Virus record (IMG/VR): IMGVR_UViG_3300010210_000031
Location: 1 to 29,893 of that record
Strand: one strand, 5' to 3'
Source of the DNA: a virus
Length of the DNA stretch: 29,893 nucleotides
Shown: one piece after another, positions 1 through 29,893 of the stretch
How positions within the stretch are numbered: position 1 is the first letter of the stretch
Layout of the letters: every line of letters starts with the position of its first letter
The notes under the pieces: model-generated
The model's input: the letters and a program-made list of their open reading frames with translations, nothing else
What the model was told of the DNA's origin: nothing
Database searches by the model: none
Program-made: the position numbers and the translations under genes

Positions 1-54
1 CTGACAGGTCCTGCCTCCGCCGATGTTACCGCCGGCGGAGGCAGGACCTGTCAG
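1..54. repeat. Long perfect hairpin at left window edge
   Basis: Bases 1-22 and 33-54 are perfect reverse complements (22-bp stem) around a 10-base loop. It lies just past the stop codon of the minus-strand PRC-barrel gene (stop at 85-87), so it could be that gene's transcription terminator. Any T-tract would fall outside the window, so this cannot be decided here. It could also be part of a dispersed palindromic repeat. Confidence 0.6.
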
Positions 55-84
55 GTCATTGGCCGGTTTTGATGGCCGTTGGTC

Positions 85-816
85 TTACTCAGCATAGGTC
101 GGCAGGCCCTTGATCTGCTCCTTGGTCAGCAAAGTCTGAAGCGTCATGGTCTCGCCGCTGCCGATGGGCTTGAGATCGGTCCAGTTCAGCGCGACGCCAT
201 GCGTGCCAATGCCGAGGAAACCGCCGACTTCGACGATAACTTTGTTGCCGGAAATCGCAGAGACTTCGCCGACGTTATCGCCCCGGGTATTGACGACCTC
301 CCGCCCGATCGCAGCGGTCGTCGGCATGTTCGTTTGCGCCGATGAACCGTCCTCTGCCCGAGCGGCGGCCTGGGCGCCTGTCCCTGCTGCTTCCGGCAAG
401 TCCTTGATCTGCTCCTTGGTCAGCAACGTCTGAAGCGTCATGGTCCCGCCGCTGCCGATGGGCTTGAGATCGCTCCAGTTCAGTGCAACCCCATGCGTGC
501 CCATGCCGAGGAAGCCGCCGACATCGACGATGACCTGATCGCCGGAAATCGCGGAGACCTTGCCAATGCTATCTCCCCCGGTGTTGACGACGTCCTTTCC
601 GACCGCAGCGTTCGTTGGCATGTTCGTATGTGCGGCAGGGTTCGCGGGCTTGCCGGGCATTTGCGCGTCCGGGGGCATCTGTTTCATTGTCCCACCGGTC
701 GTGGTCCCTGTGCCGTAGCCGTCGCTGCTTGGTGCCGGGTCAGCCGCCAGCGCGGCGCCAGCCAACGCAATCATCGGGACGGTCAGGAACGTTCCGAATA
801 TGGTGATCTTTTTCAT
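85..816 (-). CDS. Secreted protein with two PRC-barrel repeats
   Basis: A 243-residue protein. The start at 816 (MKKITIFG) is preferred over an upstream in-frame start because a typical Sec signal peptide follows immediately (hydrophobic residues 5-20, AxA cleavage near residues 22-25) and AAAGGG lies upstream. After a low-complexity Gly/Thr/Pro linker there are two near-identical units, about residues 64-142 and 162-240. Each has the PRC-barrel pattern: a V-V-N-T-x-G-D strand, a V-S-A-I-S-G turn, then V-G-G-F-L-G and L-N-W-x-D-L-K-P-I, ending in L-L-T-K-E-Q-I. PRC-barrel domains occur in photosynthetic reaction-centre H subunits, RimM and many small alphaproteobacterial exported proteins; the function of this subtype is not established. 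Export to the periplasm is inferred from the signal peptide. It lies outside the island. Confidence 0.88.
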   Translation of the reverse strand: MKKITIFGTFLTVPMIALAGAALAADPAPSSDGYGTGTTTGGTMKQMPPDAQMPGKPANPAAHTNMPTNAAVGKDVVNTGGDSIGKVSAISGDQVIVDVGGFLGMGTHGVALNWSDLKPIGSGGTMTLQTLLTKEQIKDLPEAAGTGAQAAARAEDGSSAQTNMPTTAAIGREVVNTRGDNVGEVSAISGNKVIVEVGGFLGIGTHGVALNWTDLKPIGSGETMTLQTLLTKEQIKGLPTYAE

Positions 817-870
817 GGTGCAGCCCTTTTGTTCTTCTAAAGGCACGACAAGGCCTCGTGCGCAACGCAT

Positions 871-1035
871 GAGACGTTCCTGCCCTTAATTTTCAAGACA
901 CGGCTGTCCTATGGGTTCTCTTTAGCATCTTGGGAAAAGGACGCCCTGGCTGATTACGAATAGATACATATTATCCGTTATGCGACAGCCTCGGAATCTA
1001 CTTATGACCAGCCTCTTTGGTTTCTTGTTTAAGGC
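871..1035. other. Intergenic gap, possible IS end
   Basis: No gene is seen. The part next to 1036 should contain the terminal inverted repeat of the IS1595-like element whose transposase tail ends at 1036, but the other end is missing, so the repeat cannot be delimited. Confidence 0.4.
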
Positions 1036-1227
1036 TTATCCCTTTTCTTCCGGCGCGATCAACATATCGTAGGTGATGGGCCCTTTGGTGGTGACGGTAC
1101 CCAGAAGTGATCGGAAGGCTGCGCGTCGGGTGTGGCGCCGGTTGAACCGGAAGGCGAACTCATTGAGGTAGGCTTGCAGATGTTTGCGTCGCAGGCCTTG
1201 GTAGACGCCAAGCGCCCTCTGCGCCAA
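1036..1227 (-). pseudogene. IS1595-family transposase, C-terminal remnant
   Basis: About 63 residues resemble the extreme C-terminus of IS1595/ISXO2-like DDE transposases: G-L-R-R-K-H-L-Q-A-Y-L, then E-F-A-F-R-F-N-R-R and A-A-F-R-S-L-L-G. Full-length members have roughly 200-300 residues with a DDE catalytic core, and none of that core is present. Going upstream on the minus strand the same frame meets a stop just beyond 1227, and the DNA then becomes prophage-related. The TTG at 1227 is not a true start. This is a truncated, inactive copy, probably cut by a deletion that also removed the front of the prophage. Confidence 0.75.
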
Positions 1228-1494
1228 GCGCCGTCTGGATCAATCCGCCCACCCAAAATGCCGAGAGCGACCCGGCTCGTCCCCGGACTCCACAGGGGGA
1301 CCAGACCCAGGGCCGGGAGGGTGCCCAACACACGACCGACCGGACGGCTGGGACGGGGGAAACCTGTGGCGCCCCGGGGGCGGCGCCAGCCGAACAAGCT
1401 TAATCTGCCAAACCCGCTGTCTCATGATTGTTGACACGTTCCGGGCGCTCCGCCACTTCACCGGATCCAGTCTGCGCCTTTGGGAGGCACTTGG
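1228..1494. other. Unassigned junction between IS remnant and portal gene
   Basis: No convincing gene. The stretch before about 1435 could be the eroded end of a phage terminase large subunit, which normally precedes a portal gene, but no domain can be recognised. A strong ribosome site (GGGAGG, 1482-1487) belongs to the portal start at 1495. Confidence 0.35.
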
Positions 1495-2567
1495 ATGAGC
1501 CGCCGTCCCCGCGCCTCTGCTGCGGCGCAGTCGCGCCCCGCCACATCGGTTTTGGGCCGCGCCCGCGTCCGTGACGGGTTCGAGAATGTCACCGCCCGCC
1601 TTGGGCTGGGCGCCGACAACATGCTCGCCGGGTCCACCTACCGCAAAAACCGGATCATCGACCGCACCGAACTGGAAGAGATGTACCGGACCAGTTGGAT
1701 CGTGGGCCGCATGGTCGAGGTTGTGGCCGAAGACATGGTGCGCGCCGGCCTGGACATCAAAGGCCCGCTCGCGCCGGAGGTCATCGATACCCTGCATACC
1801 GGGTGGCGTGAGACGGGGATCCCGGGCCGCCTGTCCGACGCCATCAAATGGGGGCGGCTCTATGGCGGGGCGCTCGCAATCCTGCTGATCGACGGGCAGG
1901 CGCTGGATGAGCCTCTGGACCTGGACACCCTGGGCGAAGGGAGCTTCCGGGGCCTGATCGTGGCCGACCGCTGGCAGGTGACGCCCAGCGAGGAGACAAT
2001 CCGAGACCTGGGCCCGATGCTCGGATACCCAGCCTTTTACACGCTGGACGACGTGGCGGGGTTGGACCGGCAAAGGGTCCACCATAGCCGGGCGTTGCGG
2101 TTTGTTGGGGTCGAACTGCCCCGATACGAAAAGCTGCGGGAACAAGGCTGGGGGGCCTCGGTCGTCGAACGGGCCTTTGATCGGATCCTGGCGCTCGACA
2201 GCGCCACCTACGGGTCCGCCAAACCCAAAGCAACGAGGGGATCACCCTGGTCGATGCCGAGGACCAGGTCAGCGCCATCAACTGGTCCTTCGCGGGGGTT
2301 TACGATGCCCTCCAGGCCTTCGCCGAGCAGATTTCCGGCGCCACCGGCATTCCCCTGGTGCGCCTGTTGGGGCAGGCCCCCAAGGGGTTCTCCACGGGCG
2401 ATAGCGACCTGCAAATGTACTACGAGACCATCGCCACGGCGCAGGAAGACGATCTGCGCGGCGCGGTCGGCTTGCTGCTGGATGTCCTCTATCGGTCGGA
2501 ACTGGGCGAGGCGCCGCCCGTGCCGAAGATGCCGGATCGCGCCCCCCTTGACCTTGCCCCCTCTTAA
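1495..2567 (+). pseudogene. Phage portal protein (DUF1073 family), frameshifted and internally deleted
   Basis: Start ATG at 1495 behind GGGAGG; an in-frame TTG at 1480 is less likely. Frame 1 codes a typical DUF1073 portal N-terminus: motif Y-R-K-N-R-I-I-D, then W-I-V-G-R-M-V-E and a W-G-R-L-Y-G-G-A-L stretch. It runs to about 2215 (D-S-A-T-Y-G-S-A). The rest continues in another frame from about 2225 to the TAA at 2565-2567 (S-N-E-G-I-T-L-V-D-A-E-D, then S-G-A-T-G-I-P-L-V-R-L-L-G and G-F-S-T-G-D). In intact relatives about 40-50 residues separate these blocks, so there is an internal deletion as well as a frameshift. Portals form the dodecameric DNA gate of the capsid; this one cannot be functional. 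Some annotation pipelines attach an anti-CBASS (Acb1) name to DUF1073 proteins, but I see only portal-like sequence. Confidence 0.85.
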
Positions 2568-2584
2568 CCTCGGGAGCCCTGGCG

Positions 2585-3585
2585 ATGGACCCTGACGCCG
2601 CCAAAGGGCCGGCCCGCCAGACCCCGCCCGCGCCCGCAACCCAGCCTTCAAAGGGCGCCCTTTGGGCGCCGTGGCCCGGCCTGTCCTGGTCGTGGGCTGA
2701 TCAGGCCAAAAAGGCCGATGGCCATTTCGAGCCCAGCAAGGCCGCCGAATAGACCTATGCGAAACAACTGGGCTCGGTGGCCGGGAGGGTCCGCCAAATC
2801 ACGGCGGGCGGCGGCGATCCCGACCAAAAGATCAAGCTGCTTCGGGCCTATGCCAAAACCATGACCGCGTGGGCCGAATCCGCAGCGGCCACCATGGTTG
2901 CGGCGGCGGCGCGCAAGAACGATCAGGTCTGGCGCCGCCAGTCCGAACGCATCGGCCAGGGATTGCGCGAGCATCTGACCAGCCCGGTCAATGGCGTCAC
3001 CCTGCAAAAGCTGATCCAGGTCAACGCGGGCAACATGAAAAGCCTTGCGAGCGATGCCGCCGACCGGCTGGCCGGCCTGACCCAAGAGGCCCTGATCAGC
3101 GGCGCCCGACCGGAGGAGCTGGCCCAGCCGCTGCCCACCGAAGCCACGACCGGGGGCAAGCCCACGTTCCTGTCCCATTTTGGGAAAAGACCAGTAAGAC
3201 GGTGGCGCCATACGATCCGGGGCGGCCCCTACCGGGGCATGAGCAGGCCTTTGTCCCGATCCAGAAACTGGCCGAATACGCGCTGACAAAAGACGTCAAT
3301 AAGGCGTGGGTTTTCAAATCGGCGCTGGGCATGGACCAGAGCCATGCCGAGGATTTACGCTCGCTGCTTCTTCAGGGGTTGCCTGATGCCCGGACCAAAC
3401 GGGGCGTGCAAGACACGCACGGCGAACGGTTCACGGCATGGATCCCGGTGACGGGACCCAACGGGCGCACGGTTGAGGTGAAGACGGGCTGGATTTATCA
3501 TCGCGCAGACGGTCGGCAAGCCGAGCACCCGCGCCTCACCACCGCATACGTTGACGCCAAGGAAGAAAAGAAGCGAAGGGAGTGA
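2585..3585 (+). pseudogene. Phage minor head protein (SPP1 gp7-like) with DUF6883-like C-terminus, broken
   Basis: Starts at ATG 2585 behind GGGAG, 18 bases after the portal stop. The reading frame is cut by an in-frame TAG at 2750-2752 and continues in the same frame with a helical region like the N-terminal part of head morphogenesis (gp7/GpF-like) proteins (around A-Y-A-K-T-M-T-A-W-A and N-A-G-N-M-K-S-L). Near 3180 the frame shifts. The final 110 or so residues, in the new frame, resemble DUF6883: I-Q-K-L-A-E-Y, then W-V-F-K-S-A-L-G, H-A-E-D-L-R-S-L-L-L and P-R-L-T-T-A-Y-V. Much of the usual minor head domain between these parts is absent. Assignment of the halves is by pattern memory; the lesions are directly visible. 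Confidence 0.7.
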
Positions 3586-3589
3586 TGCC

Positions 3590-3844
3590 ATGCATCCGGA
3601 ATTAACCTGCCTGCGCCTGAGGGAAAAGGCGGTAGGGACCGACATGGATACCGATGAGCCGTTCGAGTTGGCGCCGGGTGCAATCGGGTTTGTCACCATC
3701 TCCAGTGAAGCGGTGCCGGACAGCCAGATCGTCGAGTTCACGCTTCCCGGTCCAAACCATGCCGAGGATCCCTTGGATGTGGATCATGTTGAAGCCGACC
3801 TGCATGACAGTCAGGTTGAGGTGGTAACCGGGGCAACCGCCTAA
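3590..3844 (+). CDS. Small hypothetical protein, DUF4926-like
   Basis: 84 residues, starting at the ATG at 3590 just past the stop of the DUF6883-like gene (3583-3585), with AAGGGAG upstream. The core (E-L-A-P-G-A-I-G-F-V-T-I followed by Q-I-V-E-F-T-L) resembles the short beta-barrel DUF4926 pattern, in which a G-x-x-G-T-V-V strand is followed by Y-x-V-E-F. DUF4926 and DUF6883 genes are often neighbours, which supports the call. The C-terminal tail is acidic (repeated Asp/Glu). The reading frame is intact, unlike most of the prophage. Function unknown; a partner of the preceding domain is an inference. Confidence 0.6.
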   Translation: MHPELTCLRLREKAVGTDMDTDEPFELAPGAIGFVTISSEAVPDSQIVEFTLPGPNHAEDPLDVDHVEADLHDSQVEVVTGATA

Positions 3845-3963
3845 CGCGCTCGTGTCCTGCGAGGGGGCTCTTCGGGGGCCCGGGTCCCCTGGAGAGCACC
3901 CGCTCAGGCCCCGGCGATCCTGCCCCATTTAAGGGGTGTTTAATGGGGGCTTAGCCCAGAGGA
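3845..3963. other. Deletion junction inside the prophage
   Basis: A GC-rich stretch with no gene. It joins head-region genes directly to the end of a baseplate gene, so the capsid, tail tube, sheath and tape-measure genes expected between them have been lost here. Confidence 0.5.
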
Positions 3964-4332
3964 TTGGAGTCCCCCACGCCAATCCGCCCCACAAGGCCCA
4001 CACAGACGCGCGGGCATTATCTGCGGGCGCGGGTCAATGTCTATTGCCGGATCACCGTGCAGGCCCTCACCGGCTACGTCTCCACTACCGGCAGCGCTGT
4101 CAAGGCCGCCGTGGCGGCGGCGATTGATGCCCTGGGCATTGGCGAAACGGTCCTGCTGTCAAAGCTTTATACGCCCATGAATGCATCGGAGCCGGGGGCA
4201 GGCGTCCGGACCTTCGATGTGCTCTCGGTTGAGCTGGGCGCCGATCCAAATGCCCTGGCGCCGGCGAATGTTCCTATCGCCTTCAGCGAGGCGGCGGCGG
4301 CGGCGGGTGTCGAGGTGGTGGTGGCCCCATGA
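3964..4332 (+). pseudogene. Baseplate assembly protein J, C-terminal fragment (Mu gp47-like)
   Basis: The open frame up to TGA 4330-4332 codes about 100 residues that match the C-terminal part of phage baseplate J/gp47 proteins: R-A-R-V-N-V-Y, I-T-V-Q-A, an alternating Ala/Val helix, then L-G-I-G-E-T-V-L-L-S-K-L-Y-T-P and a closing V-P-I-A-F-S-E strand. Family members have about 350-400 residues, so roughly the first three quarters are missing and the residues before about 4015 are not part of the domain. In intact phages J builds the baseplate wedge. It overlaps the next gene by ATGA at 4329, the normal phage gene order. Confidence 0.72.
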
Positions 4333-5022
4333 GCGCCTATACCGATCTGATCGTTTCCCAGCATCGCCAGCCGAACTTTGTCGCGACCGTCGAGGCCGTG
4401 ACCGGGTCCCTGGCGGGCCTGCTGGATCTGCTCGAAGAGATGCGCCGCGCCTTTGACCTGGACACCGCCGTTGGCGTCCAACTCGATCAGGTTGGCGAAT
4501 GGATCGGGCGGTCACGGCGGATCAAAACACCGCTGGAACACCGAGGGCGCGGGCTGGAATGAAGGGCATTGGCCGGGTCCTTATGACCCTGTCTCCGGCA
4601 TGACGGTTTTGACCGACGCGCCCTATCGTCTGCTGTTGCGCGCCAAGGTCGCCGCCAATGCTTGGGATGGCACGCGTGATACGGCCTATGACATTTGGGC
4701 GTTCCTGTTCGCCGACTCCGACCTGATCGTCTTTTTCGACGATCACGGCGATATGAGCATCACGGTCGGCGTCGCGGGTGTTGCGCCGGGTGCCGTTCTC
4801 GCCGCCCTGCTGGCGGGGGGCTACATCCCGCTGAAACCCGCCGCCGTGTCCATCGCGTCCTATGCCGTGTTGCCCACGGGGGCGACCGGTCCGCTATTCG
4901 CCTGGAACCGCGACACCGAGGCCCTGGCCGGCTGGGGCGCCGGCTTTCTTAAGAGGGAGACCGAAAATGCCGCTGAACGAAGGGGCTGTGAACGAAATTC
5001 TGCCGATTGCCTCCGCTGCTGA
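4329..5022 (+). pseudogene. Tail protein, DUF2612 / Mu gp48-like, frameshifted
   Basis: Starts at ATG 4329 in a four-base overlap with the J fragment. The first 68 or so residues (Y-T-D-L-I, A-V-G-V-Q-L-D-Q-V-G-E-W-I-G, ending R-I-K-T-P-L) are followed by a shift between about 4525 and 4540. The other frame then codes T-E-G-A-G-W, G-P-Y-D-P-V-S-G-M-T, Y-R-L-L-L-R-A-K-V-A-A-N-W-type sequence and a long C-terminal domain. Relatives have a short linker of aromatic residues between these blocks that is missing here, so a small deletion plus frameshift is likely. The final stop (5020-5022) overlaps the tail-fibre start at 4967. Confidence 0.72.
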
Positions 5023-6068
5023 CCCGGAGACCGGCGTGCTGATGCCTTTGGCCGAGTATCAGGCCCATGCCGGGCGCACGCTGGGCCACCAGCCCGGGTT
5101 GGCGTCGGCGGAACTCATCAATCGTAATCTACGCCAAGTGTCATTGATGGCCGCCGGTTTGGCTCAATTCATCGCCAACCGCTACGGACCCGGCGTGGTA
5201 GACAACGCCGACCTGGATGCCATAGAGGCAGGGCTTTTGCAGGCCCTTCAGGCCGCCATCGCGCCCACGGTCGCAACAGCCATTGCCGCGAATGCGGTTG
5301 CGCCGGCCACCACCACGGCGAGGGGCGTCGCGGAACTGGCGACCGATGCGGAGTGCGTGGCCGGCGCCGACACTCAGCGCATTGTGACGCCTGCGGGGCT
5401 GTTGGCGGCGCTGCTGGAAGCGATGCCCGGCAACGCGACCACCGAGGCGCGCGGTCTGGTCGAACTGGCCACCGGCGCGGAGTGCGTCGCCGGAGTTGAC
5501 ACGACGCGCGCGGCGGCGCCGCAAGGGGTGGCTGCGGCCATCGCCGCTTGGGCGGGGCGCTCACCCGGCCACCACCACGGCGAGGGGCCTCATCAGGCTC
5601 GCCACGGTGGCCGAGTGCGAGGCGGGCGCCGCAACCCAAGAGGCCGTGACGCCGTCAGGTCTGACTGTTTGGGCAACCGCTCACCCCGCCACCACCACGG
5701 ACAAGGGGCTGACCCGCCTCGCCACGGTGGCCGAGTGCGAGGCAGGCGCCGCAACCGATATTGCCGTGCCGCCCGCCGGGCTGCCGGCGGGTTCTTGCGG
5801 GCCAATCTGGACCGAGCCGCGCGACACCGCCTCCGCCAATACCGCTATATCTTCTTCCTCAAGCCATCCGCACGGCGCGATCTGCGGATGCGGCCCCGAC
5901 CCTACCCAAAGCCGGGTGTTGATACCGCCCGGCTTCGCGATCCCGACCCGCCGTCGGGACGCTAAACGCACCCGTGGGAGACCTCTGTCCGGTGTGCCAA
6001 AAGTCCGCCGATGTGCGCCAAATCGCCCGCCGCGCTCTTGCCGCCGGACTTTGGCTTTTGTTTGGTAG
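4967..6068 (+). pseudogene. Phage tail fibre with tandem repeats, frameshifted
   Basis: Starts at ATG 4967 behind GAGGGAG. After an N-terminal region of about 100 residues come four tandem units of about 39-43 residues with the theme A-T-T-T-A-R-G-L-x-x-L-A-T-x-A-E-C-x-A-G-A-x-T, each closing with P-x-G-L; such units are common in tail-fibre and collar-binding proteins. A run of four G near 5555 shifts the frame: removing one G restores A-W-A-G-A-H-P-A-T-T-T. After about 5790 the repeats stop and the remaining open frame is Ser/Arg/Pro-rich and unlike a fibre tip, so the receptor-binding end appears lost. The shift in a homopolymer could be a sequencing error, but neighbouring genes are also broken. 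Confidence 0.75.
5286..5790 (+). repeat. Four tandem repeats of about 120-130 bp in the tail fibre gene
   Basis: Units start near 5306, 5435, 5570 and 5687. Repeats three and four are closest to each other (shared ACGGTGGCCGAGTGCGAGGC). They code the A-T-T-T-x-x-G-L modules described for the fibre. Confidence 0.7.
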
Positions 6069-6116
6069 CTATTTGGTAGCTGGCGGGACCGAGGCGGGCC
6101 GGCACGAGCAACAAAA

Positions 6117-6147
6117 AACGCCGCCATCCTATTGGGATAGCGGCGTT
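6117..6147 (-). terminator. Intrinsic terminator, probably the ancestral tRNA-fMet terminator
   Basis: AACGCCGC (6117-6124) pairs with GCGGCGTT (6140-6147), with further ATCC/GGAT pairing inside. Read on the minus strand the stem is followed by a T6 run (A-run at 6113-6118). It sits immediately leftward of the 3'-end copy of the tRNA at 6153-6165, as a tRNA terminator should, which implies this was the terminator before the island inserted. Confidence 0.7.
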
Positions 6148-6150
6148 AAT

Positions 6151-6165
6151 TTTGGTTGCGGGGAT
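6151..6165. repeat. Left attachment site (att) of the island
   Basis: TTTGGTTGCGGGGAT is identical to 29874-29888 at the right edge. The minus-strand reading, ATCCCCGCAACCA, is the 3' end of an initiator tRNA including its encoded CCA. Only 13 bases of tRNA are duplicated and the rest of the tRNA is absent, as expected for the att copy left on the far side of an island integrated at a tRNA 3' end. Confidence 0.75.
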
Positions 6166-6230
6166 GCGCGATGAACTTGTCCTTTTTCAGCAGGATAAGT
6201 TGGTTGCGGGAGTGCGCTCTAAACTTGTCC
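6152..6230 (+). repeat. Two 31-bp direct repeats at the island's left end
   Basis: 6152-6182 and 6200-6230 match at 26 of 31 positions and are offset by 48 bases. Both begin TTGGTTGCGGG and end AACTTGTCC. The first copy contains the att core. They may be recombinase binding arms or the scar of a second integration event in the same site. Confidence 0.65.
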
Positions 6231-6342
6231 TGCTCTCTTGCGCAACGGACGTGGTCGCCAAGTGGCAGGACAGGCTAAGGCTCTCAAATAACAACGAAAA
6301 AACGAGTCCCCCTGCACGCGGTGGCCGTCCGGGGACGGCACG
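6231..6342. other. Leader of the mobilization genes, possible transfer-origin region
   Basis: A noncoding stretch directly before mobC. TGTCCTGC (6226-6233) is inverted as GCAGGACA further right, near 6274-6281. Mobilization genes often sit beside their oriT, so this is one of two candidate regions; no nick consensus can be assigned with confidence. Confidence 0.3.
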
Positions 6343-6747
6343 ATGGCAGGCGAACGCAAACAGTACGACTACCCGCCCCCTTTCTCATTGCGACTGACCT
6401 TTGAGGAACGGGCGCGCCTCGAACGTGAGGCGGGGGACATGCCGCTCGGCGCGTTCATCCGCCAGCGACTCTTTGGCGGATCGACGGTGCCGCGCAAGAC
6501 GCGCGGCAAGCGCCCGGTCAAGGACCATACCGCACTCGGGCAGCTGCTCGGGGAGTTCGGTCGCTCGCATCTGGCCAGCAATCTGAACCAGCTTGCCAGG
6601 GCGGCCAATTCCGGATCTCTGCCCGTCACGCCCGAGACCGAACAGGCGCTTTCTGACGCCTGCGCGGACGTGCGGGAAATCCGCGAGACGCTGTTTGTTG
6701 CTCTTGGCCTCTACAGGGACTCCGGCCCTGGGGAGCCGGAGCCATGA
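6343..6747 (+). CDS. MobC-like relaxosome accessory protein
   Basis: 134 residues. The N-terminal half has a ribbon-helix-helix-like start (S-L-R-L-T-F-E-E-R-A-R-L-E-R-E-A) followed by G-A-F-I-R-Q-R-L-F-G, as in MobC proteins of mobilizable plasmids. The middle has D-H-T-A-L-G-Q-L-L-G-E and the family-typical N-L-N-Q-L-A-R-A-A-N-S-G near residues 80-95. MobC proteins bind oriT DNA and help the relaxase melt and nick it. The stop overlaps the relaxase start by four bases (ATGA at 6744), so the two are translationally coupled. The reading frame is intact although the relaxase is not. Confidence 0.85.
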   Translation: MAGERKQYDYPPPFSLRLTFEERARLEREAGDMPLGAFIRQRLFGGSTVPRKTRGKRPVKDHTALGQLLGEFGRSHLASNLNQLARAANSGSLPVTPETEQALSDACADVREIRETLFVALGLYRDSGPGEPEP

Positions 6748-8023
6748 TCCTCAAGGGCAACCAGCGGGGCGGTGCCCGGCAACTGGCCGCGCATCTGCTC
6801 AAGACCGAAAACGAGCATGTCGAAGTGCATGAGCTGCGCGGCTTCATGGCGGACGATCTCACCGGCGCGCTTCGGGAGATCGAAGCCGTCTCACGCGGCA
6901 CTCGGTGTCAACAACCCCTGTTTTCGGTGAGCCTGAATCCGCCGGAGTCCGCCCGCGTCCCGGTTGAGGTCTTCGAAGAGGCCGTCGACCGGATCGAAGC
7001 TAAGCTCGGCCTCGAAGGGCAACCCCGCGCCATCGTCTTTCACGAAAAGGAAGGGCGGCGTCATGCGCATTGCGTCTGGTCGCGCATCAACACCGAGACC
7101 ATGACGGCGGTCAACCTACCGTACACCAAGCTGAAACTCCGGGAGGTTTCCAGGCGCTGTTCCTCGAACAGGGCTGGGCGATGCCGCGTGGCCTCGTCGA
7201 TAGCAAGGCGCGCGACCCGTTCAACTTTGATCGCACTGAATGGCAACAGGCGAAACGGGCGGGCACGAATCCCAAGGCGCTTAAGGCTATGTTCGCCGAA
7301 CTCTGGGCCTCGACGCGCGACTCTGTGGGTCTGACCGCCGATCTGAAAGCGCGCGGATACACTCTTGCCCAGGGAGGCCGGCGGGCTGTGGTCGCGGTCG
7401 ATTTTCGTGGCGAGGTGTATTCGCTGGCGCGCTATGCCGGGGTCAAGACCAAGGACGTTCGGGAGCGGTTCGGAAAAACGCCGGATCTGCCGTCGGTGGA
7501 TGAAGCCCGCGCGGATATCGCGGCCCGGATGACCAAGGGCCTGCGCGCCCTGATTTCCGAAGCGGAAACCACCATGAAACGCCACACGGCGACGATGGCC
7601 CTGCGGAAGACGGAAATGGTGCAACGTCACAGGCAGGAGCGTCGCCGCCTGTCCGAGGAACAGGCGGACCGCTGGATTGCCGAGACCAATGCACGGGCCG
7701 CGCGTCTGCCGCGCGGGATCAAGGGCATTTGGTCCCGGTTAAGCGGAGACTACCGGCGCATCCGACGCCTGAACGAGACCGAGACAGAACAGGGGTTGCT
7801 GCGCGATCGTGCCGAGCGTCAGGGTCTTCTCGACCGGCAGCATGTCGAGCGGCGGGAACTCCAGGGCGATTTGGACAAGCTGCGCCGCGACCATGTCCGC
7901 GATCTCGACCGGCTTCACCGGGATGTCGCGGAATACCGCGAAATGGATGGCGGGCGTGAAGGGATTCCCGCGCCGAAAAGCCGAACGGCTTCCCGGAGCG
8001 CCGCGCCGACGCTGGGGCTGTAG
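6744..8023 (+). pseudogene. Relaxase (MobA/VirD2-type), split by a one-base frameshift
   Basis: The N-terminal part (6744 to about 7150) has the relaxase fold: M-I-L-K-G-N-Q-R-G-G at the start, a catalytic-Tyr region not clearly placed, and the metal-binding motif around residues 100-112, V-F-H-E-K-E-G-R-R-H-A-H-C-V-W-S-R-I. At about 7149 the frame changes; adding one C to the CC of TTTCCAGG gives R-E-V-S-Q-A-L-F-L-E-Q-G-W and restores a single protein of about 425 residues. The C-terminal half, intact in its own frame to TAG 8021-8023, is a charged coiled-coil-like region rich in Arg, Glu and Leu. In function it would nick oriT and pilot the transferred strand. As written it yields only a truncated nuclease domain. 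The homopolymer context means a sequencing error is possible. Confidence 0.85.
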
Positions 8024-8467
8024 CAACCGGCGATACCTTGAGGTCCGGCCTGGCCTGATCCGGGCCGCCGTGCTCGGTGCCGTCAAGGACACGGCCCGCG
8101 CTCGCGCGGGCTGCCCTATTGGGCATCCTTGACCGCCACTGCGCGCGGGGCCAGTTCGGACCTCAAGGCCGGGACGGAGGAATGGCCGCCATCGGCGCGA
8201 ACAAAGGAATATGAGGGACGAGAATCGGACATTCTTGCGTCATTTGGAAGCCCTCCTCTTGGTTTATCGCATTCTTAAGGTTGGCATTTTTGACTTGTCA
8301 AAGCGGACATTAAAGCGGACACGGCCTCTGCCTTCGGACCCGCTTTGACACGGACGGCTCATGAGGCATGCGGGGAATCCGGTATGCATTCGCCGCACGT
8401 CCTGCGGTGAATAAACTTGCCGGTGCGGTGAATGTGTGGTCTAATCTCCGCAGGAGATGCGGCGATT
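8024..8467. other. Noncoding region between relaxase and Fic gene
   Basis: No gene seen. The first part holds the nested inverted repeat at 8036-8168. The second part has a TTTGAC/GTCAAA dyad at 8289-8302, the decamer TGTCAAAGCG at 8296-8305 with its exact inverse at 8341-8350, and the direct repeat AAAGCGGACA at 8300 and 8312. These look like regulator sites ahead of the Fic gene. Confidence 0.5.
8036..8168. repeat. Nested imperfect inverted repeat of 133 bp
   Basis: Outer arms: CCTTGAGGTCCG (8036-8047) and its exact complement CGGACCTCAAGG (8157-8168), extending to 18 of 20 paired positions. Inner arms: GTCAAGGA (about 8082) and TCCTTGAC (about 8125), plus a GCCCGCGC/GCGCGGGC core. As DNA it could form a cruciform, and as RNA a long branched hairpin at the end of the relaxase transcript. 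Confidence 0.65.
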
Positions 8468-9598
8468 ATGATTTGGATACACGAGAAACCCGACTGGCCC
8501 AATTTTACATGGGATGCTGCTGCCCTGGCGGACAAGCTGGCGGCGGTCCGCCATCGGCAGGGCTGTCTTCTTGGGCGCATGGGCGCGTTCGCGCTCGACC
8601 TGCGCCGCGAGGCCAGCGTTGAAACGATCACTACTGACGTTGTGACGTCCTCGGCTATCGAGGGGGAAATGCTCGACCGGGAGGAGGTGCGGTCCTCCGT
8701 TGCCCGGCGGCTCGGCCTGGATGCTGGGGGCCTGCCTGCCGCCAGCCGGGACGTTGAGGGTATCGTCGAGATGATGCTGGACGCCACGGGCGGGTTCGAC
8801 AAACCGCTGACGAAAGATCGGCTGTTCGGCTGGCACGCGGCCTTGTTTCCCACGGGACGGAGCGGCATGCGCCGGATCACCGTTGGGACCTGGCGACCGG
8901 AGTCCGCCGGTGCCATGCAGGTCGTATCGGGTGCCGTCGGGCGTGAGCGGGTCCATTTCGAGGCCCCCGCCGCCGCGCGTCTGGATCAGGAAATGGCTGC
9001 GTTCCTGGATTGGTTCGACCGCGCGGGCGGTCCTGATCCAGTCCTCAAGGCCGGGATCGCGCATCTGTGGTTCGTGACCGTCCACCCCTTCGAGGATGGC
9101 AACGGGCGGATCGCGCGAGCCATCGCGGATATGGCACTCGCCCGCGCTGATGGGACGGCGGAGCGGTGCTACAGCATGTCGGCCCAGATCGAGGCCGAAC
9201 GGAAAACCTACTACGCCGAACTCGAACGTCAGCAGCGCGGGACACCCGATATCACGGATTGGCTGGATTGGTTCCTGGACTGTCTGGGCCGGGCGATCGG
9301 CGCGGCGGAAGGCATGCTCTCGTCGGTCGTGTTCAAGGCGCGCTATTGGGATGTCGTGAACCGGCATCCCGTCAACGAACGCCAACGCCTGATCCTTGGC
9401 CGCATGCTGGACGGCTTCAAGGGAAACATGAACACGTCCAAATACACCAAGATCGCCAAGTGTTCAGCAGATACGGCCCTGCGCGACATCACTGCGCTTG
9501 TGGCCCATGGCCTTCTCGTCAAGAACCCCGGCGGGGGGCGCAGCACGAGCTACCGGCTTTTATCGGCTGAAGAATTGGCCGACAGCAACGGCGTGTAA
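8468..9598 (+). CDS. Fic-family protein (AMP transferase-like) with N-terminal inhibitory motif
   Basis: 376 residues; ATG 8468 is chosen over an upstream in-frame start because AGGAGAT lies about ten bases before it and the N-terminus (W-x-x-x-x-P-x-W-P-x-F) is the DUF4172 domain usual in this subfamily. The inhibitory helix motif S-S-A-I-E-G-E is at residues 61-67 (class II, inhibitor upstream of the Fic core) and the catalytic H-P-F-E-D-G-N-G-R is complete at 206-214. The C-terminal 50 residues look like a winged helix (T-K-I-A-K-C-S-A-D-T-A-L-R-D-I). Fic enzymes transfer AMP, or occasionally other groups, to hydroxyl side chains of target proteins; the target here is unknown. It stands alone on the plus strand as island cargo. 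A toxin, stress or defence role is inference. Confidence 0.92.
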   Translation: MIWIHEKPDWPNFTWDAAALADKLAAVRHRQGCLLGRMGAFALDLRREASVETITTDVVTSSAIEGEMLDREEVRSSVARRLGLDAGGLPAASRDVEGIVEMMLDATGGFDKPLTKDRLFGWHAALFPTGRSGMRRITVGTWRPESAGAMQVVSGAVGRERVHFEAPAAARLDQEMAAFLDWFDRAGGPDPVLKAGIAHLWFVTVHPFEDGNGRIARAIADMALARADGTAERCYSMSAQIEAERKTYYAELERQQRGTPDITDWLDWFLDCLGRAIGAAEGMLSSVVFKARYWDVVNRHPVNERQRLILGRMLDGFKGNMNTSKYTKIAKCSADTALRDITALVAHGLLVKNPGGGRSTSYRLLSAEELADSNGV

Positions 9599-9977
9599 CT
9601 CTTTTCCTTTACCCCCTTTTGAAAAGGGGTTGAGACATCAACCGCTGCCCCTCTGGCGAAGAGGCGGGGTAGCAAGCGCAAGGAGGCTCCGAACGCCTTC
9701 TGATACTCCATTTAAGATTAAGGCGTTTGGATGCCTTGCGCGCGCGAGGGCTGCAGGCCCTTAGCCCTTTATTGTTTCTGATCCTGTTTTCCGTTTTTAC
9801 TTTTTCTCGTCGGTTCGGGCCACTCCGGGTGGCGCGGATGCGCATCGCCATTGTCCTCCCGCGCTTCTGTCGCGAATTCCGCCCCGACCATCGGACGCCT
9901 TTCATCCGGCAATGATGCTGTGGGGATGCCGGAAAGGCTCCGGTGGTCGGGGCCTCGCGAACAGAAGGGAGGACATC
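9599..9977. other. Leader region between Fic and the 60-residue gene
   Basis: No coding gene. Just after the Fic stop a palindrome, CCCCTTTTGAAAAGGGG (9613-9629), may act as a weak terminator. The right third is the long hairpin at 9853-9974 described separately. Confidence 0.5.
9853..9974 (+). promoter_or_regulatory. Long hairpin that pairs with the downstream ribosome site
   Basis: The left arm 9853-9911 and the right arm 9927-9974 are complementary over nearly their whole length, with a few bulges. Blocks: GTCCTCCC with GGGAGGAC, TTCTGT with ACAGAA, GCCCCGACCA with TGGTCGGGGC, GCCTTT with AAAGGC, CCGGCA with TGCCGG. The outermost block pairs an anti-SD sequence with the GGGAGG ribosome site of the gene starting at 9978. 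As an mRNA leader this would block translation until opened. Alternatively it is a DNA-binding or duplicated element that only happens to cover the site. Confidence 0.6.
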
Positions 9978-10160
9978 ATGGCGATCCTCATCACGCCCGC
10001 GACGCTGGCGACCCTTCGGATCGACGAGGTGCAAGGGCTCTATACACGGATCTTCAACGATCTGGTGCGCAGCGCGCCGGGGACGCCCGAACGCCGAACG
10101 GCTCTGGCCTCGCTCGAAAACATCGAGCGGTTCCTGGCGTCCCGGTCTCCGGGGCCGTAG
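9978..10160 (+). CDS. 60-residue protein of unknown function
   Basis: Begins MAILITPATLATL, with GGGAGG seven bases upstream. It is soluble, with two predicted helices (around residues 12-30 and 40-55), and contains L-Y-T-R-I-F-N-D-L-V and A-L-A-S-L-E-N-I-E-R-F-L. I recognise no family. It is convergent with the ArdC-like gene and followed by a clear terminator, so it forms its own transcript, possibly controlled by the preceding hairpin. Its place between Fic and ArdC suggests a small island regulator or accessory protein. Confidence 0.7.
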   Translation: MAILITPATLATLRIDEVQGLYTRIFNDLVRSAPGTPERRTALASLENIERFLASRSPGP

Positions 10161-10170
10161 GCTCCGGCCC

Positions 10171-10210
10171 GGCGGGTGCGGCGTCAGCCGCGCCCGCCTC
10201 CTGTTTCCTT
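10171..10210 (+). terminator. Intrinsic terminator of the 60-residue gene
   Basis: GGCGGGTGCGGC (10171-10182), loop GTCA, and GCCGCGCCCGCC (10187-10198) form a nearly perfect stem followed by a pyrimidine/T-rich tail at 10199-10216. Confidence 0.7.
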
Positions 10211-10244
10211 TTTCCCCTTGCTCCCCTTTTAAAGCGCACCGAAA

Positions 10245-10264
10245 CCGGGCGGCGGACCGCCCGG
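10245..10264 (-). terminator. Hairpin after the ArdC-like gene
   Basis: CCGGGCGG (10245-10252) and CCGCCCGG (10257-10264) form an 8-bp stem with a 4-base loop, 15 bases past the minus-strand stop at 10279; on that strand it is followed by TTTCGG. A moderate terminator. Confidence 0.5.
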
Positions 10265-10278
10265 CTCCGGCACATCGC

Positions 10279-11112
10279 CTATTCGGCGGCGAGCGCCTCG
10301 GTCTGCTGCCGTGCGTTCAGGAAGTCCACAGCCCGCTGGGCGTGGGCGGCGGCCTGGAAGATGAAGCGCTTGTCCGAACGGAGCACTTCGAGCCAGCTCC
10401 CGATATAGGCGGCATGATCCTCGCGGGTCTCCGGCGTGATGTACAGGTCAGCACACAGGAACGCGGCTCCGAGTTCGGCGACCAGCTCTTCGCGGGCATA
10501 GCCTTCGTCGCCGAAGGTCTTGCGACCGAAATCGCGGTCAAGGCGCGTGGGGTGGCGAGTCCAGTGCGTGACCTCGTGCCCGAGCGTGGCGTAGTAGCTC
10601 TCGGCATCGCGGAACGTCTCGAACGGCGGCATCTGGACGTAGTCGGGCTGGAGGGCGTAATAGGCCCGGTTGCCGCCATGGCGAATATCGGCGCCGGTGG
10701 CGGTGAAGAACTGCTCCAAACTCGCATCGCGCTGGATGTCGGGATTGGGCGGCTGTGCCGGAGCATGGAAGTGACCGGGCAGGCCGTCGATCTGCTCGAC
10801 GTTGAAGACGGTGTAGACCTTCATGTAAGGGATGGTGACATCGACTTCCTGGCCGCGATCATCAAGCTCGGTCTTGTGCAGCTTGTCGGCGTAGACAACG
10901 GCTTCGCCGCGCTCGCCCTTGCGGACCTGACCACCGAGGGCCTGGGCTTGCTTGTAGGTCATCCAGATCGGGGCGGTGAATTCCCGCTCGACTGCGGCGG
11001 CCCAGAGCATGATGATGTTTGCGCCCTGGTAGGGGATGCCATTGCGCCGACGGCGCCGACCGCCATCTTCGCGGCCCATACCGCACGGCCAGACACGGGG
11101 GAGGAACGGCAC
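10279..11112 (-). CDS. ArdC-like antirestriction protein (zincin metallopeptidase), N-terminus eroded
   Basis: The conserved part begins near 11045 with R-R-N-G-I-P-Y-Q-G-A-N, then W-M-T-Y-K-Q-A-Q-A-L-G-G-Q-V-R-K-G-E and Y-T-V-F-N-V-E-Q-I. The metallopeptidase motif H-E-V-T-H-W-T-R-H-P is complete and is followed by R-E-E-L-V-A-E-L-G-A-A-F, which supplies the third ligand. ArdC proteins bind single-stranded DNA with the N-terminal domain and protect incoming DNA from host restriction. The usual first 40 or so residues, which start the ssDNA-binding domain, are missing or out of frame: residues before the RRNG motif are atypical and the only start in frame is a GTG at 11112 without a good ribosome site. 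It may be inactive or start differently. The peptidase domain itself looks intact. Confidence 0.8.
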   Translation of the reverse strand: MPFLPRVWPCGMGREDGGRRRRRNGIPYQGANIIMLWAAAVEREFTAPIWMTYKQAQALGGQVRKGERGEAVVYADKLHKTELDDRGQEVDVTIPYMKVYTVFNVEQIDGLPGHFHAPAQPPNPDIQRDASLEQFFTATGADIRHGGNRAYYALQPDYVQMPPFETFRDAESYYATLGHEVTHWTRHPTRLDRDFGRKTFGDEGYAREELVAELGAAFLCADLYITPETREDHAAYIGSWLEVLRSDKRFIFQAAAHAQRAVDFLNARQQTEALAAE

Positions 11113-11438
11113 ATTAAGGCCCCGACCATCGGCCCGCGCCGATGGACAAGGAGACGGTTGGAGAAGAAAGGGGACGGGTCAACGCCCGGAAAGTATTACC
11201 CGGACATGAGCGGCGCGGTACCGCATTGCCCGGCCATCCCGGTGCCCGAGCTCAACATCCTTGCATTTCTGGTACGCGATACCGGATTTGCGAGGTTCTG
11301 CATCGAGAAATGCCTTGACCGCCTCAGGGCAAAAACGTCCTGGGGTGTTTTGTCGGACCCGAAGAGCGCCGGAGAGGATACGTAGCCTGACGACACCTTG
11401 AGCGCAAAAGACTGTTTGGTCCCATTTGCATATGACGA
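11113..11438. other. Gap between ArdC-like gene and restriction operon
   Basis: No gene is supported. It should contain the lost beginning of the ArdC-like gene and its promoter, but I could not restore an ArdC N-terminus in the frame I checked. No strong terminator was seen after the peptidase stop at 11439. Confidence 0.4.
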
Positions 11439-12155
11439 TTAGGCCATCACCTGCTCTAAGCGCTCCTTCCGCTTTTTCCAGTCTGGCATGACACGTTCAA
11501 GGAAATCGAGGAAAGCAGGGCCGTGGTTCGGTTCGGCAATGTGGCACAGCTCGTGGGTGATGACGTAGTCGATGGCGTCAACCGGCGCCTGCACAAGCCG
11601 TGTGTTCAGCATCAGCCGACCGGCAGGCGACATCGATCCCCAGCGCTGGCGGATCTGGCGCACAATGATGCCTTTCGGTCTGTAGGCCTCCGGATCGGGG
11701 AAGCGCTTCAGGCACTCTTCCAGCCGCTCCCTGAACTTCACGCTCGCGCGCTGCCTGTACCACCCTTCCACCATCTCGCGGGTTATTTCCGGGCGGCGCG
11801 GCGCGTGGGTCTGAACGACCAGGAAACCGCGTATAAGCTTCACATTCGCCTGAACGTGATGAACGACTTTCAAACGATATTGGCGACCGAGATAAAGGTG
11901 GGTTTCGCCGGGTACGTATTGCCGATCCGGCGTGCGCGGCATGAACTGCTGAAAGTAGCGCTGCTGCCGAAGAACCCATGCGGCACGTTTGCGGACCTTT
12001 TCGGTGATAGCCTCCATGGTGGCGTCCGGCGGGGCCGCCACGACGACCTGCGTATCCGGTTCGACGGCGATCTCAAGCGTTTTACGAGACCGTCGCACGA
12101 CAACGAACACAATGGGATCGGAACCGTACAGGATTTCGCCCCGTTCCATACTCAT
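11439..12155 (-). CDS. M48-type (YgjP/DUF45) metallopeptidase, last gene of the hsd operon
   Basis: 238 residues. The C-terminal zinc motif is H-E-L-C-H-I-A-E-P-N-H (HExxH with a third His), preceded by R-W-G-S-M-S-P-A-G-R-L-M-L-N-T-R, the family signature; relatives are YgjP-like zinc peptidases. The start ATG at 12155 overlaps the HsdR stop (ATGA), so it is the distal member of the operon. Genes of this family are often found directly after hsdR, where the role is not established; proteolytic control of HsdR is one possibility. No signal peptide, so probably cytoplasmic. Confidence 0.9.
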   Translation of the reverse strand: MSMERGEILYGSDPIVFVVVRRSRKTLEIAVEPDTQVVVAAPPDATMEAITEKVRKRAAWVLRQQRYFQQFMPRTPDRQYVPGETHLYLGRQYRLKVVHHVQANVKLIRGFLVVQTHAPRRPEITREMVEGWYRQRASVKFRERLEECLKRFPDPEAYRPKGIIVRQIRQRWGSMSPAGRLMLNTRLVQAPVDAIDYVITHELCHIAEPNHGPAFLDFLERVMPDWKKRKERLEQVMA

Positions 12156-15100
12156 CCCGGAAACCTTGCCCGCGCCAGGTCCATCAGGCGCGACTGGAGA
12201 TCATCCATTGTTTCGATGGACAGGTGGATGCCCAGTTCATCCCGGACGACATCGAAGAAATAGTCGTCGATGGCGTTCCGAATGCTGTTCTCAACGATAT
12301 CGTTCGACCAGACACCAACAATGTGCCGGGACTTGATGATGTCGATCACGGCCAGCGCAATGTCTGCCACCGTATCCTCGGAGAGAGCATCGCCCCCGGT
12401 TTCTTTCATCGGGCCTGACAGGATGCCGAAGAACGCCTGCCCATCCTCGTCATCACGAATGGCCTGCGGGACGTGCTTTCCACGATCCTTGTTGGCCATA
12501 CGACTGGCCAGATCGATCACATTTTTTAGATACTGCTGTTCCGAGAGTCTCTTTTCACGGTACTCCTTGATCGTCTCTTCGAGCATCTCGGAGAAGTGCT
12601 TATAGAAGGCAGGGTCGGCATCCATGTTCTCGGTGATCGCGCGCCGGGTCGCGCTGGCGATCCGGTCGGCCTTCGAGGCGTCGGTGACACCCGTTTCCTT
12701 GACCACAGCCTTCAAGGCGTTGGGATCGTTTATGTTCACGGTCTCGATGATCGTCTGAGCGGGCTGCGCCGTGACATGGTCGTCGAGGAGTTTTTGGATT
12801 TTTGGCTCGTATTCCTTCTGGTCGATGGTTTCCTGATACCGAAGTTGAACAGATTTCTTAAGCTCCTGGAACTGTTTCCAATCCTGTTTCATGCGCTCGA
12901 TTTTATTCTCTTCGAACACATCGTAAATTTTTTCCGAGGATAGGGCTATGTGCAGGCATCGACTGAACGCTCGCAAACGATCATAGAAATCATGCCGGAG
13001 CGCTTCGTCGGCCAGATAGACTTCGAATTGCTCCATGTCCTTTTTGTTTTTGACCGGATTGAACAGGTCCCAGAGCTGGTTGTGAAGCTGGGGCAGCTTG
13101 CGGATTTCCTCGCGGATGTCGTGGACCGTGTTGGCCACGTCCCCCGGCTCATAGCCCTCGAACGCACTGTAGGTCGTCAGAGCCTTGTCCAACTCCCCGA
13201 GCAGGCCCTCGTAGTCGATGATGAAACCGAACTGCTTCTCGACATCATCGGCTTCGAACAGCCGGTTCACGCGGGCAATCGCCTGCAACAGGTTATGTTC
13301 GCGCAGGGGCTTGCAGACATAGAGAACCGTATTGCGCGGCGCATCGAACCCCGTCAGGAGCTTTGAGACCACGATCAGGATTTCCGGATGGCCGGAGCCT
13401 TTGAACGCACCGATAAGCTGCTTGTTGTACTCATCCTCGCTGCCATACCGATCCATCATCTCTTTCCAGAAGGCCCGGACGCGGTCCTTCGACTCTTTGT
13501 CCACCTCCTCGTTTCCCTCGTTCTCGCTGGGCGGGGAAATGACGATGGCACTGGAAACGTGGCCGATCTCGTCGAGCACCTCCTTAAAACGGATCGCGGC
13601 CAGTTTGGACGGCGCGACGAGCTGGGCCTTGAACCCGGTCCCCTGCCAGTGCTGGCGGTAGTGCTCGGAGATATCGAACGCTTTGGCGCGGATGACCTGG
13701 CTGGTTTTCCCGAGGACCTCCATGCGGGCGTACTTGCGCTTCAGGTCGGCGCGCTGCTGGTCAGTCAGTCCGGCGCACAGTTTCTCGAACCACGGGTCGA
13801 GCGCGGGACCGGAAACCTGCTGTTCGACCATGCGCCCTTCGTACAGGAGGGGCACGACGGCCTCGTCGGCGACGGCCTCATCGATGGGATATTTGTGGAT
13901 CAGCCCCCCGAAGGTGGCGAGCGTGTTCCGTTCCTTTTTGAGGAGCGGCGTGCCGGTGAAGCCCAGATAGCAGGCCTTGGGCAGAAGGCGGCGCATCTTG
14001 ATGGCGAACGTGCCGTAACCTCCCCGCCGACCGCTCTGCGTTCGATGGCTCTCGTCGACCAGGACGAACAGGTTCTTGTCCTCGTCCGGCGCCACACCCG
14101 TGCGGGTCGCGGTATCGAACTTGTTGACGATGGTCGTCACAAGGGGTTTTCGGTCACGGATCAGGTTGAGGAGGTGTCCGCCGCTTTTGGCCCGGATCGG
14201 CTCCATCTCGCACGATTTGAACGTGCCCTTGATCTGAACGTCGAGGTCGTCGCGGTCGGTGACGATCATCAGGCGCGGGTTCGGGATGTCCGGATCCAGC
14301 GCCAGCGCACGCGCCAGCATCACCATCGTCAGCGACTTGCCGGAGCCCTGGGTGTGCCAGATCACGCCGCCCTTGCGCCGCCCGTCGACGTCGTCGTGTT
14401 TGACGCGCTCCACGGCGGCGCGGATACTGAAATATTGCTGGTGCCGGGCAATCTTGCGTTCCCCACCGTCGAACACCGTGAAGCGCCGAATGAGATCCAG
14501 AAGGCGCGCCGGGCGACACAGGGCATGCAACGTCCGGTCCTGCGCCGTGACTGCCCGATCCCCGGCGGTCCCCATTTCCTCGAAATATCCCCGTGCGCCC
14601 TCGAAGTCGCCGGTGAACACCGCGTCTTTTTCGGCATCCGTCATGGGCCGGTTCGCCAGCGCCGCGATCTCCGCGTCGTCGTCCTCGGAATCGCGCCATG
14701 TCTGCCAGAACTTTTTCGGCGTGCCGACGGTCGCGAACCGCGCTTCGGCGCGGTTCATCGACATCAGCATCTGCGCGAAATGAAACAGGTGCGGAATGCT
14801 GTCCTCGCCCTGATACCCGATGAGCTGGCTGTCCGCCTTTTTCAGGTCCTGCGTGGGGCGCTTGTTCTCAATGACGATGAAGGGAATGCCATTGACGAAC
14901 GCGACGATATCGCAGCGCTTGGTCTCCGTGCTGCCGGTGCGCTCGACGGAGTATTCGACCGTAACGTGATAGGCGTTGTTCTCGGGATGGCCCCAGTCGA
15001 TATACCGAAACGAATAGCTTTTGGAATCCCCGGCAATGGTCTTCGAAATGGTCGTGCCGAGCACGAGCGTATCGTAAATCTCCTGATTGGTCGCCCGCAG

Positions 15101-15367
15101 GCCCTTGATCCGGTCGGGCGTCGGCTTCAGCCGCCGCAGAGCCTCGTGGGCATCCTCCAGATCAAAGGGGTAGTCGGTGCCCCGGTGGGAAAACCGGTTG
15201 ATCTTGAGCGTCTGCGCGACAAGAACGTCGTCGAGCGTCACCCCACGCAACCGCCCGCCGCGCAAGGCCAGCGCCTGCGCCTGCGAAAGCGGCTGAAACC
15301 CCATCGCCACCAGCATCTGCATGGCGGGGATTTGCGACTGATGTTTTTCGGCGGGGTTGAAGTTCAT
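12152..15367 (-). CDS. hsdR: Type I restriction enzyme, R (motor/nuclease) subunit
   Basis: 1071 residues, full length for HsdR. The N-terminal endonuclease domain has the PD-(D/E)xK-type residues D153, E167 and K169 (C-D-I-V-A-F then V-I-E-N-K-R-P). The translocase follows: Walker A H-T-Q-G-S-G-K-S at 338-345, D-E-S-H at 438-441, L-G-F-T-G-T-P at 468-474, and a late helicase motif L-L-T-G-F-D-A-P-R-N with Q-A-I-A-R-V-N-R. The C-terminal third is helical and would bind the M2S complex. R subunits cut unmodified DNA after ATP-driven translocation, and need HsdM and HsdS. The start at 15367 overlaps the kinase stop by ATGA. No break is seen, so the restriction activity is probably intact. Confidence 0.96.
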   Translation of the reverse strand: MNFNPAEKHQSQIPAMQMLVAMGFQPLSQAQALALRGGRLRGVTLDDVLVAQTLKINRFSHRGTDYPFDLEDAHEALRRLKPTPDRIKGLRATNQEIYDTLVLGTTISKTIAGDSKSYSFRYIDWGHPENNAYHVTVEYSVERTGSTETKRCDIVAFVNGIPFIVIENKRPTQDLKKADSQLIGYQGEDSIPHLFHFAQMLMSMNRAEARFATVGTPKKFWQTWRDSEDDDAEIAALANRPMTDAEKDAVFTGDFEGARGYFEEMGTAGDRAVTAQDRTLHALCRPARLLDLIRRFTVFDGGERKIARHQQYFSIRAAVERVKHDDVDGRRKGGVIWHTQGSGKSLTMVMLARALALDPDIPNPRLMIVTDRDDLDVQIKGTFKSCEMEPIRAKSGGHLLNLIRDRKPLVTTIVNKFDTATRTGVAPDEDKNLFVLVDESHRTQSGRRGGYGTFAIKMRRLLPKACYLGFTGTPLLKKERNTLATFGGLIHKYPIDEAVADEAVVPLLYEGRMVEQQVSGPALDPWFEKLCAGLTDQQRADLKRKYARMEVLGKTSQVIRAKAFDISEHYRQHWQGTGFKAQLVAPSKLAAIRFKEVLDEIGHVSSAIVISPPSENEGNEEVDKESKDRVRAFWKEMMDRYGSEDEYNKQLIGAFKGSGHPEILIVVSKLLTGFDAPRNTVLYVCKPLREHNLLQAIARVNRLFEADDVEKQFGFIIDYEGLLGELDKALTTYSAFEGYEPGDVANTVHDIREEIRKLPQLHNQLWDLFNPVKNKKDMEQFEVYLADEALRHDFYDRLRAFSRCLHIALSSEKIYDVFEENKIERMKQDWKQFQELKKSVQLRYQETIDQKEYEPKIQKLLDDHVTAQPAQTIIETVNINDPNALKAVVKETGVTDASKADRIASATRRAITENMDADPAFYKHFSEMLEETIKEYREKRLSEQQYLKNVIDLASRMANKDRGKHVPQAIRDDEDGQAFFGILSGPMKETGGDALSEDTVADIALAVIDIIKSRHIVGVWSNDIVENSIRNAIDDYFFDVVRDELGIHLSIETMDDLQSRLMDLARARFPG

Positions 15368-16440
15368 TTTCCGGTCACCACAAATTTTTTGAAGTCTGCG
15401 ATGATCTTGTTCGCCTGTTGCTGCGTCAGGCCACGCTTGCAGAACTTGGTGAGGCGCTGTGTATTGCCTGAGGACACATTGCGTTTAATGCTGGTTACGT
15501 CGAGCTTCCCGCCTGGAACCGGTGAGACTGAGTACGAGAACTCACAGGTCTTGCATATACCGACTTCTTTCCCAGATGCGTCGACGGTCCAGTATCCCGA
15601 GTAGTCAAGCTTTTCCAGCGCCCTCCGCATCTCGAGGGCGCTGGAATACCGTTGAGCTGGATCAGGATGAACGGCCTTCAAGATGACCCGCCGAACCGCC
15701 GCGGGGATATGGCACCCGAAGTCTTTCGCCTGGAGCAGCTTCCCTGACGCCACATCTTGAGCGTATTGCGTTGGACCAATTCTAGCCCAGTTTGCCCGCA
15801 GGTGCTCTAGGTGGATCAGCAGTCGAGCCAGCGTCATCCCGACCTGAAAGATGTCGGAACTGATGCCGATATTGCCCGTAGCCAAGACTTCAGGTGCTCG
15901 GTGGAAAACATAAGAGGATGGTGCCATAACCGGCGCGCTATTGGACGAAATGCCGGTGATCCCATAGTCGGATAGCATAGCCTGTTGCTGCGACCCCAGC
16001 AGGATGTTCCCCGGCTTAATGTCGTTGTGATAGAAGTTGCGGGCATGGAGATATTCCAGCCCCTGAAGGATATCTCGAGCGATCTGGAGGACTGCTGGCA
16101 GAGGCAGGTAGCCAGCCGGATTGGCCAACGTCTCAACCGAGCCGTTTGGCTGGTAGTCCATGGCAAGAATGACGACGTGATCTCCAAAGACTTGCACCAC
16201 ATCCGCCTGATGGACATAGACGAGATTGTTGTGTGCGAGTCGATTGCCGATCTGAGCTTCGCGCAGACGCTGATCCACCGAAACTCCCGGCTGTAGGATC
16301 TTGACTGCGTAGTCGCGCTGGACGGCCAGGTCGCGAGCAAGCCAGACCTCACCGAAGCTGCCCGCGCCAATCTTTCTGATAAGCTGGTACTTGTAGAGTC
16401 TCGCGCCGGGGGTAAGGACAACGGGGACGAGTTGGGTCAT
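15364..16440 (-). CDS. Ser/Thr protein kinase embedded in the hsd operon
   Basis: 358 residues from the ATG at 16440, which overlaps the preceding stop (ATGA); an in-frame codon at 16461 is also possible. Hanks-type kinase motifs are present: glycine loop G-A-G-S-F-G at 25-30, Lys47 in Y-A-V-K-I-L, Glu61 in helix C, catalytic loop Y-H-N-D-I-K-P-G-N-I-L (Asp140, with Asn replacing the usual Arg), S-D-Y-G at 157-160 in place of DFG, and A-P-E at 182-184. It therefore looks catalytically competent, with a non-RD catalytic loop. After the kinase lobe (about residue 290) comes an 70-residue tail with a C-K-T-C pair and a Lys-rich end, of unknown role. No membrane segment, so it is soluble, unlike PASTA or receptor kinases. 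Its placement between HsdS and HsdR is unusual. Confidence 0.9.
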   Translation of the reverse strand: MTQLVPVVLTPGARLYKYQLIRKIGAGSFGEVWLARDLAVQRDYAVKILQPGVSVDQRLREAQIGNRLAHNNLVYVHQADVVQVFGDHVVILAMDYQPNGSVETLANPAGYLPLPAVLQIARDILQGLEYLHARNFYHNDIKPGNILLGSQQQAMLSDYGITGISSNSAPVMAPSSYVFHRAPEVLATGNIGISSDIFQVGMTLARLLIHLEHLRANWARIGPTQYAQDVASGKLLQAKDFGCHIPAAVRRVILKAVHPDPAQRYSSALEMRRALEKLDYSGYWTVDASGKEVGICKTCEFSYSVSPVPGGKLDVTSIKRNVSSGNTQRLTKFCKRGLTQQQANKIIADFKKFVVTGK

Positions 16441-16904
16441 AGATTCCGCAGCCTCCACCACGCCGCATTCACGGCGTCCGCCATCTTATTGTCCCAATAC
16501 TTGTCAGTTCTACCGACGCGATTTTCGGCATGCTGCTTTGTGTCCTTGCTGGTCGTCTGCATGGAGGCATAGATCTTAAGCTCGACCGGCATTCCGCTAT
16601 GCGCACAGGCGAGAACAATGGCGGCATCGGAATGAGCCGACTTGCGCTTCGCTTTCGTGTCGTTCTGCGTGTATTCGTTCTGTTTTATAATCACTCTCAC
16701 GACGTCGGGGTGAGCATCTAAGATGGCCAAGACTTCGCGATACAGCCAGTCCAACCTTTCGGCGTCTGCGTCCTCCCCGATCGATACGGGGACGGACAGC
16801 TTATTGTCGCCCGCTGCGTTCTCCAACGTGTAGACGCCCCCCATTTCGGACACCACTGCATAGCGGGGAGCCTTTGGGTCACCGCGAAATCCGAGAACCT
16901 TCAT
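16437..16904 (-). CDS. RNase H/RuvC-fold-like protein, unknown function
   Basis: 155 residues. The ATG at 16904 is chosen because GAGGAGG lies about eight bases upstream and it overlaps the hsdS stop by ATGA. It opens with strand M-K-V-L-G-F-R-G-D-P (Asp9), followed by a second strand (Y-A-V-V-S-E). A later strand carries V-R-V-I-I-K-Q-N-E-Y (Glu77). Then K-R-K-S-A-H-S-D-A-A-I-V-L-A-C-A-H-S-G-M-P-V resembles the helix and strand that follow in RuvC-like resolvases, and the C-terminus has M-A-D-A-V-N-A-A (Asp143), the position of the last acidic ligand. The acidic spacing suggests an RNase H-fold nuclease, but this is fold-level inference. It is coupled to the kinase that follows, so the two probably act together. 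Confidence 0.75.
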   Translation of the reverse strand: MKVLGFRGDPKAPRYAVVSEMGGVYTLENAAGDNKLSVPVSIGEDADAERLDWLYREVLAILDAHPDVVRVIIKQNEYTQNDTKAKRKSAHSDAAIVLACAHSGMPVELKIYASMQTTSKDTKQHAENRVGRTDKYWDNKMADAVNAAWWRLRNL

Positions 16905-18175
16905 GCCAAAACCTCCTCTGAATTCACGCGCCACTCCCCGGTCAGGAGTTTTTGCATGAGACCGCGTTTTTGGCGCTTGAGGACATCAATCTGTTGTTCA
17001 AGAGCATCAATTTCTGCCTTTGACGTGCGAATGACTTCTGCAATGGCTCTTTGCTCCGGGAGTGGCGGCACCGGAAAGGGCAGCTTTGAAAATTCATTCC
17101 AACGGAGACTGCCCCGCCGATCAACTGACGCGCTGGTACTGACTTCAAAAATATGCCGATACAGAGTCGTTTTCAGAACCGCAATCGCGTATTCAACATC
17201 CACCCGCTTCTTGTGGAACCGGAAAACGGTGTATATTGGACTGACCAACCCTATATTAATGATATTTTGTAGTCCAATTGAGCCCTCTTCAATATGATTA
17301 CTCGGGAACCCGAAATCATTGCGGTAGATTTTTTTGTATCCTGACAGATCAGAGCTATAGACCTGCTTCTTAAAATACTCCAGAGATCTAACGAACCCGT
17401 CGTGCTTCGAGCAGGAGAGCACCTCGCCAATCTCCCCATTGCTGGCGCGCTCCGATATTTCGGTGGCGAGTGCTCCAATCGGTTCACAGTTCCATGACTC
17501 GGGCAATGTGAACCACCGATGCCGATGACTCCTTTCGCCTTCCCGAAACTGCTCCAGTTGCCGCAAACCAAAAATTATTTCGTGCGTCAGCCCGAGATAA
17601 AGAGTGTGTTTGCGCGCCCGAAGCGCCTCCAGCTTCTCGATCGCGTCGTCCCAGGTGCGCAGGATTTCGGTGATTCTCACCTGTTCCGACATAGGCGGAA
17701 GGAGGACGGGGAAAGCCTTCAACTGCGTGGAGTTAATGCTGGCGAGGTTCGTACTTTGTTTAGAAGATCCTTGAAAATACCTCTTCCCATACGATGAAGC
17801 GGCCTGCAAGGCGAGAAACTCAGGAAGCAAAAAGGCACGATCAGGGCGCACCGCAAACACATGATTCTGATGCAAACAGAGATCTATTTGCCCCTTCCAC
17901 ACGGCTCCCCTGCCAAGTTTGTCGAAATCCCCCCCCTCAGTAAAAAGAACATCACCGGACCGAAGAGCGTGCCTCTGTATATAACGTGCCTCCACCTGAA
18001 TTCTCTTGACTTCTTGAAGATCAATATAGCCGTCTTGGACATTGGCGACACGGAGATAAGGCAGCGATACTGCCGATCCATTGATCTCTTTGCCTTTGGC
18101 AATACCCGTTTGGATCTCGGCCACTTCGGCCAGCTTACAGACGTTCCAGTCGTGGGGAACTGTATGATTATGCAT
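16901..18175 (-). CDS. hsdS: Type I restriction-modification specificity subunit (full length)
   Basis: 424 residues from ATG 18175, with AAAGGGGGG upstream and an eight-base overlap with the RhuM-like stop. Two target-recognition domains (about residues 1-160 and 215-370) are each followed by a conserved helix: L-P-P-M-S-E-Q-V-R-I near 159 and P-P-L-P-E-Q-R-A-I-A near 370, with long coiled-coil spacers. HsdS determines the two half-sites recognised by the complex. TRDs are variable, so the sequence cannot be predicted. Part of the second TRD is more AT-rich than its neighbours, as is common for exchanged recognition domains. Confidence 0.93.
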   Translation of the reverse strand: MHNHTVPHDWNVCKLAEVAEIQTGIAKGKEINGSAVSLPYLRVANVQDGYIDLQEVKRIQVEARYIQRHALRSGDVLFTEGGDFDKLGRGAVWKGQIDLCLHQNHVFAVRPDRAFLLPEFLALQAASSYGKRYFQGSSKQSTNLASINSTQLKAFPVLLPPMSEQVRITEILRTWDDAIEKLEALRARKHTLYLGLTHEIIFGLRQLEQFREGERSHRHRWFTLPESWNCEPIGALATEISERASNGEIGEVLSCSKHDGFVRSLEYFKKQVYSSDLSGYKKIYRNDFGFPSNHIEEGSIGLQNIINIGLVSPIYTVFRFHKKRVDVEYAIAVLKTTLYRHIFEVSTSASVDRRGSLRWNEFSKLPFPVPPLPEQRAIAEVIRTSKAEIDALEQQIDVLKRQKRGLMQKLLTGEWRVNSEEVLA

Positions 18176-19193
18176 CACGCCCCCCTTTCTTCGGGACGGA
18201 TGCCGTGTCAGCAATCCGCTGCAACTCCTCCAGTTCGTCCACCTGCTCGGCGGCGGCGCGGTCGGCGTCCTTGCGGGCGAGGTCGAAGGTGGCGTAGCGC
18301 TGATGGGCGATCTGTTCGGCCTGCCGGGCGGAGACGGTTCCGGCGTTGCGCAGGATGGGCAGTTCGTTCCCGGCCAGGAAGTTGTCGAGGATCGGTTCCC
18401 ATTCCGCGAGGCGCATGGTCTGGCGGCGCCTGGCCCGGAAGTCGGCGGTATCGAGGAACATGGTCACGATCTGGTTCAATTCGCTGATCTCGGGTTCGCC
18501 GAGGTAGTTCTTGGCGACGGTCACATCCGCCTTGCGCACGCGCTTGCCCTTCTTCGACGTCAGGCCCATGTCCGGCGCGGCTGGATCGGCGCGCTCAACA
18601 ATGAGCTCCCCGGCGGTGTGGCCGGTCACCGCGTAGAGCATCTTGTTCTGGATTTTGGCGTAGAAGTCCTGAACGGCCTGCGCGTTGGAGGCGTAGTCCT
18701 CGCTGAGGGCCAGAATGTCGCGGACCTTCTGATACACCCGCGCTTCGGACGCCCGGATATCGCGAATCCGCGCGATGAGTTCTTCGAAATAGTCGGCAGC
18801 GGGGTCCTTCAGGCGGGCATCGTTCATGGCGAAGCCCTTGACGAGATATTCCCGCAGGACCGTCGTCGCCCAGCGCCGGAACTGCACCCCGCGCGGGGAG
18901 CGCACGCGGTAGCCAACGGACAGGATGACATCGAGGTTGTAGGCATCGACCTCGCGGGAAACCTCGCGCTTTCCCTCCTGTTGAACTCTCCGGAATTTCC
19001 GGATAGTTGCCGCCGGATCGCACTCCCCGTCCTCGAACAGGTTGCCGATGTGCTCGTTGATCGTGCGGATATCCTTGTCGAACAGCTCGGCCATCTGGCG
19101 CTGCGTCAGCCAGGCCGTGCCGTCAACAGCGCGAAGCTGAATCTCGGTCAGGCCGTCTTCGGTTGTATAGAGGATCAGTTCGCCTTCAGACAT
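18168..19193 (-). CDS. RhuM-family protein in the hsd operon
   Basis: 341 residues from ATG 19193; a GTG at 19199 is in frame and closer to AAGGAG, so the start is uncertain by two codons. It overlaps the HsdM stop by eight bases. The N-terminal half is typical of the RhuM/virulence family: W-L-T-Q-R-Q-M-A-E-L-F, then I-R-T-I-N-E-H-I, F-R-R-V-Q-Q-E-G, N-L-D-V-I-L-S-V-G-Y-R-V-R-S and F-R-R-W-A-T-T-V-L-R-E-Y. The C-terminal half has F-L-A-G-N-E-L-P-I-L and a helical Arg/Glu-rich tail. RhuM-like genes are common inside type I restriction loci between hsdM and hsdS. Their role is unsettled; a DNA-binding accessory or regulator is likely from the N-terminal helix-turn-helix-like region. Confidence 0.9.
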   Translation of the reverse strand: MSEGELILYTTEDGLTEIQLRAVDGTAWLTQRQMAELFDKDIRTINEHIGNLFEDGECDPAATIRKFRRVQQEGKREVSREVDAYNLDVILSVGYRVRSPRGVQFRRWATTVLREYLVKGFAMNDARLKDPAADYFEELIARIRDIRASEARVYQKVRDILALSEDYASNAQAVQDFYAKIQNKMLYAVTGHTAGELIVERADPAAPDMGLTSKKGKRVRKADVTVAKNYLGEPEISELNQIVTMFLDTADFRARRRQTMRLAEWEPILDNFLAGNELPILRNAGTVSARQAEQIAHQRYATFDLARKDADRAAAEQVDELEELQRIADTASVPKKGGRDA

Positions 19194-20703
19194 CGACACC
19201 CAGCTCCTTCAGATGCCCGGCCATGCGCGCGCGCACGTCGGCGAGTTCGGCCTCGATCTTGTCGATCTCCTTTTGCAGGGCGGCGACGTCGATGTCCTCC
19301 TCCGGCTCGAACGTGTCCACATAGCGCGGAATGTTGAGGTTGAAGTCGTTCTCGGCGATCTCCTCGGGGCTGGCGAGGTGGGAGAACTTGTCGATCTCCG
19401 CCCGGTCTCGATACGTGCTCAGGATCTTGTCGATGTGCGCGTCGTCCAGCACGTTGCGGGCCTTGCCGGGGCTGAACTCTTTGCTGGCGTCAATGAACAG
19501 GACGTCGCGCCGGTTCTCATTGGCCCCGCCATCCTCGCGGGAGCGGTCGAAGACCAAAATGGCAACCGGAATGCCGGTGGTGGTGAACAGGTTGGCGGGC
19601 AGGCCGACCACGGCGTCGAGAAGGTTTTCCTCGATCAGCGCCTTGCGGATCCTGCCCTCGGCCCCGCCCCGGAACAGCACCCCATGCGGCACGATGACGG
19701 CGACGCGCCCGCTCTGGCGCTTGGCGATCTCGATCATGTGCGTGATGAAGGCATAGTCGCCCTTGGACTTGGGCGGCACGCCGCGCCAGTAGCGTTTGTA
19801 GGGATCACCTGCGGCATCTTCCGCCCCCCACTTGTCCAGCGAGAACGGGGGATTGGCGACGACGATATCGAATTTCATCAGGTGGTCGCCCTCGATCAGC
19901 GCCGGGCTGTTGAGGGTGTCGCACCATTCGATCCGGGCGGCGTCCTTGGCGTGCAGGAACATGTTCATCCGCGATAGCGCCCAGGTGGCCCCGTTCACCT
20001 CCTGCCCGAACAGGGCGTAGTTGTCGGAGCCGGTGGCCTTGGCGGCCTCGATCAACAGCGAACCGGACCCGCAGGCCGGATCGCAGATCGTGTTGCCCGG
20101 TTCCGGGGCGGCCAGCGCCGCCAGCACGCGGGAGACGGCGGAGGGCGTATAGAACTCCCCGGCCTTCTTCCCGGCATCGGATGCAAAGCGCTCAATCAGA
20201 TAAATGTAGCAGTTGCCGATAATATCCTCCGTGACCCGTGAGGGGCGGAGGTCAAGTTCAGGCTTGTAAAAGTCTTCAAGCATGTTTTTCAGGCGGCGGT
20301 TGCGGTCCTTGACCCGCCCGAGATTGGGTTCGGAGTTGAAGTCGATGTTCCGGAATACGCCTTCCAGCTTGGTCCGGTTTTTATCCTCGATCTGCTCCAG
20401 CGCCATGTTGATGAGCTCGCCGATGTTGGCGGCGTCGCGCTGTTCATAGAGGTCGTAGAAGCTGGCTCCCTCGGGCAGCACAAAGCGTTCCCGCTCCAGG
20501 CGGCGGCGGATGCGGGCCTCCTCCCCGGCGAACTGTTTGCGGTAGCTCTCAACGTGGTCGTTCCAGTGGTCCGAAATGTATTTCAGGAACAGCATCACAA
20601 GGATGTAATCCTTGTACTGCCCTGCATCGACAACGCCCCGAAATGTGTCGCACGCCGCCCAAGCGGTTTGGTTAATCTTTTCTTGCTGAATTTTGTCGTT
20701 CAT
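19186..20703 (-). CDS. hsdM: Type I restriction-modification methyltransferase subunit
   Basis: 505 residues. Start ATG 20703 with AAAGGAA upstream. An N-terminal helical domain (residues 1-160) is followed by the N6-adenine methyltransferase core: F-Y-T-P-S near 185-188, AdoMet motif I D-P-A-C-G-S-G at 208-214, and the catalytic N-P-P-F at 284-287. HsdM methylates adenine in the sequence set by HsdS and, with HsdR, forms the restriction complex. Length and motif order are normal and the frame is open throughout. A 12-bp hairpin at 20727-20755 sits just before it and may tune expression of HsdM and the genes after it. Confidence 0.97.
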   Translation of the reverse strand: MNDKIQQEKINQTAWAACDTFRGVVDAGQYKDYILVMLFLKYISDHWNDHVESYRKQFAGEEARIRRRLERERFVLPEGASFYDLYEQRDAANIGELINMALEQIEDKNRTKLEGVFRNIDFNSEPNLGRVKDRNRRLKNMLEDFYKPELDLRPSRVTEDIIGNCYIYLIERFASDAGKKAGEFYTPSAVSRVLAALAAPEPGNTICDPACGSGSLLIEAAKATGSDNYALFGQEVNGATWALSRMNMFLHAKDAARIEWCDTLNSPALIEGDHLMKFDIVVANPPFSLDKWGAEDAAGDPYKRYWRGVPPKSKGDYAFITHMIEIAKRQSGRVAVIVPHGVLFRGGAEGRIRKALIEENLLDAVVGLPANLFTTTGIPVAILVFDRSREDGGANENRRDVLFIDASKEFSPGKARNVLDDAHIDKILSTYRDRAEIDKFSHLASPEEIAENDFNLNIPRYVDTFEPEEDIDVAALQKEIDKIEAELADVRARMAGHLKELGVDV

Positions 20704-20726
20704 TCAAATTTCCTTTCGGGTTCTAT

Positions 20727-20755
20727 CTTGGGGCGAACACGTGGTTCGCCCCAAG
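20727..20755 (-). promoter_or_regulatory. Perfect 12-bp hairpin between the GIY-YIG-like gene and hsdM
   Basis: CTTGGGGCGAAC (20727-20738), a 5-base loop ACGTG and GTTCGCCCCAAG (20744-20755) form a perfect stem in the only real gap of the operon (59 bases). On the transcribed minus strand it is followed by ATAGAACC rather than a T-run, so it is more likely a processing or stabilising hairpin or attenuator than a classical terminator. Confidence 0.6.
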
Positions 20756-20762
20756 ACATTTC

Positions 20763-21068
20763 TCAGATAAGTCCACAGGGCGGATTGAACTGCGTCCGCA
20801 ACTGCCGCTCAATCACCATTCGATTGGCGTGGTCAGCGTAGATCGCCGCGACGCCGAACTCAGCGTAGCCCTGGCCACGCCAACAGGGTTTGCGGTCGTG
20901 GTTTTCAACACGATCGCGAACGTTCTGTGATTCTCCGACATCAACGACACTCCAGTTTGAATACTGGTCGTTGCGTCCAAGAATCACATAGACACCGGAT
21001 TGGTGTTCGAGCGGTTGCGTATTGCCGAAAGGACCATCGGCCTGATAGCCTGCGATTTGGATAGGCAT
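20763..21068 (-). CDS. GIY-YIG-like small protein
   Basis: 101 residues from ATG 21068, eight bases after the half-HsdS stop. The pattern S-G-V-Y-V-I-L (GIY position) and V-V-D-V-G-E-S (YIG position), then R-D-R-V-E-N-H-D-R-K-P-C-W and a late I-E-R-Q-L-R-T-Q-F-N-P-P-C, fits a compact GIY-YIG nuclease-like domain; the Glu in IERQL and the Asn in FNP are plausible active-site positions. Confident as a fold suggestion, weaker as an active nuclease because the second motif is divergent. It is the second gene of the operon, before hsdM. Role unknown: it could nick DNA or be an inactive DNA-binding relative. Confidence 0.65.
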   Translation of the reverse strand: MPIQIAGYQADGPFGNTQPLEHQSGVYVILGRNDQYSNWSVVDVGESQNVRDRVENHDRKPCWRGQGYAEFGVAAIYADHANRMVIERQLRTQFNPPCGLI

Positions 21069-21076
21069 GATTCACC

Positions 21077-21727
21077 TCATTTGTTCGCCTGTTCCGATTT
21101 GACCGTCGGAGGACCAGTCCGGCGGCCACCCAAAGGCCCAGCCTCATTCCCGTGAGGCTGGGTTTTTCGCACCCGCTCAAGCAGGGCGAAATTCACGAAC
21201 TTCTGCTTCTTCTCGGCCAAAACATTTAGAAGCGCGCTCTCCCGATCAGACAGAGACGCAATTTCCACAATCCGGTTTTGAGTGGAAATATCTGGAATAT
21301 CGAGATCAATATTTTCTAAACTCGACTTCGGAATCATTCGCATATTCGTCCCGCGCGCGCATTCGTCAAAGTAACGTTGTGCGGGGGCTTGGTTAACAAT
21401 CCATGCCAAAAACTTTGGGGTGATAATATCCTTGTTCGGCCGCAGGATAATCAAGGGCAGTAGAATTAGAAGCGGCTCATTAAGGTTTTCGGGAATGGCT
21501 GCGGCAACTGTTTGATCCCCGCGCGGCCTGAACAAAACGTCCCCGGAGCGGGCGAAATATCGGTCAGCGATACCATCGCTTGCCATTCTGGTCAGATTCG
21601 ATGGATCAATTCCGCGCAGGGACACATCGCCCATCTGTACAACGGGAACACCGCCGCGCTCGACCGGCTCAAGCCGCCCGCGCAGGGTGAGGCCTGTTTG
21701 AATAGATGAGATTGCCGATAGGCGCAT
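21077..21727 (-). CDS. Half-size HsdS-like specificity protein, first gene of the operon
   Basis: 216 residues, start ATG 21727 with AGGAGA upstream. It has a single target-recognition domain with S-subunit hallmarks: S-S-I-Q-T-G, V-V-Q-M-G-D-V, S-G-D-V-L-F-R-P-R-G-D near residue 80, F-L-A-W-I-V-N and P-K-S-S-L-E-N-I-D-L-D-I-P, then a helix (I-V-E-I-A-S-L-S-D-R-E-S) as in HsdS spacers. Half-size S proteins can dimerise to give symmetric recognition, or add a second specificity. A full-length HsdS is encoded 3 kb downstream. The last 30 residues are Gly/Pro/Arg-rich, unlike HsdS, and are coded over a plus-strand terminator-like hairpin, so the 3' end may have been replaced. Confidence 0.8.
   Translation of the reverse strand: MRLSAISSIQTGLTLRGRLEPVERGGVPVVQMGDVSLRGIDPSNLTRMASDGIADRYFARSGDVLFRPRGDQTVAAAIPENLNEPLLILLPLIILRPNKDIITPKFLAWIVNQAPAQRYFDECARGTNMRMIPKSSLENIDLDIPDISTQNRIVEIASLSDRESALLNVLAEKKQKFVNFALLERVRKTQPHGNEAGPLGGRRTGPPTVKSEQANK
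21137..21167 (+). terminator. Terminator-like hairpin inside the 3' end of the half-HsdS gene
   Basis: CCCAGCCTCA (21137-21146), loop TTCCCG, TGAGGCTGGG (21153-21162) and TTTTT (21163-21167). It is a textbook plus-strand intrinsic terminator, yet no plus-strand gene ends here. It may be a relic from an earlier neighbour and mark the replaced end of the half-HsdS gene. Confidence 0.6.
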
Positions 21728-21753
21728 GCGATTCTCCTATCTGTACGACAACC

Positions 21754-21782
21754 TACATATTCGGAATCAGGCGAAGAGTCAA
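21754..21782 (-). promoter_or_regulatory. Putative promoter of the hsd operon
   Basis: On the minus strand TTGACT (21782-21777) and TATGTA (21759-21754) are separated by 17 bases, about 25 bases before the ribosome site of the first gene. The -35 box matches five of six consensus bases, the -10 only three, so a sigma-70-type promoter is plausible, not certain. Confidence 0.45.
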
Positions 21783-22287
21783 CAAAATTTGCTGTAGGGT
21801 CGCCTACTGATTTTTTTTGCTTGATGACGCAGGAGCCGGACCGTGGTCCAGCGGCGGGACGCTGGCCGATGGGAGGTCCAGGAGGGAGAGCCGAAGTCGC
21901 CCTCCTGGTCAGGGTTCCAAGGGGCGGAACGTCATTTGGCCGTGGGGGTCTCGGGGGAGCACGGCGGCTTCCCTGAGCGGGATGCAACGTCCGCACGTTG
22001 CTGGCACCGGGAGTGGGCTCGATGGCCCGGACGGTACCTCATGCGCCCTTGGCGGGCCGGAGATGCGACCAGCAGCCCGGAGCGGTTAGGCGCGCCCGAG
22101 GGGGATGCAACGGGGGACGGAACGTCCCCCTTGCCAAGATGGTGTTGTAGTACAACACACATCTTGCGGAACGTCTTAGCCGGGGCATGGCACCGCCGGA
22201 AAAACCCTCGGCGACTTTTCCGATTTGCTCCAGACCGCCAATCGCCCGATGCAAGCGGGGTCAGTTTGGGGGGGCCTTGTGGCCGGA
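21783..22287. other. Noncoding region between the two minus-strand operons
   Basis: About 500 bases without a convincing gene. The motif CGGAACGTC occurs three times (21925-21933, 22118-22126, 22167-22175). GGGGGAC/GTCCCCC form a stem-loop at 22112-22130, and an imperfect palindrome followed by CATCTTGC lies at 22136-22166. This density of repeats and lack of coding potential suits an origin of transfer or a regulatory region. Confidence 0.5.
22112..22175. other. Candidate origin of transfer (oriT)
   Basis: A perfect 7-bp stem-loop (22112-22130) is followed by AAGATG, the exact palindrome TGTTGTAGTACAACA (22143-22157) and CATCTTGC (22160-22167). Palindrome followed by a nick sequence of the type YATCYTG/Y is the layout of MOBP-type oriT sites, where the core is ATCCTG or similar. 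The relaxase lies 14 kb away, which weakens the case. It sits next to the coupling-protein operon. Confidence 0.35.
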
Positions 22288-22710
22288 TCATGCCCTTTGC
22301 ATCACATGCCCGGCGAAGCGGGCGAAGGCATAGACCATGACACCGGCGATCAGATAGGGGACAGGGGCGGAGACCTCGAACCAGTAGGGCAGCGCGGCCA
22401 GCCCCAGGACGAGGGTCCAGGCTCCGAACCGCTCCAGAACACCCGGGCCACCGACGGCACGGGTCCGGCCATCCGGGTTTCGGATGATGGTTTTCTGGGG
22501 GTAGCGGCGCTCACGGGCGCGCCGCCAAGCGCGCGCACGATTCCACAGAATGAGGCCGCAATAGATGGCCAGCCACGGCGCGGTGTACAGCATCGCGAGG
22601 TGAAGCGCCTGAGGCGGCGGATACAGGAACAGGCCGTAGTGCCCCGCGATCTGGGCGAGACTTCCCCAGGCTCCGAACGCGGTGAAGATGAGACCGATTG
22701 TCGTCCGCAT
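22288..22710 (-). CDS. Small membrane protein, last gene of the VirD4-like operon
   Basis: 140 residues. ATG 22710 is chosen over an upstream in-frame start because GGGGAGG lies upstream. Four hydrophobic segments are visible (about residues 4-25, 35-55, 92-110 and 114-132) with a central Arg-rich loop (R-A-R-A-W-R-R-A-R-E-R-R-Y), so an inner-membrane protein is likely. The start lies inside the last codons of the coupling-protein gene in the other frame or just at its end, so the two are coupled. No family is recognised. Since the coupling protein lacks the usual N-terminal membrane helices, this could be its membrane anchor; this is inference. Confidence 0.75.
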   Translation of the reverse strand: MRTTIGLIFTAFGAWGSLAQIAGHYGLFLYPPPQALHLAMLYTAPWLAIYCGLILWNRARAWRRARERRYPQKTIIRNPDGRTRAVGGPGVLERFGAWTLVLGLAALPYWFEVSAPVPYLIAGVMVYAFARFAGHVMQRA

Positions 22711-22726
22711 GATCGGGCCTCCCCTT

Positions 22727-24298
22727 TTATCCGACGCCGACAAAGGGGGCCAAGGCACGCATGACATTCAGCCCGGGGCGCGTGAAGTCCACGGCGCGCG
22801 GGACCGGGCGTCTCCGGTAGTTTGCCGGGACATCGAAAACGGGCCTGCCCCGACAATCCCGGAACCGGGCATCGAGAAAATACGGCACTCGATAACAGGC
22901 GGCAGGGTTCGCGTTCGCCAGAACGAGGATCTGCACAGCGGGATGCAGGGTCATGATCTCGTCTGGCATCATCAGGGCGCGACCTCCGGCTTGGTCGCCC
23001 TGGGCGAAATAGTCTGGATCCCCGACCAGGGTTTGCCGCCGGATGGCGGTTTCGTAGCTGAGCTGTTCGAACGTCCCGGTGCCGCACAGTTTGCTGAGAT
23101 ATTCAGCGGTGAGGAGATCCCGCGTGCCGAAGGCCTGAATGACGGCGGCGTTGGCGATGAAGGTCTGCCAGCGTTCGCCATAGATGCTCTTGGCCTGAGC
23201 GAAGTCCTGAAAGATGGGATGCAATTGCATCCCCGATCCGGCCAGAACGCCGAAAGCGTCGAGCAGGACATCCAGTTTTCCGACCGCGCCCATCTCGTCC
23301 AGCATGAAAAGGACGGATGGGGTCGGTTTGACGGGTATTTGGTTGATCGCGTCGATGGCTTGGGCGATCAGCAACCGCAGAAGCCGCCCGTGGGTCCGCA
23401 GACGCTCGGGCGGCAGCACGAGATAGATCGTCAGTGGTTCCGAAAGATCGGCGAAGTCAAAATCGCTGACGGACAGACTCTCCCGAACCTGCTCGCTTTC
23501 CAGGAAGTGTGTGTTCTGCTGAGCGGTGGCCAGGATATCGCCGTACTGACGTTCGGGCTTGGACAAAATCCGCCCGGCGGCGGCGCGGACATAGCGGTTT
23601 GCACTGTGCAGCATGCCGGGGCGCGTGCCGTCCTCGTCGCCCGCGACATAGTCGCGGAATTCAGCGGGCGGCATGTTCAAAAGATCGCGCACACGCCCGA
23701 GAGTGCGTGTCTCGCTTTCTCGGACGTCCGATGTGACCTGAAGGATCAGGCCCGTGATGAAGGCTCGGGCCTCGTCGGACCAAAACGGAGAACTGTGCGT
23801 TTCGCCGATGACCAGGGCATCGGCGAGTAGGCAGGCATCGTCATAGAAACTTGGGCTGTCCGGTTGGATGGCGTCCAAAGGATTGAACCGCGCGGGTGTG
23901 CGCCCGAGGAGAGGAGAAACGGCGTTCATGGGATCGAAGATGAACGTCTCTTGCCGGAGACCGGCTTCCCGAAAGGAGCACGTCGCGGCGGCGACTTCTC
24001 CGCGCGGGTCCAGCACGATTGCCGATCCGGGATAGGTGAGCAGCGCGGGAATGCAGGTCGATACCCCCTTGCCGGAGCGGTTGGGGGCGACGGTCAGCAT
24101 GTGCCGCGCACCGCCGTAGGTCACGGGCACGGCCCCGTGACCCCGGTCTTCCGATGGCAGATAGCCGAAGACGTGAGGGCCGCCGGGGCCGTAACCGCGT
24201 TCGGCAAGGTGATGACGGTCCGCGAAGCGGGCGGTGCCATGCAGGCCCGGGTCCCGCTGGTAGATCCATCGCCGGTTTTCCGCGTTGGCTTGGCTCAT
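22727..24298 (-). CDS. VirD4/TraG-family coupling-protein-like ATPase
   Basis: 523 residues from ATG 24298, which overlaps the VWA gene stop by ATGA. Early residues G-T-A-R-F-A-D and A-P-N-R-S-G-K-G-V (Walker A, 71-79) are typical of VirD4/TraG, as are I-V-L-D-P-R-G-E and the Walker B F-M-L-D-E-M-G (331-337). Other conserved parts: F-N-P-L-D-A-I, T-H-F-L-E-S, F-Q-D-F-A-Q-A and G-T-R-D-L-L-T-A-E-Y-L. Coupling proteins deliver relaxase-DNA to a type IV channel. Unlike VirD4 and TraG there is no N-terminal membrane pair, as the Walker A begins at residue 71. No VirB-like genes are in the island, so it would need a helper, or does something other than conjugation. Confidence 0.93.
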   Translation of the reverse strand: MSQANAENRRWIYQRDPGLHGTARFADRHHLAERGYGPGGPHVFGYLPSEDRGHGAVPVTYGGARHMLTVAPNRSGKGVSTCIPALLTYPGSAIVLDPRGEVAAATCSFREAGLRQETFIFDPMNAVSPLLGRTPARFNPLDAIQPDSPSFYDDACLLADALVIGETHSSPFWSDEARAFITGLILQVTSDVRESETRTLGRVRDLLNMPPAEFRDYVAGDEDGTRPGMLHSANRYVRAAAGRILSKPERQYGDILATAQQNTHFLESEQVRESLSVSDFDFADLSEPLTIYLVLPPERLRTHGRLLRLLIAQAIDAINQIPVKPTPSVLFMLDEMGAVGKLDVLLDAFGVLAGSGMQLHPIFQDFAQAKSIYGERWQTFIANAAVIQAFGTRDLLTAEYLSKLCGTGTFEQLSYETAIRRQTLVGDPDYFAQGDQAGGRALMMPDEIMTLHPAVQILVLANANPAACYRVPYFLDARFRDCRGRPVFDVPANYRRRPVPRAVDFTRPGLNVMRALAPFVGVG

Positions 24299-25329
24299 GG
24301 TTGGCACGTATCGGGAGGGGCTGGGGTCAAGACTTGTTGCGTGCCGTAGGCATCCCCGAGTGTGTCCAGCACGCGGGTGAGTGAGGCCCTCACTTCGCCC
24401 CGATCCTGGATGAAGTAGTCCGCCAATCCCTGAAGATGCTTAGCGTCGTGCTGGCCGAGCCAGTAGACCAGAGTGCGGGTTTCCCCGTTGTCTGCCCGGA
24501 CCTGGCTGTGCAGGACGTCGGCCTGCCAAGCTCCGGCGGTTATGACGCCGTCCGTGATGACCACCACCATCTTTTGCCAGCCGTCCAGATCCGGATTGGC
24601 ATAGGACAGGTAGGCGTCCGATAGAGGTTGATAGATATCCGTCGCGCCGCCCGTCGGAAGGGTATCGGGCAATGTGACGGCTCCGCACGGTTCCCCGTCC
24701 TGGGGCGTGTAGGCTGTCATGTCTTCCGCGAAGCTGGCGACCGTGCAGGTCGCCTGATCGGGCAAGAGAGACAGGAAGTGCCGTGTGGTCTCCAGAACAT
24801 CATCGGCCACGTTTTGCATGGACCCCGACCGGTCAAGCAGGAGGGTGACGGCAATCTGTGGGGCCATGTCCCGGACCGACTGGAGGGTGTGGCAAACAGG
24901 GGAGCCATCGGGGCGCGCCCAAATCAGGCGCTCTGCCGGAATCGGGGCATACCGACCCTCGGTATTGCGATGGGCGATCACGAGACTTCCATCCGGATGG
25001 GATCCTGCGAGTTCAATCGTCCCGTCGTCCACACCAACAAACCCGCCCGCATTCGGATCTATCACGACATCGGCGATGGGAAGGCCGGACGGGGTGCGCA
25101 AGTCCAGCCGCGCCAAGAGGTCCCGAAGCTCGGTGGGGTTGGCGGAACGGGCATCGGGCAGGATTTCGACGGTGAGGCGTCCCGCGAAGTCCTCTGCCGA
25201 CCGGATGGGGCGCGCCATCGCGGTGCTGGTATCGTATTCGGACACGATGATCGGCCCTGGCGTTGCCGCCCCGGGGACGAAAAGCACAAGTGCGAGGGTT
25301 CCGAAGGCCGTCATGTTCTGCTTGGGCAT
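24295..25329 (-). CDS. Exported von Willebrand factor A domain protein
   Basis: 344 residues; ATG 25329 lies two bases past the upstream stop, with GGAGGGAC in between. A short hydrophobic N-terminus (residues 6-24, T-L-A-L-V-L-F-V-P-G-A-A) suggests Sec export. The VWA domain has a complete MIDAS: D-R-S-G-S at 166-170, Thr230 in G-G-A-T-D, and Asp260 in V-I-T-D-G. Before it is a separate domain of about 150 residues. VWA domains bind a metal and a protein ligand; the partner is unknown. Its coupling to a VirD4-like ATPase is uncommon and hints at an envelope complex. Confidence 0.88.
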   Translation of the reverse strand: MPKQNMTAFGTLALVLFVPGAATPGPIIVSEYDTSTAMARPIRSAEDFAGRLTVEILPDARSANPTELRDLLARLDLRTPSGLPIADVVIDPNAGGFVGVDDGTIELAGSHPDGSLVIAHRNTEGRYAPIPAERLIWARPDGSPVCHTLQSVRDMAPQIAVTLLLDRSGSMQNVADDVLETTRHFLSLLPDQATCTVASFAEDMTAYTPQDGEPCGAVTLPDTLPTGGATDIYQPLSDAYLSYANPDLDGWQKMVVVITDGVITAGAWQADVLHSQVRADNGETRTLVYWLGQHDAKHLQGLADYFIQDRGEVRASLTRVLDTLGDAYGTQQVLTPAPPDTCQP

Positions 25330-25331
25330 CG

Positions 25332-26045
25332 TCAGTCCCTCCGTTCCAGGATCGGTCCTTTGTTCAGAACAGCCTCACTTTGCGCGGACCCAAGGAATGT
25401 GAAGGTCAGTCCCCCGGCATTGGCCATTTCGAGAATGCCCTCACGCTCCATGTGTTCAGCCCAGACATGTTCCTGGGAGGGATGAACGCCGAAGACCTTG
25501 AATGTGCTGATGGGGCGCTCGCGCAAAAACCGTCCGAGTTCCAGCCCGGACGGAACCGGCTGCGGCAAGGTGATGGGCGGCCCCTGGTCACAGGGGAACG
25601 GGGCCACGATCAGCGGGGCGTGAATCAGAACGTGAACATCCTGCGTCCCGGCAACACGGATGTTCTGCTCCACCTAGCGGAGCGCACGGGGTAGATCACT
25701 GCACCGGTCATTCAGCGCGATCAGGTCCAGGATTGCTCCGGCGTCCCGGGTGAGATCACGCGGCGTTCCGCTCCAGACGGTGCGTGGGTCCGATGTTAGG
25801 ATCAGGTCGATCCGGGCATTGCGGTAGGCGCGTCCGGACAGGGTCGTCAGACCCCGGATCAGGTTCTTGATCTGAACGGCTGCCGCCGGGTCCTGAACGG
25901 TACCGCCATTGTCGATGACGGCCTCGATCAGGATTTCGGGGTTGGCAATGTCGTCCCCGGCGCGGGCTGCGTCTTGAGATACCAGGGAGAGGGCGGCGAC
26001 GGTTCCGATGAGAAGGGTCCGGCGCGAAAGCTGGTTGGTGCGCAT
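25332..26045 (-). pseudogene. Exported protein split by an in-frame TAG stop
   Basis: From ATG 26045 (AAGGA upstream) the frame codes 123 residues with an N-terminal S-R-R-T-L-L-I-G and hydrophobic stretch ending A-R-A-G (Tat- or Sec-type signal), then TAG at 25674-25676. The next codon, GTG at 25673, continues in the same frame for 113 more residues to TGA 25332-25334. The two parts read smoothly across the stop (A-L-R stop V-E-Q-N-I-R-V), and the second part has its own strand-rich sequence (V-H-V-L-I-H-A-P-L-I-V-A-P-F-P) with no signal. A single protein of about 237 residues broken by one substitution (for example CAG to TAG) is the simplest reading. The alternative is two coupled genes. 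No family is recognised; TAG also serves as a true stop elsewhere here (for example 26051-26053). Confidence 0.65.
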
Positions 26046-26050
26046 CACGA

Positions 26051-26632
26051 CTATCCTTCCTTGTCCAGAATGGTGAACCACAGGCGCGCGGTCGCCAGGG
26101 CCAGGGCATGGTTCACGATCACCACCACCACGGCGCTCAGGATCGCCAGTTCGCGGTGATCCCGGAGCACGGTGGCGGCCTGGCCTTGCGTGAAAGGGTT
26201 TTCGAGGAAGCTGTCGATCAGCATCATGGTGTTGGTCAGCTCCAGGGCGATCATGAGTCCCCAGAACCCCGCCAGGGCGGCGGCATAGACACAGTTCGGT
26301 TTGTAGGCGAAGAACTCGCCCGGTGCCACGATGACGCGTTCGCGCATCAGGTACAGAAAACCGAAGACAGGGGCCGCGACGGTCGCGGCGGCCAGGAACA
26401 AGGCCAGCAGGTGGTTGATGGTCATGTCCGGGACAGCGGCGAAGAGCCATCCCAACCCCGCAATGTCCACGAGGTAGGTTCCCGGCATCAGGGTCATGGT
26501 CTGGGAATAGGTGACGTAGTGCATCAGCGTCGCGGCGAACTCCGCAGCACCAGCCAGGGTCAACTTGACGATCTGGATGGTGTTCGGTCCCCCCGGCGCC
26601 TGCTCCAGCACAATCTTCTTCGAAGCGGGCAT
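26051..26632 (-). CDS. Multi-pass membrane protein
   Basis: 193 residues from ATG 26632 with GGGAGG upstream, stopping at TAG 26051, five bases before the exported gene. Four hydrophobic stretches are visible: around residues 50-68, 73-95, 113-135 and 160-180 (L-G-W-L-F-A-A-V, L-L-A-L-F-L-A-A-A-T-V, A-A-L-A-G-F-W-G-L-M-I-A, A-I-L-S-A-V-V-V-V-I-V). It has no recognised family. It belongs to the VirD4-like operon, so it may form the membrane part of the same complex. Confidence 0.8.
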   Translation of the reverse strand: MPASKKIVLEQAPGGPNTIQIVKLTLAGAAEFAATLMHYVTYSQTMTLMPGTYLVDIAGLGWLFAAVPDMTINHLLALFLAAATVAAPVFGFLYLMRERVIVAPGEFFAYKPNCVYAAALAGFWGLMIALELTNTMMLIDSFLENPFTQGQAATVLRDHRELAILSAVVVVIVNHALALATARLWFTILDKEG

Positions 26633-26719
26633 CCAAGCCTCCCATGTGAAACGGGCGGTAACGTCGCAACGCTACCGCCCGCAGAGGCCCAGCCCGGGCA
26701 GAACCCGGGCAGTTTCTGG

Positions 26720-27160
26720 CTACTCATTTCTTTGAATATGCTGATCCATATCGTTGTCATTTGCTGCAGCCTCCGCAAAAGTGGCCGCCAGTGCCGGATG
26801 AAGGATCCTGAAGTGGAGGTCTATCAGACGCACCCGCTCCATCGTCCTTGCCTGCAGGCGGGTGTATGGGCTTCGGATAAAGTCGTCGATCCAGCGTGTG
26901 TCCGCCCCTTCCGGGAAATGTGCGTCGACTTCCGGCAATTCGTAGTGACGACCGCCTGGGACGGTGAGCCTGCCGTCAAAATCGCGGAACGTATCCGCAA
27001 GCACGTCTCGCCACCGGCGACGGGAAACCCGGAGCCGGACCATCGCAACTTTGAGATTTCCAAGGTAGATCGGGTCGCGGAGTTCGGAGTTGGATGCGAC
27101 CCGGATCGGACGTTGATAGGCGCGGTCGAGACGTTGTCCGCAGTAAGGGCAGCGGTTCAT
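26720..27160 (-). CDS. Hypothetical protein with N-terminal zinc-ribbon motif
   Basis: 146 residues, starting at ATG 27160 (GAGGG upstream); upstream in-frame codons read non-coding-like and are left out. The N-terminus M-N-R-C-P-Y-C-G-Q-R-L has one CxxC pair, typical of a small zinc finger, although the second pair is not obvious. The rest is basic and polar (R-L-R-V-S-R-R-R-W-R-D-V-L; E-R-V-R-L-I-D-L-H-F-R-I-L-H). It ends 88 bases before the membrane protein and is the first gene of the operon, after a dyad-rich leader. DNA binding or regulation of the operon is conceivable but not shown. Confidence 0.65.
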   Translation of the reverse strand: MNRCPYCGQRLDRAYQRPIRVASNSELRDPIYLGNLKVAMVRLRVSRRRWRDVLADTFRDFDGRLTVPGGRHYELPEVDAHFPEGADTRWIDDFIRSPYTRLQARTMERVRLIDLHFRILHPALAATFAEAAANDNDMDQHIQRNE

Positions 27161-27428
27161 CGTGTGGCCCTCGCGTTGCTCTGCGACATTTTCGCCGACG
27201 TGGCCACTGCCTTTCGGACGTCTGAAGCGGGTAGGGCTTTTCCAGGACGCGCCGAAGGGTTCATGTCCAATGGCATGCTTGGACATGGCACGCACGTCCT
27301 GACTTGGGCGCGAAGAGACTGCGCCGCTACAGGTCGGGCGTCAGTGTTCGGATTTCAGCGATGATGTCTCAGGGTAGACAGGTGTAGCGGACTTTTTAGT
27401 ATCCGCCGTTTCACGGATCTGAGCGCAT
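27161..27428. promoter_or_regulatory. Leader of the VirD4-like operon with two dyads
   Basis: CATGTCCAA (27262-27270) and TTGGACATG (27279-27287) are a perfect 9-bp inverted repeat with an 8-base spacer. GCGGA (27387-27391) and TCCGC (27402-27406) are a second, weaker one. Both are operator-like and upstream of the minus-strand operon. No clear -35/-10 pair was resolved. Confidence 0.4.
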
Positions 27429-27557
27429 TCATCTGGAACAACTGCTCCCTGACTGCGCCATGCATATGAGGCCGTTTCGCTTCTTTCGAAGATCGGCGAC
27501 ATATTCTCGCAACGAAGCGCGGGGGGATATCGATCCGCAGTGTCTTCGATACGCCAT
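27429..27557 (-). CDS. Possible 42-residue basic peptide
   Basis: An ATG at 27557 is preceded by AAAGGAGAG on the minus strand, a strong ribosome site, and codes a Lys/Arg-rich peptide (MAYRRHCGS, then L-R-E-Y-V-A-D-L-R-K-K-R-N). No family is recognised and the peptide is short. The ribosome site is the main reason to list it. It could also be an accident of GC-rich sequence. Confidence 0.3.
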   Translation of the reverse strand: MAYRRHCGSISPRASLREYVADLRKKRNGLICMAQSGSSCSR

Positions 27558-28066
27558 GGCGGCTCTCCTTTGCGCCAGCTTTTTCCGTGCTGTCACCTCT
27601 CGTGTGGGCATTTGGTCGTCGGCGTTCGGGTGGTCGGACCGTCGTCTTGTCCGGGTCGGCCAACCGAGGCGGTGGAGTGCCCCGAATTCAATATTTTGAG
27701 GGAGGCCCCATCCAACCGCAGTGGATGCTACCAGAGACGGCGCTGTCCGCGATGAAGCTACGATGAATGTTCGGTGACTGTCTTATGAATAGCTATATTA
27801 TTCTGTAGGCTGGTTCTCGCTTCTTGGCCCCTTAACCCCCATCGCTCTTATTGGTGCAAAAAACTGCCCTGGTTCTGCCCGGTTCTCCCCGCGAAGCCTG
27901 GGATACATTGACCGACACGTCCCCTGGCGAGGTAACTGGATATGTCTTCGGAATAGCCCCATTTTTGACAATGATATACTTCTGGTTGTATTATGGTAAT
28001 AAGGGGGTAGTTTTTTCTTTGATTGGCGCCCGCAACTTTTTTGTGCATTTTTGGGGAAGACAACCC
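27558..28066. other. Noncoding region ahead of the recombinase transcript
   Basis: About 500 bases, the right part AT-richer than the rest of the window, with no supported gene. It contains a near-consensus promoter at 27965-27994. Small-RNA content between 27780 and 27960 cannot be judged by eye. Confidence 0.5.
27965..27994 (+). promoter_or_regulatory. Near-consensus sigma-70 promoter for the recombinase genes
   Basis: TTGACA (27965-27970), 18-base spacer, TATTAT (27989-27994), in an AT-rich stretch about 70 bases before the small gene at 28067. The -35 matches all six bases and the -10 five of six. Confidence 0.6.
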
Positions 28067-28255
28067 ATGAAAAAGCTCCTACCATATCGGGGTCAATTTA
28101 ATGGAGCGTCGTCCGGCAAGGGGGGCGGTCAGGCGGATAGCCGCCTTGTCGCCATTGTTCGACTCCTTGCGCGGGGCGCAGCCCGGAATGATTATGAACG
28201 CGTGCTTGCAGAGATGCGCGAGGCCGATAACGATCAAAAGGATTTGGAACCATGA
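28067..28255 (+). CDS. 62-residue protein coupled to the recombinase
   Basis: Starts at ATG 28067 with GGGGAAGA upstream; an earlier in-frame start would add a hydrophobic tail unlikely to be real. It is basic at the front (MKKLLPYRGQF) and helical later (L-V-A-I-V-R-L-L-A-R-G-A-A-R-N-D-Y-E-R-V-L-A-E). The stop overlaps the recombinase start by ATGA at 28252. Its position suggests a recombinase partner or excision factor, but no family is recognised. Confidence 0.65.
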   Translation: MKKLLPYRGQFNGASSGKGGGQADSRLVAIVRLLARGAARNDYERVLAEMREADNDQKDLEP

Positions 28256-29820
28256 CCCGTGCCGCGATTTATGCGCGATATTAAACCGATATGCAGCGAG
28301 AAGCCTCTATTGAGGATCAGGTCCGCATCTGCGCCGAACGTGCTGAACGTGAAGGCTGGACCGTCGTCGAGAATTTCACCGACTTTGGAAAATCCGGCAG
28401 CACGATGCTGCGCGCTGGCATGCAGCAAATGATCATGCGCGCGCAGGCGGGCGATTTTGACATTGTCCTGGCTGAAAGCATCGACCGCCTGTCCCGCGAT
28501 CAGGAGGACATCGCCGGTCTTTATAAGCGACTCGTGTTTCGAGGGATCCGGATCGTTACCCTCGCGGAGGGTGAGGTGAATGAACTTCACATCGGCCTCA
28601 AGGGCACGATGGGTGCTCTGTATCTGAAGGATCAGGCGGACAAAACCAGGCGTGGCTTGCGTGGGCGTGCCGAAGCCGGAAAGTCGGCTGGCGGCATCAC
28701 GTATGGTTATGATGTTGTCAAAGCGCTCGACGCGAACGGCGAACCGATCCGGGGCGAACGCAAGATCAATCCCGAACAGGCCAAGATCGTCGAGCGGATT
28801 TTCCGTGAGTACGTCGCGGGACGCTCACCGAAAGGGATTGCTGCACGGCTGAATAAGGAGCGGGTGCCCGGTCCGACCGGGAGGGATTGGGGCCAGAGCA
28901 CGATCAACGGCAATCGGGAGCGCGGCACCGGCATCCTCAACAATGAACTCTATATCGGTCGGCAGGTCTGGAACCGGCTGCGCTATATCAAGGATCCGGA
29001 CACCGGGAAGCGCGTGTCCCGCCCGAACCCGGAAAGCGAATGGGTCATCCACGATGTGCCGGAGCTGCGCATCATTGACCAGGAGCTTTGGGACGCGGTT
29101 CGGGCGAAGCAAAAGACGCTCATCCGTCCCCAGGAACATTTCTGGAAGGGTCAGCGCCCGAGGAATCTTTTCTCGTATCTCCTCAAATGCGGGGAATGCG
29201 GCGGCGGGTTCTCAATGGTCTCGACAAATCATCTGGGCTGCTCCAACGCCCGGAACAAAGGGACGTGCGAAAACCGGTTGACCATCAAACGCGAAGACCT
29301 GGAAGAGGCCGTTCTCGGGGCACTCCGGAACCATCTCATGGACCCGGAAATGTGTGCCGTCTTCTGCGAGGAATACACCCAGGGGATTAATCGTCTTCGC
29401 ACCGAGCACAACGCGGCGCTGATCGGGTATCAAGCCGAATACGACAAGGCGACGCGAGAACTTGACCGCCTGATCGATATGGTCGTTCAGGGCGCGCCTC
29501 TGGAACGTGTCAACAGCCGCATGCACGAACTCGAAGATCGCCGGGCGGAGTTGAAAGAGCTTATCGAGACGACACCGGAAGCGACGGTGCGTCTGCACCC
29601 GAGTATGGCGGATCGGTACCGCCAGGAGGTCACGGACCTGATCGCCGCATTGAACGACGACAACCATCGCACCGAGGCGGCGGCGCTCATCCGGGACCTT
29701 GTCGAAAAGATCGTCCTCACTCCGGACGAATATCGCTCACGGCTCATTGTTGATCTCGTGGGCGATCTGGCTGGCATTCTGGACTTGGCGCACAGGGACA
29801 AAAAAGCCAAGGCCGCTGGC

Positions 29821-29855
29821 CAAAAAACAGAAGGGCCGCCCCATGGGGACGGCCC
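29821..29855 (-). terminator. Intrinsic terminator of the tRNA-fMet gene
   Basis: Minus-strand reading from the tRNA end: GGGCCG(T)CCCC, loop, GGGGCGGCCC, then TTCTGTTTTTTG. The stem is 29833-29855. It lies inside the 3' end of the recombinase coding sequence and replaces the ancestral terminator now stranded at 6117-6147. Confidence 0.65.
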
Positions 29856-29873
29856 GAATAATCGCAAGGACAA

Positions 29874-29888
29874 TTTGGTTGCGGGGAT
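29874..29888. repeat. Right attachment site (att) of the island
   Basis: TTTGGTTGCGGGGAT, identical to 6151-6165. It overlaps the tRNA 3' end (29876 onward) and the recombinase C-terminal codons. Confidence 0.75.
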
Positions 29889-29893
29889 AGGAT
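29876..29893 (-). tRNA. Initiator tRNA-fMet, 3' end only (cut by window edge)
   Basis: The minus strand reads ATCCTATCCCCGCAACCA: T-stem end, acceptor strand CCCCGCA, discriminator A and an encoded CCA. The A at position 72, opposite C1 in initiators, and the overall 3' end match bacterial tRNA-fMet (Escherichia coli ends CCCCCGCAACCA). The anticodon lies outside the window, so identity is inferred from the 3' end alone. Confidence 0.65.

Follow-up and report, generated by a model that had tools for sequence, protein, structure and literature searches.

Cargo genes embedded in restriction-modification (RM) operons are already known as such. PrrC is described as an anticodon nuclease embedded in the EcoprrI type IC operon, where it is held by the type I enzyme and serves as a second line once restriction is defeated (PMC3874165). 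DarTG2 is reported to lie between hsdS and hsdR in the RRDM island of enteropathogenic E. coli, which also has an M48 protease gene and as a whole is described as anti-phage in E. coli (PMC12255303). KKP is described as a kinase-based toxin–antitoxin module directed against phages, and both KKP and staphylococcal Stk2 are presented as Ser/Thr kinases used in anti-phage defence (PMC11341870). DUF3010 is described as a single-domain RNase H-like family near resolvases (PMC3985635).

We compared these systems with a locus in a 29,893-nucleotide stretch of viral DNA (record IMGVR_UViG_3300010210_000031; hereafter the window), in which a small RuvC-fold gene (hereafter RNH) and a Ser/Thr kinase gene (hereafter Kin) lie between hsdS and hsdR. 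An earlier note on this DNA had placed a RuvC-like protein and a Hanks-type kinase here, which the ORFs, Pfam, hhalign and Foldseek bear out. The note's parallel with PrrC-type second-line defences also fits: EcoprrI/PrrC, like this locus, has an extra gene in a type I operon. Unlike in EcoprrI, the putative effector of RNH–Kin is a protein kinase, paired with a protein of RuvC fold, and neither protein gives a PrrC-type nuclease domain row in Pfam at E 1, which sets the pair outside PrrC/RloC. The RRDM island, as far as its published account goes, shares the same slot and a similar operon with a metalloprotease gene, but its cargo is a DNA ADP-ribosylation toxin–antitoxin pair.

Kin is a Ser/Thr kinase like those of KKP and Stk2. 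RNH–Kin differs from KKP in having a single kinase, a partner of RuvC fold and a place inside a type I operon. Several memberships were rejected: (i) KKP, which has two kinases and a phosphatase, as the hsdS–hsdR interval holds one kinase gene and none for a phosphatase; (ii) MADS, as NCBIfam MAD6 scores 134 bits against a cut-off of 460 and the MAD2 methyltransferase 54 against 720; and (iii) BREX, as PglW scores 38.9 bits against a cut-off of 990. The best PADLOC matches of the Kin domain are MADS MAD6 (145 bits) and PD-T4-6 (135 bits), and they cover residues 22–285 only. The combination of a RuvC fold and a kinase was not found in PADLOC v2, nor was a pair of a RuvC-like protein and a kinase in a type I operon found in the titles and abstract openings of the published papers searched.

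The type I operon and its cargo pair

In the window, hsdS, a small ORF, a kinase gene and hsdR follow each other in series, and all operon genes described here lie on the minus strand. RNH (positions 16437–16904 in the ORF list; 155 aa) is the first gene of the cargo pair and Kin (15364–16440; 358 aa) the second; Kin is counted from its ATG, a listed GTG start at 16461 being unnecessary. The left edge of the slot is formed by the specificity subunit gene hsdS (16901–18214; Pfam Methylase_S, 1.4e-19) and the right edge by the restriction subunit gene hsdR (12152–15367; TIGR00348, 445 bits, cut-off 284.55). Together with the methylation subunit gene hsdM (19186–20703; Pfam N6_Mtase, 5.8e-100; TIGR00497, 285.8 bits, cut-off 242.75), they make this a type I RM operon by Pfam, NCBIfam, gene order and overlaps.

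The operon begins with a half-length hsdS-like gene (21077–21727; PADLOC Specificity_I, 2.4e-23), which also precedes hsdM in relatives, and ends with a YgjP-like zinc metalloprotease gene (11439–12155; Pfam YgjP-like, 9.3e-56). Between the half-length gene and hsdM lies a 101-aa ORF (20763–21068) with a weak match to PADLOC PDC-S14 (1.4e-06), which is also present at L016, L034 and L052. A RhuM-family gene (18168–19199; Pfam Virulence_RhuM, 1.9e-104; PADLOC PDC-S05) occupies the hsdM–hsdS interval. Its position is a second variable site, where the gene is absent or a GIY-YIG gene stands instead at other loci.

The four-base overlaps that the earlier note had reported at all junctions are present in the window: ATGA joins hsdS to the small ORF, the small ORF to the kinase gene and the kinase gene to hsdR. 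The ORF ends and an ATG start give the same overlap between hsdR and ygjP.

Cargo exchange and recurrence of the pair

The halfS–hsdM–hsdS–X–hsdR–ygjP backbone is a cassette slot for exchangeable cargo. The slot is occupied in all 22 close HsdR relatives (in one, L032, its left edge lies past the contig end) by nine classes of cargo, which include Kiwa (KwaA 1.2e-78, KwaB 6.2e-120), Shedu (2.6e-167), DUF4917, HAD, DUF3800 and DUF6119; RNH–Kin accounts for 4 of the 22, and DUF3800, DUF6119 and HAD for a large share of the other cargo. The 22 do not include loci whose HsdR is under 70% identical or whose slot could not be seen (L002, L024–L029, L034–L039, L042, L043, L050, L053–L055 and L075), nor the centre genome G001 (locus L003), nor L004, L006 and L009, which were found via RNH only. 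Among these outside loci, the slot holds an Abi gene (L043), DUF3800 plus PDC-M04B (L034 and L042), a HAD gene (L035) or RNH–Kin (L002 and L075), and in L054 it is empty, with hsdS directly against hsdR.

Three kinds of slot cargo match PADLOC candidates, i.e. HAD (PDC-S34), DUF4917 (PDC-S21) and PDC-M04B, the last tested on L042, which L044 resembles by BLAST. The PDC models reportedly derive from a preprint by Payne et al. on candidate defence genes lodged within established defence systems. Other cargo of the slot is thus already modelled, whereas RNH has no PADLOC model match at E 0.1.

Cargo is scattered randomly over the HsdR tree: on a quick tree of 26 rows it requires 16 changes, compared with 16.6±1.0 for 500 shuffles, 214 of which were at or below 16. 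The edges of the exchange are clean, with DNA homology resuming at or near the hsdR start codon in the 10 locus pairs compared. The hsdR–ygjP DNA of L016 and L052 is 98% identical and their cargo differs; where one side of a locus pair carries RNH–Kin, the identity is 84–92%. L044 lacks RNH–Kin and has unrelated genes instead, although its hsdR–ygjP DNA is 90.7–92.1% identical to that of L003, L005 and L009. In its layout, the operon of the window is an embedded-cargo type I operon like those of PrrC and DarTG2, with extra coupled genes between hsdS and hsdR that are exchangeable among relatives.

The RNH–Kin pair occurs at 12 loci, the window counted in, and is therefore not unique to the window. 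Hosts include Defluviimonas, Halovulum, Ameyamaea, Novosphingobium and Methylocystis, with a decayed locus in Rhodanobacter, and several loci are on plasmids or on elements with mobility genes. The conserved linkage that the earlier note had suggested looking for is present throughout, both genes being adjacent and behind hsdS or an hsdS remnant (L007) at 12 of 12 loci. L075 aside, where the genes abut without four-base overlaps, the junctions are largely conserved: hsdS and the small ORF meet in ATGA at 10 of 11 loci (a one-base TGATG in L049), the small ORF and the kinase gene at 9 of 11 (GTGA in L001; in L049, CTGATG with an overlap of one base), and the kinase gene ends in ATGA at 10 of 11 (GTGA in L002). 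In L001, the HsdR match starts ∼150 nt after the ATGA at the kinase end. At L007 the pair is intact, while hsdR is reduced to its first codons and no hsdM match was found within 18.5 kb. The note held the pair to be part of the coupled operon and no chance insertion; this stands for the coupling, which is conserved, but has to be qualified for the cargo, which is exchangeable and is replaced by other genes in operons whose hsdR–ygjP DNA is 90–92% identical.

Both genes are under purifying selection, with dN/dS of 0.06–0.14 in 13 of 14 gene pairs (RNH and Kin) and saturated dS in the remaining one. The most distant locus has 44% identity to its nearest listed relative; recurrence at 12 loci down to this identity, together with the dN/dS values, speaks against a chance association.

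Comparisons across genomes are limited by the rarity of the pair. It was found in 3 of 198 genomes of the family of G001 beyond the centre genome, and in none of 398 in the phylum sample beyond G001; no true pair was found among 385 in the class sample, none among 100 in a second family, and none was confirmed among 97 in a third. A search of viral contigs with RNH, A1, HsdR and A4 as queries returned one relative, which occurs as L009 and L056, and a search of the phages collection with RNH returned a single match at E 9. Profile matches in L010 and L011 proved to be ordinary ruvC genes, each followed by an ORF that we take to be RuvA-like, and matches in G825 and G1256 (E 0.006–0.007) were discounted as chance, for G825 from its ORFs. 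Twelve plasmid records at 60–80% identity were counted, of which 10 were examined among the matches listed (99–100% coverage); their redundancy with the genomes was judged by positions only.

Fold and catalytic residues of RNH and Kin

RNH shows no Pfam or NCBIfam family above cut-off. Its relation to RuvC emerges from profile comparison: hhalign gives 94.6% in local mode (residues 1–108) and 94.0% in global mode, and a profile of 12 RNH sequences gives 94.8%, compared with 6.2% for the best of 100 shuffles (the RuvC comparison set excludes L064). The AF2 model of RNH is weak (pLDDT 62). Its five best Foldseek matches are all RuvC (best E 1.1e-4), with query TM-scores of just 0.33–0.42; the top eight in VIA are also all RuvC, with Z of 7.1–5.6, middling by the tool's scale, and the first 22 residues unaligned. 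Sequence profiles and models thus support a RuvC-type fold for RNH, a fold also found in RuvC resolvases and DUF3010. At E 1, RNH gives neither a Pfam RuvC (PF02075) nor a DUF3010 (PF11215) row, and its profile scores 5.5% in hhalign against a single DUF3010 member. As Pfam is silent and the catalytic site is lost, RNH is not a plain member of either family.

In RuvC, catalysis depends on four acids, namely D7, E66, D138 and D141 (E. coli numbering), which are present in the resolvases but of which RNH keeps one in place (D143). The strand-1 D7 column is Arg (R7) in 12 of 12 RNH sequences. The strand-4 E66 falls on column 75 (Q/T/K/A/S) or 72 (I/M/V), acidic in none of the 12; its placement on K74 or E77 was ruled out. 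D138 and D141 fall on K140 (K/G/H) and D143 by hhalign, or on D143 and N146 by MAFFT. R7, K74, E77 and D143 are invariant (12/12), and two of the 12 have N or A at D9, the acid closest to strand 1. The equivalence of R7 and RuvC D7 rests on sequence alignments rather than on the model, because the N-terminus of the model is low in confidence (pLDDT below 50 for residues 1–5 and 7–13) and the best VIA alignments with RuvC begin at model residue 23–24. By these alignments, RNH is a RuvC fold with the usual cutting site rewritten; the strand-1 Asp has become Arg and one C-terminal Asp has probably become Lys, and RNH probably cannot cut in the usual RuvC way. The structural likeness and the invariant acidic residues (E77 and D143) that the earlier note had asked about are both found, while its suggestion of a nuclease is not supported, as only one of the four catalytic acids stays where RuvC has it.

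Kin has a Pfam Pkinase domain (E = 2.7e-35), and its best PDB relative is PknB (5e-25). All 11 sequences compared share K47, E61, H138-N139-D140, K142, N145, D158-Y159-G160 and A182-P183-E184, with HND in place of HRD and DYG in place of DFG. The key residues are therefore intact, as the note had read them, and the domain, in which the catalytic Lys, Asp and Asn and the Asp of DFG are kept, points to a Hanks-type Ser/Thr kinase. The C-terminal domain (residues about 283–358) is strand-rich with a helix at its end. The AF2 model of Kin is weak (pLDDT 44; 242 of 358 residues below 50), with an unconvincing catalytic domain and confidence limited to part of the C-terminal domain (residues 301–350, block pLDDT 58–90). 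Foldseek found no match to the model at E 0.001; Borrelia Pur-alpha reached a probability of up to 0.93, but at E 0.23, and VIA gave a best Z of 4.5 with no Pur-alpha among its best 50 rows. On these values the C-terminal domain is given no fold name.

Possible functions of the pair

As the slots of close relatives hold other known or suspected anti-virus genes, RNH–Kin probably represents a new anti-virus module that occurs rarely. Our main reading, to which we give a probability of roughly one half, is that it is a two-gene anti-phage cargo module in the slot of a mobile type I RM operon, with the kinase as effector and the RuvC-fold protein as sensor or brake. Kin would phosphorylate host (or phage) proteins to halt growth once restriction is bypassed. 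RNH, no longer cutting, might bind the HsdMSR complex or DNA that is branched or of phage origin, and would keep Kin off until this contact changes; translational coupling would coordinate the brake and the kinase with the restriction subunits. By analogy, this would be the logic of PrrC and EcoprrI with a kinase replacing the tRNA nuclease. In favour of this reading are the unbroken pairing behind hsdS or its remnant, the occupation of the slot in relatives by Kiwa, Shedu and PADLOC candidates, the random spread and clean edges of the cargo, the invariant kinase residues, the purifying selection on both genes, the relation of RNH to RuvC, and the precedents of PrrC, DarTG2 and KKP. For the brake or sensor role of RNH we offer a guess, prompted by the change in its active site and by its invariable association with Kin. 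In a more specific version, offered tentatively, the pair would be a new class of defence module. The RuvC fold without its catalytic acids would respond to a disturbed HsdMSR complex, or to DNA that is branched or bears anti-restriction marks, and would activate the kinase to abort infection, with type I operons as interchangeable chassis for the delivery of second-line modules of this sort.

Alternatively, Kin could regulate restriction itself by phosphorylating HsdR or HsdS (restriction alleviation), with RNH sensing damaged or branched host DNA. The position and coupling of the pair inside the operon are consistent with this, as is the reported threonine phosphorylation of EcoKI HsdR (PMC3874165). 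If the pair were a dedicated regulator, however, it would be expected to follow its target, and HsdR does not track cargo on the tree; L007 keeps an intact pair with hardly any hsdR, and we reject this explanation as first choice because near-identical HsdR proteins, as in L044, do without the pair. It is therefore unlikely. It is rather improbable that RNH still acts as a nuclease through a rewired site, activated by phosphorylation and directed at the DNA of phage or host or at recombination intermediates: a shifted active site is conceivable, since E77 lies two residues past the RuvC Glu column in one alignment and is, like D143, always acidic, and the relation to RuvC itself points this way, but R7, the non-acidic E66 column, K140 or N146 in place of a C-terminal Asp, and the variable D9 all argue against it.

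Restriction operons already stabilise their carriers, which together with the dedicated defence systems among the slot-mates (Kiwa and Shedu) makes it quite improbable that the pair is primarily a selfish stabiliser of the toxin–antitoxin type, with Kin poisoning cells that lose the element and defence being secondary. The plasmid and mobile-element locations would suit such a role, and KKP is described as a case in which a kinase can be the toxin (PMC11341870). Rarity of the pair and mobility of the cargo could also suggest a passenger without function in the operon, conserved through shared descent only; the low dN/dS of both genes, the invariant kinase residues, the 12/12 pairing down to 44% identity and the mostly conserved overlaps make this highly improbable.

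Few cases of second-line defences inside type I operons have been known (PrrC and DarTG2). The operon family described here displays the principle at scale, with the same backbone, nine kinds of cargo and clean edges, and offers natural comparisons that bear on whether the restriction enzyme controls its cargo or is simply expressed alongside it. RNH–Kin adds to this repertoire a kinase whose partner has a RuvC fold but is probably unable to cut in the usual way. If RNH is indeed a sensor, it would represent a RuvC fold converted from a cutter to a switch.

Operon layout and the exchangeable cargo place

The 29.9-kb record is classed as a virus record by the genome tool, and its gene content includes a phage portal, Mom-like, MobC/NikA-like, relaxase, TraG-like coupling protein and ArdC-type antirestriction genes. 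Because these genes co-occur, the record is probably not a plain phage but a mobilisable element containing pieces of phage origin. The stretches 1480-9598 and 22727-25329 carry portal-like, Mom-like, MobC/NikA-like, relaxase, Fic, TraG-like and VWA genes.

The type I restriction operon lies on the minus strand and consists of a half-length hsdS (21727-21077), a 101-aa ORF, hsdM (20703-19186), rhuM (19199-18168), hsdS (18214-16901), the gene of a 155-aa RuvC-fold protein (RNH; 16904-16437), the gene of a 358-aa Hanks-type Ser/Thr kinase (Kin; 16440-15364), hsdR (15367-12152) and, as the last gene, a YgjP-like metalloprotease gene (ygjP; 12155-11439). ATGA four-base overlaps couple hsdS, RNH, Kin, hsdR and ygjP. 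The opening half-length gene (half-S), which has matches in other loci, is extra to the full hsdS and could conceivably provide another specificity or act as partner of the complete HsdS subunit. Just past the operon, on the same strand, is an ArdC-type antirestriction gene (ArdcN + MPTase-PolyVal; 10279-11112); locus L016 also has a zincin-like metallopeptidase-domain gene close to its restriction operon.

We then surveyed the place between hsdS and hsdR (the slot), using HsdR rather than RNH as the query, so that the survey is not biased toward RNH-Kin cargo. On plasmids, twelve records matched at 60-80% identity, and the ten listed, all at least 70% identical, were used. The class sample (385 genomes) contributed G487, G296 and G021; the family sample (394 genomes) held 16 genomes with an HsdR match at 1e-200, including the centre genome G001 and one at 50% identity (G1002), and two of the 16 (G780 and G1034) were already counted as plasmids, judged by positions. 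With G001 omitted, together with L050, L053 and L055 (slot past the contig end or hsdR broken), the count covers 22 loci, including L032 with its left edge cut.

The slot is filled in all 22 loci. Its cargo is DUF3800 alone (five loci), DUF6119/TIGR04141 (four), RNH-Kin (four; L001, L005, L048 and L049), HAD, Shedu + HAD or DUF4917 (two each), and Shedu + DUF3800, DUF3800 + PDC-M04B or Kiwa (one each). For representative loci, the cargo was verified with Pfam and PADLOC (with Pfam alone in the case of DUF3800 and DUF6119, and on L042 in that of the PADLOC defence candidate PDC-M04B); the remainder were assigned by BLAST to listed members or by record annotation, with L033 and L051 read beside L047 and L046. 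The two-gene cargo of DUF3800 and a 151-aa protein occurs in L044 (5044-6293), L034 (10853-12018) and L042 (7586-8745), where the L042 protein matches PDC-M04B and, weakly, PBECR2. A more distant operon (L036, HsdR 35%) carries a 319-aa slot protein (6505-7464) with no Pfam or PADLOC match. Similar ORFs of ~70 aa (YWTQQR-DGKWESKREGA) lie between hsdS and differing cargo in L046 (6221-6451) and L052 (5994-6197).

An HsdR tree built by a quick method covers these 22 loci and four more (the window, L003 of the centre genome, L004 and L009), 26 in all. On it, the nine kinds of cargo require 16 changes, compared to a shuffled mean of 16.6 (s.d. 1.0), with 16 or fewer in 214 of 500 shuffles; HsdR ancestry therefore does not predict cargo. 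Closely related hsdR-ygjP DNA goes with different cargo: RNH-Kin loci L003 and L009 are 90.7% (over 3,939 bp) and 92.1% identical, respectively, to L044 (DUF3800 + M04B), L016 (DUF3800) is 97.7% identical to L052 (HAD) over 4,468 bp, L012 (HAD) is 89.7% identical to L048 (RNH-Kin), and L002 (RNH-Kin) is 83.6% identical to L042 (DUF3800 + M04B). Homology restarts at, or no more than 12 bases from, the hsdR start codon in all ten locus pairs compared, and stops within the final part of hsdS in nine; in L002/L042 it stops earlier, in the GIY-YIG gene. Recombination between operons at their conserved hsdS and hsdR ends may swap the cassette. A second variable place, between hsdM and hsdS, holds RhuM, GIY-YIG (L002 and L042) or nothing. 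It corresponds to window 18168-19199 and has the same position in L012, L015, L017, L031, L040, L046, L048, L051, L002 and L042.

Distribution of the RNH-Kin pair

RNH relatives were found on plasmids of Novosphingobium and Methylocystis (one of two M. parvus records with identical values was taken), in five genome loci (Defluviimonas twice, Ameyamaea, Halovulum and Rhodanobacter), and on one IMG/VR contig. Searches with HsdR, or broader ones with RNH, added three further genomes, giving 12 loci with the window counted. In all 12, Kin immediately follows RNH and both lie behind hsdS or an hsdS remnant, and in ten a full-length hsdR is downstream. In one of the two exceptions, L006 (1-9255), hsdR is broken at an inversion-like junction close to the contig end: codons 1-446 come after the kinase, and codons 430-1064 lie inverted ahead of half-S. 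The inversion is either genuine or an artefact of assembly. In L007 (Rhodanobacter, 8669-10600), RNH and Kin are intact while hsdS is reduced to its tail and hsdR to its first codons, with no hsdM match within the 18.5 kb fetched; either the pair has survived longer than its operon or the operon's decay is recent. The most distant locus, L075 (HsdR 36% identical to the window's, RNH 44% to that of L002), has an unchanged gene order. An integrase-like ORF, identified by reading its first residues, lies near the L075 pair.

The module is rare. Beyond the centre genome, RNH had no match among 398 genomes of the phylum sample and no true match among 385 of the class sample. Matches occurred in three of 198 genomes of the family of G001 (G003, G843 and G936), where one in G825 was set aside as chance. 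Two other families gave 0/100 and, besides one match at E 0.006, 0/97.

Predicted activities of RNH and Kin

RNH has no family above the cut-off in Pfam or NCBIfam and no PADLOC match at E 0.1. Three lines (profile search, profile-profile comparison and structure match of the AF2 model) place it with RuvC: (i) two ordinary ruvC genes (E 0.001-0.004) were all that an 8-sequence RNH profile retrieved from the 385 genomes of the class, the centre genome aside; (ii) RNH matched a profile of 11 RuvC proteins at 94.6% over residues 1-108, compared to 5.5% for a single DUF3010 protein and <1% each for DUF3800, HAD, YgjP, HsdM, Kin and half-S, and the 12-sequence comparison gave 94.8% (score 52.4; best of 100 column shuffles 23.3; reversed 12.1); and (iii) the model (pLDDT 62, pTM 0.62) retrieved RuvC structures in the first five Foldseek rows, but with TM-scores of just 0.33-0.42, and in the first eight VIA rows, with Z 7.1-5.6, middling by VIA's own note.

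The active site is, as read from the alignments, not canonical. The RuvC catalytic acids are D7, E66, D138 and D141 in E. coli numbering. The strand-1 Asp aligns with RNH R7 (MAFFT and hhalign), an Arg in 12/12 sequences. MAFFT and 11-sequence hhalign place the Glu of strand 4 at column 75 (Q/T/K/A/S), 12-sequence hhalign at column 72 (I/M/V); neither column has an acid in any of the 12, and the adjacent K74 and E77 are invariant. One of the last-helix Asp pair is retained as D143 (12/12), and the other corresponds to K140 (K/G/H) or, in the 11-sequence MAFFT alignment only, N146. Because the aligned catalytic positions are mostly altered, RNH is unlikely to be a RuvC-type two-metal nuclease, and a binding or sensing role appears more likely. 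This does not support a nuclease as part of the backup killing or control module that the earlier note suggested as possible for the kinase/nuclease-fold pair.

Kin matches Pkinase at 2.7e-35 (Pfam), and PknB kinases are its nearest solved structures by sequence. Its Gly-rich loop (G25, G27 and G30) and K47, E61, H138-N139-D140, K142, N145, D158-Y159-G160 and A182-P183-E184 are invariant in 11 sequences; an active kinase is therefore expected. In the model, the C-terminal part consists of strands followed by a helix at the end (block pLDDT 58-90 at residues 301-350, <50 at 281-300), and structure comparison (Foldseek, VIA) gave no convincing fold match. Against plasmids, Kin retrieved the Novosphingobium kinase and, at E 4 and 6, two other matches, but nothing else; this search did not reach the Methylocystis kinase, which is too distant.

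Likely function of the pair

Cargo between hsdS and hsdR is already known in print. PADLOC v2 has no RNH model and matches Kin to general kinase models only, and our literature search, whose scope did not extend to the most relevant preprint, did not find the pair.

Several precedents bear on its role. KKP is an anti-phage toxin-antitoxin module that shows a Ser/Thr kinase in the part of the toxin (PMC11341870). PrrC is described, in PMC3874165, PMC2610378 and PMC3874168, as a type I operon effector held by the restriction enzyme and released upon phage attack on that enzyme. DarTG2 also sits between hsdS and hsdR, and the island that carries it, which includes an M48 protease gene, was tested as anti-phage (PMC12255303); that island resembles ours in having both cargo between hsdS and hsdR and a metalloprotease gene (M48 there, YgjP-like here). 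Alternatively, Kin could tune HsdR, a possibility weakened by near-identical HsdR proteins that manage without Kin. Since the slot also carries the established systems Kiwa and Shedu, along with candidates, our best guess, by analogy, is that RNH-Kin may have anti-phage activity. The simplest use of both proteins would be Kin as effector controlled by its partner RNH, and we put the chance that the pair is such an anti-phage module at about one in two.

What the first reader, a model, noticed from the sequence alone, without database searches (positions are those of the whole stretch)
22288..27160. VirD4-like ATPase with VWA and membrane proteins but no secretion channel
A minus-strand operon couples a coupling-protein-like ATPase lacking N-terminal membrane helices with an exported VWA protein, two multi-pass membrane proteins, an exported protein and a zinc-ribbon protein. 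No VirB-type gene is present. It could be a minimal mobilization aid using a helper channel, or a transport or defence complex built from a conjugation ATPase.
Basis: partly seen in the sequence, partly recalled or inferred. Interest (0 to 1): 0.65.

Follow-up and report, generated by a model that had tools for sequence, protein, structure and literature searches.

The report
Coupling-ATPase mobilisation module of defence islands
A rare, conserved five-gene set (a DNA-pumping ATPase that lacks its membrane anchor, two membrane proteins and two exported proteins) sits at one end of tRNA-integrated islands that carry a DNA-transfer enzyme and anti-phage systems, and it probably helps these islands move between bacteria through another element's secretion channel.

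Summary
The operon is real. Minus-strand order: 4-helix membrane protein (mem), exported protein (exp), exported VWA protein, VirD4-type coupling ATPase (T4CP) without membrane helices, small membrane protein; no VirB gene. In this copy exp is cut by an in-frame TAG and the element's relaxase is frameshifted. Searches found mem-exp-VWA in nine other alphaproteobacterial genomes, with a T4CP in the same operon wherever flanks allow a check, except on one 14.8-kb contig; four T4CP lineages are involved. The window's T4CP and four others form one clade (100/100), all without N-terminal helices and followed by a small membrane protein; 38 of 39 ordinary relatives have at least two helices. Complete elements share one layout: tRNA, serine recombinase, module, defence cargo (restriction, BREX, Dnd), relaxase-mobC. 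The window's element spans about 6.15-29.89 kb between 15-bp repeats of a tRNA-Met end. Eight of nine carrier genomes lack VirB4 and VirB10, as do many non-carriers. Best reading: mobilisation module of integrative mobilisable elements, a two-part coupling protein plus an envelope complex that docks on a helper channel. Transfer is inferred, not shown.

The parts
22288..22767 (-). small multi-pass membrane protein (likelier start at 22710, ~140 aa); proposed membrane partner of the T4CP
   Evidence: Overlaps or directly follows the T4CP gene; relatives of 140-147 aa in the same place in L136-L139; no Pfam or NCBIfam match; dN/dS 0.16-0.17 among close copies
22727..24307 (-). VirD4/TraG-type coupling ATPase (T4CP), 526 aa, without N-terminal membrane helices
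   Evidence: PF02534 1e-73, PF12696, PF10412; no TM segment; in a 100/100 clade with the T4CPs of L136-L139
24295..25329 (-). exported VWA-domain protein, 344 aa, MIDAS residues DxSxS, T and D conserved
   Evidence: PF13519 1.8e-7; seven relatives aligned with invariant D166, S168, S170, T230, D260
25332..26045 (-). exported protein 'exp' of a family without Pfam name, interrupted by in-frame TAG at 25672-25674; twin-arginine-like N-terminus; two cysteines invariant in the family
26051..26632 (-). multi-pass membrane protein 'mem', 193 aa (4 helices in relatives), no Pfam family
   Evidence: Relatives directly upstream of exp in nine loci
26720..27160 (-). single-CxxC protein of 146 aa upstream; weak relatives near the module in L138 and L139; membership of the module doubtful
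   Evidence: phmmer 4.6e-8 and 6.7e-5
28291..29892 (+). large serine recombinase (integrase), cut off by the window end
   Evidence: PF07508 and PF00239; relatives in L116 (55% identity) and L138, whose 3' ends overlap tRNA-Met
29874..29888 (.). right att repeat TTTGGTTGCGGGGAT, corresponding to the 3' end of tRNA-Met
6151..6165 (.). left att repeat (same 15 bp), with a second, imperfect copy at about 6196-6213
6343..6747 (+). MobC
   Evidence: 31-59% identical to the gene before the relaxase in most T4CP loci
6744..8023 (+). MobA/VirD2-type relaxase, frameshifted near 7155-7157
   Evidence: PF03432 2.8e-14; the two halves match adjacent parts of single relatives
11439..21727 (-). type I restriction-modification cargo (HsdR, HsdS, HsdM) with PD-T4-6-like kinase, PDC-S05 protein and an extra HsdS fragment

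Best explanation
The operon is the transfer module of an integrative mobilisable element (IME) that spans about 6.15-29.89 kb of the window. Shown: T4CP, mem, exp, VWA and the small membrane protein are a conserved, co-oriented gene set under purifying selection. They travel in tRNA-integrated, defence-carrying elements with their own relaxase, MobC and serine recombinase and with no VirB4/VirB10 genes. Inferred: the soluble T4CP receives the relaxase-DNA complex. The small membrane protein, and perhaps mem, replace the missing N-terminal anchor, making a two-part coupling protein. mem, exp and VWA form an inner-membrane/periplasmic complex that fits this coupling protein onto the channel or mating surface of a helper conjugative element, as SGI1 subunits remodel an IncC pore. 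VWA, through its metal site, would be the docking or contact-sensing part.
For: Same gene order in the window, L136-L139, L116, L135 and (T4CP first) L115. The mem-exp-VWA set keeps company with four T4CP lineages: the window clade, L115, L116 and L135. Window-clade T4CPs have no N-terminal helices and a following small membrane gene, against 38 of 39 ordinary relatives with at least two helices. Relaxase is on the same contig in G375, G061, G490, G821, G799 and G966. Recombinase and tRNA lie at the module end. att repeats flank the window element. G821, G799, G966 and G836 have one T4CP each and no VirB4/VirB10. In 27 of 46 ordinary loci the T4CP directly follows a relaxase of the same family, tying this T4CP family to relaxase-borne transfer. 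Literature: some TMD-less T4CPs act with small membrane proteins (TraJ/TraI of pIP501), and another T4CP subfamily needs a ~200-residue membrane partner, TraJ, encoded next to it (PMC7434980); putative IMEs with their own VirD4 exist (PMC5704250); SGI1 remodels the helper pore (PMC5389848).
Against: No experiment. mem, exp and small have no match of known function. The small protein shows no similarity to T4CP membrane domains, so 'anchor' rests on position and co-occurrence. One triad contig (L117, 14.8 kb) has no T4CP. Elements with ordinary T4CPs manage without the triad, so it is not needed for mobilisation in general. Several copies carry damage: window exp and relaxase, L137 VWA, L135 T4CP. 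F-type TraC (PF11130) was not searched.
Confidence: 0.6

Rival explanations
1. Self-sufficient, VirB-independent DNA exporter: T4CP, mem and small form an inner-membrane pump, and exp and VWA form the periplasmic part, so that the element conjugates without a helper.
For: The only T4CP in four carrier genomes, with no VirB4/VirB10 in 8 of 9; conserved envelope proteins under selection.
Against: No outer-membrane component or pilin recognised. Sampled genomes of the order often lack VirB4 too (25 of 40), so its absence in carriers is not unusual (Fisher p=0.24). IMEs need no resident helper between transfers.
Confidence: 0.1
2. The module is itself a defence or exclusion system: a membrane-associated complex that senses or blocks incoming phage or plasmid DNA, with the T4CP-like ATPase as motor.
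For: Beside defence cargo in every element whose cargo was examined; VWA proteins and ATPases are common in defence (general knowledge); ordinary elements of this family lack the triad.
Against: Module proteins match no PADLOC model. The defence neighbours differ in every element while relaxase, recombinase and att layout stay the same. The T4CP keeps the TraM-recognition (PF12696) and AAD-binding (PF10412) matches of DNA-coupling proteins. These elements have no other T4CP next to their relaxase.
Confidence: 0.13
3. Protein export or surface-adhesion module: the T4CP energises export of a protein substrate, or the VWA/exp pair act as adhesins, incidental to DNA transfer.
For: Two exported proteins, one with a conserved metal site typical of adhesion domains.
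Against: Both carry ordinary signal-like N-termini and need no T4CP for export; T4CPs normally need a channel; constant linkage to a relaxase.
Confidence: 0.08

Closest known systems
Ordinary alphaproteobacterial mobC-relaxase-T4CP elements (L013-L066 here) and mobilisable plasmids such as Salipiger pPABY8
   Same: Homologous MobC, relaxase and T4CP in the chromosomal loci; a T4CP with a relaxase and no VirB gene in the annotated half of the plasmid looked at
   Different: Their T4CP has N-terminal membrane helices and often follows the relaxase directly; no mem, exp or small genes
TMD-less T4CPs with a membrane partner (TraJ/TraI of pIP501) and T4CPs with a ~200-residue TraJ-like partner
   Same: T4CP plus separately encoded membrane protein (PMC7434980)
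   Different: Those belong to complete conjugation systems; no VWA or exp pair (own knowledge); no sequence relation of the partners was tested
SGI1 and relatives (IMEs that replace helper pore subunits)
   Same: Helper-dependent island carrying envelope proteins for transfer (PMC5389848)
   Different: SGI1 uses recognisable TraN/TraH/TraG homologues; mem and exp match no Pfam family
Sinorhizobium meliloti pSymB island (L011)
   Same: Serine recombinase, T4CP of 452 aa, relaxase and type I RM in one island
   Different: T4CP of another lineage and no triad

Membership tests
Type IV coupling proteins (VirD4/TraG) | Conserved nucleotide-binding domain with Walker motifs | tested here: met
   PF02534 1e-73; GKG P-loop and LDE Walker B
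Type IV coupling proteins (VirD4/TraG) | N-terminal transmembrane domain (present in most, absent in one recognised subfamily) | tested here: not met
   No N-terminal hydrophobic segment in the five window-clade T4CPs; places it beside the TMD-less subfamily (PMC7434980), so it stays a T4CP but not a canonical VirD4-type one
Type IV coupling proteins (VirD4/TraG) | Binds relaxosome and ssDNA | not testable with these tools
   needs biochemistry
Integrative mobilisable element | Own integrase and att sites | tested here: met
   Serine recombinase, 15-bp direct repeats at 6151 and 29874 corresponding to a tRNA-Met end; tRNAs at the recombinase end of relatives
Integrative mobilisable element | Own relaxase, no complete T4SS | tested here: met
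   MobC and relaxase (frameshifted in this copy); no VirB4/VirB10 in 8 of 9 carriers
Integrative mobilisable element | Is mobilised by a helper | not testable with these tools
   needs mating experiments
Conjugative T4SS (any MPF type) | VirB4-type ATPase and channel subunits | tested here: not met
   PF03135 and PF03743 absent from 8 of 9 carrier genomes; PF11130 not tested
Known anti-phage defence systems (PADLOC-DB 2.0.0) | Module proteins match defence models | tested here: not met
   No match at 1e-3 for the six window proteins and four L136 module proteins

The most novel reading that the evidence does not exclude
mem, exp, VWA and small, together with the TM-less T4CP, form a new minimal DNA-export machine that lets these defence islands conjugate without any VirB-type secretion system.
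Probability: 0.1. Interest if true: 0.93.

Novelty: new variant of a known kind. Interest (0 to 1): 0.55.

Why it matters
Mobilisable islands that ferry anti-phage systems are common, but how they engage a foreign conjugation channel is mostly unknown. Here is a rare gene set that keeps company with four different coupling-ATPase lineages, includes protein families without Pfam names, and in its main clade appears where the ATPase has lost its membrane anchor. It makes a testable question: can a coupling protein be split into a soluble motor and a separate membrane/periplasmic adaptor that sets which helper can be used?

Tried and rejected
VWA, T4CP, mem and exp-profile searches in viral contigs and the VWA scan in genome contigs found no relatives: the short peptide patterns are too strict. 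VWA and exp found nothing in plasmids, and VWA nothing in phages. Homology of the small protein to the T4CP membrane domain: none. Homology of exp to VWA: none by profile comparison; one member has a VWA_2 hit at 0.012. Structure of exp from one sequence with TAG read as a residue: pLDDT 38, not used. C-terminal part of the L116 T4CP resembling the small ORF after the L135 T4CP: E=0.002 in a single comparison, too weak. Lack of VirB4 as a special trait of carriers: 1/9 against 15/40 in the order, not significant; 1/9 against 16/28 carriers of ordinary elements, p=0.02, on a small, uneven sample. TAG recoding rejected: TAG also ends the neighbouring mem gene.

Full report
Observation. The T4CP (22727-24307) matches PF02534 at 1e-73 and the TraG/TraD C-terminal domain PF12696 at 1e-22 and has no hydrophobic segment. 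The VWA protein matches VWA_2 above the cut-off. The exported protein is the front part of a 237-codon reading frame split by an in-frame TAG at 25672-25674; most relatives read straight through. TAG ends the neighbouring mem gene, so recoding is unlikely. The zinc ribbon is a single CxxC below Pfam's cut-off. The window is a 29,893-base virus-collection record.

Which element it belongs to. MobC lies at 6343-6747 and a MobA/VirD2-type relaxase at 6744-8023; the relaxase's two halves match adjacent parts of single relatives, so it is frameshifted near 7155. A serine recombinase runs off the right end. The 15-mer TTTGGTTGCGGGGAT occurs at 6151-6165 and 29874-29888 and corresponds to the 3' end of tRNA-Met, which overlaps the recombinase gene's end in the relatives L116 and L138. 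The element therefore spans about 6.15-29.89 kb; reading by eye, 1-5.9 kb is phage-like flank. Between relaxase and module lies type I restriction-modification with accessory genes.

T4CP relatives. A scan of one genome per species returned 80 loci. In 27 of 46 loci with at least 35% identity, a relaxase of the window's family ends within 600 nt upstream. 38 of the 39 long ones have at least two N-terminal membrane helices. None of these loci holds exp or small; mem gives one marginal hit (E=0.0095), and the VWA profile hits only an Hsp70-VWA fusion in two PVC-bacterial loci.

Module relatives. A protein search for VWA in 393 genomes of one order gave three convincing hits among many generic VWA proteins, all with mem and exp alongside. 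A profile of exp then found six more genomes in 385 of the class and 397 of one family. mem and exp match no Pfam model above cut-off, and exp matches no solved structure. In L136, L137, L138 and L139 the order is mem-exp-VWA-T4CP-small. L116 and L135 have mem-exp-VWA-T4CP with other T4CPs; L115 has T4CP first. L134 breaks off after VWA. L117 (14.8 kb) has the triad without T4CP. dN/dS among L136, L137 and L139 is 0.09-0.23 for all five genes.

T4CP tree. Window, L136, L137, L138 and L139 form a 100/100 clade; L115 and L116 branch elsewhere, and L135 carries a further, frameshifted T4CP. All five in the clade lack N-terminal helices and are followed by a small membrane protein. The small protein shows no similarity to T4CP membrane domains, so the anchor idea rests on position and co-occurrence.

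Element layout. In G966, G821, G799 and G375 a relaxase-mobC pair lies roughly 18-28 kb from the module, on the far side of the cargo, while recombinase and tRNA lie on the near side. Cargo: Dnd/Pbe genes and a ThsB-like TIR (L136, L153), type IIG plus PDC-S06 (L137), type III plus an HKD-SNF2 helicase (L138), BREX (L116). G821, G799, G966 and G836 contain exactly one T4CP. VirB4 (PF03135) and VirB10-type (PF03743) families are absent from eight of nine carriers; in G061 they lie on another contig. As controls, 15 of 40 sampled genomes of the order and 16 of 28 carriers of ordinary elements have VirB4; the difference from carriers is not significant against the order (p=0.24) and weak against ordinary elements (p=0.02).

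Interpretation. Constant linkage to relaxase and recombinase, changing defence cargo, and pairing of the triad with several T4CP lineages point to transfer. TMD-less T4CPs that work with small membrane proteins are known (PMC7434980), MobB of CloDF13 needs its membrane domain for mobilisation by a helper (PMC7431656), a few putative IMEs with their own VirD4 are on record (PMC5704250), and SGI1 shows that an island can carry envelope subunits that remodel a helper's pore (PMC5389848). The module proteins match no known defence model. The proposed mechanism is a soluble motor held by its own membrane partner, with mem-exp-VWA as adaptor to the helper channel. Shown: genes, conservation, linkage, lack of an own VirB4/VirB10-type channel. 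Inferred: anchoring, docking, transfer. Literature searches for T4CP together with VWA turned up no description of this module, within an open-access library only.

Limits. Hydrophobicity was judged with a simple Kyte-Doolittle window. Only two T4SS marker families were searched. The window copy has two damaged genes, which may be decay or assembly error.

Noticed in passing
L055, L058 (and T4CPs of L049-L059): In gut/rumen PVC bacteria (Akkermansia, Lentisphaerae), relatives of this T4CP also lack membrane helices; in the two loci read (L055, L058) they sit in co-oriented operons with tandem Hsp70-like ATPases, one of them (L058:10627-12786) an Hsp70-VWA fusion, plus double-zinc-ribbon proteins. 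Looks like a separate system that I cannot place.
   Followed up: partly
window 6744-8023: The relaxase is frameshifted near 7155-7157, so this copy may be unable to start its own transfer unless the shift is an assembly error.
   Followed up: partly
L137:8171-9355 and L135:11524-13462: Other copies carry damage too: an in-frame TAA inside the VWA gene of L137 and a frameshift in the T4CP of L135.
   Followed up: partly
window 15364-16934: A PD-T4-6-like protein kinase and a 165-aa unknown protein lie between hsdR and hsdS inside the type I operon; a possible accessory defence pair.
   Followed up: no
window 8432-9598: SoFic-like Fic-domain gene next to the relaxase; Fic genes also flank the related relaxase of Peteryoungia (L010).
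   Followed up: no
window 6151-6213: Two near-identical att-like repeats about 45 bp apart at the left end, beside phage-like genes: perhaps tandem integration of two elements at one tRNA gene.
   Followed up: partly
L136, L137, L139: A second recombinase type carries the module at tRNA-Tyr, while the window type sits at tRNA-Met: the module is shared between two integration systems.
   Followed up: partly
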